In this document: positions 1 to 64,000 of the stretch, piece after piece
Layout: the number at the start of each line of letters is the position of its first letter
Numbering within the stretch: position 1 is the stretch's first letter
Notes under the pieces: model-generated
The model's input: only the letters and a program-made list of their open reading frames with translations
Told to the model about the DNA's origin: nothing
The model's database searches: none
IMG/VR virus record: IMGVR_UViG_3300005527_000042
Span: 1-64,000 of that record
Length of the DNA stretch: 64,000 bases
DNA from: a virus
Strand: one strand, 5' to 3'
Translations under genes and position numbers: made by a program

Positions 1-2835
1 TTTGTATCTCCGGGTGTATATACATCTGAAAAAGACTTAACATTCGTAGCACAAAGTGTTGGTGTGAGCACATTAGGTTTGGTGGGTGAAACCTTAAAAG
101 GTCCCGCTTTTGAACCTGTATTAATAACTAATTTTGACGAATTCAAGTCATATTTTGGGGGAACAAGTCCGTTAAAAGACAACAATAACAATCCAAAATA
201 TGAATTACCTTATTTCGCAAAATCTTATTTAGAAGAATCTAACCAAATGTTTGTAACAAGAATATTAGGTTTAACGGGTTATTTACCTGTCAAAACTTAT
301 GGTGTTAAAACAATTGGTGGGGTTACATTGGGGGCTCTTAGTGGAACAACCACAAGTTTAACAATGTCAGCATCGACCACAACAATTACAGCAAGTACGA
401 TTTATAGTGAACTATCAGATAAAATATCTGTAGATGGAAATTATATTACAGAATATATTGTAGCAAACTTTAGTGGTAACACATCATCTAACCATGGACA
501 ATGGTTTGTGATGGGTGAAGTACCAACTTCAGGAACAAGTGGTCAAACATCATCACTTGAAGAAGTTTCTCCTTTAACAGGTTTGAATAACGCAAGTAAT
601 TACAACAATAAGGAATGGTTCAATAAACTTTGTAACACCACAGGTTCTGAAGTATATTCTTACTTATTTGTTTATAACAGCGGTGCGAGTAGATTTGATG
701 TGACTAAGTACACATACTATGGAACATTGAACACGGCGTATGATGGACAAGTGGTTTTAGCGTTCAGACCAAGAGGTTCTTACAATGGACAAACATTAAA
801 CTTGGAAACTACCGCAGATGTAAATTTTGTGGTTACAGGTTCAGGAATCACTACAAATCCATTAGCTGAATTTACAGTTAATGTTACAGGTTCAACAAGT
901 GGACCAAAATCATTCACTTGTAGTATGGACTCTTCGTCATCAAAATATGTAACAAAAGTTTTTGGTACCGATGTTTATGACAAATTAAAAAGTGATGTAC
1001 CTGTGTATGTTTTTGAATCTTATCCAAATTACTTACAAAGAGCATATGAACAAGGTTTAATTAGAGGTTTAAGTTTAACAGAAGTTTTCGAACATGTTGG
1101 TAACGACTTTAAAACATCTTGGGATACCCCAATGACACCAACTGTTGTATCAGAGGTTAGAGGTGGTGAAGTTGATGATTTATTTGATGTAATCACAGTA
1201 TCAGATGGTGATTCTGCAAACTACGAAGTAAAAGTTTCAATTATTAATATTGATGTAAACACTGGTGACTTTGACTTAATCGTTAGAGACTTTAATGATA
1301 CAGACGATAATTTAGTTGTACTTGAAAAATTTGGTAGATGTAATATGAATCCAGATTTACCAGGATATGTTGCTAAAAAAGTTGGTACATCTGATGGTGA
1401 ATATGAATTACGTTCAAGATACATTATGTTGTCAATGGCTGATAATCACCCAACCGACGCATATCCTGCAGGATTTAAAGGATTTACAAACAACACATCT
1501 TTTGGTTCAAGTACTTTAGGTTCGGTGATGTACAAGACTACATTCTATAACGCTGGTGATACTACATCTTATCAAGCCGATGGAACACCTGTTTTATCTT
1601 CAGGTGACAAAGTAAGAAGAACATACTTTGGTTTATCAAGTCCAACAAACGCAGTAACATACGATAGAGACTTGTTTAAATTCAAAGGAACATCAGCAGC
1701 TGGAACAACTAAGGGTTTCCACTTATCAACAAACGCATCTACAATCACAGGAACAACCTTCTTAACCACGTCGTATGATTTAGAGGGTCAAACAGGTGGA
1801 GCGAATAACGTATTAACAAATATCAATTATCGTAAATTCACATTCGCAGCGGCTGGTGGATTTGACGGTTGGGATATCTACAGAAATGTGAGAACCTACG
1901 GTGATGGATACATCTTTGGTAAAAATACTTACACAAGTGGTAACACTAATAATGGTGGTGTATTTAGTACAGTATCAGGAAACTCTGACTACTACGCTTA
2001 CACTCAAGGTATTGATACCTTCGCAAACCCTGAAGCTGTTGATGTAAACATCTTCGCAACACCAGGTATCAACTTCTATGACCACAGTTCATTAACATCT
2101 TACGCAATTGATATGATTGAAGAAGATAGAGCGGATTCACTTTATGTGATTTCATCACCAAACTACGGTACAGCGGATGAAGTAATAGACGCTTTGGACG
2201 GCGTAGCAATTGATAGTAACTACTCAGCGGTTTACTGGCCTTGGATTCAAGTTAGAGACGCAGACAACGCTACACAATTATACTTACCACCAACAGGTGA
2301 AGTATTGAGAAATATAGCATTAACAGATAACGTATCTTTCCCTTGGTTCGCGGTAGCGGGTTATTCAAGAGGTTTAGTAAACTCAATCAAAGCTTATAAG
2401 AAATTAACTTTGGATGAGAGAGATGACCTTTACAAAGCGAGAATTAACCCTATCGCAACATTTGCGGATACCGGTACAATCATTTGGGGTAATAAAACAC
2501 TTCAAGTACGTGAATCAGCTTTGGATAGAATTAACGTAAGAAGATTACTGTTAAGAGCAAGAAAATTAATTTCAGCAGTAGCGGTAAGATTGTTATTTGA
2601 ACAAAACGACGAACAAGTTCGTAATGAGTTTTTGAGATTGGTTAACCCGATATTAGACGCAATTAAGAGAGAAAGAGGTTTGTATGAATTCCGTGTAACG
2701 GTTTCCAACGACCCTGAAGATATTGACGCTAATACTTTGAGAGGTAAAATTTACATTAAACCAACAAGAGCTCTTGAATTTATCGATGTTGAATTCATAA
2801 TCACACCAACAGGAGCATCATTTGATAATATCTAA
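1..2835 (+). CDS. 18: Contractile tail sheath protein (gp18-like), 5' end outside window
   Basis: The protein forms the contractile sheath polymer around the tail tube. The frame is open from base 1 and the first residues (SPGVYTSEKDL) are the conserved sheath N-terminus, so the true start lies just left of the window; the GTG at 64 is only an internal codon. The C-terminal third is diagnostic: a segment around 2260-2520 ending in an IWGNKTL motif, followed by a conserved C-terminal sheath domain with NPILDAIKRERGLYEF and a final strand IDVEFIITPTG. At 944 residues visible it is much longer than T4 gp18 (about 660); the extra length is a Ser/Thr/Gly-rich beta-type insertion around residues 100-600, probably decorating the sheath surface. 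A strong terminator follows, then the tail tube gene, the usual sheath-tube order. Confidence 0.95.
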   Translation, partial: FVSPGVYTSEKDLTFVAQSVGVSTLGLVGETLKGPAFEPVLITNFDEFKSYFGGTSPLKDNNNNPKYELPYFAKSYLEESNQMFVTRILGLTGYLPVKTYGVKTIGGVTLGALSGTTTSLTMSASTTTITASTIYSELSDKISVDGNYITEYIVANFSGNTSSNHGQWFVMGEVPTSGTSGQTSSLEEVSPLTGLNNASNYNNKEWFNKLCNTTGSEVYSYLFVYNSGASRFDVTKYTYYGTLNTAYDGQVVLAFRPRGSYNGQTLNLETTADVNFVVTGSGITTNPLAEFTVNVTGSTSGPKSFTCSMDSSSSKYVTKVFGTDVYDKLKSDVPVYVFESYPNYLQRAYEQGLIRGLSLTEVFEHVGNDFKTSWDTPMTPTVVSEVRGGEVDDLFDVITVSDGDSANYEVKVSIINIDVNTGDFDLIVRDFNDTDDNLVVLEKFGRCNMNPDLPGYVAKKVGTSDGEYELRSRYIMLSMADNHPTDAYPAGFKGFTNNTSFGSSTLGSVMYKTTFYNAGDTTSYQADGTPVLSSGDKVRRTYFGLSSPTNAVTYDRDLFKFKGTSAAGTTKGFHLSTNASTITGTTFLTTSYDLEGQTGGANNVLTNINYRKFTFAAAGGFDGWDIYRNVRTYGDGYIFGKNTYTSGNTNNGGVFSTVSGNSDYYAYTQGIDTFANPEAVDVNIFATPGINFYDHSSLTSYAIDMIEEDRADSLYVISSPNYGTADEVIDALDGVAIDSNYSAVYWPWIQVRDADNATQLYLPPTGEVLRNIALTDNVSFPWFAVAGYSRGLVNSIKAYKKLTLDERDDLYKARINPIATFADTGTIIWGNKTLQVRESALDRINVRRLLLRARKLISAVAVRLLFEQNDEQVRNEFLRLVNPILDAIKRERGLYEFRVTVSNDPEDIDANTLRGKIYIKPTRALEFIDVEFIITPTGASFDNI

Positions 2836-2842
2836 TAAAAAG

Positions 2843-2866
2843 GGGAGGGGAAACCCTCCCTATTTT
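2843..2866 (+). terminator. Intrinsic terminator after the sheath gene
   Basis: A 7-bp GC stem (GGGAGGG at 2843-2849, CCCTCCC at 2854-2860) with a 4-nt loop is followed by TATTTT, seven bases after the sheath stop codon. The U tract is short, so termination may be partial. Confidence 0.75.
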
Positions 2867-2867
2867 A

Positions 2868-2883
2868 TGTTCCACGTGGAACA
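2868..2883. promoter_or_regulatory. Perfect 16-bp palindrome matching bacterial parS (ParB-binding) sites
   Basis: The sequence TGTTCCACGTGGAACA is a perfect inverted repeat with a central CACGTG. It conforms to the chromosomal parS core (TGTTNCACGTG...) recognised by ParB proteins and matches the form I recall for pseudomonad parS. It lies outside coding sequence, two bases after the terminator. Whether a host or phage ParB binds it is inference. As RNA it could also fold as an 8-bp hairpin, so a role in mRNA 3'-end stability is the main alternative. Confidence 0.6.
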
Positions 2884-2961
2884 TTATAATATAGTGTGAC
2901 CTACGGAATTACCAAATATAAAAAAAATAAAATTATAAATTACCCAGTATATGCACCAGTA

Positions 2962-3060
2962 TTCTAGTTCTAGTTCTAGTTTATTTTTATCTAGTTTATT
3001 TCTTTATAGTTATTCTAGTTTCTTTAATCTAGTTCTTAATTTACTAGCATCTAGTACTAG
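2962..3060. repeat. CTAG-rich repeat cluster
   Basis: Nine CTAG tetranucleotides occur in about 97 bp. The cluster begins with three tandem TTCTAG hexamers (2962-2979) and ends with the palindrome CTAGTACTAG (3051-3060); intervening copies are separated by T-rich spacers. CTAG is generally under-represented in bacterial and phage DNA, so the density is not explained by AT-richness. Function unknown; a multi-site protein-binding array or replication-related iteron region are possibilities. Confidence 0.7.
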
Positions 3061-3134
3061 TATGGAAAAAATACGAAATAATTTTCACAAAATCAAGTAT
3101 TGAGAAGATTTTTTTTGTTTTTTCATATACAACA

Positions 3135-3142
3135 TATTTATA
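3135..3142 (+). promoter_or_regulatory. TATTTATA box upstream of tail tube gene
   Basis: An exact TATTTATA lies 41 nt before the tube ATG, in a long AT-rich leader. It is one of a set of TATTTATN boxes that precede structural genes in this window; candidate late promoter element. Confidence 0.4.
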
Positions 3143-3183
3143 AGAAAGATTAAAAATAAAAAAATTAAAAAACAAATATTGAC

Positions 3184-3672
3184 ATGGCAGATTTATTAAT
3201 GAAAATGCCGGTTCCTTACGAACCGAAGAGAGTTAACCGATTCATACTTAGATTCCCATCATCATTGGGTATTAACGAGTGGTACGTAACCTCAAGTGCA
3301 AGACCTAGTGCAAAAATTAACTCAGTTGCAATTCCTTTCATCAACACATCAACATACGTAGCTGGTAGATTTGAATGGAATGAAATAAGAGTAACCTTCA
3401 AAGACCCTATTGGTCCTTCAGCGGCACAAGCATTGATGGAGTGGTTCCGTCTACACGCTGAATCAGTTACAGGTCGTATGGGTTACGCAGCTGGTTACAA
3501 AAAAGATATTGAATTAGAAATGTTAGACCCAACGGGGGTTGTGGTTGAAAAATGGATACTTCAAGGTTCTTTCATAACCGACTTAAACTTTAACGAACTT
3601 GATTATTCAAGAGATGATATTGCATCTATCACATGTTCGTTAAGAATGGATAGATGTATATTAGTTTACTAA
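3184..3672 (+). CDS. 19: Tail tube protein (gp19-like)
   Basis: The product is the 162-residue subunit of the inner tail tube, the conduit for DNA. The size matches T4 gp19 (163 aa), and the sequence has the family pattern: an early RFILRFPSSLG strand, a central EWNEIRVTFKDPIGPSAAQAL strand-turn-helix, a WFRLHAESVTGRMGYAAGYK segment, and a closing strand pair with GSFITDLNFNELDY and SITCSLRMDRC. The start is the ATG after an A-rich leader, with no Shine-Dalgarno sequence. It stands alone between two terminators, with its own TATTTATA box, consistent with separate high-level late expression of a protein needed in many copies. Confidence 0.93.
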   Translation: MADLLMKMPVPYEPKRVNRFILRFPSSLGINEWYVTSSARPSAKINSVAIPFINTSTYVAGRFEWNEIRVTFKDPIGPSAAQALMEWFRLHAESVTGRMGYAAGYKKDIELEMLDPTGVVVEKWILQGSFITDLNFNELDYSRDDIASITCSLRMDRCILVY

Positions 3673-3697
3673 TCAAATAATAAAAAATCTGTCAATA

Positions 3698-3731
3698 AAA
3701 GGTCTCTCAAAAGGAGACCTTTACTTTTTTT
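3698..3731 (+). terminator. Intrinsic terminator after tail tube gene
   Basis: A 9-bp stem (AAAGGTCTC at 3698-3706, GAGACCTTT at 3714-3722) with a 7-nt loop is followed by ACTTTTTTT. A clear Rho-independent terminator shape. Confidence 0.85.
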
Positions 3732-3773
3732 ATAAGTTTTTGTAAATTATACTAGTTATTAAATAAAACAAAT

Positions 3774-4523
3774 ATGGAAGAATTTAGAGTCGACCCAACA
3801 ATCGCTTATGATGTTGTTGAACTACCTTCAAGAGGTATACACTATCAAAATAAAAAGAAATCACTTAAAGTTGCATACTTAACGGCTGCGGATGAAAATA
3901 TTTTATCCGCGCAAAATTTAATTGCGACAAATGGTGTAATTGATGAATTACTTAGAAGAAAAATATTAGATAGAGATATTCAAATTGAAGACATTGTTGA
4001 AGAAGATAGACAAGCAGTGTTAATATTTTTAAGAAACACCGCTTTTGGTCCCGAATATAAATTTTATTTAACTGACCCAAAAACTGAAAAGGATTTTGAG
4101 ATTTCTGTTGATATGAGTGAATTAAAATTCAAAGATTTTAATTTAGAATCAGATTCAAACGGTGAATATCCATATTTTATGGAAAAATCAAAAGTTCAAA
4201 TCACATTTAAATTTTTAACACCAAAACAAGAGAAAGAACTTGATGATTTAAGAAAGAGTTGGAATGGTCAAGGTGTTGCACCTGTTGTCACCAAACAATT
4301 AGAAATGATGATTAAGTCTGTTGCCGGCAATAGAGATATGATGAACATACATAATTTTGTTGAGAGATTACCAATTAAAGACTCTCAAGATTTCAGAAAA
4401 TTTCTAAAAGAAAATAAACCAGGATTAGATTTAACAAAAACAGTAAAAACCCCGTCAGGAGAAGACACCCAAGTTGAAATTGGGTTCGGGGTTGAGTTTT
4501 TTCGCCCTTTCTATGGCTTATAA
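3774..4523 (+). CDS. 26: gp26-like tail/baseplate assembly chaperone
   Basis: This 249-residue protein resembles the T4 gp26 family (T4_baseplate). The N-terminus carries the typical VVELPSRGIHY motif and a TAADENILS motif, followed by a charged helical C-terminal half with FLTPKQEKELDDL. T4 gp26 (208 aa) acts in hub assembly. The position here, between tube and tape measure, is where long-tailed phages encode their G/GT-type tail assembly chaperone, so a role coating the tape measure is a reasonable inference. Near its 3' end a TTTTTTC run (4497-4503) and an overlapping +1 reading frame suggest a frameshifted longer product (see next entry). The gene is preceded by a terminator and a TTTTTATAAG element. 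Confidence 0.75.
   Translation: MEEFRVDPTIAYDVVELPSRGIHYQNKKKSLKVAYLTAADENILSAQNLIATNGVIDELLRRKILDRDIQIEDIVEEDRQAVLIFLRNTAFGPEYKFYLTDPKTEKDFEISVDMSELKFKDFNLESDSNGEYPYFMEKSKVQITFKFLTPKQEKELDDLRKSWNGQGVAPVVTKQLEMMIKSVAGNRDMMNIHNFVERLPIKDSQDFRKFLKENKPGLDLTKTVKTPSGEDTQVEIGFGVEFFRPFYGL
4497..4503 (+). promoter_or_regulatory. Candidate +1 ribosomal frameshift site
   Basis: In the gp26-like frame the codons read GAG TTT TTT CGC, and the frame stops at 4521-4523. Slipping +1 on the second TTT re-pairs tRNA-Phe with TTC and enters the downstream frame at GCC (4504), giving a fusion of about 293 residues. TTT followed by C is a favourable +1 slip because the Phe anticodon pairs better with TTC. Not proven by sequence alone. 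Confidence 0.45.
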
Positions 4524-4656
4524 GAAAGGACAGTTAGACGAAATTTTATTTTTAATCAAAAGAGGTTTTAGTTATGGTGACATTATCACCATGCCAGTTT
4601 TCATACGTAGATATTACGTGGAGTACATTATTGAATTAGAAAACACTCCTAAATAA
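4513..4656 (+). CDS. Small tail-assembly protein overlapping the gp26-like gene (probable frameshift extension)
   Basis: This +1-frame reading frame encodes 47 residues if started at ATG 4513, or is the C-terminal half of a frameshift product. It has a compact helical sequence with the motif FSYGDIITMPVFIRRYYVEY; a 'MPV-x-x-R-R-Y' helix of this sort is common in the short second chaperone frame that follows the tube gene in myophages. T4 places the hub-assembly gene 51 directly after gene 26, so a gp51-like role is possible, but the T4 protein is far longer. It ends 11 nt before the tape measure start. Confidence 0.65.
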   Translation: MAYKKGQLDEILFLIKRGFSYGDIITMPVFIRRYYVEYIIELENTPK

Positions 4657-4664
4657 TATTTATT
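4657..4664 (+). promoter_or_regulatory. TATTTATT box just before tape measure start
   Basis: TATTTATT sits only 3 nt before the ATG, after the upstream stop codon. Same motif class as before other structural genes. The spacing would give a leaderless or very short-leader mRNA if it is a promoter. Confidence 0.35.
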
Positions 4665-4667
4665 GAT

Positions 4668-6623
4668 ATGACAATTAACGAAGAAGTATCCAAATTAAGA
4701 GCAGGTTTAAATTATACTCAATTCAAAAACGAGTTCTTGAAATTTGAATCCGTGAAGAATAACAGTTCTTTAATGGGTCAAGTAGATACTTATTGGTCAT
4801 TTTATAATCAAAAAGAACCATCAAGTGGAGGAAATACAGGAAGTGGTGGTAGTAAAACAGCCGCTTTTGCTACAGACCTACTTAAAACTCAAAATATTGC
4901 GGACTTAGGGTATTCAAACCCCGTTTCATCATTATCATTATCAAAAGATACTGTATTCCAATTTAGTACCATATCTGAAACAATAGGTAAAATTGCAAGA
5001 GAATCAAAAAATCTACCTGATTTTATGGTTCAATTAGGTGTTAAAGGCGCCAAAGAGATGGTATCTTTTCTTGGTGATGAATTAATAAAAATACAAACAC
5101 AAGAAGTAGAGTTAAGAAATAAAATTAATTCTGAACTTGGATTAACAGGTGAATTATCAAGAGAATTTAGAAACAATATATTTGAAACATTACCAGCCGC
5201 TACCGCTATGGGATTTGGATTTGAGGATGTAAAAGATTATGCGGTACAAATGGTTGAACAAACAGGTAAGATGACAACATTTGGTAGTGATGTTTTACAA
5301 GAATCACAAAAAACCGCTAGAGCTTTTTACGGTGATTTATCTAAATTGGGAGCTGCACTGGATTCGTTTGAAAAAGTAGGTATTGGAGCAAAAGACGCAA
5401 TCAAAGAAATTGACAGGGCGGGTAAAAGTTCATTAACTCTTGGTTTAAACGCGAGAAAGGTGGTAGCAGATGTTGGTGCTAATATGGACAAATTAAACAC
5501 TATTGGATTTAAAAATGGTGTTGAGGGATTAACCAGAATGGTTCAGAAGTCTATTGAATTTAACATGAACATTGAAAAGGTTAAATCAATGGCGGAGAAA
5601 CTTTTTGACCCCGACCAAGCAATTGCGTTGTCCGCAGAATTACAAGCTATAGGTGGAGCGATTGGAGATTTCAACGACCCATTGAAACTAATGTATATGG
5701 CAACAAATGATGCCGGTGGTCTACAAGATGCGATGATAGGTGTTGCGGGTTCATTAGCGACATATAATTCCGAATTAGGTAGATTTGAAATTACAGGTGC
5801 AAACTTAAGAAAATCTAAAGCTTTAGCTGACCAAATGGGTATGAGTATGGAGGAAATGTCCAAAACCGCAATTAAAGCTGCGGAAAGGTCATCGGCGGCT
5901 ACCGCGTTATTATCCTCAGGTTTACAAATAGATGAAAAAGAAAAAGAATTCTTAACCAATATCTCCAAAATGGAAGGTGGTAGAATGGTTATAGATATTC
6001 CTCAATCTTTAGCAGATAAGATGGGATTAAAAGATACCAAAGTCGCTTTGGATGAACTAAATCCTACGATTGCAAAAGGGTTATTGGAGAATCAAAAAGC
6101 GTTTGAAGAAATGTCTGTTGAGGATATTGCGAGAGACCAATACACGGTAACTCAAAATATGCAAAAAGACATAAGTGCGTTATTGACGGTTGCTAAAGTA
6201 CAAGCCGCCGCAGAAATAAGAAAACCTCTGGCTGAGTTTGACAAATACATTGAAGGTTTAGAATTATCTAGAAATTTAAAAGAAAAGACAAGTTTAGGTG
6301 GTTTACAAAAAACAGACGAAGGTTTATTTTCCAAAATGGTTAGCGAAGCGGTTGCACCTGCTAAAGCTTTAGTTGCTAAAAGTATGGGTGTGAGTGAATC
6401 TGATTTAGAGAACAGATTAAAAGGAAAAGAATCATCTACCACACCAACAACTTCAACAGTAAATGTTAACCATACACATACTGTTAAATCAGACGGAGCC
6501 GTTGTTGATAATGTTGTTAGGGCGATTAATAATAGTCCATCATTGGCTAATGATATGTCTCAAAGTTTTATACCATCGGATTTAGATTACACATCTTTTA
6601 CCTTACCACCTCAATTTAATTAA
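4668..6623 (+). CDS. Probable tape measure protein
   Basis: The 651-residue product is predominantly alpha-helical, rich in Ala, Lys, Glu and Met, and follows the tube and chaperone genes, the standard place for the tape measure. A Gly/Ser-rich hinge (SSGGNTGSGGS, about residues 50-60) follows a short N-terminal region. The central part (about 100-480) is a long helical region with internal hydrophobic/Gly stretches such as AELQAIGGAIGDFNDPLKLM. The C-terminus ends in a polar HTHTV segment and a short tail. At about 0.15 nm per residue the length predicts a tail near 100 nm, similar to T4 (gp29, 590 aa). Sequence similarity to gp29 itself is not evident to me, so the call rests on composition and context. 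Confidence 0.75.
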   Translation: MTINEEVSKLRAGLNYTQFKNEFLKFESVKNNSSLMGQVDTYWSFYNQKEPSSGGNTGSGGSKTAAFATDLLKTQNIADLGYSNPVSSLSLSKDTVFQFSTISETIGKIARESKNLPDFMVQLGVKGAKEMVSFLGDELIKIQTQEVELRNKINSELGLTGELSREFRNNIFETLPAATAMGFGFEDVKDYAVQMVEQTGKMTTFGSDVLQESQKTARAFYGDLSKLGAALDSFEKVGIGAKDAIKEIDRAGKSSLTLGLNARKVVADVGANMDKLNTIGFKNGVEGLTRMVQKSIEFNMNIEKVKSMAEKLFDPDQAIALSAELQAIGGAIGDFNDPLKLMYMATNDAGGLQDAMIGVAGSLATYNSELGRFEITGANLRKSKALADQMGMSMEEMSKTAIKAAERSSAATALLSSGLQIDEKEKEFLTNISKMEGGRMVIDIPQSLADKMGLKDTKVALDELNPTIAKGLLENQKAFEEMSVEDIARDQYTVTQNMQKDISALLTVAKVQAAAEIRKPLAEFDKYIEGLELSRNLKEKTSLGGLQKTDEGLFSKMVSEAVAPAKALVAKSMGVSESDLENRLKGKESSTTPTTSTVNVNHTHTVKSDGAVVDNVVRAINNSPSLANDMSQSFIPSDLDYTSFTLPPQFN

Positions 6624-6637
6624 AATTAAAAAGTTTC

Positions 6638-6645
6638 TATTTATA
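6638..6645 (+). promoter_or_regulatory. TATTTATA box upstream of 1611-aa baseplate gene
   Basis: Exact TATTTATA ending 6 nt before the ATG, in a 28-bp intergenic gap; member of the structural-gene box set. Confidence 0.4.
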
Positions 6646-6651
6646 ATATAA

Positions 6652-9600
6652 ATGCCAACATATTTAGATTTTAATAACACCAAAACTTTCAGGGACTTTT
6701 TAATTTCAAAAACTCTGAATAGACCGAATGGACCTCAAACGTTCACGGATGCGAATTATAGTGTTCAGAATCTAAATAATTTTGCTAATGTCGACCCCGG
6801 TGACGTTAAAACAAATTGGGCGGTTTATTTTGGACAAAATTTTATCAATTTATATGTTCCACCCAATAACACAATTGAAGAATATACTGACACATCTTTA
6901 CCGTCTTTAGCTTTATTATTAGGTGGTATAAATCCAGCTGGATATGTAAATTCATTCGAACCCCAAACAACAAATTTAATTAGTATTATGGCGGGCCAAA
7001 ACTTCGATAGTGATTCGAGGTTAATGAAATTCGCCACACAAAACATTAGAGAAAACAAACAAGGACCTGTCTTTGCTAGATTACAACAAAATTTGGAATC
7101 CGCAACATTAGGTAGGGTTAGGGCGTTAGATGCGTTAGGTGGAAATACCGCGACTGCAATTAATATTGTTACAGGTAGAGAACCTTTAGTTGAAAAAAAT
7201 TATAAGATTACCGTTGCTAAAAGTTTATTAGGAAAGGGTGTTGATTTTCTTCAAACAGTTGCAGGTATTGAATTCCCTTTTAGTGAAATACCTGGCGATT
7301 ATTTAACCAACCCAAGAAACCCTATTGAAAATAGACCAACACCAAAAACAGAAGCCGGCGCTATTTTACAAGACGTTACTGGTGTTTTAGGAAGTTTAGT
7401 TGGTATTCAAAGAAGACCTAAACTCGGAAGAAAACCTTCCGATTTAATGATTGAATACATGGGAGAGGGTCAGAAACAAATATTATTTGACCAATTAACA
7501 TATTCAACATATGCTCCAAATTATACAACAACAGCGAGGTCACAACAGTCATCAAAAATTTTCAATTTTGCGAATAGTTTTGCTCAAGGGGTAAAAACTG
7601 TTTTAGGATTAGAAGCACCAAAAGGTGTCGCATATATTGGAGACGATAGAAGTGAAGACGTGAAATATACCATGTCAGACTTTAATGACAACATGGTTAA
7701 AAGTAGTTACTTCTTAAGTTTAATGTTTGACCCGGTACAAGCCGCGTTATTCGAGAGACAAAGAAATATTTCCCAAGGTGGACCAATTAGTGGTAAACTG
7801 ACGTGGATTAGTAAGAACTCACAAAACAAAATTGGATTATGGAACGAGGAATTCCAATCAAGAGAAAGTGATACGTACAACAATTCAATTTCAACAAAAT
7901 ACGGATTTAGAGAAGATTCAATTTTGGGTAAAACTCAAGAAATCTTGGATTCAATGCCTAAAGATGGTCAAGCCACAAGAACACACGTTGGTAATGTTAT
8001 TGACCAAACAAGTAGAATTTTTAAAGAAGGTGACAGTATGTTGTCTCGAGGTTCCGCAATTAAATTTGTTGACAAGTATAAACAAGAAACAGGTGCTGAA
8101 TATTGTAGGGTGTGGACCAAAGATAGGTCTTATATGAACTATTCAGACACAATGAAAAGAACCGCTAATATCAGAAAATTTGATGATAGTGTAATGGGTG
8201 GTGAGAGCAGACCTTGGAATATTAATATCGCACCAATGTCAAGCGGAAACTATGATGCAAAAAATAGTTTTAAAAACTCATTTGGTGCAAAGAATTCAAC
8301 AAACATATTTGAATCACCCACAGGTGATGGATTTTACGCTAAAAAATATATGTTCTCAATTGAGAACTTAGCATGGAGAACATCTAATACACCTGGTTTC
8401 ACATACAATGATTTACCATTCTGTGAGAGAGGTAATAATGGAGGTAGGGTTATGTGGTTTCCTCCGTATGATTTGAAAGTTAGCGAGAACAACCAAGCTA
8501 GATGGCAAGACAATACGTTTTTAGGTAGACCTGAACCAATATATACTTATCAAGATACTTCTAGAAGCGGTCAATTATCATTTAAGGTTGTAGTGGACCA
8601 CCCAAGTATTTTAAATTTATTGGTTAGAGAATACTTTAAAGGAATGTCCGATGAAGAATCGGAAAATTATATCAACGCATTTTTTGCGGGGTGTGAGGAA
8701 TTAGATTTCTACGCATTAATCAGAAGATTCGCTCAATTAGATACAAACGATATAAAACTAATTCAAAGTTTCTTAAATCAAGGACAAGACCCCGAAACTA
8801 TCAAACAATATAAGGTAACCACTGAGTATCCAACAGAAACAACACCAACAAACACAACAACACAAGGTAACGAAGCAGATTCTAAAGCTGTTGATGAGGT
8901 TATAATTAAATTAAAGTATGAAAACGATATACCGGGACCAAGAGATAAAGTTGATACCACACAAAATTATACACAATTATACAAAGCTTACAAAGACCAA
9001 AAACAAGCTTATATTAATGAATTAGGTGCCGCGTTAAATACTTTAACTGGTTTGTCTCAAACAGACACTCAAGTAAAAACAGAAAAATCTTTTATTTTTG
9101 GTGATGCTAATCACGTTATAACACAATCCGACATTGATGCTCAAAAAACAAAAATCGGTGATTATTTTGATGAAGCCGATGTGTCATTTAATAAATATGA
9201 ATCTAGTTTAAATAGTTTAATATCAGACATATCTGGTAAAACAGCGGAAACAATTAGATTTCAAATTTTATCTTCATGTTCATCAGTTGCAACCAATGAT
9301 TACAACGAAAGATTATCACTAAGAAGAAGTCACTCCGTAATTCAAGATATTTTTGATAGATTATCGGCTGTCGGAGGAAAAAAAGAATGGCAAATAAAAT
9401 GGCCAACAAATTTAAATTTAGTAAATAAAAATAATTCTGATAACGACAAAGAAATAATTCAAAAAGGAGAACCTATTGTAATTGTAAAAGAATATAGTAC
9501 AAAAGATTTTGGTTTTGAACATGATACTAAAATTATTGTAGAATCGGTCAATTATGGTGAAACATTAACTGGAACCCAACCTGATAAAGATTGTGTTAAT

Positions 9601-11487
9601 AAAGATTTCGTTAGAGTACCAAAATTAAAACAATACTCACCAATTGCGTTCTATTGTAGACAAACTGCAATGTCTTTAAAGTACAATAATAAATCAGAGA
9701 AGAAACAACCCGAAACACCCGCACCACAACCACCCATAACAAAAATTGAGGAAAATGGACAAGTTGTTGTAAATCCACCAACAAGGAAACCGGCAATTGA
9801 CCCATTAAAAAGAATCATTGCAAAAACACTATCTGAATGTTTTTACTTTAAAAAATTAGAAGATAGTGACCCTGTTGTTTTTTCATCACTTAAAGAAAAA
9901 TTAAAATATTTTCATCCCGCGTTTCACTCAACAACACCTGAAGGTTTAAATGCGAGACTTACATTTTTACAACAATGTATAAGACCGGGTGATACCATAC
10001 CAATTAAAGGTATATCAGAAGATTCGGATGTTAGAGCAAGAAATACCTCTTTTGGTCCACCACCTGTTTGTGTATTAAGAATCGGTGATTTTTACCATTC
10101 AAAAATAGTCATTAGAGATGTGAACATATCTTTTGATGACGGAGGTCAAATATTGTGGGATTTAAACCCTGAAGGTATTGGTGTACAACCAATGATTGCT
10201 TCGGTCACACTATCGATAAACTTTATTGGTGGTCAAGGTCTTTCAAAACCTGTTGAACGACTTCAAAACGCTCTATCATCTAATTTTTATGCCAACACCG
10301 AAATGTACGATGAAAGGTCAATTGCAACAAATGAAACAATCGGTGGTAAGAAGGCCGAAGAATTTACTCGTGAATTTTTAGAAGATTTGAACAAAACTTA
10401 TGGTAATGCCATTAACAAAACCAATCAATCTCAAAATACTAAAAATGTAAAAGGTGGAAATTATATGGGAGCCCTTGATGGTAACAGTATAAAATATACG
10501 GACATAATTAAATCCGTCTTCGCCTCAACAGAAAGTTATTTTGATAAGTACCAAGACACGTATAACAAAGTTTATACAAAATACGGTAAAGATATTACCG
10601 CTCTTTTATTTAAGGGTGAATATAGACCAATAAATCAATACGACATTTACACCTCAACATCACCAACACCGGGTAAAACATTATCATTACTTGGTTTATA
10701 TAAAAAGACACAAGAATTAACAGTTTACACAACTGGATTAAAAACAGGATTAGCTAATTTTCTTAACAATTCATCATCAACTTATTTAGTTGATATGGTT
10801 GGTTTTAATAAAGAAATGACCGGCTCAATACTTACAGATACGAATGTTAAATTAAAAGATTTTATAACTAAAGAGATAATTGAAAATAAAATAAATGAAC
10901 TTACCGTTTCCACTCAAATATTAGATGAACTTGAAAAATCAAGAAACCAACTAATATCTGATTTAGATAGAGTTAATTTCGTTATTAAAAATGGTAAGGA
11001 TTCAACAGTACAAGACAGTGTTGTTAAATCTGTGGCAATTAGTGGATTTACTTCTGATTTATTATATAATGAATATAGTACCTGTATTGATTATATTGAG
11101 ACAAATGCACCGAAATTAGTTGATGGTCTATCTACCAATATTACATTTTTAAATCCAACAATACAATCGGCGGATTTTGAATTTATGATGAAACAATTGT
11201 TATACGATAAAGTAGATGCATTTATATCAGAGCTAAAAGACCCTTCGTTATATAAAGACCCTCTAAAAAATCAATTGAAAAAGAGATTAAATAAATTTGT
11301 TGAAAAACCAGAAGAAAAGAAATTTAAATTAACCAAATTCAAAAAAAGGAAAAGTGATAAAGAAATTAAGTTTGGAATTTCATCCACAACAGATGAAACA
11401 AACCAAACAATAATAGATGAAGCGAACCAAATCTTTTCAACATCAAACGAAGTAAAAGATAAATTAAATTATTATAGACCACAATAA
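6652..11487 (+). CDS. Large baseplate / tail-tube-initiation protein
   Basis: This 1611-residue protein lies directly after the tape measure and before the gp53-like gene, so it belongs to the central baseplate. About residues 610-670 contain a RPEPIYTYQDTSRSGQLSFK segment, and about residues 1125-1210 contain RIGDFYHSKIVI and WDLNPEGIGVQPMIA followed by a FIGG turn. These paired beta segments resemble tube-like domains of tail-tube initiator or cap proteins (T4 gp48/gp54, CIS tube proteins), which is an inference. A Pro/Thr-rich linker lies near residues 1010-1045 and the last ~80 residues are Lys-rich. It is several times larger than any T4 protein in this role, suggesting domain fusion. 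Its stop codon overlaps the next start (TAATG), implying translational coupling. Confidence 0.65.
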   Translation: MPTYLDFNNTKTFRDFLISKTLNRPNGPQTFTDANYSVQNLNNFANVDPGDVKTNWAVYFGQNFINLYVPPNNTIEEYTDTSLPSLALLLGGINPAGYVNSFEPQTTNLISIMAGQNFDSDSRLMKFATQNIRENKQGPVFARLQQNLESATLGRVRALDALGGNTATAINIVTGREPLVEKNYKITVAKSLLGKGVDFLQTVAGIEFPFSEIPGDYLTNPRNPIENRPTPKTEAGAILQDVTGVLGSLVGIQRRPKLGRKPSDLMIEYMGEGQKQILFDQLTYSTYAPNYTTTARSQQSSKIFNFANSFAQGVKTVLGLEAPKGVAYIGDDRSEDVKYTMSDFNDNMVKSSYFLSLMFDPVQAALFERQRNISQGGPISGKLTWISKNSQNKIGLWNEEFQSRESDTYNNSISTKYGFREDSILGKTQEILDSMPKDGQATRTHVGNVIDQTSRIFKEGDSMLSRGSAIKFVDKYKQETGAEYCRVWTKDRSYMNYSDTMKRTANIRKFDDSVMGGESRPWNINIAPMSSGNYDAKNSFKNSFGAKNSTNIFESPTGDGFYAKKYMFSIENLAWRTSNTPGFTYNDLPFCERGNNGGRVMWFPPYDLKVSENNQARWQDNTFLGRPEPIYTYQDTSRSGQLSFKVVVDHPSILNLLVREYFKGMSDEESENYINAFFAGCEELDFYALIRRFAQLDTNDIKLIQSFLNQGQDPETIKQYKVTTEYPTETTPTNTTTQGNEADSKAVDEVIIKLKYENDIPGPRDKVDTTQNYTQLYKAYKDQKQAYINELGAALNTLTGLSQTDTQVKTEKSFIFGDANHVITQSDIDAQKTKIGDYFDEADVSFNKYESSLNSLISDISGKTAETIRFQILSSCSSVATNDYNERLSLRRSHSVIQDIFDRLSAVGGKKEWQIKWPTNLNLVNKNNSDNDKEIIQKGEPIVIVKEYSTKDFGFEHDTKIIVESVNYGETLTGTQPDKDCVNKDFVRVPKLKQYSPIAFYCRQTAMSLKYNNKSEKKQPETPAPQPPITKIEENGQVVVNPPTRKPAIDPLKRIIAKTLSECFYFKKLEDSDPVVFSSLKEKLKYFHPAFHSTTPEGLNARLTFLQQCIRPGDTIPIKGISEDSDVRARNTSFGPPPVCVLRIGDFYHSKIVIRDVNISFDDGGQILWDLNPEGIGVQPMIASVTLSINFIGGQGLSKPVERLQNALSSNFYANTEMYDERSIATNETIGGKKAEEFTREFLEDLNKTYGNAINKTNQSQNTKNVKGGNYMGALDGNSIKYTDIIKSVFASTESYFDKYQDTYNKVYTKYGKDITALLFKGEYRPINQYDIYTSTSPTPGKTLSLLGLYKKTQELTVYTTGLKTGLANFLNNSSSTYLVDMVGFNKEMTGSILTDTNVKLKDFITKEIIENKINELTVSTQILDELEKSRNQLISDLDRVNFVIKNGKDSTVQDSVVKSVAISGFTSDLLYNEYSTCIDYIETNAPKLVDGLSTNITFLNPTIQSADFEFMMKQLLYDKVDAFISELKDPSLYKDPLKNQLKKRLNKFVEKPEEKKFKLTKFKKRKSDKEIKFGISSTTDETNQTIIDEANQIFSTSNEVKDKLNYYRPQ

Positions 11488-11813
11488 TGAGTAGACAGTA
11501 TTTTGATAGATATCAGTTTTTTGTTGAAGATGGTAAATTTAGGATTGTACCAGGTATTGAAATCCCAATAAAACCTTCTGACAGATATATGTTTTATAAA
11601 AAAGGTAGAGATAGATTCGATAAGATATCTCAAGATTATTATGGTTCACCAGTATTTGGTTGGTTAATATTACAAGCAAATCCAACCGCTGGTAGTGTTG
11701 AATTTCAGATACCTGATAATTTTGTTATTAGAATACCTTTTCCTCTCACAACGTCTTTACAAGATTATAAAAGAAGTGTAGAATTGTATAACCTATATTA
11801 TGGCGAGCAATAA
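11487..11813 (+). CDS. 53: Baseplate wedge protein, gp53-like
   Basis: The 108-residue protein has the gp53/LysM-like core: RDRFDKISQDYYGSPVFGWL, then ILQAN and IPFPL. T4 gp53 (196 aa) joins wedges into the baseplate around the hub; this version keeps mainly the N-terminal recognisable domain. The start overlaps the preceding stop by one base, and the downstream hub-like gene begins inside its last codons (14-bp overlap), so the three are almost certainly one translation unit. Confidence 0.7.
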   Translation: MSRQYFDRYQFFVEDGKFRIVPGIEIPIKPSDRYMFYKKGRDRFDKISQDYYGSPVFGWLILQANPTAGSVEFQIPDNFVIRIPFPLTTSLQDYKRSVELYNLYYGEQ

Positions 11814-14800
11814 TGATTACCCAAATAATGAAAACATACTTGTAAAAGTTGACCAAAACAATCTTATTTATGTTGACCCAAATAGTGTTGTTGATGCAAA
11901 CGGAGAAGTTCAACCAAGAGGACATAAACAAGAAAACTTAGTCATGTATGTGAACTTGGAAGCTGATTTGATTCCAAGAACGACTCTTATTGCTGACGAT
12001 AACGTAGGAAATACACTAACTCAAGTTGCAAAAGGTAATCTCAATTTTTTAAGAAACGCAAGTGGTGATGGGAACTTTGATGCCACATGGACTGACGCTT
12101 TTGTTCCCAAACCAATTCAGGGTCAAGAATCTACATATAAAGATGGATATGACGTAACATTCGGTGAGGACCAATTCAAAGACCCAACAGGACAATCTTT
12201 TGGTATTGATTCAATTAATATTGACGTAAAAGGTGCCAACTTTGTTCCACAAATCACTATAAACTTTGTTGACGTAAGAGGTAAAACTCTTTTCGAATCT
12301 TCTGAAAACTCACCTTATCGAGCTTTCTTCCATTTACCGTGGCCAATTTTTTATTTAACAGTTAAAGGTTACTACGGTAAAGCCATTCGTTATAGATTAC
12401 ATATGACCGATTTTAAATCGAGATTTAATGAATCTAATGGTAATTTTGAAATAACAACAAAGTTTGTTGGTTCAACTTTTGCATGGTTAAACGATATCCC
12501 ATTGTCTGCAATTATCAACTGCCCTTATATGTTTTTGGTCGAAGAAAAAGACAATACAAAATTTAATGAAAGTACAGGATTATATGAAAAAAGAGTAAAA
12601 CAATCATCAAGAGGTTATACGATATTAAAATCGGTGTATAGACAATACGAACAAAAAGGTTTAATCCCAAAAGGTTTTCCTGTTCGTACCCTAAAAGAAA
12701 TTGGTTACATCGCTGAAACTCTTGATAAAATACTTGAACAACAAATTTTTAGTAAAGTCAGTATGGATGTCTTTTCTGGTATAAAAGAAATGGACACCCT
12801 TCTCAATGATTTTGAAAATTCAATTAAGGCTTGGGGTAAACAATATCTATCACAAGAATATACATCATTTACTAAAACTGCAACCAATAATGAAACAATT
12901 AGTGATTTATGGTTTTATTTGAACGCGAAAGATAAGACAGAGACAAAACATATATTAGGTAACGGAGCGGGTGCTCTTGAACTCCTTTTATCTAGTTTCA
13001 ATGCCGCTATGGGTAAAACCAAACTTTTAACTCAAGAACTATTAAATCAAACAAGTGGAGACTTCAAAAGGATTTCAATTAGGAATGTTAAAAACGTAAG
13101 TTCATATTATAAAGTTCTTAATGATAAAAAAGTAGTTGTACATATTGATGGAATTTTTGAAGACATTTTTCAAATAAGAAAATCATTTGAGGAACAAAGA
13201 AAAAAAGTCGAAGATGATGTTGAATCAGAAATGAATAAGGTCATCAAAAGTAAAGAATATGGATTTGGATTCGAACCAACCGTAAGAAATATGTTTGCGG
13301 TTTTATTAGCTAATGCTGAGGTTTTTATTAGGTTAATGAAAGATGTTCATAACAAGGCTTTTGATGCTGCTAATAATAGAAAAAAGACTTTAACAAATTT
13401 ATCAAAAGAATCAAAAGGTGAAAACATATATCCATGGCCTGAAGTAAAAAAACCCCAAGGTGGTGGTAAACAAAATGTAATTGCGTATCCCGGTGATGAA
13501 GAATTAGTTCACAAATTAAAATCTTATGACAAAACCCTTTGGCCTGAAATTGACTTTATTGAAGAGTATATTAAAATTGTAACCAATAGGGTAGAAACAA
13601 ACGTAAATGGGGAACCCACAAGAAATGATGTAAATTATGTTTTTGATTCAAATACTGAAAATCAAAAAATTGAAGACTTATCAGGTATTGACGTTATAAA
13701 TGAATCTATACCATTTATTGATAAAAGTTACGCGGGATTTGTTTACGAATTGTACGAAAGAGCACTGTATTCAACATTGTTTGATTCTTTTAATGACCAA
13801 ATGATTAGACAGTTGGCCAATGAAGAATTTAAAAATATTCAAGAATTAATAAAAGACGATAACGATATTATTGAGTTAGCAAAAAAAATAACCAATAAAG
13901 ACCAATTAATTGCTCCTGTTACAAAAACAGAATTAAGAGAAAACGGTGTTATTCAAAAAAATGAAGATGGGACACCTAAGACCACTACGGTTTATGATGG
14001 ATATCTACCTGGATTATCACCATATGAAAGATTCAATTATTTTAAAGACCATCTACCAACAACCAATTATATATCTTCAGTCATTGACGAACCATTTAAA
14101 TTTGAAAAATATGACGAGACAGCAACTAACCCTACGGGTGATTTAAAAGAAGATGATTTAAATAAAATTTTAATTGATTACGAACCTGAAACATACAGGA
14201 CAGACATATACCCCTTCAATTCAACAACATATTTGAATTATTTAGGTAAAACAAATTTCACAAGAGATAATTTTAAATTTAATGGCATTTTAAAAGTTAA
14301 CAGTTCTCAAGGTTTTATATGTTCACCAATAGAATCTAAATCATGGGTTAAACCATCAGCAGACAGCACTGACTTTTTTAAAAATACGATTAATGTTACA
14401 GGAAACACAACCTCAATATTAAACACACCATATTTTCATAATCAATTATTTAATGATTTTAATAAATCAACTTTACGAGGTAAGTACGCTGGTTCATCGT
14501 ATTTGTTATTAAACTCATTACCTTTCATTGATTTAGATGAACAAATAACATTTGGAGGTCAGTCAATATTAACATCTTCTTTATTTAGAGAAGTATCGTC
14601 TACACATTTTATACCATATCATTTAATGTTAAAATGGGGTTCAATTTATCATAGATATAAAACACACTTAATAGATGGTTACGATATTTTGAATGGATGT
14701 GTAAATTCAAGCTATGTTACAAAACCATTAACAGGTAAAACCCTATTTGATAATAATGGTGCACTAATAACATACACATCAACAAACGCAAGTAGTAGTG

Positions 14801-17800
14801 GTACTACGATTAATGTACCAAGTACAATAGGACTACAAACAGGAATGACCGTTACGGTTATTGCTGGTACAGGACAAACAGCGCCGAATACGTACATTAC
14901 AAATATTACAAGTACTACAGGATTTACAATTTCACAAACTCCACTTACAGGACTAACAGGTGCCACAGTATTTGCTGTTTATGATGAATATGTGACCTTT
15001 GATATAGTACCAAAAATTTCCACATCATCAGGTTCAACTTCAGGTGTTACATATACTGGTTACACTAATGCAGGTATTAGACCGTTCTATCAAACTGTGT
15101 ACAGTCAAATAGTAAATGACTATGCAACTTATGATATAACTTTAGGTAATGTTTCATATTCTTCCACAAGTACATCGGGTAAATTATTACATAGGGTTAC
15201 ACAAAAAAGCGGTATGAATTATTGGGACGTGGTTATGGATAATTCCAAATACATAACCTCAGACAAAAACTACACTTTATTACCATCTCTTGGGGGACAT
15301 AAAAATAGTGACATATCCAATAGTAACACATTCACAGTAGCTGAGGAGTTGACATTTAAAACACTTTGGTACCTAAACGACACTCTTTCAACTAGTTTTA
15401 GTGGACAAACGTTCCCAAGTCCGTACGATTATTTTAGGACAACAGGTAACACATATTCAATATCAACTAATTACAAAAAGGCGTTAGATTTAATCGGTAC
15501 ATTTAGCCCTCAAATACTTGAGTATTTTGAAAGTTTCTTTCTTGATTTTGCTAGTGAAAAAATAAATGAAGAAATACCGTATAACATTTTTAGGAATATT
15601 AGTTATCCTAAATTCCAAGATATGTTAAAGAAATTATCCGTTGTTGAAAAGAAAGACGATGATAGTAATGATATTGATTTATTAATTGGTAACACATTAA
15701 AAGAAAGACAAAAAAGAAACGCTGAATCTATCACTACAGATATATTAAGTGCTAACAACTTAATAAAATTTACGTTAGCAAACCCAAAAGAAATTGATGC
15801 CAATTCTTTATATGGTTTGACAGCGGTTCAACCTTATAAGTCTTTGACAACTTATAAACCACAACCTTTCAGTGCTTCAGATTTAACAACCCCAAATCTT
15901 AATTTTATTAAATTATATATTGGTGAAGATATTGATAGTTACTATGTTAATTTCTTTAGTTTATTGGACGTTAAATTAACTGAAGATAACATAAAAAAAC
16001 ATAGGCCGTTGGCTCAAATATATGGTGGATATCGAAAAGCGGGAGGAACCAACACCAAAGCCGCGTTTTTAACTTATTTACAAGATTCAATAATACTTAA
16101 AAATACAGGTGGAACAAATGTTCCAAAAGGGGCTGAAGCTAGACTTGCTTTGTATTTGAATACACTTTTACCATTATTAGGTAATTTAACGAGTAACGCC
16201 ACGGGTAATCCTGCTGCTAGTATTGATATGTTTAGAGGTTACAATTCAACTCAAACAAAGTTAGAATTGTATAACACTTTCAAATCATTTAACGATAAAT
16301 GGACCGCCGGTAATTCAATTGGTCAACGTTTGTTACTTGAGGAATTTTTATTCTTAGACAAAGCCAATAGAGACATTGGTGATAAATTTTATTTAAACAT
16401 AGATAAGTTTACACCTTTATTGGACCCAAACAACTCTAAACTTCCTTTGTACAACGCCATTTCTATGATAATACAAGGTACTGGATTAGATATGAGAGCG
16501 TTACCTGCCTATATAAATTTTTATGGTAATAACTTGACAAATAAGAATAAAATAACACCATCAAAAAAAGTGGCATCAACTTTATTTGGTACATTCTTAG
16601 AGGTTGATTATCAAGAGGCGACACCAAAAGTTATCATACAATTAGTTGGACAAACATCGAAAAGAATTGATATGTCCAATAGTAAGGCGTATAAGTTTGT
16701 TGACGATAGTTTTTATATTGGTGGACAAACTCCAAACCCATTATTAATAACATCATTAGAAGGTTTCTCACAAAACGATTTATCAAAATCTAATAGGGTA
16801 GTTGCGTTTGAGGTGAGTTTTGGTGACCAAAATCAAGGTATATTCAAAGGAGTTACATTAGACCAAAGTACACTAAAAAATACATCAGAGTCTTTTCAAG
16901 TTTTAGAAAATCTATCAAGGTCGGCTTCAGGTGCTGGTGTTCATAATGTAGACACAAGTTTATTCGATTATTATAAACAAGCATCATATAAATGTGGTGT
17001 AACTGCCATGGGTAACGTTATGATTCAACCAACAATGTTCTTTTACTTAAAAAACATACCTATGTTTAGGGGTTCATATTGGATTACTGAGGTTTCTCAT
17101 CAAATCAAGGGTAATAACATCTCAACAAGTTTTTCAGGAACACGAATACCATATACTTCATTACCTGACCCTAAAGACTCATTTGTTGCAAGTTATCGAA
17201 TTCTATTTGATAAAATTCAAGCAAAAGCTATTGCTAAAATCAAACAGAGAGCCGCTAACGATACCGACACCGACCAAGAAGTTATATACCAAGGAATACC
17301 ATATGTTACGGACAGACAAGGTAAAAATATACAGGGTGAAACGGTTATTCAAGAAGTTGGTATTAACAGATTTGGTGTACCATATAATGGATATAATGAA
17401 ACTCGTCTAATACAAAAAGTTAGAAACGGTAATGAGGAATGGTTTAGAACTATTGTATATAAAATGGGTGGAGAAAAATACCCAATAGATGACGCACAAG
17501 GATTTAATCTCACAAACGGAATTACATGGTCTGACGTTAAGGATTCAAGTTATAAATTCTATAATGTGGATTTTCAATTGTCAAGAACCATTACTAATGA
17601 TGTTATAAAAACTGCTAAAACAACATTTAAGAACCCTAAAAACAATACTCAATTAACAGTAAATCCTAATTACCAATTAGACAAAACTGTTGGTTCAATA
17701 GTGGTTGAAGGTCCAATTAGTAGAGGACCGAAGTCTACCGAGATTGGTATGGGTATGTCACCGAAACTTATGTCCGAATTAGGACTATACGATGGAGACG

Positions 17801-17823
17801 TTGTATACTTTAAAATGGATTAA
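11800..17823 (+). CDS. Giant baseplate hub-like protein
   Basis: The product is 2007 residues. The N-terminal ~250 residues carry INIDVKGANFVPQITINFVD, WPIFYLTVKGYYGKAIRY and a TKFVGSTFAWLNDIP segment, a beta-barrel-like start. The C-terminal part (about residues 1640-1790) carries VAFEVSFGDQNQGIFKGV, GNVMIQPTMFFYLKN and SYWITEVSHQIKGN; this resembles the last domain of hub proteins of the gp27 / P2 gpD / VgrG type. A short Thr/Ser/Gly beta insertion (about 980-1080) looks like a surface decoration. The protein ends in GMGMSPKLMSELGLYDGDVV. I infer a trimeric hub under the tube with large extra domains; no lysozyme domain is recognisable. It starts inside the gp53-like gene. Confidence 0.6.
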   Translation: MASNNDYPNNENILVKVDQNNLIYVDPNSVVDANGEVQPRGHKQENLVMYVNLEADLIPRTTLIADDNVGNTLTQVAKGNLNFLRNASGDGNFDATWTDAFVPKPIQGQESTYKDGYDVTFGEDQFKDPTGQSFGIDSINIDVKGANFVPQITINFVDVRGKTLFESSENSPYRAFFHLPWPIFYLTVKGYYGKAIRYRLHMTDFKSRFNESNGNFEITTKFVGSTFAWLNDIPLSAIINCPYMFLVEEKDNTKFNESTGLYEKRVKQSSRGYTILKSVYRQYEQKGLIPKGFPVRTLKEIGYIAETLDKILEQQIFSKVSMDVFSGIKEMDTLLNDFENSIKAWGKQYLSQEYTSFTKTATNNETISDLWFYLNAKDKTETKHILGNGAGALELLLSSFNAAMGKTKLLTQELLNQTSGDFKRISIRNVKNVSSYYKVLNDKKVVVHIDGIFEDIFQIRKSFEEQRKKVEDDVESEMNKVIKSKEYGFGFEPTVRNMFAVLLANAEVFIRLMKDVHNKAFDAANNRKKTLTNLSKESKGENIYPWPEVKKPQGGGKQNVIAYPGDEELVHKLKSYDKTLWPEIDFIEEYIKIVTNRVETNVNGEPTRNDVNYVFDSNTENQKIEDLSGIDVINESIPFIDKSYAGFVYELYERALYSTLFDSFNDQMIRQLANEEFKNIQELIKDDNDIIELAKKITNKDQLIAPVTKTELRENGVIQKNEDGTPKTTTVYDGYLPGLSPYERFNYFKDHLPTTNYISSVIDEPFKFEKYDETATNPTGDLKEDDLNKILIDYEPETYRTDIYPFNSTTYLNYLGKTNFTRDNFKFNGILKVNSSQGFICSPIESKSWVKPSADSTDFFKNTINVTGNTTSILNTPYFHNQLFNDFNKSTLRGKYAGSSYLLLNSLPFIDLDEQITFGGQSILTSSLFREVSSTHFIPYHLMLKWGSIYHRYKTHLIDGYDILNGCVNSSYVTKPLTGKTLFDNNGALITYTSTNASSSGTTINVPSTIGLQTGMTVTVIAGTGQTAPNTYITNITSTTGFTISQTPLTGLTGATVFAVYDEYVTFDIVPKISTSSGSTSGVTYTGYTNAGIRPFYQTVYSQIVNDYATYDITLGNVSYSSTSTSGKLLHRVTQKSGMNYWDVVMDNSKYITSDKNYTLLPSLGGHKNSDISNSNTFTVAEELTFKTLWYLNDTLSTSFSGQTFPSPYDYFRTTGNTYSISTNYKKALDLIGTFSPQILEYFESFFLDFASEKINEEIPYNIFRNISYPKFQDMLKKLSVVEKKDDDSNDIDLLIGNTLKERQKRNAESITTDILSANNLIKFTLANPKEIDANSLYGLTAVQPYKSLTTYKPQPFSASDLTTPNLNFIKLYIGEDIDSYYVNFFSLLDVKLTEDNIKKHRPLAQIYGGYRKAGGTNTKAAFLTYLQDSIILKNTGGTNVPKGAEARLALYLNTLLPLLGNLTSNATGNPAASIDMFRGYNSTQTKLELYNTFKSFNDKWTAGNSIGQRLLLEEFLFLDKANRDIGDKFYLNIDKFTPLLDPNNSKLPLYNAISMIIQGTGLDMRALPAYINFYGNNLTNKNKITPSKKVASTLFGTFLEVDYQEATPKVIIQLVGQTSKRIDMSNSKAYKFVDDSFYIGGQTPNPLLITSLEGFSQNDLSKSNRVVAFEVSFGDQNQGIFKGVTLDQSTLKNTSESFQVLENLSRSASGAGVHNVDTSLFDYYKQASYKCGVTAMGNVMIQPTMFFYLKNIPMFRGSYWITEVSHQIKGNNISTSFSGTRIPYTSLPDPKDSFVASYRILFDKIQAKAIAKIKQRAANDTDTDQEVIYQGIPYVTDRQGKNIQGETVIQEVGINRFGVPYNGYNETRLIQKVRNGNEEWFRTIVYKMGGEKYPIDDAQGFNLTNGITWSDVKDSSYKFYNVDFQLSRTITNDVIKTAKTTFKNPKNNTQLTVNPNYQLDKTVGSIVVEGPISRGPKSTEIGMGMSPKLMSELGLYDGDVVYFKMD

Positions 17824-17848
17824 TTTTTAAGTTTTCCACTTTTTTAGA

Positions 17849-17856
17849 TATTTATT
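17849..17856 (+). promoter_or_regulatory. TATTTATT box upstream of small gene 17869
   Basis: TATTTATT ends 12 nt before the ATG, in the gap after the hub-like gene; member of the structural-gene box set. Confidence 0.35.
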
Positions 17857-17868
17857 AAAGAAAATACC

Positions 17869-18075
17869 ATGAACAACGAAAAATTGAATAATACTTTGGA
17901 TAACTACATGAAAAATCCAAAACAAGTAAAATCCGTTTCAAAAGACGGAATGGAAACAGAAGAATGCGACCTTCAAACCGGTGAATGTTATGTTATCAGG
18001 TCTAAGGATGGTATAGTAGAAAGAATAAACAAAAAATTTATAACCGAAGACGGTAGACAACTTTTACAAGACTAA
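17869..18075 (+). CDS. Small hypothetical protein
   Basis: A 68-residue polar, charged protein I do not recognise. It has a short beta-rich middle with two cysteines five residues apart (ECDLQTGEC) and an acidic C-terminus ending in GRQLLQD. It is preceded by a TATTTATT box, and only two bases separate it from the next gene, so it is the first gene of a three-gene unit (17869-19065). Confidence 0.65.
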   Translation: MNNEKLNNTLDNYMKNPKQVKSVSKDGMETEECDLQTGECYVIRSKDGIVERINKKFITEDGRQLLQD

Positions 18076-18077
18076 CT

Positions 18078-18707
18078 ATGAAAAAATTAGAAAAATCACT
18101 TATGGAAGAACTCGCGAGATACAACGCGATTAACAAATATGCAAAAACCTTAATGGAACAAGGTGAAGTACCACCTCCTGTTGGAGATGTACCACCCCCA
18201 CCACCTGGTGATGTACCACCTATGGACCCAGCAGCACCGATGCCCGCTGAAGTCCCACCAGCACCGGCAGCACCCGTGGAAGATACCGAAGAAATCGATA
18301 TCACAGATTTAGTTAATATGACTAAATCAATTAAAAAGGATTTGGATGATAGCAAATCTAATAACAATGATGTTGTTGGTAAAATGGAAACAGTATTTAC
18401 TAAACTGACAGATTTGGAACAAAAATTATCTCAGATGGATGCGGTAATGAACAAAATTGATGAATTAGGTAGCAAGGTTGAAACCATGAAAGAAAAATCA
18501 CCACAAGAAAAGTTGGAGTTACGTTCTTTGGATTCATACCCTTTCAATCTAAATCCCCAAGAGTTTTTTGCTCAAAAACAAGGTGAGATGCAACAAACAG
18601 GTAAAAACGAATACGTCCTCACCAAGCAAGATATTGAAGATTATTCAAACGACACAATAAAAGATAGTTTTAACGCAGAAACAGAGGAAGATGAATTTAA
18701 GTTCTAA
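18078..18707 (+). CDS. Proline-rich, coiled-coil phage protein of unknown function
   Basis: The 209-residue protein has three parts: a helical start (1-30), a proline-rich stretch (about 34-72, PPPVGDVPPPPPGDVPP and following), and a long heptad-like helix (about 75-140, including KLTDLEQKLSQMDAVMNKID). The C-terminal region has LRSLDSYPFNLNPQEFF and ends in acidic residues EEDEFKF. The layout suggests a virion or assembly protein that oligomerises through the coiled coil, but no specific function can be assigned. The 3' end overlaps the next gene by 17 bp. Confidence 0.65.
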   Translation: MKKLEKSLMEELARYNAINKYAKTLMEQGEVPPPVGDVPPPPPGDVPPMDPAAPMPAEVPPAPAAPVEDTEEIDITDLVNMTKSIKKDLDDSKSNNNDVVGKMETVFTKLTDLEQKLSQMDAVMNKIDELGSKVETMKEKSPQEKLELRSLDSYPFNLNPQEFFAQKQGEMQQTGKNEYVLTKQDIEDYSNDTIKDSFNAETEEDEFKF

Positions 18708-19065
18708 AGTAAACTTCTTATTAGGTTTACAATTACAAATGAAAATAAACCATTGGCAAACAAAAGGTATTGCCAGGCACGACGCTTTTGGTAAAACCTA
18801 TGATGGTTTATCAGACCTTATTGACGAATTTGTTGAGGTTGCCATGGGTAAATATGGTAGATTTACACTTGAAGAGGATACAAATACTATTCAGTTAGTA
18901 AACCTTTCAGAGGTCAATCCCGTTGACATGGTCAAAGTTTGTACTGAAGCTCTTGTTGAGTTCTCAGATGACTTAGATGATAGATTAGACACTGATTTGT
19001 TAAATTTAAGAGATGAGATGCTTGGTTTATTGAATAAATTACTGTATCTTTTAACTCTTGAGTAA
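18691..19065 (+). CDS. DUF5856-like small helical protein
   Basis: The 124-residue all-helical protein contains MKINHWQTKGIARHDAFGKT followed by DGLSDLIDEFVEVAMGKYGR. This H-W-Q-T-x...H...D-x-L-x-x-x-x-D-E-F pattern resembles the first helices of Dps/ferritin-like four-helix bundles and the phage family DUF5856. I see no full diiron ligand set, so metal binding is not claimed. It overlaps the upstream gene by 17 bp, and a terminator follows about 30 nt downstream, closing the first structural block. Confidence 0.65.
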   Translation: MNLSSKVNFLLGLQLQMKINHWQTKGIARHDAFGKTYDGLSDLIDEFVEVAMGKYGRFTLEEDTNTIQLVNLSEVNPVDMVKVCTEALVEFSDDLDDRLDTDLLNLRDEMLGLLNKLLYLLTLE

Positions 19066-19097
19066 CCCCTTCCCAAAACAATTTTAAAAAAAAAGAG

Positions 19098-19126
19098 AGT
19101 CAGATTTTGTAATCTGACTTTTTTTG
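19098..19126 (+). terminator. Intrinsic terminator separating tail and replication modules
   Basis: A 9-bp stem (AGTCAGATT at 19098-19106, AATCTGACT at 19111-19119) with a TTGT loop is followed by a run of T. An A tract precedes the stem, so it may act weakly on the other strand as well. Confidence 0.85.
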
Positions 19127-19173
19127 TCTATACTTTACATAGAAACATTTTCTAACTTTTAAAAAACAAACAT

Positions 19174-20031
19174 ATGATGTCAACAACAGAGTCAGTACTG
19201 GCACAGTACGAAAAAGACAAACAGGTCGCAAGCGGCAACACAAACAAGGTATCCCAAGAGGATAGAATGAAGAAGTATTTTACCACACTCCTACCAAAAG
19301 GTGAAAGAAGTGGTGAAAGAAGAATTAGAATCCTACCTATGAAAGATGGTAGTAGCCCATTTGTTCCCGTGTATTTCCACGAGGTACAGGTTGATGGTAA
19401 TTGGGTTAAACTGTATGACCCAAATCAAGAAGGTAAACGTTCACCATTGAACGAAGTACATGAAGGATTAAAAATGACAGGTGACGAACAAGATGCTATT
19501 TTAGCTCGTCAGTATAAATCTAAAATGTTCTATATCGTAAAAGTTATTGATAGAGATAGAGAACAAGATGGTGTTAAATTTTGGAGATTTAAAAGAAACA
19601 CTAAAAGTGAAGGTGTTTTGGATAAAATTGCACCTCTTTTCAGAAATAAAGGTGATATTACCGACCCACAGAAAGGAAGGGATTTGATTCTTAATCTTAA
19701 CCTAACTAAGGCGGGTAACGGTAGAGAATACACAACAATTACATCTATCATCCCTGAAGACCAATCACCACTACACTCTGATTCAGTTATTGCAGATACT
19801 TGGATTAATGATGAATTGGTTTGGTCTGATGTATATTCTAAAAAACCTGAAGAGTATTTAGAAATGATTGCTAAAGGTGAAGTCCCAAGATGGGATACAA
19901 CAACTGGTAAATATGTTTCAAATTCCACTCAAGAAATTGAAATGTCTAAACCATCTTCACCAACAAAAACATCAGTTCCTCAAGTTGACCCACAAGAAGA
20001 CATGGAGGGGGATGACGACCTACCATTCTAA
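19174..20031 (+). CDS. 32: Single-stranded DNA-binding protein, gp32-like
   Basis: The 285-residue protein coats ssDNA during replication and recombination. The N-terminal basic segment is followed by an OB-fold core with KGERSGERRIRILP, FWRFKRNTKSEGVLDKIAPL and LNLNLTKAGNGREYTTI. The tail is Pro/Ser-rich and ends in the acidic signature MEGDDDLPF, the partner-binding tip of this protein class. T4 gp32 coordinates zinc with three Cys and one His; this protein has no cysteine at all, so the zinc site is absent. It heads the replication block, isolated by terminators on both sides. The start is the ATG at 19174 after an A-rich leader; an immediately following second ATG (19177) could also serve. 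Confidence 0.88.
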   Translation: MMSTTESVLAQYEKDKQVASGNTNKVSQEDRMKKYFTTLLPKGERSGERRIRILPMKDGSSPFVPVYFHEVQVDGNWVKLYDPNQEGKRSPLNEVHEGLKMTGDEQDAILARQYKSKMFYIVKVIDRDREQDGVKFWRFKRNTKSEGVLDKIAPLFRNKGDITDPQKGRDLILNLNLTKAGNGREYTTITSIIPEDQSPLHSDSVIADTWINDELVWSDVYSKKPEEYLEMIAKGEVPRWDTTTGKYVSNSTQEIEMSKPSSPTKTSVPQVDPQEDMEGDDDLPF

Positions 20032-20038
20032 TTAAAAT

Positions 20039-20084
20039 GAACTTGGACACATACTTAGACATTGTGTCCAAGTTCTTCTTTTTT
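20039..20084 (+). terminator. Strong intrinsic terminator after gp32-like gene
   Basis: A perfect 13-bp stem (GAACTTGGACACA at 20039-20051, TGTGTCCAAGTTC at 20063-20075) with an 11-nt loop is followed by TTCTTTTTT. Together with the upstream terminator this makes the ssDNA-binding gene monocistronic. Confidence 0.92.
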
Positions 20085-20109
20085 AATTAAAAACAATAGA
20101 AAATATACA

Positions 20110-21108
20110 ATGGCAATCAAGAAAAAAGAATTCGATTATATATCCAAATTCTCATCAAAAACAAAATATAAGGATGAAAACTTTTATTATTGTGGTGAGG
20201 CGTTTAACAACGCATGTGGATTACCAGGACCCGTGATGGGAGGTATTAATATGTTCTTAGGACATACAAACTCATCAAAAACAACCGCAATGATTTTAGC
20301 TGCGGTTGATGCACAAAAGAAAGGCCATTTACCCGTACTTATTATCACTGAAAGAAAATGGAAATGGGAACACGCAATTGAACTTGGTTTCCAAGCTGAA
20401 AAAGATGCGAATGGCGAGTGGACAGGTGATTTTATTTTCAATGATTCATTTGACTATATTGAACAAGCAACCGATTTTATAAATGACATCATTGATGCTC
20501 ATGAAAAAGGTGAAATCCCAAGACACATTTTATTTTGTTGGGATTCAATTGGTTCAATACCATGTAAGATGACTTTTGATGGTAAAGGTGGTAAACAACA
20601 CAACGCAAGTGCATTATCCGATAAAATTGGTATGGGTATTCACTCAAGAATTACCAAATCAAAAAAAGAAGATTACCCATCTAAAGACTCGTCATATTAT
20701 TTGACAATGGTTGTGGTGAATCAACCATGGGTAGAATTACCTGACAATCCAATGGGTCAACCTGAAATCAAACCAAAAGGTGGTGAAGCATTAAAATTAG
20801 CGTCTTCACTTATCTTCTTATTTGGTAATCAGAAAAAATCAGGTATCAACCACATTGATGCAACCAAAGACGGTAGAAAAATTGTTTACGCTGTTAGAAC
20901 CAAAATTTCAATCCTTAAAAACCACGTTAATGGATTAGGTTACAAAGACGGTAAAGTTATCGTTGTCCATAATGGATATATTGCCGACACCAAAGAAGCT
21001 TTGGAGTCGTATAAAAAAGAATATTCAAGTTTTTGGAAAGAAAAATTAGGGTCTAGCGACTTTGATTTAGCGGAATCAACAACTTACGATTTCGAAGAAG
21101 AAGATTAA
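20110..21108 (+). CDS. uvsX: UvsX-type RecA recombinase
   Basis: The 332-residue strand-exchange protein is related to T4 UvsX (391 aa). The Walker A region at residues 51-59 reads GHTNSSKTT, lacking the usual Gly before Lys. Walker B is HILFCWDSIG. The DNA-binding loop region follows in the VVVNQPWVEL ... GGEALKLASSLIF segment, and the protein ends in an acidic tail (FEEED). I chose ATG 20110 over the in-frame ATG at 20062, because the latter lies within the terminator of the upstream gene and adds a non-conserved Ser-rich leader. It is followed 31 nt later by the 5' nuclease gene, so recombination, flap processing and helicase genes are co-oriented. Confidence 0.88.
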   Translation: MAIKKKEFDYISKFSSKTKYKDENFYYCGEAFNNACGLPGPVMGGINMFLGHTNSSKTTAMILAAVDAQKKGHLPVLIITERKWKWEHAIELGFQAEKDANGEWTGDFIFNDSFDYIEQATDFINDIIDAHEKGEIPRHILFCWDSIGSIPCKMTFDGKGGKQHNASALSDKIGMGIHSRITKSKKEDYPSKDSSYYLTMVVVNQPWVELPDNPMGQPEIKPKGGEALKLASSLIFLFGNQKKSGINHIDATKDGRKIVYAVRTKISILKNHVNGLGYKDGKVIVVHNGYIADTKEALESYKKEYSSFWKEKLGSSDFDLAESTTYDFEEED

Positions 21109-21139
21109 TTTTTGTTTAACCCTATAAGAGTGATGATTA

Positions 21140-22162
21140 ATGTCTAATGTATTATTGGTAGATGGTGACAATTTACTTACTATTGGTTTTTTTGGATTAA
21201 AAAATCACTTTTATAAGGGGGAACATATTGGTGGGATATATCATTTTATAAACACCTTAAGACGAACAATTGAAATCCATCATTTGGATAAGATTGTCGT
21301 TTTTTGGGATGGACAAGATGGTTCTATAACAAGAAAAAGGTTCTACCATCAATACAAAGAGAATAGAAAATCTCGTATCAGGTCTGAAGAAGAATTACAT
21401 TCTTACGGAAAACAAAGAAACAGAATTAAACAATATCTTGAAGAACTATTTGTTAGACAAGGTGAATATGAATTCTGTGAGTCAGACGATTCAATCGCAT
21501 ATTATGTTCAAAACTCACCAAAAGAAAACAAAATAATTTTTTCTTCAGATGGTGATTTGACTCAATTAGTTTCAGAAAATACCAAACTCTTTAATCCCTC
21601 ACACAGTAAAATATACCAACCAAATGATATGTTCGTTTATGACCATGAACAAATTCTTATACAGAATATAAAATTGGTCAAGATGATTTGTGGTGACCCA
21701 TCGGATAATATTGCGGGCATCAAAAATTTAGGTGTCAGGAGATTAATTTCATTAGTTCCTGAAATTAAAACCGAAGAGATTACCGTTGAATTTATTCTTG
21801 AAAGATTTAACAATTTATTTGAGGAAGACAACGATAATCGTCTTGTAAAGAATCTTCTGACAGGTGTTACCAAATATGGGATATTAGGTGAGGAATTTTT
21901 TGATGTCAATAGTCGTATTGTAAGTCTTGATAATCCTTTCTTAACTGATGAAGCAAGGGAATCTATAACTTCATTAATAAACGATTTGATTGACCCTGAA
22001 GGTCGGTCATATAAAAACACCATGAAGATGATGATGGAAGATGGTATATTTTTATTACTTCCAAAATCGGATGATGCGTGGATAAACTTCCTCAATCCAT
22101 TTTTAAGATTAACAAGAAAAGAAAAGAATAAAAAATTAATTAAAATCAAAAACAATGAGTAA
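21140..22162 (+). CDS. rnh: RNase H / flap 5'-3' exonuclease (T4 Rnh-like)
   Basis: The 340-residue 5' nuclease removes RNA primers and flaps. Acidic metal-binding motifs of the FEN/PIN-like fold appear in order: LLVDGDNLL (start), VVFWDGQDG, CESDDSIAYYV and IFSSDGDL, followed by the helix-hairpin-helix signature ICGDPSDNIAGIKNLG. T4 RNase H is 305 aa. The C-terminus is Lys-rich (TRKEKNKKLIKIK), which may bind DNA or the ssDNA-binding protein. The start follows CCTATAAGAGTGATGATTA without an SD motif. The last codons overlap the next gene by 8 bp. Confidence 0.88.
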   Translation: MSNVLLVDGDNLLTIGFFGLKNHFYKGEHIGGIYHFINTLRRTIEIHHLDKIVVFWDGQDGSITRKRFYHQYKENRKSRIRSEEELHSYGKQRNRIKQYLEELFVRQGEYEFCESDDSIAYYVQNSPKENKIIFSSDGDLTQLVSENTKLFNPSHSKIYQPNDMFVYDHEQILIQNIKLVKMICGDPSDNIAGIKNLGVRRLISLVPEIKTEEITVEFILERFNNLFEEDNDNRLVKNLLTGVTKYGILGEEFFDVNSRIVSLDNPFLTDEARESITSLINDLIDPEGRSYKNTMKMMMEDGIFLLLPKSDDAWINFLNPFLRLTRKEKNKKLIKIKNNE

Positions 22163-22598
22163 TCAAGAAGTAACAAAGTTCGAGTTCCTTTTGACATTAG
22201 AAGGAAACATTATCTGTCAGCGCTTCTTCAATGTAAGAGAGCATAACCCAAAGTCGAGACGTTCTATGGATTTACACTATTACGTTAAAAATATTTGTGA
22301 CGATATTGGTGTAGATTTGAAAACAAAAACATTGGATTATCTACATGAAAATCGTGATTATTTTTACGGTTTGGATAGTGCAGAAACCGATGAACAAAAT
22401 GAAAAAGAGTACTTTTTGCTCGAGATTAAGATGGGTGACGATGTATTTATTCAAAGGATGTTTTCCGCTAAAGTCTATCACCCAAAGGTTAGATATACGG
22501 TAGACATTCGTCCTTATTTAAAGAGATATTTGTCAGATTTAACCGACATTTTATCATCTAGAGATTTGGAAACAACTTATTTAAACTATCAATTATAA
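22155..22598 (+). CDS. Unknown protein with internal duplication, in replication operon
   Basis: The 147-residue protein consists of two related copies of a ~45-residue unit. Copy 1 (about 9-51) contains FLLTLEGN, QRFFNV and PKSRRSMDLHYYVK. Copy 2 (about 86-133) contains FLLEIKMG, QRMFSA and PKVRYTVDIRPYLK. Shared positions are FLL, QR-x-F, PK-x-R, D and Y-x-K. Basic and aromatic residues at matching places suggest a repeated nucleic-acid or protein-binding surface, which is inference. It overlaps the 5' nuclease gene by 8 bp and lies 14 nt before the helicase gene, so a replisome accessory role is plausible (for example helicase loading), but no family is recognised. Confidence 0.7.
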   Translation: MSNQEVTKFEFLLTLEGNIICQRFFNVREHNPKSRRSMDLHYYVKNICDDIGVDLKTKTLDYLHENRDYFYGLDSAETDEQNEKEYFLLEIKMGDDVFIQRMFSAKVYHPKVRYTVDIRPYLKRYLSDLTDILSSRDLETTYLNYQL

Positions 22599-22612
22599 AA
22601 AAATAAAAAACT

Positions 22613-23989
22613 ATGTCAGAAAAAAATTTTGGTTTTCTCGGAGCGTCATTTCAACAAACGTTAATTAAATCAATTGTAGAGGATAAAAAGTACGGTGAAC
22701 AGATTATTGATGTAATCGAGAGCAAATATTTTGATAATAGTTCTTTTAGATTTATTACCTCCCATATCAAAGAGTACTATCAGAAATATGGGAAAATTCC
22801 TGATTATCAAAGTTTGTGTCAAACTATAATTCTTGAAATGGGTTCACAAGAAACCGCGAGAATACATTTAGATACAATTCACGACATCAAAGAAAATACC
22901 GTAGATGACCCAATGGTCAGAGAAGAGGCTTTGAATTTTTGTAAACAACAAAATTTAAAGAAGGAACTTAAAATGGTAACAACCATTATTGAAAATGGTA
23001 AATTCCAAGAGTATCATAAGATTGAAGGTATTATTCAAAAGGCACTACAAGTCGGATTACCACCTGAAGAATGTATGGATGTTTTTCACAATATCGACGC
23101 CGCTTTAGAAAAAGATAATAGACAACCAATACCAACAGGTATAGAGGGTCTTGACACCGCTTTAAAAGGTGGTTTGGGTATTGGGGAACTTGGTGTTGTA
23201 TTAGCACCAACAGGTACGGGTAAAACGACCATATTATCATTATTTGCAAATACTGCTTACTTACATGGGTACAATGTTCTTCAAATATTTTTTGAAGACA
23301 ATCCCGATAACATCAAAAAGAAACATTACACAATTTGGTCAGGAATTGCACCCGATGAACAACCTGAAAATAAAGATTTTGTAAAAGAAAAGATAAACGA
23401 GGTTCAAACTCAAAGTAAAGGAACCTTGGATATTTTAAAGTTACCAAGTGATTCAGTTTCAATATCTGAGATTAAATCTCGATTGAGAAAAAGAATTTCA
23501 GAAGGTAAAAAGATTGACCTTTTAGTTATTGATTATGTCGACTGTATCAGTCCCGAAAAATCTAATTTCGGTGAAGAATGGAAAGGTGAAGGTTCAGTAA
23601 TGAGAAGTTTAGAAGCGATGACAAGTGAATTTGGAATTGTTATATGGACGGCTACTCAGGGTAACAGAGAATCTATTTCATCTGAAGTTGTAAACAGTGA
23701 CCAAATGGGTGGGTCAATTAAAAAAGCGCAAATTGCCCACGTAATTTTATCAATAGGTAAAACCATAGAACAAAAAGAACATAACTTAGCAACCATGACT
23801 TTACTTAAGTCAAGAATTGGTCGTGACGGAATTATTTGGCAGAATTGTAAATTTGACAATAGACTGTTAGTCATTGATACTGAGTCTCAAACAACACTCC
23901 TTGGTCATAAAGAGGAGAAACAAAAAAACGCTGCTGACAGGGTGAGAGAAGCTTTCACCAAAAGACAGGAAACTTTAAACAGAAATTAA
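22613..23989 (+). CDS. 41: Replicative DNA helicase, gp41/DnaB-like
   Basis: The 458-residue hexameric helicase unwinds DNA at the fork. The N-terminal ~165 residues are helical, as in DnaB/gp41. The RecA-like motor follows: [20 protein letters not shown], Walker [10 protein letters not shown] at residues 198-206, Walker [10 protein letters not shown] at about 302-310, and a [10 protein letters not shown] motif with the sensor Gln, then [16 protein letters not shown] and [10 protein letters not shown] near the arginine-finger region. The length is close to T4 gp41 (475 aa). No primase (gp61), loader (gp59) or polymerase is present in the window, so the remaining replisome is encoded elsewhere. 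Confidence 0.9.
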
Positions 23990-24003
23990 TAATTATTATC
24001 ACC

Positions 24004-24981
24004 ATGACAGAGAAGATTTTGAAAGAAAATCCAGGACGTTTTGTCCTTTTTCCAATCGAACACCACGACATTTGGAAACTTTACAAACAACAAGAAGCAT
24101 GTTTTTGGACTGCTGAAGAAATTGATTTAGCTCAAGACATTTATGATTGGGAAAACAAACTAAATGAAGATGAACAACATTTTGTTAAAAACGTATTAGC
24201 ATTTTTCGCCGCTTCGGATGGTATTGTAAATGAAAACATTGCAATGAATTTTGTGAATGCGGTACAATATACGGAAGCTAAAATGTTTTATGGTTTCCAA
24301 ATCATGATGGAAAATATTCACAGTGAAACTTATTCTTTGTTGATTGATACATATATCAAGGATAAACAAGAACAAGGTAGATTATTTAATGCAATTGACA
24401 CAATCCCTGCTGTTAAGAAAAAGGCGGAATGGGCGTTAAAGTATATTGAAAAGGGTACCTTCGTTGAAAGACTTATTGCCTTTGCTGCTGTTGAGGGTAT
24501 TTTCTTTTCTGGCTCATTCTGTTCTATTTTCTGGCTCAAAAAACGTGGTTTAATGCCGGGTTTAACCTTTTCAAATGAGCTTATTTCAAGAGATGAAGGA
24601 ATGCACTGTGACTTTGCTTGTCATTTGTTTAATCACCATATTGAAAATAAATTAAGTGAGAAGAGAATTAAAGACATTATCTGTGGAGCTTTAGAGATTG
24701 AAAAAGAATTTATTTTAGAGGCACTACCTGTTAAACTAATTGGTATGAATTCAGATTTGATGTCTCAATATTTGGAATTTGTGACCGATAGACTATTAAT
24801 GTCATTAAATTGTTCAAAGGTCTACAATGTTGAAAATCCATTTGATTTCATGCAAAATATTGCTCTTCAAGGTAAGACTAATTTCTTTGAAAAAAGAGTT
24901 GCTGAATATCAAAAAGCTGGTGTGAATAATAACGTTTCCATTGAAGATATGGATACATCATTTGAAGATATAGATTTTTAA
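24004..24981 (+). CDS. nrdB: Ribonucleotide reductase class Ia, small (beta) subunit
   Basis: The 325-residue subunit carries the diiron-tyrosyl radical cofactor that starts ribonucleotide reduction. Metal-ligand helices are visible: an [11 protein letters not shown] helix, then [12 protein letters not shown] with the E-x-x-H pair and the radical Tyr four residues after the His, and later [20 protein letters not shown] and [16 protein letters not shown] with the second E-x-x-H-like set. The C-terminal tail ([12 protein letters not shown]) is acidic and aromatic, as needed to dock on NrdA. The order nrdB-nrdA is reversed relative to many operons, with 7 bp between the genes. Confidence 0.93.
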
Positions 24982-24988
24982 TTAGATT

Positions 24989-27421
24989 ATGAAAGTAAAA
25001 AAGAGAGATGGCTCATTGGAAGAAATGAGATATGACAAAATCACCAGAAGAATACAATATTTCTGTGATGATTTGAATTTAGAATACATTGACCCAACAT
25101 TAGTGACTCTTAAAGTTACTCAAGGGATTTACGATGGTATATCTACAACTGAGTTGGACACATTAGCAGCCGAGACGGCTGCGTCTATGGTAACAACACA
25201 TTCAGACTATGCTAAATTAGCTGGAAGATTGGCGGTGTCAAATCTACATAAAACGACACCAAAAAAGTTTTCCCAATGTATTAAAGAACTTCACTCATTT
25301 ATTGAACCAAGAACAGGAAAAGATTCATCTTTAATATCAGATGAGGTTTATCAATTTGTGATTCAAAACAAAGAATCTTTAGATGGTGCGATTGTTCAAG
25401 AGAGAGATTTTGATTTTGATTATTTTGGATTTAAAACTCTTGAACGTTCTTACCTTTTGAAAATCGGAAGAAGAATCGTTGAAAGACCTCAATATATGTA
25501 CATGAGAGTTGCTGTTGGTATTTGTAATGGTGACTTAGAAACTGCTTTGAGAATTTATGACGATTTATCACAACATTTTTACACTCACGCAACTCCAACT
25601 TTGTTTAATGCCGGTACTCGTAGACCACAAATGTCTTCTTGTTTCTTAATTGGTAATAAAGGTGATGACATTGATGGTTTGTTTGACACAATTAAAGATG
25701 TTGCTAAAATTTCAAAATGGGCTGGTGGTATCGGACTACATGTTCATGATGTTAGAGCCAAGGGTTCATATATTAAAGGAACAGGTGGTGAATCAGACGG
25801 ACTACTCCCGATGATGAAAACATACAATGAAGTCGCTCGTTGGATTAATCAGGGTGGTAAAAGAAAAGGTTCTTTCGCGATTTATCTTGAGCCATGGCAC
25901 GCAGATGTTTTTGAATTTATTGATTTGAGAAAAAATCACGGTAAAGAAGAATTAAGGGCTCGTGATTTATTCTTAGCGATGTGGACACCCAATCTTTTTA
26001 TGAAAAGAGTTGAGGAAGACGGGGAGTGGTCACTATTTTCACCTGATGAAGCTCCTGGTTTGTCAGACGCTTATGATGACCCATTTTCTTTTACTCAAGA
26101 ATTCACAGAATTGTACGAAAGGTATGAGAAAGAGGGTCGAGCAAGAAAAGTTGTTAAAGCGAGAAAATTAATGGACGCAATTTTAACGGCACAAATTGAG
26201 ACCGGTACCCCATACATGTTGTACAAGGATGCTGCTAATTACAAATCAAACCAAAAGAACTTAGGTACAATTAAATCATCTAATTTGTGTACCGAGATTA
26301 TTGAGTACTCAAGCCCAACAGAACAAGCGGTTTGTAATTTAGCGTCAATCGCATTACCAAAATACATCATTAATAAAGAATTTAATCATGAACTACTTTA
26401 TGATAATGTATATCAAGTTGTGAAAAACCTAAACAACGTTATTGATTTGAATTTTTACCCTACTGAGGAAACAAAACTTTCAAACATGAAACATAGACCA
26501 GTTGGTTTAGGTGTACAAGGATTGGCGGATGTGTTTTGTATGTTAAAATTACCTTTTGAAAGTGAGGATTCGGACAAATTACAAGTAGAAATATTTGAAA
26601 CAATTTATTTCGCGGCTCTCACATCGTCTAAAGACTTGGCTGTTGAAAACGGGGCGTACTCTTCATTTGAAGGTTCTCCGTTATCTAAAGGTCAATTTCA
26701 ATACGAGTTATGGGGTAAAACAGACAAGGACACAAGTGGAAGATGGGATTGGAAGTCACTAAGAAAAGATGTTGTTAAACATGGTGTAAGAAACTCTCTA
26801 TTAGTTGCTCCTATGCCAACAGCATCTACCGCACAAATTCTTGGTAATAATGAAGCATTTGAACCATTTACATCTAACCTTTACTCAAGAAGAACATTAG
26901 GAGGTGAATTTATTGTAATCAATAAACATCTCGTAAATGAATTACTTGAAAGAGGATTGTGGTCTGACGAATTAAAGAAAAAACTAATCATGGAAAATGG
27001 TTCTGTTCAAAACATTCCTGAGGTACCTGTTGATGTGAAAGAAGTTTACAAAACAGTTTGGGAAATGTCTCAAAAAAGAATCTTAACCATGGCGGCAAAC
27101 AGGTCAATTTACATTGACCAATCACAGTCTTTAAATTTATTTATTGACAACGCAAACAAAACCAAAGTTTTAGCCGCACATCTTTATGGATGGAAACTTG
27201 GTTTAAAAACGGGTATGTATTATTTACGAACCAGAGCTGCTGTTGACCCATTAAAGGGTTTAGGAATCGACACCTCAACAGCAAAACCCACAGTTGAAGC
27301 TAAAGAAGTACAAAATACTTCATACAACCAAAATAATCAAAAAGAAGAAGAAGTCGTGGAGATGTCAATACCATCAAGACCAACAGATTCTCCTTTTGAA
27401 TGTGAAGGTTGTGGCTCGTAA
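24989..27421 (+). CDS. nrdA: Ribonucleotide reductase class Ia, large (alpha) subunit
   Basis: The 810-residue catalytic subunit reduces NDPs to dNDPs. An N-terminal ATP-cone (KKRDGSLEEMRYDKITRRI) indicates allosteric activity control by ATP/dATP. The catalytic core has MSSCFLIGNKGDD, NLCTEIIEYSS (the N-x-C-x-E active-site triad) and AVCNLASIALP. The radical-transfer Tyr pair is in GMYYLRTRAAVDP. The C-terminus SPFECEGCGS carries the redox-shuttle cysteine pair used by thioredoxin or glutaredoxin. All key residues are present, so the enzyme should be active. It supplies dNTPs for phage synthesis with NrdB. A structured 3' region and terminator follow. Confidence 0.94.
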   Translation: MKVKKRDGSLEEMRYDKITRRIQYFCDDLNLEYIDPTLVTLKVTQGIYDGISTTELDTLAAETAASMVTTHSDYAKLAGRLAVSNLHKTTPKKFSQCIKELHSFIEPRTGKDSSLISDEVYQFVIQNKESLDGAIVQERDFDFDYFGFKTLERSYLLKIGRRIVERPQYMYMRVAVGICNGDLETALRIYDDLSQHFYTHATPTLFNAGTRRPQMSSCFLIGNKGDDIDGLFDTIKDVAKISKWAGGIGLHVHDVRAKGSYIKGTGGESDGLLPMMKTYNEVARWINQGGKRKGSFAIYLEPWHADVFEFIDLRKNHGKEELRARDLFLAMWTPNLFMKRVEEDGEWSLFSPDEAPGLSDAYDDPFSFTQEFTELYERYEKEGRARKVVKARKLMDAILTAQIETGTPYMLYKDAANYKSNQKNLGTIKSSNLCTEIIEYSSPTEQAVCNLASIALPKYIINKEFNHELLYDNVYQVVKNLNNVIDLNFYPTEETKLSNMKHRPVGLGVQGLADVFCMLKLPFESEDSDKLQVEIFETIYFAALTSSKDLAVENGAYSSFEGSPLSKGQFQYELWGKTDKDTSGRWDWKSLRKDVVKHGVRNSLLVAPMPTASTAQILGNNEAFEPFTSNLYSRRTLGGEFIVINKHLVNELLERGLWSDELKKKLIMENGSVQNIPEVPVDVKEVYKTVWEMSQKRILTMAANRSIYIDQSQSLNLFIDNANKTKVLAAHLYGWKLGLKTGMYYLRTRAAVDPLKGLGIDTSTAKPTVEAKEVQNTSYNQNNQKEEEVVEMSIPSRPTDSPFECEGCGS

Positions 27422-27430
27422 CTGTAGGTG

Positions 27431-27502
27431 GCTCCATTGATATTTTATAATTAACCATACATCTACTTTGTTTGATTATACAGGAGCAAAAAAATCAAAC
27501 AA
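27431..27502 (+). other. Structured RNA-like element downstream of nrdA
   Basis: A 10-bp inverted repeat (TTGTTTGATT 27468-27477, AATCAAACAA 27493-27502) encloses a 15-nt loop that contains GGAGC (27483-27487). That loop segment is complementary to GCTCC at 27431-27435, so a pseudoknot could form. It sits between the nrdA stop and a terminator. It may protect the nrdA mRNA 3' end; function not known. Confidence 0.4.
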
Positions 27503-27507
27503 TATAT

Positions 27508-27535
27508 AATCCCAACTTCGGTTGGGATTTTTTTA
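27508..27535 (+). terminator. Intrinsic terminator ending the replication block
   Basis: A 9-bp stem (AATCCCAAC 27508-27516, GTTGGGATT 27521-27529) closed by a TTCG tetraloop is followed by a run of six T after the stem's terminal TT. A textbook Rho-independent terminator. Confidence 0.95.
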
Positions 27536-27560
27536 TTTATTAGTATTTGTTCTTTAGTTA

Positions 27561-27568
27561 TATTTATT
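27561..27568 (+). promoter_or_regulatory. TATTTATT box upstream of gp25-like gene
   Basis: TATTTATT ends 3 nt before the ATG, just after the terminator that closes the replication block; a new late transcript would be expected to start here. Confidence 0.4.
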
Positions 27569-27571
27569 AGT

Positions 27572-28024
27572 ATGGCGATTACATATGGTATAGATTTTCC
27601 ATTCAGAATTAGTCCTAAGGGTGATTTTTTGGTTATGACCGAAACCCCTGAGAGAGAGATTCGTGCAAACTTGATTCACTTGTTATTAACAAGAAAGGGT
27701 TCAAGATATTATTTACCTGATTTTGGGACTAGATTATATGAATTTATTTTTGAACCAAATGACGCTGTAACATGGGGTCAGATAGAAGATGAAATAAGAA
27801 CTGCGGTGAAATTATACATACCTAATTTAGAAATAAAATCAATTAGAGTTACACCCGCTGACCAAGACCCTGAAGAATCTATGAGCCCACAAGAAGATGA
27901 GGACTCAAGATTGTTTAGAGTTTCTGATTATTCAACCAAACCATATACCGCAAAAGTTCGAATTGACTATGACATAAATAACGAACCTTTTGTTTCGTCC
28001 GATTTTATAATTATTAACATATAA
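27572..28024 (+). CDS. 25: Baseplate wedge protein, gp25/GpW lysozyme-like fold
   Basis: The 150-residue protein belongs to the GPW_gp25 family. Conserved pieces are SPKGDFLVMTETPEREIRAN, then LLLTRKGSRYYLPDFGTRLY and a helix QIEDEIRTAVKLYIPNLEIK followed by strands. T4 gp25 is 132 aa and clamps the sheath onto the baseplate wedge. This version has an acidic insertion (about residues 92-112). It opens the second baseplate block, followed after one base by the gp6-like gene, the same 25-6 order found across contractile systems. Confidence 0.9.
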   Translation: MAITYGIDFPFRISPKGDFLVMTETPEREIRANLIHLLLTRKGSRYYLPDFGTRLYEFIFEPNDAVTWGQIEDEIRTAVKLYIPNLEIKSIRVTPADQDPEESMSPQEDEDSRLFRVSDYSTKPYTAKVRIDYDINNEPFVSSDFIIINI

Positions 28025-28025
28025 T

Positions 28026-29858
28026 ATGGCTAAAAAAATATCATACGCCGTCAGAGACTTTGCGAGTTTAAGACAGGAACTAGTTAATCTCACAAGGGAA
28101 TATTATCCCGATTTGATTAAGAATACAAATGACGCATCAATTTATTCTGTTTTATTGGATTTAAATGCCGCTGTGACAGACAATTTACATTTTCACATTG
28201 ATAGGGTTTGGCAAGAGACAATGCTAGATTTTGCACAACAAAGACAATCATTGTATCATATTGCCAAAACATATGGTATGAGAATACCAGGTAATAGACC
28301 ATCGGTTTCTTTGTGTGATTTTACAATACAAGTACCTGTTAGAGGAGATAAAGAAGATGAGCGTTATTTGGGGACTATAAAATCAGGTGCACAAGTATCG
28401 GGTGGGGGACAAGTTTTTGAAACCATCGACGATATTGATTTCTCAAATCCCTTCAATAAAAGAGGTGAACCAAACAGATTAAAAATCCCAAATTTTGATG
28501 GTAATAATAGACTCATATCATACTCAATTGTAAAAAGAGAAGCTGTTGTAAATGGTGTAACAAGAATATATAGAAAAGTTATAACAGAAGTTGACCAAAA
28601 ACCTTTCTTAAAAATATTCTTACCTGAACAAAACATATTAGGGGTGAGTGGAGTAATTCATAAAGAGGGAACAAACTTTGTAAATAATCCAACTAACTCT
28701 GAATTTTTAAGTTCTGAAAATAAATGGTACGAAGTAAAATCATTAATACAAGATAAAGTATTTGTGCCCGACCCAACATCGGCATCTGATAGTGATAATT
28801 TCATATCGGGAACATACGTTCCAGTTACAAATAAATTTATTACAGAATATACTCCCGAAAATTATTTTTCGGTAACATTTGGTTCTGGTAATGTTAATCC
28901 ATTGGATAATTTGGACAACTATAACCAAGGTACTTTAAGAGTAAGTCTTGGAACGTATTTGAATAACCTATCATTAGGTGCTTTACCGAAATCAAATACA
29001 ACGTTATTCATAAAATATAGAATTGGAGGAGGTAAGGATAGTAATCTCGGTATTGATATTATTACAAGTGTAGATAATGTTGAATTTTCTATTAATGGAC
29101 CTAACTCATCAACGAACACTCAAGTACAAAATTCTTTAACCGTAACCAACGTAACACCAGCTGTTGGAGGTGCGGACCAACCCACAATTGAAGAAGTTAG
29201 AAACATGATAGCATATAACTTCTCTGCACAAAATAGGGCGGTAACTCTTAATGATTATAAATCTTTAATTGAGACAATGCCATCAACATATGGGGCTCCC
29301 GCTAAGGTAAACGTGATGGAAGAAGACAATAAAATAAAAATTAAATTATTGTCATATGATGAGAATGGTAATCTTATTGATACTGTTTCAAACACATTAA
29401 AAAACAACATTTTATCTTACTTAGCCGAGTACCGAATGGTTAATGACTTTTTAGAAGTTCAAAGCGGTGAAGTGGTTGATTTCACACTAGAGATTGACGT
29501 TGTTATTGATAAAAATGGTAACCAAACAGAGATTGTTAAAACTATTATCGAGGATACTGTTAGTTATTTTTCAATTGAAAAAAGAAAAATGGGTGACCCA
29601 TTATTTGTTGGTGATTTATATAAAACAATAGGTGAAGTAAATGGAGTGGTAAACGCTGTCGATATAAGAGTTTTCAATAACGTAGGTGGAGAATATTCAT
29701 CTTCTGAAGTGTTACAATCATATATTGACCCAACCACAAAAGAAATTGCTCAATCCGATATGACTATCTATATGAAATCTAACCAAATATATCAAATAAG
29801 ATTTCCTCAGAAAGATATAAAAGTTAGAGTAAAAACATTAGGAACGACTACATTCTAA
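28026..29858 (+). CDS. 6: Baseplate wedge protein, gp6/gpJ-like
   Basis: The 610-residue protein matches the Baseplate_J/gp6 family, which forms the wedge ring controlling sheath contraction. The N-terminal region has DASIYSVLLDLNAAVTDNLH and a helix with the QRQSLYHIAKTYGMRIPG motif. The middle has TFGSGNVNPLDNLDNYNQG, a beta-helical segment, then the family-typical AVTLNDYKSLIETMPSTYG and a C-terminal ferredoxin-like pair (VDFTLEIDVVIDKNGNQ). The length is close to T4 gp6 (660 aa). It is adjacent to gp25 with a one-base gap. Confidence 0.88.
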   Translation: MAKKISYAVRDFASLRQELVNLTREYYPDLIKNTNDASIYSVLLDLNAAVTDNLHFHIDRVWQETMLDFAQQRQSLYHIAKTYGMRIPGNRPSVSLCDFTIQVPVRGDKEDERYLGTIKSGAQVSGGGQVFETIDDIDFSNPFNKRGEPNRLKIPNFDGNNRLISYSIVKREAVVNGVTRIYRKVITEVDQKPFLKIFLPEQNILGVSGVIHKEGTNFVNNPTNSEFLSSENKWYEVKSLIQDKVFVPDPTSASDSDNFISGTYVPVTNKFITEYTPENYFSVTFGSGNVNPLDNLDNYNQGTLRVSLGTYLNNLSLGALPKSNTTLFIKYRIGGGKDSNLGIDIITSVDNVEFSINGPNSSTNTQVQNSLTVTNVTPAVGGADQPTIEEVRNMIAYNFSAQNRAVTLNDYKSLIETMPSTYGAPAKVNVMEEDNKIKIKLLSYDENGNLIDTVSNTLKNNILSYLAEYRMVNDFLEVQSGEVVDFTLEIDVVIDKNGNQTEIVKTIIEDTVSYFSIEKRKMGDPLFVGDLYKTIGEVNGVVNAVDIRVFNNVGGEYSSSEVLQSYIDPTTKEIAQSDMTIYMKSNQIYQIRFPQKDIKVRVKTLGTTTF

Positions 29859-29897
29859 TTTAATTTTTATTTATTTTTCTGGAAATCCATAATTTTC

Positions 29898-29905
29898 TAT
29901 TTATA
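29898..29905 (+). promoter_or_regulatory. TATTTATA box upstream of 1374-aa baseplate gene
   Basis: Exact TATTTATA ending 5 nt before the ATG, in a 52-bp AT-rich gap; member of the structural-gene box set. Confidence 0.4.
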
Positions 29906-29910
29906 GAATA

Positions 29911-32900
29911 ATGCAGAAACACAGAATTTCCACAAATATAGGTAAAGACCAAAAAGTTGTTGTCGAATTAAAAAACGACTTTGACTTATTGGAAATATTA
30001 TCCCTTAAATTCACACAGACGGAGGTATACTCCTCAATGTGTGCGGACTATGGTGTTGTTTGTGGAAGAATCTTTGTAAACAATGGATTCGGTGTTCCAA
30101 ATGCTAGAGTTTCTATTTTCATTCCAATATCCGAAGAAGATTCAAACGACCCCGTAATTTCTGAGTTATATCCATTTACCACGGTAGATAGTAAAAATGA
30201 TGAAGGATATAGATATAATCTTTTACCAAGTCGAAAACAACACGGTGGACACGAACCAACCGGTACATTCCCTGACCAAAAAGATATTTTAACGAGAGAA
30301 GAGGTTCTTGAGGTTTATGAAAAATATTACAAATACACTGTAAAAACAAACGATGCTGGTGACTTCATGATTTGGGGTGTTCCTGTAGGGACACAAACAA
30401 TTCATGTTGATGTAGATTTATCTGATATTGGGTGTTTTTCACTTAGACCTGACGATTTTATTAGACAAGGTTTAGGTGTTGACAAATTCAAAAATACATA
30501 TTCGTACAAAGCGTCAAATGATTTAGACACTTTACCTCAAATAGTTTCTTTTAATCAAACTATAGAAGTTTATCCTTTTTGGGGTAACGAAGATTTATGT
30601 GAAATTGGATTAACCAGAACTGATTTTGATTTATCAAGTAAAGGGGTTAAAGTAGAGCCAAAAGCGTATCTATTAGGTTCAATATATTCGGATAAAGGTA
30701 AAAATACAATAAATAAAAATTGTAGACCAAGAGGTGAGATGGGTCGAAAATGTGATTTAACCACATTTGATGCTGTTATTGAAATAATAAGGTTTACACC
30801 AAATAAAGACAGTAGTGGTCGACCAATACTTGAGAGATACGAAATACAAGAAGATATCGAGGACGATGGTTCATTTGTGGTCCCATTACCCATGAACATG
30901 GATTTTGTGTACACAAATGAATTTGGTGAAAATGAAACAACAAATGACCCTAACAAAGGAATACCAACATCGGCTTGTTATAGATTCAGAATATCAGGTA
31001 AAAATGAAACTTTAGGTAGGGTTAGATATGTTGCTAGTTATTTGATACCAAACATTAGGGAGTACAATTCCGACGTTGATGGTTCATATGCGTTTTCATT
31101 AAATTGGGACGACTACCCAACTTCAGCCACAAGTTCATCAGTAATATTCAATCAGACTTATGGAAGTTATTATCCTGAGGATTATTTCTATAGATTTACA
31201 TATAACAAAGTCTACACTGTAACATCTTACATGGGTGGGCATTTTAAAGGTGGTAAAGACAACTTTTTAGGTATAAAAGATATTGCACCAAAAGCGGAAG
31301 AAGATTGCGAATCAAGTGTTGTCACCCCACCAATAAATTATGCGTGGAGAAAGTTTAGTTTTGCAATTCTTTTGGCGATTATTATTAATGCGTTCGAAAG
31401 AGTCATATATACCGCCTTTGTTGGTGCTGTTCAAATTATCATTGCTCCATTTCAATTAATTTATGAAAAAGTTAGAATTGGTCCTTGGAATATTTTAGGA
31501 TGGACTTTTTATTGGGCACCTTTTGACGGGTGGGATGAATCAATTATTGAACCATTACAAGCATTGGGAACAGTAAGATTAAGTTTAACAATATATCCCG
31601 AATGTGAATCTTGTGATGAAATTCAAGTTTTTACGGAAGATTCGTCGACTGACACCGACCCTTCTAACATATATCAAAAAGTCGCTAGTGGTACCGCGGT
31701 TCGAGACAAACTTACTTTTTTGGTTAATTGTACAACATACACTTTACCACCACCAACTACTGGCACAACCACCTATACTTGGAGAGATTGTACTAATAAC
31801 TCAATTCAATCCCAATCAATACCATTTAGTGGGTCATCAGTTACAGGTGTTTGCGCTAGAGATGGTTCTATGTCCTACGCTGGTGGAGATGGTGTACCCG
31901 TGGTAACAGGAACCTGTGATTCCACGGTGACAGATATTTTTATATGTGACTATGACCCAACTGAAAGAGAATATTTTTTAAGTGAATCACCCTCAAGTGG
32001 TTTAACATCTTATTATTATACGGGTTACACGTATGGACAATCATTATCAACAATTATAAACAATATAATAGTAAATCCTAATAGAAATTATTACATAAGG
32101 GTTACTTCTTATCTAGCTCATTCAGGTGCACAAACGGCCGATATTACAGCATTAAGTGGATTAACAACAGGAAATAGTTATACTTTTCTTTACAGAAACT
32201 ATACTTGTGGTTCAACAACAGGTGTTTTAGGTAGAGATTTAGCGTCCGCAAATTCGTGGTTACAATGGAACGACCCAACAATCCCAAAAGATTATGTTTG
32301 GTCGGGATTCACTTACGAAATATACGATTCAAATTACCCGATAACCGGTTCAACAACAAGCTCGTTTGATTCCACATCTTTACCCGAAGGGTGTTTATCT
32401 CAAAATACAATATATGACGATAGTGGTATTGTAAAAATAAGTTACTGTGCAAGCGGTACTACTGCCGATTATAGTGGAACAACGGCAAACCCTGGTACAA
32501 ATTGTAATAATTTAAACTTAATGGTAGTTGGACAAGCAGCAGCTAATGACTTGTCCAAAAACCCTTGTTCGATAAAATGTGACACGAGAAGTGGTTTTTC
32601 TGAATTTAGATTTGGTGTTTACACAGTAATTCCCGCGGCTCATACAGACAATAGAGATGTACAATTTAAATTAATCAGAGAATATGCAAGAAGAAAATTG
32701 GTAAATAAAGTTTTCTGCGAAGGTATTGCTAATTATTCCTTTTTTGACAACTGGTTAGCGGGTTCTCTTTATATGTTCCCTTTCAAAGCTAGAGTGAGAT
32801 GGGACAATGAAGAAACTTTAGATTTGAACGTCAGAGGGACCAATTACTGTCAAAATTTACTATATTATAAAGTTTCAGAAAAAACATCAAATGACGCAGT

Positions 32901-34035
32901 AAAAAAATTTTATTACAGGTCCACAAAATGGAACGGCTCGATTTTCCAAAAAACGGCATCAGGTTCTGAATTCAGTACCCTAAGACACCCAACAACAATA
33001 ATGGATTTAGGTCCAAGAGATGAATTTATTAAAGAAATTTGTGTAGACCCAACATTAGACCCAAATTGCTCTATTGTTAGAAGTATAGGTTCAACATCGT
33101 ATCAAAATTTTAAAGAAATGTTGGGTCTTTACATTAATTACAGACTTGACACAAACGCCAATTATAATTATAAAGATTTTTTCTCTAATAATGGATACAC
33201 TTCATACTACCCGTTTAACACTAATAAAGAAATATTAAATGGTGACGTTTTACAATTAATATCAATTAACAATGAAGCCGGTATTGAGGAATTTGATTTA
33301 CAAAATAGATATTATGGTCAATACAGTCCTGTAATTCTTGACCCTGATGATTATGTTCAATTATTTAAATCACAATCCGGAACAACGAATGGACCAATGC
33401 CGATAAATTTTGTTTTAGACGATGACGGTTATAGGGTTAGAGTTTGTCTAAATGAACCAGGTAGGTTAACAGAATCGTCACAAATTGTTCCATTTTTTTA
33501 TTGGGATAAGGACGGACAAGGTTTTGGTGAAGGATATGGACAATCTTGGGATTATGCCACTGTTGTTTCTCAGAGATTACAAGGAATGACGTATAATTAT
33601 GCGTTTACGGGTGATTCAACATATAATTATGTTTTATTTCCGATGACAAAAACATATTCGGGAGATACATTCACAATCGCAGGTGCTGATGTTAACGATG
33701 GTTCGTTTGATGTTGAAGATACAAACGACGTGCATCTAAACTACAACAATCAAGAGGAAGGGTTTACTGTTTTACATATAACATCAGGAACCACTTTATC
33801 ACCGGATGCAGGTACTTTGTGGATTAGAGTTGGAGAGGTGGGGGGATGGGCTTCAAAACCGTGGAATAATGATGTTGATTTTATATTAAAACCAACACAA
33901 GTAAATTATACTGGTAATAAACAAATATTATCAACACCATTCTTATTTTATTTTGGATTAAGACCAGGCGCAACTGCGGTTGATAAATTTATAAAATTAT
34001 TTGGACCAAAAGGTGCGTTCCCATCTCAAGAATAA
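29911..34035 (+). CDS. Large baseplate protein with carboxypeptidase-regulatory-like domain
   Basis: The 1374-residue protein follows gp25- and gp6-like genes, where T4 has gene 7. The N-terminal ~200 residues contain CGRIFVNNGFGVPNARVSIF and later NDAGDFMIWGVPVGTQTIHV, the two halves of a carboxypeptidase-regulatory-like beta sandwich split by an insertion. Residues about 480-530 are strikingly hydrophobic (FSFAILLAIIINAFERVIY, then VGAVQIIIAPFQLIY). A Cys-containing Thr-rich beta region (about 560-890) and a tail region rich in Tyr/Asn follow. I take it as a wedge protein analogous in place to gp7; sequence homology to gp7 is not visible to me. The stop overlaps the next ATG by one base. 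Confidence 0.6.
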   Translation: MQKHRISTNIGKDQKVVVELKNDFDLLEILSLKFTQTEVYSSMCADYGVVCGRIFVNNGFGVPNARVSIFIPISEEDSNDPVISELYPFTTVDSKNDEGYRYNLLPSRKQHGGHEPTGTFPDQKDILTREEVLEVYEKYYKYTVKTNDAGDFMIWGVPVGTQTIHVDVDLSDIGCFSLRPDDFIRQGLGVDKFKNTYSYKASNDLDTLPQIVSFNQTIEVYPFWGNEDLCEIGLTRTDFDLSSKGVKVEPKAYLLGSIYSDKGKNTINKNCRPRGEMGRKCDLTTFDAVIEIIRFTPNKDSSGRPILERYEIQEDIEDDGSFVVPLPMNMDFVYTNEFGENETTNDPNKGIPTSACYRFRISGKNETLGRVRYVASYLIPNIREYNSDVDGSYAFSLNWDDYPTSATSSSVIFNQTYGSYYPEDYFYRFTYNKVYTVTSYMGGHFKGGKDNFLGIKDIAPKAEEDCESSVVTPPINYAWRKFSFAILLAIIINAFERVIYTAFVGAVQIIIAPFQLIYEKVRIGPWNILGWTFYWAPFDGWDESIIEPLQALGTVRLSLTIYPECESCDEIQVFTEDSSTDTDPSNIYQKVASGTAVRDKLTFLVNCTTYTLPPPTTGTTTYTWRDCTNNSIQSQSIPFSGSSVTGVCARDGSMSYAGGDGVPVVTGTCDSTVTDIFICDYDPTEREYFLSESPSSGLTSYYYTGYTYGQSLSTIINNIIVNPNRNYYIRVTSYLAHSGAQTADITALSGLTTGNSYTFLYRNYTCGSTTGVLGRDLASANSWLQWNDPTIPKDYVWSGFTYEIYDSNYPITGSTTSSFDSTSLPEGCLSQNTIYDDSGIVKISYCASGTTADYSGTTANPGTNCNNLNLMVVGQAAANDLSKNPCSIKCDTRSGFSEFRFGVYTVIPAAHTDNRDVQFKLIREYARRKLVNKVFCEGIANYSFFDNWLAGSLYMFPFKARVRWDNEETLDLNVRGTNYCQNLLYYKVSEKTSNDAVKKFYYRSTKWNGSIFQKTASGSEFSTLRHPTTIMDLGPRDEFIKEICVDPTLDPNCSIVRSIGSTSYQNFKEMLGLYINYRLDTNANYNYKDFFSNNGYTSYYPFNTNKEILNGDVLQLISINNEAGIEEFDLQNRYYGQYSPVILDPDDYVQLFKSQSGTTNGPMPINFVLDDDGYRVRVCLNEPGRLTESSQIVPFFYWDKDGQGFGEGYGQSWDYATVVSQRLQGMTYNYAFTGDSTYNYVLFPMTKTYSGDTFTIAGADVNDGSFDVEDTNDVHLNYNNQEEGFTVLHITSGTTLSPDAGTLWIRVGEVGGWASKPWNNDVDFILKPTQVNYTGNKQILSTPFLFYFGLRPGATAVDKFIKLFGPKGAFPSQE

Positions 34036-35795
34036 TGGATAAAAAAAGGATTATATTACCATCTAAAAAATTTTTTGGTTCAATCAATGAAGACCAAACA
34101 ATTCGTGTTGGGTTAGAGGAAACTGAGAATCTTTTAAGAGAAGGTGACAGAACAATTATTCTAAGTAACGCGGAGCTCTTTAATAAAGAAAGGAACGAAA
34201 GTAATAGCTATAAAATTCATGGTAAACTAAAAATGGTTTTTAGAAATCTTTATAGTGGTTCATCTGAATATAATCCATTATTAAAAAGACTGTATTTGGT
34301 TGGTGACGGTGGTAATAATGATTTTACAGGTTTCATACCCTACCAAGAATTTGCTTTTTTAAGAAAAGATGTGGTAAGACAAATAAACACTATACAAACT
34401 ATTTCATCATTAACAACGTACAGTCCCATTTTTGCTTATTCAGGAGAAACTGAACACACCTCAATATCGTCCATACAAGCACCATATCACAATTGGAACA
34501 TATACCTTTCATATGTTTATGGTCAAGACAGTGCTTATCCGATGAAATATTCATTAAGTGGTGGAACTTATTTTAGTTTTACATCAGGCGATGGAATACC
34601 TTTTAGGGTTGAAAGCAATGGTAACACATACAAGTTAACAAGTCCTGTAGAACACGGAATGTTATCGGGTGAATTTATTACACTAAGCGGAGGTAGTTTT
34701 AATAACGCGGTAAATGTCACGGGTAAAACATTCACAATTATAAGTGTTGGTGACTCAATATATAATTCTGAAAAATATGTTTTAGAAATATCTAAATCCG
34801 AATTACCCTCTGGTTCAACACTTTCAACAGTTGTTTTTGGTAAACGATGTCTTGACAGAAATGACATAACAGGTTCCACATCTAATTATTACGTTCACAA
34901 ACACAAAACACTAACAGAAAGGGAAGATTATATATTAGACAAAATTGGATTTGAGTCATCTATTTGGGAAAACGAAAGAAAATTACTTTTAGAAAATAGT
35001 GCTGGTGTTTCTGATGTTTTGGTTGAAAGGAATATGATGGAATCATTAATTTATGATTTCAAAGAACCATTTGTTCTTACGGGATTAACTAATAATTTAG
35101 GTTATTTACCAACTGAAGTTTATGTAAGTACCATTTTGGCCAATAGAAACGGTTATTTTGAATACCCACCTAAAGTTGGTTGGAAATTCAATTTTCATGA
35201 TACATGGGTTGACGAACATTTTAATGGTACAGGAACTACTGAAACGTCCATATTAACAAGTGGTTTCTCGAGAACGATTAGTGCAACAACCTATAATTTT
35301 ACAACAGGTGTAGATTTACCTGTTGGTACAGTTTTACATGGTGCCTTTGTTGAATACAATCGTTCAGAATTAAAAGAAAGAATTATAAGTGAATCATATC
35401 ACAGATTCTCTAATCCTTTATTTGTTTTTGATTATGGACAAACGGGTACAACTGTAACCTTTTCAGGTGGTTCAATGACAAACATGTATGGTCTTTATTA
35501 TCAACCACACCATAGAGTAAAACTAAGACAATTGTCACCATATATTGAAACTTCAACAACAAATCAAGTATACGGATTACCACAGAATTCAAAATATTTT
35601 GAAGACGAGGCGTTATGGAAATGGAGAGATTTATACGACCATGGATTTATTGACCCTGATGGTTTCGGTACCAACTTTCCTTTTATTAATAATATACATT
35701 ATGTAAAAAGTGATATTGATTTTTATTTACGAAACGAAAATATCTACAGGAATAAACAAGATAAAGTTAAGAACGTAAACAAGTTTAAATGTTAA
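34035..35795 (+). CDS. Baseplate/tail structural protein of unknown class
   Basis: This 586-residue protein starts with a one-base overlap to the preceding gene. The N-terminus KKRIILPSKKFFGSINEDQT is similar in style to the start of the next gene (ILAKNNDQTIIIPSNQMF), so the two may share a short attachment segment. The middle is beta-rich (DGIPFRVESNGNTYKLTSPV, GEFITLSGGSF); the C-terminus ends in a Lys/Asn-rich helix. Context places it in the baseplate; I cannot name a homologue. One base separates it from the next gene. Confidence 0.6.
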   Translation: MDKKRIILPSKKFFGSINEDQTIRVGLEETENLLREGDRTIILSNAELFNKERNESNSYKIHGKLKMVFRNLYSGSSEYNPLLKRLYLVGDGGNNDFTGFIPYQEFAFLRKDVVRQINTIQTISSLTTYSPIFAYSGETEHTSISSIQAPYHNWNIYLSYVYGQDSAYPMKYSLSGGTYFSFTSGDGIPFRVESNGNTYKLTSPVEHGMLSGEFITLSGGSFNNAVNVTGKTFTIISVGDSIYNSEKYVLEISKSELPSGSTLSTVVFGKRCLDRNDITGSTSNYYVHKHKTLTEREDYILDKIGFESSIWENERKLLLENSAGVSDVLVERNMMESLIYDFKEPFVLTGLTNNLGYLPTEVYVSTILANRNGYFEYPPKVGWKFNFHDTWVDEHFNGTGTTETSILTSGFSRTISATTYNFTTGVDLPVGTVLHGAFVEYNRSELKERIISESYHRFSNPLFVFDYGQTGTTVTFSGGSMTNMYGLYYQPHHRVKLRQLSPYIETSTTNQVYGLPQNSKYFEDEALWKWRDLYDHGFIDPDGFGTNFPFINNIHYVKSDIDFYLRNENIYRNKQDKVKNVNKFKC

Positions 35796-35796
35796 T

Positions 35797-36630
35797 ATGA
35801 AAATTCTTGCTAAAAATAATGACCAAACAATTATAATTCCATCAAACCAAATGTTTAAAACAGATTTGGGTTGGACTGATAATGCTGAGCAGATGGAGCA
35901 AGAGATTTTATATGAAATCATCAACCCAACTGAAAATTATGAAACTGTAAGATACATACATACCGCATATGACCAAGTTTCACCGGTAACTGATAATACT
36001 TTTAACCAAACGGACATATGGTATAATTTTTATTTTTTGAATAGTTTTGGTAATTACTCACAAAATTATGAAGACGTTGGAATAACAATGGAAGAAAATT
36101 CTAAAATGTTAAAACAGTCAACAGAAAGTTTTTTCAGATTAGAGTTTTACAAAACTAATAATGACGCATCACCAAATCAAACGAATAGAAGATTGGTTTT
36201 TGCAAAGAATTTATCACTCCCTCTTGGTGAAAGAATATATTATACAGGCACACCGTCGGGAGCTACGTTACCTCTAAACGATTTTGTTTATGTCCCTGTT
36301 TTCACTGGTTCAAACTACAGAAATACGGAAAATATGTACTTTTTTTGGTTTGCGGATGATTCACCATTTGATGAAACAAATATTACGGGAAATACATTTT
36401 ATATGACCGCCAAGTACTATAATGCAAAAGACGGAAGTGTTATTGATTTTGTAAATAAATCAAAAAATGTAAATGCAACAACACCGTATGCTGAAGAAGA
36501 AGATGTCTACTATAAAGTAATTATAGATAGAACAAATTATTCATACATAGTTTATGCGTATAATGGTTCATTAGGTACAAGAAAAGGAATAGTAACCGCA
36601 CCAATAAATTTTTATGAAAGAAAACAATAA
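35797..36630 (+). CDS. Baseplate/tail structural protein of unknown class
   Basis: A 277-residue, Tyr/Asn/Thr-rich protein, probably mainly beta. Recognisable segments are QTIIIPSNQMFKTDLGWTDN at the start and PINFYERKQ at the end; the middle has aromatic strands such as NMYFFWFADDSPF. The end NFYERKQ resembles the end of the following protein (GYFNIRKQ). It is in a run of single-base-overlap genes and is likely stoichiometrically coupled to its neighbours. Function inferred from context only. Confidence 0.58.
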   Translation: MKILAKNNDQTIIIPSNQMFKTDLGWTDNAEQMEQEILYEIINPTENYETVRYIHTAYDQVSPVTDNTFNQTDIWYNFYFLNSFGNYSQNYEDVGITMEENSKMLKQSTESFFRLEFYKTNNDASPNQTNRRLVFAKNLSLPLGERIYYTGTPSGATLPLNDFVYVPVFTGSNYRNTENMYFFWFADDSPFDETNITGNTFYMTAKYYNAKDGSVIDFVNKSKNVNATTPYAEEEDVYYKVIIDRTNYSYIVYAYNGSLGTRKGIVTAPINFYERKQ

Positions 36631-37796
36631 TGGATATTAAATCACCAACAAAATACGAAATACTTAGGAAAAATATTCCTAATGTTAAATTGTATTCAAA
36701 CGATGGTCCATATTGGTACAATAGTTTGGGTAGTTTAATATCGTGGTCGGAGTCTCAATATCTTGACCCTTTAGATGGTTTTATAGTGTATAACGTCACT
36801 GGTGGTACTGTTAGTAATGGATACTACATGTGGACGGGAACCACCATACCAACCAACTCTTACGGAGACGCTGGTTGTGATTTAACTTTAGAACTATATG
36901 GTTGGAACAATATTACAAAAGGGGAGGCGTATGGTGAACACATGTTACCGATATTTTTAGAAACACACGTTGACGAAATGGGTGTAATGGTTGGTTTTGA
37001 TGGGGAACTTGAACAAGTTGAACAAATTTGTAACTTTTCTTATACTCAGACCGGTAACACAGTTCAGGTTTACAATACGGTGGACACGAGTAAAGTTTCT
37101 GAAATACATTTTATCGATTTTACTGTCAGTTGGGGAGACGGGACTACAAGTATTCTATCAACAACTGGAATTACCGCAACAAAAACATATTCATCCACCG
37201 GCGAAACAACCATATCAATTTCAATCAACACACCATGGAGTCAGTTTGAAACTAAAAAGAAAGTACAAGTACCTTCAAATACCACTGTCTCTAACCCATT
37301 AGGGACATTCTCCGGGTTCACAATACCATACACCAACATATCGGGTCAAAGTCAAAATTATCTAAACGATTTAGACTATAATGGAACCAACACAGGTTAT
37401 ACCACATTTACATATGCTGCAATTGGTAAAAGTAAAATTAGCGAATTAAAATTATACGGTTCAAATACATACTCAGGTGTAACTACAGGAGTAACAAATG
37501 GTGTGGCTTACAGTGCATACACAATTGATAATTTGTATTATCAAGATTTTGAGGATGGAATCACTACAATTACTGGTACAACATCAGGATTTACAAAAGA
37601 AGAAGTCATCAATAAGGTTATTACAAGAAATGAACATTTCTTAGGATTTATTGATGAACCAGTAATCTATTCTGACATTTTTGTTGAAAGAGGAAAACAA
37701 GGTGTAATGGAAAAAACATTACGATTATCTGAAATTGACAACACAGGTGAATTATCAATTTATGGAAACGGATATTTTAATATTAGAAAACAATAA
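36630..37796 (+). CDS. Tail protein with PKD-like domain
   Basis: The 388-residue protein has a central immunoglobulin-like PKD domain at about residues 150-205: FIDFTVSWGDGTTS, then TKTYSSTGETTISISI. The WGDGT turn and the following TYS-x-x-G-x-T strand are the family hallmark. PKD domains in phage tails are typically carbohydrate- or surface-contacting. The N-terminal part (about 1-110) has PNVKLYSNDGPYWYNSLGSL and a MLPIFLETHVDEMGVMVGFD segment; the C-terminus ends GNGYFNIRKQ. It starts with a one-base overlap to the previous gene. Confidence 0.6.
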   Translation: MDIKSPTKYEILRKNIPNVKLYSNDGPYWYNSLGSLISWSESQYLDPLDGFIVYNVTGGTVSNGYYMWTGTTIPTNSYGDAGCDLTLELYGWNNITKGEAYGEHMLPIFLETHVDEMGVMVGFDGELEQVEQICNFSYTQTGNTVQVYNTVDTSKVSEIHFIDFTVSWGDGTTSILSTTGITATKTYSSTGETTISISINTPWSQFETKKKVQVPSNTTVSNPLGTFSGFTIPYTNISGQSQNYLNDLDYNGTNTGYTTFTYAAIGKSKISELKLYGSNTYSGVTTGVTNGVAYSAYTIDNLYYQDFEDGITTITGTTSGFTKEEVINKVITRNEHFLGFIDEPVIYSDIFVERGKQGVMEKTLRLSEIDNTGELSIYGNGYFNIRKQ

Positions 37797-37802
37797 TTTT
37801 CA

Positions 37803-37810
37803 TATTTATT
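37803..37810 (+). promoter_or_regulatory. TATTTATT box upstream of gene 37821
   Basis: TATTTATT ends 10 nt before the ATG, in a 24-bp gap inside the baseplate block; member of the structural-gene box set. Confidence 0.4.
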
Positions 37811-37820
37811 ATAAAAAAAC

Positions 37821-38738
37821 ATGGCAGTAGGTAGTTACGGTATAATTAGACCATCAGATGTGTCACCCGAAGACGTTGAAATTTATTTTCATTACGTTGC
37901 GGATAGAAATAGCACTTCGACTGTTACTCTTAAGAAATTAAGTTCAGCTGAAGTATTAACCCCTGTTTATCATAATTCGAACACCACGGATGATACTTCA
38001 GCACCTAATGTTGAAATCTTAGGTGGATTGTACAACTTAAAATTAACCGCATCCGATTTTGCGGATTTAGGTGTATACACACTCCATATAAGACCAAAAC
38101 AAATAAGAACTTCAATTACTGATTGTGGAATTTTAGCGTCTCTACCTTCAGTTAGAGGATTGGTCATTGACTTATCCAATGTTCCTGCTGATGATAGAAA
38201 TAAATTTACACCACAAGGACTTGTTGGATATAGAATTGAGTACATTAATTCATCTGACAATAAAAAAATTCCAAATTTTTATAGAATCGTAACATCTTCG
38301 TTCTACTGTACACCAATTGTTTCAAATTTAACAAGTACATCACAAAAAGCTATCAGATATCAGTATAGTGAACAGGCAACCAATTTGATGTTTTTAACAG
38401 TAACACCATCTTCAGCACCAACAAATAAACCAAATACGGTTCCATTTATTGGTGTACCATCACAAAAAATCATATTAACAAACACATATTTAAATCCCAC
38501 CACAATTGAGGTAGAAATGGTTGAACATGATGCTTCAACATTGGCACATGCTCTTTATGGTAATCAAAGTAAAGCGGTTTCACAAGGTATCTATACCATC
38601 TATGACAATAATAATAACATCTATAGACAATACAATCTTTACGAAGTTAAAGACGAATTTAATGAAACATTATATGAGATTCGTGAAGAAAGAAATGACG
38701 TAGACGAAACCTTAAACTTTGATACTATAACAGAATAA
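37821..38738 (+). CDS. Tail/baseplate structural protein
   Basis: A 305-residue protein. The N-terminal half looks like an Ig-type beta domain (GSYGIIRPSDVSPEDVEIYF, LGGLYNLKLTASDFADLGVY, TLHIRPKQI). A second half has QKIILTNTYLNPTTIEVEMV and a polar C-terminus rich in Glu/Asn. I recognise no named family. It has its own TATTTATT box and is coupled to the next gene by a one-base TAATG overlap, so it probably joins the 1414-aa protein to the baseplate or acts as its partner. Confidence 0.58.
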   Translation: MAVGSYGIIRPSDVSPEDVEIYFHYVADRNSTSTVTLKKLSSAEVLTPVYHNSNTTDDTSAPNVEILGGLYNLKLTASDFADLGVYTLHIRPKQIRTSITDCGILASLPSVRGLVIDLSNVPADDRNKFTPQGLVGYRIEYINSSDNKKIPNFYRIVTSSFYCTPIVSNLTSTSQKAIRYQYSEQATNLMFLTVTPSSAPTNKPNTVPFIGVPSQKIILTNTYLNPTTIEVEMVEHDASTLAHALYGNQSKAVSQGIYTIYDNNNNIYRQYNLYEVKDEFNETLYEIREERNDVDETLNFDTITE

Positions 38739-41700
38739 TGGCAAGGAGAAAAGTACCGAGTCAAGCGTCAAGCGGAGCGGAAACATTTAATGATTTCTTA
38801 GTTGGTAGACAGATAACTGATGGTTCATCTGCACTAACCAACACCGTATTTGCGCTTGATAAGTCTATCCCTGACAAAGATTCTAAAAATTTTACGAGTA
38901 ACCCATTCTCTCAATTTTTAACATTAGATACGTTAAAAGAGGTTGAGGGTATTCAAACAACATCAGCAACACCAAGAAAAAAGAGAACTGACGAAGTAAG
39001 GTTTAAGGGCAACAAAAAATATGCCGATAAATCTTTATTTGGTTCGTTAACAAGTAGAATTTTAGTTTCATTAACTAGAATTATAAACAAGTTTCCGGGT
39101 GGAATTTCAATCTTATCGGACAGTCCTATAGGTGTTTCTAATTACAGTGCTAGTGGAATAACATATAACGATAGCACCAATACCACAACTTTTTACATCG
39201 AAAGAAGTAAAATATTCAATCCTTTTGATTTAGTTTTTGTTGAGCCTAATTCAGTAGTTAAACCAGAAACTGAAAACGAATTAAGAAATTTTTATTCGTC
39301 TTATACAAAATATGTTGTTGTTACAAATAACACACCATATCCAATTTTAGAATACAGCGAACCGAATACAAACAATAGAATTTACTTAAAGGTATATGGA
39401 CAACCATTTACTGGTTCAACATATTCAGAAAATTTATTGATAAGACCAAACGATGGTTTAGTTGAAGAATTTTTCGAAGGGTTAGACGATTTAGAGGAAT
39501 CACTTTTAAATAGAGAAACAAATCCAATTTATACTTCATCATTTAAAGTACCGAGAGATGTTCAAGACAATTCAAAAACATCTTTGGTTGATGTTGTAAT
39601 AACTTGGCCAATATCTAATGATGGTTATAACATACAAATAACCGGTTTTGATTACGATTTATATGTTGGTAAATTAAAAGATATTGCTGATGAGATAGAT
39701 GTGTATAAATCTAATCTAATGGTTAGATTTTTAGCCGCACCACAGTTATTTGAATTTGACACCGAAGATAAAAGAGCTGAAAGTGTATTTCAATTATATG
39801 GTCAAAGCTTTGATAGTGTAAAGAAATACATAGACAACATAGCTTATATGAGAAACGTAAGTTATGATGGAATTAATAATTTACCTGATGTACTTTTAAA
39901 AAACTTAGCAGAAAATTTAGGTTTATCAACATTAAATTTATTCGATGAAAATAGTCTAAATGATGTTTTATATTCAAGATTACAATCAAATTATGACGGA
40001 GTATCAACCGGTACGAATTTAATTGAAGCTGAGTATGAGTTTTATCGAAGATTACTTATAAATCTTGCTCACATTTATAAATCAAAAGGAACAAAATCCT
40101 CTATTGATTTCTTTTTAAAATTTTTGGGGGCACCCGAGCCTTTGATTAGGATTGATGAATACATTTATAAAGTAACGTCAATTCCATCTAGTTTTAATTT
40201 ACAACAAGACATATACGATGCGATTCAAGGTAACAAAAGATATTCTTACGCCACCTTTGATAGTACAGGTTTCACATATTCTAAAGTTTACTACTCAGCG
40301 TCAACAACATTTGACAGAGAGGGTTACCCTGTAGACGAAAAAACTGGACTACCAAGAAGAGCATATAACGAAACTGAAAACATATTCTTTGGTAAAGGTT
40401 CAGGATGGTACGATATTACATTATCACACCGTACTCCACTCGTTTTAGACAGTAGTAACTCAATACTAACGGGTAACACCAAAACAATTAAAACAAAGAA
40501 TAAAAACTACACATACGGAGAAGAATACTTTGATTTATATAGAACATTACCAGGTTTAGATACCGGTTATGAATTGGTTTCCGCGGTCGATAATAAAGAC
40601 GGAAAACCAATTGAGGATGATTATTTATTAATTTTAAATAGAAAAAACATTGGAATTTATATCTCACCATCACGAGGTATAGATTATGATATCTTTAGAC
40701 AAAGTAGAGAATTATTAATAAGTTTTGGTACAAATACTTTATTACCCCAAACAGGTAAAACTTTTGCTGAATTTTTAGACACCTTTATTCATGGACTTGT
40801 AACAAATTCTAACAAAATTCGTTACAAAAAAAATTATATTCAATTAGAAGATGTCTATAGAGATTATATATCACAAACAACAGGTTTTACACCATATAAT
40901 CAAATAAATGTTATTGAATTTGTTAATAAATTATCACCTTATTGGCCACAATTAGTTGAACAATTAGTACCATCAACCACTCAATGGACCGGCGGTAATT
41001 TAATAGAAAATAACGTGTTTGGTAGACCAAAATATCAATATAGATATGATTGTCAACCATTAGAATTTATTGAGGAACTATACCCTGATTTTGAAAATGT
41101 AATTGAGGAAGATTTAGAAAATATTTTAGGTGAAGAAAATAATTTTAGAGGTTTAATAAACCTTACAGGTGTTACTTACTATCCTGTAATTGAAATTGAT
41201 GGAACAGTTTATGGTGGGGCCGACTACACGGGTCTAACATCCTCTATGTATGTGATTGTTAGTGGAACAAGTAACACTTCAAACAGTGCAAAATTATTTG
41301 ATGCACAACCATTTACAGGATGTACAAGTGGGGTCACCAGTGGTGATACGGTAAATCTTTCCTTAATATGTGATTATAAAGATTATCTTGAACCTGATGT
41401 TACTAAAATTAAAGAACTATGGTTATCGGCGTTATCTGTATTGATTGATGACGTAACTATTACAAGAAATAGTGCAGGGTATGAACCCTATTCTGCTTTC
41501 ACGGGAACCACAGGCCAAACATATTTTTCAGAAACAATACCATTAATAAAATACACAACATACACTGATGAAAATGGTGTTGAAAAAGTTAAGTTTTCAT
41601 CCGTAAAATTAGGTCCAAACGAATGTTCAGTGGTCGACTATTTTGATTATCGATTTGATGCCGATTACAAAATCACAAAAAATACAAATGGAATCAGTGT

Positions 41701-42982
41701 TAAAGTTTATACTGATAATACCGTTTATTGCGACTCAAACAGTGGATGTACATTAGTGAGTGATGTGTTTTTTGAAGTAATTGGATACAAAACAGGTATC
41801 CAACAAGGTTCAACATGGCCATTTAACATTTATGCTAATTGTGTAAGTGGAACAAATGAAAATGCGGATGTTTACATTCAAAAAGTTAGTGATTGTGTAT
41901 ATAAATTAACTGGTTTTTCAGAAAATGATGTAATAGATTTTAATATTGTAGATGCAGCAAATAAAGAAGTAAAATTCAAAATTGAAGGTCTACAACCCAA
42001 AATTGAACATGACCCATGTCCAACACCATCAGGAAAAAGTCACGTAGAATTATTTAGTATTGTTGGTTACCAAGGAACAATATCATCCCCAATTTCAGTT
42101 GTTTCAGGTGCAACATATTGTGACAATTACACAGGTTACACAATACAACCAAAAGTTGAATACAAATCAAACTTTAACTATGGTTTAAAATGTGACTCTA
42201 TAGTTTTAGTAGTTGATAGCGGATTAACCATTGACAACCAAACTACAGATGACAATATTGAAAGTTATATTAGTGGTGGTACGATAAGTGGTAAAAGTGT
42301 TTGTGATTTAAATGTTGGGGAATATGTTTTATCTGCATCTTACAAACAATGTACAGAATATAGTCACCAACAAATTGTGAATGGACCTGTATCAGGGTAT
42401 TCATTTACGTACAACTATCAAAAACTTGAAATTACAGACATTGAATGTTTAGCATCAATCAAGAAAAGTATCATTACAGGATTAACCCAAAATAATACTT
42501 ATGAAGTTTTTGAAGTTTTACCAACAACACAACTAAGAGTTTATACAAATAGAATCATTGAAAATTTTGGAACACCTACAAATAGTGTTTACTTTTTTGA
42601 CGATAGGTTCCCAGAGGAATTACAAAAAAAACCAACAGATTTTATTGAACCTTGTTGTGACCATCCGAAAGAATTATATAACCATGGGGATTATTTAATA
42701 AACAAATATGGTAAAACCATAGAAGTAATTGATGTCGACTTAAATTATTGCGATACAGGATTATACTTCAATCTAAATTTTGAATTAGACAATACACCAC
42801 TAACTGATGAATTTGTTGTTGTTTTCAATGGAAATAACAGCGACCAAATTCTGATGAAACACAAATACGATAAACATCCAAATATTGGATTCAACCTCGG
42901 TCAATATTATATCGATGCCAACCATTGTCCTACAGAACCAACTAATGAGGAATTAAGTAGTTCCATTTTTGATTGTCCATGA
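38738..42982 (+). CDS. Large baseplate protein with P2 gpI-like region
   Basis: A 1414-residue protein. Residues about 335-480 contain a helical region with FRRLL-type features: FYRRLLINLAHIYKSKGTKS followed by SIDFFLKFLGAPEPLIRIDE. This resembles tail protein I of P2-like baseplates, the wedge component that holds the fibre. A second conserved piece is SPYWPQLVEQLVPSTTQWTG and FGRPKYQYRYDCQPLEFIEE (about 730-790). The C-terminal ~550 residues are a Cys-containing, Thr/Ser-rich beta region suggesting fibre-like domains. It lies immediately before the fibre cassette, which fits a fibre-attachment role (inference). Confidence 0.65.
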   Translation: MARRKVPSQASSGAETFNDFLVGRQITDGSSALTNTVFALDKSIPDKDSKNFTSNPFSQFLTLDTLKEVEGIQTTSATPRKKRTDEVRFKGNKKYADKSLFGSLTSRILVSLTRIINKFPGGISILSDSPIGVSNYSASGITYNDSTNTTTFYIERSKIFNPFDLVFVEPNSVVKPETENELRNFYSSYTKYVVVTNNTPYPILEYSEPNTNNRIYLKVYGQPFTGSTYSENLLIRPNDGLVEEFFEGLDDLEESLLNRETNPIYTSSFKVPRDVQDNSKTSLVDVVITWPISNDGYNIQITGFDYDLYVGKLKDIADEIDVYKSNLMVRFLAAPQLFEFDTEDKRAESVFQLYGQSFDSVKKYIDNIAYMRNVSYDGINNLPDVLLKNLAENLGLSTLNLFDENSLNDVLYSRLQSNYDGVSTGTNLIEAEYEFYRRLLINLAHIYKSKGTKSSIDFFLKFLGAPEPLIRIDEYIYKVTSIPSSFNLQQDIYDAIQGNKRYSYATFDSTGFTYSKVYYSASTTFDREGYPVDEKTGLPRRAYNETENIFFGKGSGWYDITLSHRTPLVLDSSNSILTGNTKTIKTKNKNYTYGEEYFDLYRTLPGLDTGYELVSAVDNKDGKPIEDDYLLILNRKNIGIYISPSRGIDYDIFRQSRELLISFGTNTLLPQTGKTFAEFLDTFIHGLVTNSNKIRYKKNYIQLEDVYRDYISQTTGFTPYNQINVIEFVNKLSPYWPQLVEQLVPSTTQWTGGNLIENNVFGRPKYQYRYDCQPLEFIEELYPDFENVIEEDLENILGEENNFRGLINLTGVTYYPVIEIDGTVYGGADYTGLTSSMYVIVSGTSNTSNSAKLFDAQPFTGCTSGVTSGDTVNLSLICDYKDYLEPDVTKIKELWLSALSVLIDDVTITRNSAGYEPYSAFTGTTGQTYFSETIPLIKYTTYTDENGVEKVKFSSVKLGPNECSVVDYFDYRFDADYKITKNTNGISVKVYTDNTVYCDSNSGCTLVSDVFFEVIGYKTGIQQGSTWPFNIYANCVSGTNENADVYIQKVSDCVYKLTGFSENDVIDFNIVDAANKEVKFKIEGLQPKIEHDPCPTPSGKSHVELFSIVGYQGTISSPISVVSGATYCDNYTGYTIQPKVEYKSNFNYGLKCDSIVLVVDSGLTIDNQTTDDNIESYISGGTISGKSVCDLNVGEYVLSASYKQCTEYSHQQIVNGPVSGYSFTYNYQKLEITDIECLASIKKSIITGLTQNNTYEVFEVLPTTQLRVYTNRIIENFGTPTNSVYFFDDRFPEELQKKPTDFIEPCCDHPKELYNHGDYLINKYGKTIEVIDVDLNYCDTGLYFNLNFELDNTPLTDEFVVVFNGNNSDQILMKHKYDKHPNIGFNLGQYYIDANHCPTEPTNEELSSSIFDCP

Positions 42983-43028
42983 TAAAAACTGTAAAAATAG
43001 ACGTTGACAATACCCGAATAAATGAGTA

Positions 43029-43038
43029 TATTTTTATA
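43029..43038 (+). promoter_or_regulatory. Variant TATTTTTATA box upstream of the giant gene
   Basis: TATTTTTATA lies 34 nt before the ATG within a 90-bp AT-rich gap. It is a looser match to the TATTTATN set. Confidence 0.3.
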
Positions 43039-43072
43039 ATAAAAATAGATATAGATAAGACTGTAGATTTAA

Positions 43073-46000
43073 ATGGCATTAATAAAAATAAACACAGGTA
43101 ATTTTGATGGTGAAATTGGTGTTATCACATTTTATCCTTGTACTGGCGGTACCTTGAATTTAGGTACTGTCGTGATGCCATATTATTACGACACAAACTA
43201 CTACTTAGGTACTTACTCAGTTTATTTTCCGTCACTTGATAAAACTTGTGTGGCTGAGATTCCTTGCCCTACACCTTCACCTACACCTTCACCAACACTT
43301 ACACCATCATTAACACCAACACCAACAACCTTTACTTCAAATACCCCAACCCCAACAGTTACCAAAACCCCTACTGTTACACCTACGGTTACAAAAACAC
43401 CTACTGTTACCCCAACCAATACTATCACTCCAACAAATACTCCTACGAATACCGTAACTCCGACTAATACTCCAACAAACGAGCCTACAGTTACCCCAAC
43501 TGAAACTCCTACAGTTACTCCAACTAACACAGTAACTCCAACCAATACCCCAACAAATACCCCAACGGTTACCCCAACTGAAACTCCTACAGTTACCCCA
43601 ACTAACACAGTAACTCCAACCGAATCACCAGCCAACACACCTACTGTAACTCCTACGAATACAGTTACACCAACCGAGACACCAACTGTTACTCCGACCG
43701 AAACTCCAACTGTAACCCCAACAAATACGGTAACCCCAACCAATACACCAACTGAAACACCTACCAACACCCCAACAAATACAGTTACCCCTACCGAAAC
43801 TCCAACTGTAACTCCAACAAATACGGTAACCCCTACCGAAACACCTACCAATACACCAACTCATACAGTAACCCCTACCGAAACACCAACCAATACCCCA
43901 ACTAATACACCGACTGAAACACCCACTAACACCCCAACAAATACTGTTACCCCAACTAATACACCAACCGAAACACCAACCGAAACACCAACCAATACCC
44001 CAACCAACACCGTAACTCCAACTGTTACCCCAACTGTTACCCCAACTGTAACTCCAACCAATACTGTTACCCCAACTAATACACCAACCGAAACACCAAC
44101 CGAAACACCAACCAATACTCCAACCAACACCGTAACCCTAACCGTTACCCCTACCGAAACACCAACCAACACCCCAACTAATACTCCGACTAACACAGTA
44201 ACACCAACACTGAGTCCAACCGTTACCCCTACCGAAACACCTACCAATACCCCAACCAACACCATAACACCAACTAACACTCCGACTAATACCTCAACTG
44301 TAACTCCAACCAATACTGTAACTCCAACCAATACACCCACTGTAACACAAACTGAAACACCTACCCTAACACCAACAAATACTGCAACCGTTACACCAAC
44401 TCAAACCCCAACCAATACTCCTACCAATACTGTTACACCAACGGTTACCCCAACTAACACTCCAACTGTAACTCCAACAAATACGGTAGCTCCAACTAAT
44501 ACACCTACAAATACACCAACCGAAACACCAACAAATACCCCCACCAACACACCAACAAATACTCCCACAGAAACACCAACACTTACACCAACCAACACCG
44601 TAACCCCTACCAATACAGTCACACCAACCAATACTGTTACAGTGACTCCAACAGAAACTGTGACACCAACTAATACACCTACAAACACCCCAACTAATAC
44701 ACCAACAAATACGGTTACACCTACGAATACTCCAACCAACACAGTAACTCCAACAAATACTCCAACTAACACTCCAACATTAAGTCCTACCAATACCGTA
44801 ACTCCTACCAACACCCCAACAAACACACCGACGAATACAGTAACTCCAACTCAGACACCTACAAATACTCCTACAAATACCGTTACACCAACCAATACCC
44901 CAACCAATACCCCAACCAACACCGTAACTCCAACAAACACTCCTACCAACACTCCTACAAACACTCCCACAAATACCGTAACTCCAACCAACACCGTAAC
45001 TCCGACTAATACACCTACAAACACACCAACGAATACTGTGACTCCTACATTGAGTCCTACGGTAACACCAACTAACACCGTAACACCAACCAATACTCCA
45101 ACCAATACACCTACCAATACTGTGACTCCTACATTGAGTCCTACGGTAACACCAACTAACACCGTAACACCAACCAATACTCCAACTAACACGCCGACCA
45201 ACACTCCTACTAACACTGTAACACCAACATTGAGTCCAACAGTGACTCCAACCAATACAGTTACCCCCACAAACACCCCGACAAATACTGTAACTCCAAC
45301 CAATACTGTAACTCCAACAAATACACCAAGTGTAACTGTGACGGTTTCACCAACACCAGCACCTTCTTGTGACATTGATTATACAATGTTACCCTCACCA
45401 ACTCCAACGAGCACCCCAACACCCACCAATACTCCAACGGTAACACCAACCAACACTGTAACACCATCCGTTACATTAACCAATACTCCCACAAACACAC
45501 CAACCAATACAGTAACTCCTACTAACACCCCAACTAATACACCAACAAAAACTGTTACACCAACTTTAACTCCAACAAATACTCCAACTAATACTGTAAC
45601 ACCAACCAATACACCAACAAACACTCCTACCAATACAGTTACTCCTACATTGAGTCCAACAGTTACTCCTACCAATACTGTTACCCCAACCAATACTCCT
45701 ACCAATACCCCAACCAATACAGTTACACCTACATTGACTCCAACAGCGACCCCAACCAACACCGTAACCCCTACAAATACCCCAACATTAAGCCCCACCA
45801 ATACTCCAACCAACACCGTAACCCCTACAAATACTGTAACACCAACGAATACCCCAACCAACACTCCGACAAACACCCCAACAAACACTGTAACACCAAC
45901 CAACACTCCAACAAACACTGTAACACCGACCAATACTCCAACAAATACCCCTACTAATACTGCTACTCCTACAAATACACCAACTAATACTCCTACCAAT

Positions 46001-49000
46001 ACGGTAACCCCTACAAATACACCAACTAACACTCCTACCAATACGGTATCCCCAACACTGACACCTACTAACACCCCTACGAACACCGTAACACCAACAA
46101 ACACACCAACTAACACACCAACTAATACTGTAACACCAACTAACACTCCTACCAACACCCCAACCAACACAGTTACTCCTACCAATACGCCAACTAATAC
46201 TCCTACCAATACGGTAACGCCAACATTGAGTCCAACAGTGACTCCAACCAATACCGTTACACCAACTCAAACCCCTACAAATACCCCAACTAACACCGTA
46301 ACACCAACCAATACACCTACGAATACCCCCACTAATACTCCAACAAATACCGTAACCCCAACAAACACGCCTACGAATACACCAACAGTAACCCCTACCA
46401 ATACCGTAACCCCAACAAATACACCGACGGTAACTCCGACCAATACAGTCACACCAACTAATACACCAACCAACACTCCTACCAATACGGCTACCAATAC
46501 AGTTACTCCTACCAATACACCCACAAATACACCAACAAATACGGTTACACCAACTAACACTCCTACTAATACTCCAACAAATACCGTAACACCGACACTG
46601 ACACCTACAAATACCCCGACAAACACTCCAACCAATACAGTTACTCCAACCAATACTGTAACTCCTACCAACACCCCTACCAACACCCCAACAAATACTC
46701 CAACAAATACAGTCACCCCAACTAATACTCCAACCAATACTGTCACCCCTACCAATACTCCTACAAACACCCCCACCAATACTGTCACCCCTACCAATAC
46801 TCCTACCAATACTCCTACAAATACAGTAACTCCAACTAACACCCCAACAAATACTCCAACAAATACAGTCACCCCAACCAATACTCCTACCAATACGCCC
46901 ACCAATACTGTCACCCCTACCAATACTCCTACCAATACTTCTACAAATACAGTAACTCCAACTAATACTCCTACCAATACGCCTACTAATACTGTAACTC
47001 CAACCAACACCCCAACTGTAACTCCTACCAATACTGTTACACCAACAAACACTCCTACTAACACACCAACCAATACTGTTACACCAACAAACACTCCTAC
47101 TAACACACCAACCAATACGGTAACTCCTACCAACACCCCAACTAACACACCAACCAATACGGTAACTCCTACCAACACCCCAACTAACACCCCAACAAAT
47201 ACTGTTACACCAACAAATACTCCCACCAATACCCCAACAAACACGGTGACTCCAACAAACACTCCTACTAACACCCCAACAAATACAGTAACACCAACAT
47301 TGAGTCCTACAGTAACTCCTACGAACACAGTAACTCCTACAAATACTCCCACAAACACTCCGACCAACACCGTTACACCAACAAATACCCCAACCAATAC
47401 CCCGACAAATACAGTAACCCCAACTAACACACCTACCAACACTCCAACTAATACAGTAACTCCCACATTAAGTCCAACTGTGACTCCTACTAATACTGTG
47501 ACTCCTACAAACACTCCTACCAACACACCAACAAATACAGTTACACCTACATTGAGTCCAACAGTGACTCCAACCAGCACCGTAACCCCAACTAATACGC
47601 CAACATTAAGTCCTACCAATACTCCAACCAACACTGTTACTCCTACAAATACCGTTACACCAACCAATACACCTACCAATACCCCAACAAACACCGTAAC
47701 CCCAACACTAACCCCAACTAACACTCCAACCAATACTCCTACAAATACGGTATCTCCAACCAACACCGTAACCCCAACAAATACACCAACTAACACTCCA
47801 ACCAATACTCCCACCAACACTGTTACTCCAACCAACACCCCGACCAACACTCCGACTAATACAGTAACTCCTACCAATACCCCAACAAATACCCCAACAA
47901 ATACAGTTACACCTACATTGAGTCCAACGGTGACTCCTACTAATACTGTAACTCCTACCAACACTCCGACCAACACACCAACCAATACTGTTACACCTAC
48001 ATTGAGTCCAACGGTGACTCCTACTAATACTGTTACACCCACTAACACGCCAACTAACACTCCTACTAACACTGTAACACCAACTCAGACTCCCACGAAC
48101 ACGCCTACAAATACAGTAACACCTACTAACACACCTACTAATACACCAACAAATACGGTAACACCAACCAACACCCCTACGAACACGCCGACTAACACCC
48201 CAACCAATACAGTCACACCAACTAATACCGTAACTCCAACAAATACGCCAACCAATACTCCTACCAATACGCCAACCAATACCGTAACACCAACTCAGAC
48301 ACCGACAAATACCCCAACAAAAACTGTTACACCAACATTGAGTCCGACTGTGACACCAACAAATACTGTTACTCCAACCAATACCCCCACCAATACTCCA
48401 ACTAACACAGTAACCCCAACCAATACTCCAACTGTAACACCTACGAATACTGTTACACCTACAAATACACCGACGAATACACCAACCAATACGGTAACTC
48501 CAACCAACACCCCAACCAATACCCCAACTAGTACTGTTACACCAACATTAAGCCCGACACTAACACCAACCAATACAGTAACTCCAACATTGAGTCCGAC
48601 TGTAACTCCAACAAGAACGGTTACACCTACTTTAACACCAACCAATACACCGACAAATACGGTAACCCCTACAAATACTCCCACCAACACCCCAACAAAC
48701 ACTCCAACCAATACAGTCACCCCAACAAACACCGTAACACCAACCAACACCCCCACAAACACTCCAACCAATACTCCAACAAACACCGTAACACCAACCA
48801 ACACACCAACCAAGACTGTAACTCCAACCAATACCCCAACCAATACTCCAACTAATACAGTAACCCCAACTAATACACCAACCAATACTCCAACGAACAC
48901 CGTAACTCCAACCAACACCCCAACCAACACTGTAACTCCAACAAATACACCTACAGTTACCCCGACTAACACAGTAACACCTACACTGAGTCCGACTGTA

Positions 49001-52000
49001 ACCCCTACGAATACAGTTACACCAACTCAGACACCTACAAATACTCCAACTAACACCGTAACTCCTACCAACACACCAACTAACACACCAACTAACACTG
49101 TTACACCCACAAATACACCAACCAATACAGTTACTCCTACCAATACACCTACTAACACTCCAACTAACACAGTAACCCCTACCAATACCCCTACGAACAC
49201 TCCTACTAATACAGTAACTCCTACAAACACCGTAACACCAACCAACACACCAACCAATACTCCAACCAACACTGTCACCCCTACATTGAGTCCTACGGTA
49301 ACTCCTACGAACACAGTTACCCCTACTAACACACCGACTAAGACCGTGACTCCCACATTGAGTCCGACTGTGACTCCTACAAATACTGTTACACCAACTC
49401 AAACCCCTACGAATACACCAACTAATACAGTTACACCAACTAATACACCTACAAACACCCCAACAAATACAGTTACACCTACAAATACCCCAACTAACAC
49501 TCCAACCAATACAGTAACCCCTACACTGAGTCCAACCGTAACACCAACTAATACTGTCACACCCACGAATACACCAACCAATACCCCTACGAATACTGTA
49601 ACCCCTACCAACACCCCTACTAATACTCCTACAAATACGGTTACACCAACTAACACTCCAACAAGAACGGTTACACCTACTTTAACACCAACCAATACAC
49701 CGACAAATACGGTAACCCCTACAAATACTCCCACCAATACCCCAACAAACACGGTGACTCCTACATTAACACCAACTGTAACTCCTACAAATACCGTAAC
49801 ACCAACCAATACTCCTACAAATACTCCTACTAACACAGTAACACCTACCAATACCCCTACAAACACACCAACAAACACTGTAACTCCAACTAACACCCCT
49901 ACTAATACTCCGACGAATACGGTAACTCCAACCAATACCCCAACAAACACACCTACCAACACCGTAACACCTACAAATACTCCTACTAAAACTGTGACTC
50001 CCACATTGAGTCCAACAGTTACACCTACCAACACCGTAACACCTACAAATACTCCCACAAATACCCCTACTAACACAGTAACACCAACAAATACACCAAC
50101 CAACACTCCAACTAATACCGTTACCCCAACTAACACACCTACAAATACACCAACAAATACTGTGACTCCTACATTGAGTCCAACAGTTACACCTACCAAC
50201 ACCGTAACACCTACAAATACCCCTACCAACACCCCAACAAATACAGTAACACCTACATTGAGTCCGACTGTGACTCCAACTAACACCGTTACGCCAACTA
50301 ACACACCTACCAACACTCCAACTAACACCGTAACCCCTACCAGCACCCCCACAAGAACCGTTACACCTACATTAACTCCAACCAATACCCCTACTAATAC
50401 CGTAACCCCAACAAATACCCCAACCAATACCCCTACTAATACCGTAACCCCAACAAATACCCCAACAAACACTCCAACTAATACCGTAACCCCAACAAAT
50501 ACCCCAACAAACACTCCAACTAATACCGTAACCCCTACCAACACCCCCACAAGAACCGTTACACCTACATTAACTCCAACCAACACACCAACTAATACTG
50601 TAACCCCAACCAACACTCCTACAAACACTCCAACGAATACAGTTACACCAACCAATACACCAACTAACACCCCAACCAACACTGTAACTCCAACATTGAG
50701 CCCTACAGTGACTCCCACTAATACAGTTACACCAACTAACACACCAACCAATACCCCAACCAACACCGTAACTCCAACAAACACCCCTACTAAAACTGTA
50801 ACTCCCACATTGAGCCCTACGGTAACCCCAACAAACACTGTTACTCCAACCAACACCCCAACTAATACTCCAACTAATACTGTTACTCCAACCAACACCC
50901 CAACCAACACCCCAACTAATACTGTTACACCGACCAACACACCAACGAATACTATAACTCCTACTAATACTCCTACCAAAACTGTTACACCAACTCTAAC
51001 CCCAACGAATACACCGACCAATACTCCTACAAACACAGTAACCCCAACCAATACCGTAACACCAACTAACACTCCAACCAACACTGTAACTCCAACTAAT
51101 ACACCAACCAACACCCCAACTAATACTCCGACAAACACTGTTACGCCAACCAATACACCAACAAAAACTGTCACACCAACTTTAACCCCAACCAACACCG
51201 TAACACCAACCAATACCCCGACTAATACACCTACAAATACTGTTACTCCAACTAATACACCTACAAACACTCCAACCAACACCGTAACCCCAACCAATAC
51301 ACCAACTAATACGGTGACTCCCACATTGAGTCCTACGGTAACTCCTACAAATACTGTAACCCCTACTAATACTCCTACCAAAACTGTTACACCAACTCTA
51401 ACCCCAACGAATACTCCTACCAATACTGTAACCCCTACCAATACTCCTACCAATACTGTAACCCCTACCAATACTCCTACCAATACTCCAACAAATACTG
51501 TTACCCCAACTCAGACACCTACTAACACTCCAACGAATACAGTCACACCAACCAACACACCAACTAATACTGTAACTCCTACATTGAGTCCTACGGTAAC
51601 TCCGACCAATACGGTAACCCCAACAAACACACCAACTAACACACCAACTAATACTGTAACGCCAACTAATACACCAACAAAAACTGTTACACCAACTTTA
51701 ACTCCAACCAATACCCCAACTAATACTGTAACACCTACCAATACACCAACAAACACTGTTACGCCAACTTTAACTCCAACCAATACCCCGACCAATACCC
51801 CAACAAATACCGTTACTCCAACCAACACAGTTACCCCGACCAATACCCCAACTAAGACAGTCACCCCAACTCAGACTCCCACCAATACTCCAACCAATAC
51901 CCCCACAAACACTGTAACTCCAACAAACACTGTTACGCCAACAAATACTCCAACTAATACGGTAACACCGACTAACACTGTAACGCCGACCAATACCGTA

Positions 52001-55000
52001 ACCCCCACTAACACTGTAACTCCAACGAATACAGTTACACCGACCAATACTCCAACAAGAACTGTTACGCCTACCTTAACCCCTACAAATACTCCAACAA
52101 ATACGGTAACTCCGACCAACACACCAACTAACACACCAACTAACACAGTTACCCCGACTAACACCCCAACCAATACGGTAACCCCTACTAACACACCTAC
52201 TAATACACCAACCAAGACTGTTACTCCTACATTAACTCCTACCGTTACTCCAACGAATACAGTTACACCGACCAATACCCCGACTAATACTAATACCCCT
52301 ACTAATACACCTACAAACACTCCTACTAACACAGTAACCCCAACCAATACACCAACAAAAACTGTCACACCAACTTTAACCCCAACAAATACACCGACCA
52401 ACACACCAACTAATACAGTGACTCCAACCAATACTGTTACCCCAACAAACACTCCAACCAAGACTGTTACTCCTACATTAACACCAACCAACACTCCGAC
52501 CAATACGGTAACCCCTACAAATACCCCAACTAACACCCCAACAAACACTGTTACGCCAACTAATACACCAACCAAGACTGTTACTCCTACATTAACTCCA
52601 ACCAATACCCCTACTAATACCGTAACCCCAACAAATACCCCAACAAACACTCCAACCAATACTGTAACACCAACGAATACTGTTACCCCAACATTGAGTC
52701 CTACTAATACCCCAACTAATACTGTAACACCCACCAACACACCCACCAACACACCAACAAATACTGTTACACCAACCAATACACCAACAAAAACCGTAAC
52801 ACCTACATTAACACCAACAAACACTCCTACAAACACCCCAACAAATACCGTTACTCCAACCAACACCGTAACCCCAACTAACACACCAACTAATACGGTG
52901 ACTCCCACCAATACCGTTACACCTACAAACACTGTTACACCTACTAATACTGTTACACCTACTAATACTGTAACACCAACTAATACACCAACCAAGACTG
53001 TAACACCTACATTAACTCCAACCAATACTCCAACAAACACCGTAACACCAACTCAGACACCGACTAATACTCCTACAAATACCGTAACTCCTACCAATAC
53101 ACCAACAAAAACTGTCACACCAACTTTAACTCCAACAAATACCCCAACCAATACTGTTACACCAACTCAAACCCCTACGAATACACCAACTAATACAGTT
53201 ACACCAACTAACACAGTCACCCCGACCAACACACCTACCAATACCCCAACCAATACTGTTACACCTACCTTAACTCCTACAAATACTCCTACAAATACAG
53301 TAACCCCAACCAATACACCAACAAAAACCGTAACACCTACATTAACACCAACAAACACTCCTACAAACACTCCCACGAATTCCGTTACTCCTACTAATAC
53401 TGTTACCCCCACTAACACCCCAACTAACACAGTAACGCCGACTAATACTGTTACTCCAACCAATACCGTAACTCCTACAAATACGGTAACCCCAACCAAT
53501 ACTGTAACGCCAACTAATACCCCAACCAAGACAGTTACACCAACTCAGACACCTACTAATACACCAACCAACACTGTAACACCAACTAACACACCTACCA
53601 ACACTCCAACTAACACCGTAACTCCTACTAATACACCAACAAAAACTGTTACACCAACTCTAACACCAACAAATACCCCTACGAACACTGTAACTCCAAC
53701 CAATACACCAACAAAAACTGTTACACCAACTTTAACTCCGACCAACACGGTAACCCCAACCAATACTCCTACTAATACTCCTACTAATACAGTAACCCCC
53801 ACCAATACTCCGACCAATACGGTGACTCCCACATTGAGTCCTACAGTTACCCCTACGAACACCGTTACACCAACAAATACCCCAACCAAGACTGTAACTC
53901 CTACATTAACTCCTACAAATACCCCTACTAATACTGTAACCCCTACCAATACTCCAACTAATACACCTACTAAAACTGTCACCCCTACAGTTACTCCTAC
54001 TAATACAGTTACCCCAACCAACACTCCCACAAACACTCCTACAAACACTGTAACCCCTACATTGAGTCCTACAGTTACCCCTACGAACACCGTTACACCA
54101 ACAAATACCCCAACCAATACTCCGACAAATACAGTTACACCGACCAATACGCCCACAAATACTCCTACTAATACTGTTACACCCACTAACACCCCAACAA
54201 ATACTCCAACAAATACAGTTACACCGACCAATACACCCACAAATACACCAACAAATACAGTTACACCGACCAACACACCAACAAAAACTGTAACACCAAC
54301 TTTAACTCCAACCAATACACCCACAAATACACCAACAAATACGGTTACACCAACAAATACAGTAACCCCAACTAATACACCGACTAAGACAGTCACCCCA
54401 ACCAATACCCCAACAAATACTCCAACCAACACACCAACTAACACGGTTACCCCAACCAATACTGTTACACCAACAAACACACCCACTAATACACCAACCA
54501 AGACTGTAACTCCTACATTGAGTCCTACAGTTACTCCTACTAATACAGTAACACCCACCAACACACCAACTAACACGGTTACCCCAACCAATACACCAAC
54601 CAAGACTGTTACACCTACATTAACACCTACTAATACTCCGACCAATACTGTAACCCCTACATTGAGTCCTACAGTTACCCCTACGAACACCGTTACACCA
54701 ACAAATACTCCTACAAACACCCCAACCAAGACTGTTACACCTACATTAACACCTACTAATACTGTTACACCTACATTAACACCAACCAATACTCCAACGA
54801 ACACTCCTACCAATACTCCTACAAACACGGTAACACCAACAAACACTGTTACACCAACAAATACTCCTACAAACACTCCGACCAAGACTGTTACACCTAC
54901 ATTAACACCTACTAATACTCCTACGAATACTGTTACCCCAACAAATACTCCAACAAGAACTGTTACTCCTACATTAACACCGACCAATACTCCTACGAAT

Positions 55001-58000
55001 ACTGTTACCCCAACAAATACTCCAACAAATACACCTACTAATACAGTTACACCAACTAACACACCTACTAATACAGTTACACCAACCAACACCCCAACCA
55101 AGACTGTTACACCTACCTTAACTCCTACAAACACCCCAACCAATACTCCAACAAACACTGTTACGCCTACTAATACCCCGACTAATACGGTAACTCCTAC
55201 AAATACCCCAACCAATACCCCAACAAATACCGTTACTCCAACTAATACACCAACAAAAACTGTTACACCAACTCTAACCCCAACAAATACTCCAACCAAC
55301 ACACCAACTAATACGGTTACCCCAACAAATACTGTTACCCCCACAAATACTCCAACCAAGACTGTCACCCCTACCAATACTCCTACAAACACCCCAACCA
55401 ATACGGTAACTCCTACAAATACCCCAACCAATACTCCAACAAACACTGTTACGCCTACTAATACTCCGACTAATACAGTTACACCAACTCAGACACCTAC
55501 TAATACACCAACAAAGACAGTTACACCAACTTTAACACCGACCAATACAGTTACACCTACATTGAGTCCTACAAATACTCCTACCAATACAGTAACACCA
55601 ACAAATACACCAACTAACACCCCAACAAATACCGTTACACCAACGAATACACCAACTAACACTCCGACTAACACTGTAACCCCAACTAATACCGTAACCC
55701 CAACAAGAACACCAGCAGCTACTGTTAGTCCAACAAATACTCCAACAAATACTCCTACGAATACTGTTACACCAACCAATACACCTACCAATACACCTAC
55801 TAATACTGTTACACCAACCAACACACCAACTAAAACGGTTACACCTACGTTCACACCAACCAATACAGTAACTCCGACTAACACACCCACAAACACCCCA
55901 ACCAATACCGTTACACCAACCAATACACCTACTAATACTCCAACCAATACTGTTACACCAACAAATACTCCTACTAATACTGTTACACCAACAAGAACAC
56001 CAGCAGCTACTGTTAGTCCAACAAATACTCCAACAAATACTCCTACGAATACTGTTACACCAACCAATACACCTACCAATACACCTACTAATACTGTTAC
56101 ACCTACTAACACTCCAACCAAAACTGTAACACCAACCAATACTCCTACTAATACTGTTACACCCACAAACACCCCAACAAACACTCCAACAAATACAGTC
56201 ACACCAACTAATACACCTACAAATACACCTACTAACACAGTCACACCCACCAACACACCGACCAATACAGTGACTCCAACAAGAACTCCGGCCGCCACTG
56301 TTAGTCCTACCCTTACACCCACAAACACCCCAACCAATACCGTTACACCAACCAATACACCAACAAGAACCGTCACACCAACTTTTACACCTACTAACAC
56401 TCCAACGAATACAGTCACACCAACAAATACTCCAACCAATACGCCGACTAATACTGTTACACCAACCAATACCCCAACCAATACTGTTACTCCAACAAGA
56501 ACTCCGGCAGCCACTGTTAGTCCTACCCTTACACCAACCAATACCCCAACCAATACTCCAACAAATACAGTAACACCAACCAACACTGTCACACCGACCA
56601 ATACTCCTACTAATACACCAACAAAAACTGTTACACCAACTTTTACACCAACCAATACTCCAACCAATACTGTAACACCAACCAATACTCCTACAAACAC
56701 CCCAACAAACACCGTTACTCCTACCAATACTCCTACCAATACTGTAACTCCTACGAGAACACCAGCGGCTACTGTTAGTCCAACATTAACACCGACTAAC
56801 ACACCAACAAACACACCTACTAATACTGTTACTCCAACAAATACAGTTACACCGACCAACACCCCTACTAACACCCCAACCAACACTGTTACTCCAACCA
56901 ACACCCCAACTAATACTCCAACAAATACGGTAACTCCAACCAATACCCCTACTAATACCGTAACCCCGACAAGAACACCAGCTGCCACTGTTAGTCCAAC
57001 CTTAACTCCAACTAATACTCCAACCAACACTCCAACTAATACAGTCACCCCTACGAATACAGTTACACCTACCAATACACCAACAAGAACAGTTACACCA
57101 ACTTTAACTCCAACTAATACACCAACCAACACTGTAACACCAACTAACACCCCAACTAATACTCCAACAAATACGGTAACTCCAACAAATACCCCAACAA
57201 ATACTGTTACACCAACAAGAACACCAGCGGCTACTGTTAGTCCAACATTAACACCAACAAATACACCTACCAATACCCCAACGAACACAGTAACCCCCAC
57301 AAATACTGTTACCCCAACCAATACCCCAACAAGAACTCCAGCAGCCACTGTTAGTCCTACGGTAACTCCAACAAATACCCCAACAAATACTGTTACACCA
57401 ACAAGAACACCGGCTGCCACAGTTAGTCCAACCGTAACACCAACTAACACTCCAACAAATACTGTTACACCAACATTGACACCAACCAAAACAGTAACCC
57501 CAACGGCTAGTCCTCAGTATGTTGCTGCTAGATTTGAATCATGTTGTCCTGGTGACACCAATGTTTATTATGGTCAAGTACCATTAGGTACATTGTTAGG
57601 TACGGTATTTTATTTACAAGACATTCAGTTATGTGCAACGTATGTGCAACAGGTAGGACCTGGAGGTACGATTTACACTACTGTTCAGACAAGTTGTGCA
57701 CAATGTTTAGGAGAAACTCTAAATTTTTGTCCATCACCAACCCCGACACCAACACCAACCAGAACTGTTACACCTACGAATACGGTAACCCCTACCAATA
57801 CACCAACAAGAACAGTTACACCAACTCTCACACCAACCAATACCCCAACAAATACTGTTACTCCAACAAGAACTCCAGCCGCCACTGTTAGCCCTACGGT
57901 AACCCCTACCAATACACCAACAAGAACAGTTACACCAACTTTAACCCCGACTAACACCCCAACCAATAGTGTTACTCCTACGAGAACACCATCCGTAACC

Positions 58001-59491
58001 CCTACCAATACACCAACAAAAACAGTTACACCAACTTTAACTCCTACATTAACACCAACAAGCACAGTAACACCATCACCATCCTTACAGGTTGGTTATG
58101 TTTATTTATTACCATGTTGTGATGGTGGTATTTTAGGTAATACTATTTCTTATTTAAGTATAACAACTAATTTGACCTATGTTCAAAGCGGTATTTCACA
58201 AGGTCAAACTATTGTTATAAATGGATGTTGTTATTTTGTTGAAGGTTATAGTCAAACCTACTCACCACCAAACTTTAGTGGGGTTGACGGGTATTATCCA
58301 CCATCATCATTTAGTGTTGATACATGTGAAACATGTATTGGAGCTAACCCATGCGCCACTTGGATTTTCGATTTACAAAGATGTGGATGTTGTGGTACAA
58401 CAGGACAATATACAATTCAATTTGGTTGTCAAAATGGATTTAACCCAAATCTTTTAGTAAACCGTTATATATCAATTAATGGTTGTTGTTATTTTGTTAC
58501 AAACTCAGTCGGACCAGGAGTACCTGGTTCCGCAATCACTGCGTATGGTACATACAATACATGTACTGAATGTGAAACTTATCACCCTTGTCCTTCACCA
58601 ACCCCAACAGTTACACCAACAGTTACACCAACTTTAACCCCAACAAAAACACCGACAAATACACCAACAAGGACAGTTACTCCAACTTTAACACCAACCA
58701 ATACTCCTACAAATACACCAACCAAGACTGTAACTCCAACCTTTACCCCTACAAATACACCAACCAAGACTGTAACTCCAACCTTTACCCCTACAAATAC
58801 TCCAACCAAGACTGTAACTCCAACCTTTACCCCTACAAATACTCCAACAAGGACAGTTACTCCAACTTTAACACCAACCAATACTCCTACAAATACACCA
58901 ACCAAGACTGTAACTCCAACAAACACTCCAACAAACACTCCAACACCATCTCCGGTTTCAAATCCGTCATCAACCCCAACCCCAACTCCAACTCCGACCC
59001 CAACCCCAACTCCACCATGTGTTTGTGAGTCATATATTATTACAGGATTAGGACCTGGTAATATAGTTAACTATACCACTTGTTGCGGTGGAGGAACACC
59101 CACAGAAATACTTGACCCAAATGTGTACCCAGCAAGTGGTACAATTGAGATATGTTCATGTAGTATTCCAAGTGTATTAGGTCCTTATGGTGGGGAGATA
59201 ACGTATGATGGTGCTTGTGGTGATTGTTTGTGTACAGACTTTTTTGTTGATATTAATGATTTAACAGCCTCAGATGATAATCAAGTATACTTTGCATACC
59301 AATGTTGTGATGGTACATTCACAACACAAGGTTATAACGCCCCTGGTAATTATAGCGTTTGTCTTATGAGAGTGACAAATGTGTTTATATTGTTTAGAGG
59401 AAACTTCGTACCACCAATATATACTTCGCAATATACATACGGTACTGGTTGTGGTGATTATTGTAACACATTTTGTGGAGAAGCATGTTAA
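43073..59491 (+). CDS. Giant Thr-Pro-Asn repeat fibre/adhesin-like protein (5472 aa)
   Basis: One uninterrupted frame of 16.4 kb. Residues 1-65 are a small domain ([20 protein letters not shown]) ending in a Cys-Pro cap. Residues about 63-4813 are a low-complexity linker in which nearly every second residue is Thr, alternating with Pro, Asn, Val and occasionally Leu, Ser, Lys, Gln, Glu or Arg. A short non-repeat island ([14 protein letters not shown]) lies near residue 765. The C-terminus has Cys-rich beta modules at about 4814-4885, 5004-5176 and 5314-5472, separated by shorter Thr-Pro linkers. There is no signal peptide. Position after the baseplate genes and domain style shared with the next genes point to an exposed virion fibre or adhesin. 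Extended, the linker could exceed 1 micrometre, an inference from about 0.3 nm per residue. All codons for Thr and Pro are used, which argues for a truly translated sequence. Function is otherwise unknown. Confidence 0.85.
43481..44656 (+). repeat. Glu-bearing subzone of the giant linker
   Basis: About 21 Glu codons (mostly as TETP) fall in this interval, and I find none in the rest of the linker, so this is a distinct acidic repeat class at the N-terminal end. Confidence 0.75.
45032..45186 (+). repeat. Exact tandem duplication (71-bp identity, 84-bp offset)
   Basis: Bases 45032-45102 are identical to 45116-45186. The 84-bp offset equals two 42-bp units. The unit includes the TLSPTVTP variant, so it marks a recent DNA-level duplication. 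Confidence 0.85.
48605..48687 (+). repeat. 83-bp segment duplicated exactly at 49655-49737
   Basis: The two copies are identical over 83 bp and include the rarer [10 protein letters not shown] variant. The offset is 1,050 bp, exactly 25 times 42 bp, which indicates a segmental duplication in phase with the repeat unit. Confidence 0.8.
50437..50520 (+). repeat. Two exact 42-bp tandem units
   Basis: 50437-50478 and 50479-50520 are identical, and the start of a third copy follows at 50521. The unit reads as 14 residues of the Thr-Asn-Thr-Val-Thr-Pro type. Confidence 0.85.
55690..57910 (+). repeat. [11 protein letters not shown] repeat subfamily near the C-terminal end
   Basis: Ten copies of a segment reading [11 protein letters not shown] occur here (nine before the first Cys-rich module, one after it), mostly 70-295 bp apart. 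The Ala-Ala breaks the strict Thr alternation, and the motif is absent from the first 12 kb of the linker. Confidence 0.8.
57514..57735 (+). other. Cys-rich module A of the giant protein
   Basis: About 72 residues of non-repeat sequence begin at [15 protein letters not shown] and end in TSCAQC ... FCPSPTPTP. The double Cys near the start and the C-x-x-C before the next Thr-Pro linker recur in the other modules; disulphide or metal cross-linking is inferred. Confidence 0.7.
58084..58600 (+). other. Cys-rich modules B and C of the giant protein
   Basis: Two consecutive related modules. B has [18 protein letters not shown] and VDTCETC. C has [19 protein letters not shown] and YNTCTEC, ending [10 protein letters not shown]. 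The shared INGCCYFV core and terminal T-C-x-x-C show they are paralogous domains. Confidence 0.75.
58664..58920 (+). repeat. Nested tandem repeat in the second Thr-Pro linker
   Basis: Three consecutive 42-bp units (58741-58782, 58783-58824, 58825-58866) encode [14 protein letters not shown]-type 14-mers, and a 77-bp flank is exactly duplicated (58664-58740 and 58844-58920). This shows that 42 bp is the expansion step here too. Confidence 0.85.
59017..59491 (+). other. Cys-rich modules D and E, C-terminus of the giant protein
   Basis: Module D runs from [12 protein letters not shown] to GACGDCLC; module E from [13 protein letters not shown] to the C-terminal [13 protein letters not shown]. 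Both contain a CC pair (TTCCGGG, YQCCDGT) and dense cysteines, fitting a cross-linked tip domain. Confidence 0.7.
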
Positions 59492-59511
59492 TGATAAAAT
59501 AATGATTTAAG

Positions 59512-59519
59512 TATTTATA
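59512..59519 (+). promoter_or_regulatory. TATTTATA box upstream of gene 59536
   Basis: Exact TATTTATA ending 16 nt before the ATG, in the 44-bp gap after the giant gene; member of the structural-gene box set. Confidence 0.45.
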
Positions 59520-59535
59520 GAAAGAATAGTAATAA

Positions 59536-62100
59536 ATGCCAGCACAAATAATAACATTTCAAAATTGTTTAGACCCAGCGTCATACTATGATTTTGTCGT
59601 CGATGACAGTTTAGTATTATCGGGTGACACGATTTTTGCTGATTACCAATGTTGGTCTTCAACAGGAAATGTCGGAGGTGGACCGTCAGGTACGGTTATT
59701 TTTAGTGGTTATACAACCTGTGAACAATGTAACGACGATTTTAATGGGTGGCAATTTGAACATTGCCAAATACCAGGGGCATTTGTTTACTTTGGTTTAA
59801 AAAATTCAGAAGTTAATCAGTATTTCCAAAGTACAGGTGCAACAATTTCTTATGATGGTACATGTTACAACTATACAGGAGTTTATGAACAAGGCACTGG
59901 TAGCACCACTTACAATTATACTGTTGCACAATTAATTTCTGAAAATGCTCTTTTTACAAATTGTATTGACTGTTTAACACCACCAAGTCCAACTCCTACC
60001 CCTACTCCAACACCCACACCAACTTTATGTTACTCAGGTATAACCGATTCACCAAATTGGTATTATACGGACTGTTGTGGTGTATATCATAGTGGTTCAT
60101 TTTCACCAACATATGTTTGTTACGACCCGAGTTACCCATATGCAGGGATATCTTTCAATGGTTTCTGTACTGTAGTTTGTCCGAGTGTGACCCCAACTCC
60201 AACACCCACATTAACACAAACTCCTTCCGAAACTCCTTCCGAAACCCCAACCCCAACAAATACTGTAACTCCAACAAAAACTCCAAGTCTAACTCCGACA
60301 CCTTCGGTTACACCAACAAATACACCCACAAATACACCGTCAAGTACGTTAGGTTCGACACCTTCGGTTACACCAACAAATACACCCACAAATACCCCTT
60401 CATTAACACCTTCGGTAACTGTTAGTGTAACACCCACAGTAACCCCATCACCTTCACTAGTACCTACAGGATGTACTCAATATACATTCTCATTACACCC
60501 AATTTATTTTTTAACGCAAGCCGGACCTTATAATATTTCGGGAACAACAACAGGAGGAACTATAGTATTAATTGCAACTGGTGTGACAACATCTCAATTA
60601 TTATCTGGGTATACCGCACTTGTGTGTTATTCAATAACAACATTTACAGTTCAAAGTACTGGTACGTGTACTAATTCTGTGAATTTTACATTACCTGTAC
60701 CTATTGTATCTCCAACCCCGACCCCAACAAAAACCCCAACACCAAGTCCATCCGGTAATCCAGTTGCGACCCCAAGTGTAACACCTACTAATACCGTAAC
60801 CCCGACCCTGACCCCAACACCATCAGGTGGTTGTAGTGATTCAGTTAGAAATACTCTTGCCGCAACGAATTCATATTCTGCCGTTGGTAGACAAGGTATG
60901 GTTTATTCATCATCAAATAACAAAGCATACGTTCTAAACGCATCAAGTGTTGTACAATCTTTTGTCCCAAATTCAACAAGTTTAACAAATGAATTTACAT
61001 GGTCAGGAAGTAGTTTATTATTAGGATATAACTCAACTAACAACAAATTATACAGTTGGGAATCATCATTTCCTGTTAAAATGTTAATAAGAAATTTAAA
61101 CACAAACACAACATCGTCAATATCAATTTCGGGAATAACATCAGGTTTAGGAAAAATTGAATATAATTCTGTTTTAAATAAAATTTATGCATTTAGTCAA
61201 ACAGGTGGAAATTTTTCAGTTTCACAAATTAGTGTCATAGATGGTTCAACAGATACTTTTACAAACCAAATTACAGGTATAACTTTATCAAACCCTGAAG
61301 CGACTGTTTACAATCCTAATAATAATAAATTATATTTCGCTCAGAGTGGTAGAATATATTCTTGTTCTGGTAATACTATTTCGTTAGATGGTACATCACT
61401 ACCAATCACCTCAGCAAGTTTAATTGCTTTGGATGTGACGAACAATATTATTTATTTAGTTAGTGCGTCTACGGTATACAAAATAGATGTTGCAACAAAC
61501 ACCACACTTACTTTAAATTCAATATCGGGAGCAACTTGGATTTTTGGCTCAACAAGGTCTATGATATATAATCCTGATAACGGTAAATTATATATTAGCA
61601 GATATTCAACATTGTCAGATGGATTCTTAGGTGTTCTAGACCCGACAACAGGTATATTTAGTGAAATTATTGGTGACGGTATTTCTAAACCTTTGTATGT
61701 ACCGACAAATACAATATATGGTATAAATGATAATGCTCTATACGAAATTTGTGGTTCATCCTTGGTAGCGGTTTCCCCAACCCCAACCCCTACTTTAACT
61801 AAAACCCCAACCCCAACTAAAACTCCATCAGTTACACCAACACCTAGTCCGACATATCAAGAATGGAATATGGTTGGATGTACAAATTACTGTAGTGGGG
61901 TTGTGTTGTGTTCAGGTTCGTATAGTGTAACATTATACACATTACCAAATGTGGTCAATATTTATGATTCAGGTGTTACCATCTACACGAATAATAACTT
62001 AACAACAACATTTGATGGGTTTTTTCAAATTGGAAGTGTAATTTATGAAGTAGTTTCTGGTTCGGTAACTACTCAGTATACAATTGGTGATGGATGTTAA
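59536..62100 (+). CDS. Modular fibre/adhesin-like protein with beta-propeller
   Basis: An 854-residue protein with the same architecture as the giant gene. The N-terminus has Cys-containing modules (FQNCLDPASYYDFVVDD; GYTTCEQC; GTCYNYTG), then a short PSPTPTPTP linker, a small CCG module (about 168-215) and a Thr-Pro/Ser linker of ~90 residues. A module near 310-390 and a further linker follow. Residues about 435-745 are a YVTN/NHL-like beta-propeller, with repeated strands such as YNPNNNKLYFA and YNPDNGKLYIS. A final Thr-Pro linker leads to a Cys module (WNMVGCTNYCSGVVLCSG). Propellers in this setting usually bind ligands or glycans. Likely a virion surface protein; a TATTTATA box precedes it. 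Confidence 0.7.
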   Translation: MPAQIITFQNCLDPASYYDFVVDDSLVLSGDTIFADYQCWSSTGNVGGGPSGTVIFSGYTTCEQCNDDFNGWQFEHCQIPGAFVYFGLKNSEVNQYFQSTGATISYDGTCYNYTGVYEQGTGSTTYNYTVAQLISENALFTNCIDCLTPPSPTPTPTPTPTPTLCYSGITDSPNWYYTDCCGVYHSGSFSPTYVCYDPSYPYAGISFNGFCTVVCPSVTPTPTPTLTQTPSETPSETPTPTNTVTPTKTPSLTPTPSVTPTNTPTNTPSSTLGSTPSVTPTNTPTNTPSLTPSVTVSVTPTVTPSPSLVPTGCTQYTFSLHPIYFLTQAGPYNISGTTTGGTIVLIATGVTTSQLLSGYTALVCYSITTFTVQSTGTCTNSVNFTLPVPIVSPTPTPTKTPTPSPSGNPVATPSVTPTNTVTPTLTPTPSGGCSDSVRNTLAATNSYSAVGRQGMVYSSSNNKAYVLNASSVVQSFVPNSTSLTNEFTWSGSSLLLGYNSTNNKLYSWESSFPVKMLIRNLNTNTTSSISISGITSGLGKIEYNSVLNKIYAFSQTGGNFSVSQISVIDGSTDTFTNQITGITLSNPEATVYNPNNNKLYFAQSGRIYSCSGNTISLDGTSLPITSASLIALDVTNNIIYLVSASTVYKIDVATNTTLTLNSISGATWIFGSTRSMIYNPDNGKLYISRYSTLSDGFLGVLDPTTGIFSEIIGDGISKPLYVPTNTIYGINDNALYEICGSSLVAVSPTPTPTLTKTPTPTKTPSVTPTPSPTYQEWNMVGCTNYCSGVVLCSGSYSVTLYTLPNVVNIYDSGVTIYTNNNLTTTFDGFFQIGSVIYEVVSGSVTTQYTIGDGC

Positions 62101-62130
62101 AATAACTTTACTATAAAATAGGATTTTTTA

Positions 62131-62138
62131 TATTTATC
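62131..62138 (+). promoter_or_regulatory. TATTTATC box upstream of gene 62164
   Basis: TATTTATC ends 25 nt before the ATG; member of the structural-gene box set, with a C in the last position. Confidence 0.35.
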
Positions 62139-62163
62139 AAATATAGAAATCAATAATTAAAAA

Positions 62164-63012
62164 ATGGGATTAAATGTTCGTTTATACAATATAATCAATG
62201 ATGGTACGTACTCAATTAGATACAAGTCCGGTGATAGCCCGTATCCTGAAACGAACAATTCAACATTTACACTTTACGCAACAGGTTTAACTCTTACAGC
62301 TGTTACAATTACAAACTTAAGTTTTAATACTCAATATTGGGTTAAAATGACAGACGACACTACAGGTCGTTATATAATTAAAAATATTTACACTCACGAT
62401 AGTAAAGCGTTTCCTTGTTATGATACACTATGTTTTAGTGTTGAGGTACAGTGTGACCCACCAATAAGTCCAACTCCAACACCTACAGTTACAAGAACCC
62501 CAACCCCAACACCTACAGTTACAAAAACACCAACAGTTACCGCTACACCATCTAAGACACCGAACGCTTCAATTACACCAACCCCTACTCCAACAAAAAC
62601 TCCTGGTTTATCACCAACCCCAACAGTTACCAAGACTCCAACTCCTACTCCAACACAAAACACCCCTTCATCATATTGTTTATGGTACAGTATTGAAACG
62701 ATAGATGAAAATATACAATATGAAGTTACTTGGACACTAAAAGATAATTTAGGTAGTGTAACAACCGCCACTTCAAATATCCCAATTACTTTTTATAAGG
62801 TTAATAGTTCAGGGGTGGTAATTGCGGTATACACATCACCACAATGGCAAATATTCATTGGTTCATCACAGGATAGTGGAAATATTACACTCAATCCAAG
62901 TGCTGGTGAATACTTAGTTGCACAAACCGGTTTAAGTGGAACCATAACAGACCCTAACTATTGTGGTATTGCATTTATAGATTGTGATTTAAATCCCGAT
63001 TATTGTAATTAA
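62164..63012 (+). CDS. Modular fibre/adhesin-like protein with FN3-like domain
   Basis: A 282-residue protein. Residues about 1-85 resemble a fibronectin type III domain ([20 protein letters not shown]). A Cys-containing junction ([15 protein letters not shown]) leads to a ~70-residue Thr-Pro/Lys linker ([20 protein letters not shown] and following). The C-terminal ~110 residues form a beta domain starting [20 protein letters not shown] and ending CDLNPDYCN. It shares the linker-plus-Cys layout of its neighbours and is likely part of the same virion fibre set. Confidence 0.65.
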
Positions 63013-63024
63013 ACATTGAATTTA

Positions 63025-63032
63025 TATTTATG
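63025..63032 (+). promoter_or_regulatory. TATTTATG box upstream of gene 63038
   Basis: TATTTATG ends 5 nt before the ATG in a 25-bp gap; member of the structural-gene box set. Confidence 0.35.
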
Positions 63033-63037
63033 AAATA

Positions 63038-63388
63038 ATGCCGTCATTAGTAACATACTCAGTAACAATATCAAATTTTTCAGGACAAACACCTTGTAAC
63101 GGGTACTATATCTACACAGGGTTAACACATAATATTGATGATGCAAATTATATCAATGGGGTTGAAGTTTTAATTCCAATATCAACGGGATATACGTTTA
63201 ATATAAGTTTATTGGATAACATACCACAAATTTTTGTATTTGTGGAACACTGTGACGGACACATAAACCCTGTACCATCATCGGTACCAAAATTGCAAGG
63301 TGGTTATCAATTAGCATTAGTTGATTTAAGATGTAGTGATTGTTACTACCCATGTGCATTTAATGTTAATGTTGTTCAAATAACGTAA
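63038..63388 (+). CDS. Small Cys-containing beta protein of the fibre cassette
   Basis: A 116-residue protein that appears to be a single beta domain without a Thr-Pro linker. It starts PSLVTYSVTISNFSGQTPCN and ends with a Cys-rich strand VDLRCSDCYYPCAFNVNVVQ. The RCSDCYYPC cluster resembles the Cys caps of the neighbouring modules, so it may be a stand-alone module that joins the fibre or its chaperone. Three bases separate it from the next gene. Confidence 0.6.
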   Translation: MPSLVTYSVTISNFSGQTPCNGYYIYTGLTHNIDDANYINGVEVLIPISTGYTFNISLLDNIPQIFVFVEHCDGHINPVPSSVPKLQGGYQLALVDLRCSDCYYPCAFNVNVVQIT

Positions 63389-63391
63389 TAA

Positions 63392-64000
63392 ATGGCTTGT
63401 CAATTATATAACGTCACAATAAGTTCATTGGATACCGGTAATGCCACCGGTAACACTAACCCTGTTAATAATGGTAAGGTGTATGTTGCTTATTACAACT
63501 GTAATGGTGTACTTACAACAACAAGTTTTTCAAATGGTAGTTATACTATTTGTACCGACATACAAAATGGATTACCTAGTTTATATTATTTTAAAAACGA
63601 TTCTCCATTAACCGCATCGAATAGTACTGCAAATGATAGTGGTTCACAATGTCAAGAAACCACTTTTTTTGAAAAATGTTGTGAACAAGGAGGCACTATT
63701 TATGAAGTACAAAGTGGATTAAATTATATAGTAGGTAGTGTATACACTGACAATACGGATTGTTATATTGCGGTTGCGTCGGGCCCTTCAACCGCAACAG
63801 TTGACGACACTGGGACGTGGGTTTCACAACCAAGTTGTACAGCTGGTGAGTGTCCATCATGTCCTTCACCAACCCCGACACCAACTCCAACAGAAACACC
63901 CACAGAAACCCCAACTCCAACAGAAACACCCACAGAAACCCCAACCCCAACACCTTCAGAAACACCCACAGAAACCCCAACCCCAACTCCAACACTTACT
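63392..64000 (+). CDS. Modular fibre/adhesin-like protein, 3' end outside window
   Basis: Starts at ATG 63392 and stays open for 203 codons to the window edge. The N-terminus ACQLYNVTISSLDTGNATGN leads to a Cys-containing domain with VYVAYYNCNGVLTTTSFSNG, FFEKCCEQGGTIYEVQSGLN and the Cys cap [20 protein letters not shown] Thr-Pro-Glu linker ([20 protein letters not shown]) is running at the edge. The K-C-C pair and C-x-x-C cap match the modules of the giant gene. The total size is unknown; another long linker could follow beyond the window. Confidence 0.75.
   Translation, partial: MACQLYNVTISSLDTGNATGNTNPVNNGKVYVAYYNCNGVLTTTSFSNGSYTICTDIQNGLPSLYYFKNDSPLTASNSTANDSGSQCQETTFFEKCCEQGGTIYEVQSGLNYIVGSVYTDNTDCYIAVASGPSTATVDDTGTWVSQPSCTAGECPSCPSPTPTPTPTETPTETPTPTETPTETPTPTPSETPTETPTPTPTLT

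Follow-up and report, generated by a model that had tools for sequence, protein, structure and literature searches.

What a phage would do with a single 16.4-kb gene is the question raised by a 64,000-nucleotide stretch of viral DNA (positions 1 to 64,000 of IMG/VR record IMGVR_UViG_3300005527_000042; hereafter the window). A preliminary description had noted one frame of 5472 codons, in which a threonine-alternating linker joins small Cys-rich domains. Our analysis suggests that the gene extends the known tail-fibre or adhesin kind by a giant alternating-Thr linker, and its sequence points to a tether of extreme length with which the phage could catch host cells.

An intact gene of 16.4 kb

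The frame runs uninterrupted from ATG to stop, with no N and no internal stop, as first described, whereas the remaining two plus-strand frames across the same interval contain 336 and 272 stops (Table 1). The predicted protein (~5,500 amino acids) has a mass of 564 kDa. Codon analysis found the synonymous third positions of the linker to be near random, and Thr codon identity at lags of 2–60 averages 0.303, against 0.301 expected. Because third positions are free to vary, and because orthologues retain the end domains with other units and lengths, this is a genuine protein-coding phage gene, as had been claimed. Long open frames on the minus strand were rejected as genes, since the variation falls in the third positions of the plus frame; they are a consequence of composition. 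Repeated exact 31-mers occupy 1818 positions, compared with a mean of 71 in codon-shuffled simulations, so linker segments do duplicate; recent duplications are a minority.

The gene is letter-identical over 16,419 bp in five of the nine other contigs that span it (separate records, perhaps not independent samples). The other four carry deletions (253, 268, 310 and 430 bp) that break the frame, and in each of them one deletion is placed at 55680–55812, at the first copy of a 116-bp repeat, where placement is approximate; these losses are probably misassemblies. Three contigs start inside the linker (L014 at ~56013, L020 at ~55990 and L024 at ~51242), two of them near the second copy of the longest exact repeat. 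That some contigs of the same virus end, start or lose DNA at this repeat could point to an inflated or chimeric assembly, but the repeat measures only 116 bp, five other records agree in every letter, and assembly tends to shorten repeats rather than lengthen them with unique sequence. We regard an artefact as very improbable.

Table 1 Features of the giant gene and its surroundings (window coordinates)
Feature	Coordinates	Strand	Basis
Baseplate wedge genes, gp25-like and gp6-like, opening the upstream block	27572..29858	+	PHROG matches
Conserved 1414-aa gene immediately upstream, marker for relatives	38738..42982	+	97% to G001
Complete giant gene, 5472 codons	43073..59491	+	ORF list; identical in 5/9 other spanning IMG/VR contigs
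N-terminal domain, residues 1–68, proposed virion anchor, predicted all-beta	43073..43276	+	Conserved columns; model; 87% to G001
Main linker, residues 65–4814, Thr at alternate positions, units mainly TPTN and TPTNTV	43265..57514	+	Parity counts; synonymous positions near random
Longest exact DNA repeat, first copy, 116 bp	55700..55815	+	Assembly break and deletion point
Longest exact DNA repeat, second copy, 116 bp	55988..56103	+	Contig starts nearby
Cys-rich module, residues 4815–4887	57515..57733	+	Counterpart in G001 and G004
Second linker, residues 4888–5004	57734..58084	+	Sequence
Cys-rich module CC...GCC...C..C, residues 5005–5094	58085..58354	+	Poorly modelled, pLDDT mostly 30–59
Cys-rich module, same CC...GCC...C..C pattern, residues 5095–5174	58355..58594	+	pLDDT blocks 66–92
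Third linker, residues 5175–5315	58595..59017	+	pLDDT blocks 31–56
C-terminal Cys-rich domain pair, residues 5316–5472, proposed binding tip	59018..59488	+	Relatives; beta-rich, pLDDT blocks 54–93
854-aa gene, PT linkers and Cys-rich modules, variable locus	59536..62100	+	56% over 551 aligned residues to 591-aa gene of G001
282-aa gene, PT linker, variable locus	62164..63012	+	55% over 228 aligned residues to G001
116-aa gene without PT linker, variable locus	63038..63388	+	78% to G001
Start of a 973-aa PT-linker gene that ends at 66313 of the record, variable locus	63392..64000	+	45% over 398 aligned residues to G001

Architecture of the giant protein

Threonine occupies 2300 of the 2375 positions of one parity in the main linker and 2 of the 2375 of the opposite parity, which bears out the description of Thr at nearly every second position. 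The longest unbroken alternate-Thr run holds 184 Thr; in 300 shuffles that preserved composition, no run exceeded 17. Proline is confined to the non-Thr parity, with Pro–Pro spacings that are even throughout, chiefly 4 and 6. The chain is nearly uncharged, and with Lys or Arg at only 57 of 4,750 residues it has few tryptic sites, as anticipated. Related linkers share this grammar: Thr or Ser fills 98–99% of one parity in five of the six examined, and Pro spacing is even in all five tested. The sixth, that of G003, has mixed Thr/Ser parity (0.62 and 0.48), which may reflect a 20-N gap or a real slip; owing to the gap and the mixed parity it was excluded from the Pro-spacing count.

The contour length of the linker, by arithmetic, is 1.47–1.71 µm, so the proposed reach of ‘over 1 micrometre’ holds for a fully drawn-out chain. 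It does not hold as an end-to-end distance, because the ends of an unmodified disordered coil would lie ~75 nm apart, near the assumed tail length; glycosylation could possibly stiffen the chain beyond this span. From model confidence, which is 31–56 (pLDDT) for linker residues of the C-terminal model and up to 93 for its modules, we infer that the linker is disordered in solution.

The two ends correspond to the small domains previously described. The N-terminal domain (about 64–68 amino acids) has 35 of 68 columns invariant across 15 sequences, two of which are identical, and its structure model has six strands at a mean pLDDT of 64.6. At the other end, the final 658 residues hold five Cys-rich units. 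The two units that share a cysteine pattern jointly have 48–59% identity (best segment) in three other contigs, and relatives of the C-terminal pair occur at 33–39% in 4 of the 17 other records searched (G001, G003, G004 and G020). Neither the N- nor the C-terminal part has a Pfam match up to E 0.1, and the sole PHROG match of the C-terminal part falls over linker. Foldseek searches of the C-terminal model against solved and viral folds gave nothing at E ≤ 0.001; FN3-like and lectin fold rows from the VIA fold comparison, with Z up to 4.2, were set aside. A PDB sequence search with A4 had no match at E ≤ 1, and the C-terminal modules had none in phage records. The idea that both ends are the same module was dropped, as their profiles, when compared, matched with a probability of 0.2 out of 100. 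In the genome collection one 143-residue stretch was matched; its contig had been assigned to an archaeal MAG (Lac Pavin), and we take it to be mis-binned phage.

A proposed conserved anchor and a variable tip

The preliminary description had suggested a search for genes that share the end modules but differ in their linkers, and such orthologues exist. Intact ones of 2737 (G004), 2940 (G001) and 4989 (G020) amino acids have related ends and different linker units and lengths, so that length varies twofold among relatives; another is at least 4673 amino acids long and open at its contig edge (G021), and the frame of G003 is broken near the gene end. Because 12 of the 16 contigs from other viruses with the N-terminal domain terminate inside the gene, proteins of this type are under-recorded, a blind spot of contig data. 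Retention of parity despite complete linker turnover is a natural experiment on what low-complexity linkers must preserve.

Comparison with G001 locates the variation. DNA identity is 87% over an 11.9-kb piece (32290–44112, its final 0.8 kb lying in poorly matching linker), drops abruptly at ~43.3 kb, just past the N-terminal domain, and recovers 23 kb further on, with 89.5% over 11.7 kb starting at 66312. Proteins bordering the variable locus are 93–98% identical; conservation upstream is uneven (77% for a 1374-aa protein and 86% for a 277-aa protein). Within the giant protein itself the N-terminal domain is 87% and the C-terminal domain 35% identical, in this one genome pair. Given this collapse after the N-terminal domain, the divergent C terminus and the conserved borders, the arrangement, read from sequence, is the anatomy of a tail-fibre or adhesin locus: a fixed anchor, a giant linker and a variable tip.

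The position of the gene agrees, after a tail and baseplate block with sheath, tube, hub and baseplate wedge matches. Two PHROG-matched genes of this block we take to be gp25 and gp6. None of the six genes lying between the giant and the gp6-like gene matches a PHROG (E 0.001) or a Pfam family (E 0.1), so placement in a baseplate region rests on genes ~13 kb upstream. The 1414-aa marker had no match in 50,697 phage records, and a 716-aa gene had none in phage records.

Virus affinity and candidate glycosylation genes

By sequence, this appears to be a large freshwater-type bacterial virus similar to the jumbo Bacteroidota ‘moraphages’; its host is most likely a member of the Bacteroidota. Moraphages are aquatic jumbo phages with sheath, tube, gp25 and gp6 and predicted Bacteroidota hosts; nine genomes carry glutamine synthetase, and four core glycosyltransferase groups are described (PMC12619734). 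The present virus likewise has T4-like sheath, tube, gp25 and gp6 matches, a glutamine synthetase (PF00120 and PF03951, 103379–104503 of the record) and glycosyltransferases, perhaps but not necessarily of those core groups; one record with the identical giant gene is 288,260 bp long. The moraphage account differs in that ‘threonine’ is absent from its main text and the passages covered here describe no such gene (PMC12619734).

A 15-ORF island lies at 88837–100946 of the record, on the opposite strand and ~29 kb from the giant gene; 8 of its 15 ORFs score above Pfam cut-offs (sugar-nucleotide epimerases, FkbM methyltransferases or glycosyltransferases). PF00535 occurs in 13 of 20 records searched (its own, four contigs of the same virus and eight others). 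The seven negative records, several of them short, include G003 (87 kb), despite its giant gene. PF13712 was found in 5 of 15 records, among which only G004 is not the same virus. G007 has glycosyltransferases, and no giant orthologue was seen within 5 kb downstream of its marker. A specific association of these enzymes with the giant gene was therefore rejected. Because the phage carries such an island, a mucin-like glycosylated linker is possible; virion glycosylation in mycobacteriophages has been described (Freeman et al., as cited in PMC12619734).

Proposed function and alternatives

We think it somewhat probable (roughly 0.62) that the protein is a giant adhesin of a jumbo myovirus, most likely with a Bacteroidota host, with an anchored N-terminal domain, an extended linker and surface-binding Cys-rich tips. 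The N-terminal domain would attach the protein to a conserved virion partner, for which the baseplate or tail tip is the most likely site; the linker of 4,750 residues would be an extended, unfolded, nearly uncharged chain; and the small Cys-rich beta modules that it carries distally would bind the host surface or nearby particles. Such a chain could widen the capture radius, and several weak tips, including those of three neighbouring genes with shorter linkers, may cooperate ahead of tail engagement. That phage-encoded transferases O-glycosylate the linker is conjecture. Virion location and the binding role are inferred, the latter from anatomy, as the N-terminal model is weak and the C-terminal model unmatched. 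The locus thus supports the tether suggested earlier. We found no pointer to the proposed attachment to eukaryotic or mucus surfaces, and host recognition fits better, because the tip differs among close relatives whose anchor is conserved. The even Pro spacing of all five linkers tested exceeds the order that a simple flexible spacer would call for and counts against the adhesin-tether reading. The broken frames in four of nine spanning contigs and in G003 were also counted against it.

The same regularity suits a linker densely O-glycosylated by phage transferases, a stiff brush coating or shielding the virion in which the tips are secondary. The protein has the long Pro/Thr/Ser-rich repeat region of mucin-like glycoproteins, and the strict Thr/Ser parity, the glycosyltransferase island, the frequency of PF00535 and the moraphage glycosyltransferases (PMC12619734) all favour this idea. 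However, the island may act on DNA or on the host surface, lying as it does at a distance and on the other strand; the enzymes occur in G007, PF00535 is lacking in a giant-bearing genome and PF13712 is scarce outside this virus; and a pure coat needs no divergent tip under a conserved anchor. We consider it unlikely. Equally speculative is a wider bacteriophage mucin family, in which virion proteins of 2,700–5,500 residues, their strictly alternating Thr/Ser linkers made into stiff brushes by the phage-encoded glycosylation island, would hold divergent receptor-binding tips hundreds of nanometres out from the tail across a jumbo-phage lineage, under-recorded through contig breaks.

Neutral, selfish expansion, with slippage and recombination lengthening a repeat that does no more than a short linker, would explain the 31-mer excess and the twofold length variation. 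It is improbable, given that frame and parity are held over 4,750 codons despite near-random synonymous sites, that in three other genomes a long frame built of different units is still intact, and that 14 kb would be a costly load for a phage. A product secreted or displayed on the cell during infection, such as an aggregation or superinfection factor, seems slightly less probable still: an oxidising compartment would be a fitting place for Cys-rich modules and the virion location is itself only proposed, but the N terminus is a conserved domain with no hydrophobic signal segment obvious by eye, and the locus, downstream of baseplate genes, behaves as a fibre locus. Should the giant adhesin be on the virion, it would change the picture of reach and adsorption for jumbo phages in dilute water. 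Its end modules offer a direct handle for proteomics.

Comparison with known systems

Tail fibres and receptor-binding adhesins of tailed phages have a conserved N-terminal attachment part and a variable distal part. The giant gene shares this plan, the post-baseplate position and hypervariability between close relatives; it differs in its middle, a 4,750-residue alternating-Thr chain in which no recognised fibre domain was found. Mucin PTS domains likewise place long Pro/Thr/Ser repeats between Cys-rich modules, but the giant protein belongs to a bacterial virus, keeps a strict two-residue parity and has putative glycans. Shorter PT-type linkers, with alternate Thr and often P, N, Q, E or V between, are found in uncultivated phages at no fewer than 80 IMG/VR loci with 41 or more alternate Thr in a row. 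Among the loci listed outside the virus’s own four contigs (some cut at an edge) the longest run is 476 residues, compared with at least 3,440 in the virus itself (L229). If the giant protein is on the virion, we know of no longer tether in any phage, and the open-licence papers searched yielded no published account of an alternating-Thr giant phage protein.

Borgs also carry repeat-built, disordered Pro/Thr-rich regions on a mobile element; their amino-acid tandem repeats are described as recent in origin and free of amino-acid differences (PMC9879509), whereas the giant’s units vary and its Thr codons are near random, largely without the recent near-identical nucleotide repeats of the Borg type. 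T4 Hoc is a virion-borne appendage proposed to interact with its surroundings, as the giant protein may be, but is a chain of Ig-like domains ~18 nm long on the capsid (PMC10385173). Long tape measure genes in Gordonia phages reach ~9.1 kb (PMC4919401), against 16.4 kb for the giant gene, which is unlike a tape measure.

Giant gene and its linker

The giant gene is a single frame of 5,472 codons with a predicted product of 564 kDa. In its main linker, threonine occupies 2,300 of 2,375 positions of one parity and 2 of 2,375 of the other, and the longest unbroken alternate-threonine run contains 184 threonines, compared with at most 17 in 300 shuffles. The preliminary description of an alternating-threonine giant frame was correct, and the pattern is stronger than stated there. 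Proline spacings are even without exception (622 of 4 and 357 of 6), so the linker is mainly a mixed series of two units, TPTN and TPTNTV. Cys-rich modules with shorter linkers between them form the last 658 residues. Composition shifts along the linker: all 21 glutamates lie in the first tenth, lysine peaks in tenths seven to nine, and arginine and alanine are commonest in the last. This drift of units fits the expectation from local duplication.

Coordinates of the giant gene, its surroundings and related features
Feature	Record	Position	Strand	Remark
Alignment to G001, upstream	window	32290–44112		11.9 kb, 87%; final 0.8 kb already linker
1,414-aa gene	window	38738–42982	+	marker for relatives
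Giant gene	window	43073–59491	+	
N-domain	window	residues 1–68	+	proposed virion anchor
Main linker	window	43265–57514	+	residues 65–4814
Linker ends (drift of units)	window	43268–44692; 56093–57517	+	
C-terminal domain	window	residues 5316–5472	+	proposed binding tip
Alignment to G001, downstream	G000 (full record)	from 66312		11.7 kb, 89.5%
Glycosyltransferase island (L010, L011)	G000	88837–100946	−	15 ORFs, outside window
Glutamine synthetase (L011)	G000	103379–104503		PF00120, PF03951
Second long gene (L138)	G020	21617–27235		1,872 aa
Open frame with GT2 matches (L057)	G007	13313–17215		2,292 residues

Assembly of the repeat

The longest exact repeat in the giant gene is 116 bp. Nine other IMG/VR contigs, possibly from non-independent samples, span the whole gene: five are letter-identical, and four carry deletions (253, 268, 310 and 430 bp) that abolish the frame in every case and are otherwise unchanged. 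Each altered contig has one deletion placed at 55680–55812, on or beside the first 116-bp copy; in the 430-bp case this 240-bp piece is in frame, and pieces at 54701 and 56418 break it. Four further contigs of this virus terminate within the gene (near 55790, 55813, 54963 and 50962) and three start there (near 55990, 56013 and 51242); breaks thus prefer the two repeat copies. We read the deletions as probable misassembly, although they could instead be real variants.

Relatives of the giant gene

Searching IMG/VR with the conserved 1,414-aa upstream gene gave 105 matches, and the analysis retained the best 80 of these, representing 74 distinct loci; a second search with an alignment of six N-domains gave 29 loci. 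Thirteen of the 29 are full matches to the N-domain and belong to this virus. Among the remaining 16, three have an intact giant gene (2,737, 2,940 and 4,989 aa), one (G003) is a frame-broken copy, and 12 end within the gene, marking the linker as a frequent assembly break point; these 12 include G021, still open at 4,673 aa, and L125, with a stop at 255 aa just short of the contig end. The N-domain has 35 of 68 columns invariant (15 sequences, two identical). Among 17 other records, the search found the C-terminal domain in 4; many of the 17 stop short of it. The second long gene of G020 also has PT linkers, and its C-terminal domain is a relative of the one in the giant protein, so the proposed tips are shared by neighbouring adhesins. 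A contig assigned to a Pacearchaeota MAG (L141) contains a 143-residue stretch with 70% identity to the 1,414-aa marker and is probably mis-binned phage DNA.

Turnover of sequence and maintenance of parity

The repeating unit differs between linkers: 10 residues in the window, 12 residues in G020, TITPTTSVTP in G021, SVTPTSSVTPS in G001 and G003, and STSVTPTVTP in G004. Threonine or serine fills 98–99% of the main parity in five of six linkers (window, G001, G004, G020 and G021), and in each of these at least 99.9% of proline spacings are even and their sequence is less random than in shuffles. The minor parity of G001, G004 and G021 is 10–14% threonine or serine, chiefly in Ser-containing units. 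The G003 linker, whose sequence includes a 20-N gap and whose frame is lost close to the gene end, is mixed in Thr/Ser parity (0.62 and 0.48); either the gap or real mixing could account for this.

Between 30-residue segment pairs, third codon positions account for 2,481 nucleotide differences, first positions for 119 and second positions for 102, a count over the 143 of 157 segments with a partner identical at 26 or more of 30 residues, which favours few amino-acid changes. Threonine codons 2–60 residues apart agree at 30.3% on average, compared with 30.1% expected at random, so the trace of recent duplication has gone from most units. A minority of recent duplication persists: repeated 31-mers cover 1,818 positions, whereas 40 codon shuffles average 71. 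All five other linkers examined (G001, G003, G004, G020 and G021) likewise combine near-random threonine codons with residual 31-mer repeats. The least explained feature is this parity, maintained despite total turnover of linker sequence; it may reflect even-length duplications, or an extended or glycosylated structure requiring threonine or serine at alternate side chains.

Alternating stretches elsewhere are common in kind. At least 80 IMG/VR loci (at least 120 stretches) contain 41 consecutive AC-starting codons at every second position, and in all 80 a Thr/Ser-alternating run lies within an open frame; a few are simple TA, TG or TV repeats. With this virus's contigs (L165, L212, L221 and L229) set aside, the longest run is 476 residues (L163), in a set where some loci are edge-cut and the lineage's other giants are absent among the matches listed; the size here is therefore exceptional.

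Divergence of the locus and the tether reading

Windowed identity to G001 falls from 0.87 to 0.45 at 43.3 kb. Between the two long alignments lie scattered listed pieces at 62–86%, with 110 further pieces within the linker. The 1,414-aa and 305-aa proteins are each 97% identical, the N-domain 87% and the C-terminal domain 35% (53/151); the next four genes share 56, 55, 78 and 45%, and the four beyond those 96, 93, 98 and 98%. Farther upstream, the 1,374-aa (77%) and 277-aa (86%) proteins make flank conservation uneven. In this one genome pair, the pattern has the look of a fibre or adhesin locus, and we infer that the giant protein is located in the virion.

AlphaFold models the N-domain weakly as all-beta (15 sequences, pLDDT 64.6) and the C-terminal 465 residues (9 sequences, mean pLDDT 57.8) as folded beta modules, with blocks up to 93, joined by linker at 31–56; fold searches with the C-terminal model gave no convincing match. 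By arithmetic, the contour of 4,750 residues is 1.47–1.71 µm; the computed end-to-end distance is about 75 nm for a coil (general coil law) and about 175 nm for a worm-like chain of assumed mucin-like stiffness (12 nm). A tether is the best reading of the giant protein; the attachment to eukaryotic or mucus surfaces once proposed finds no support in this analysis.

The phage

Family matches include sheath, tube, hub, baseplate wedge, a UvsX-like recombinase and a DnaB-like helicase. Among the matches listed, ribonucleotide reductase is nearest to Tenacibaculum and Cellulophaga phages, and the best-covering sheath match is to a Microcystis phage at 31.6%, while the top sheath identity, 40.5% across 30% of the query, is to Flavobacterium phages. 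Another record carrying the identical giant gene is 288,260 bp. These traits fit moraphages, aquatic jumbo phages with predicted Bacteroidota hosts (PMC12619734); glutamine synthetase, also encoded here, is reported in nine of them. The glycosyltransferase island contains epimerases, two FkbM methyltransferases and several glycosyltransferases, with 8 of its 15 ORFs above a Pfam cut-off. Of the 20 records searched, 13 have PF00535, and five of those belong to this virus. The G007 frame has three GT2 matches and is probably a multi-glycosyltransferase fusion.
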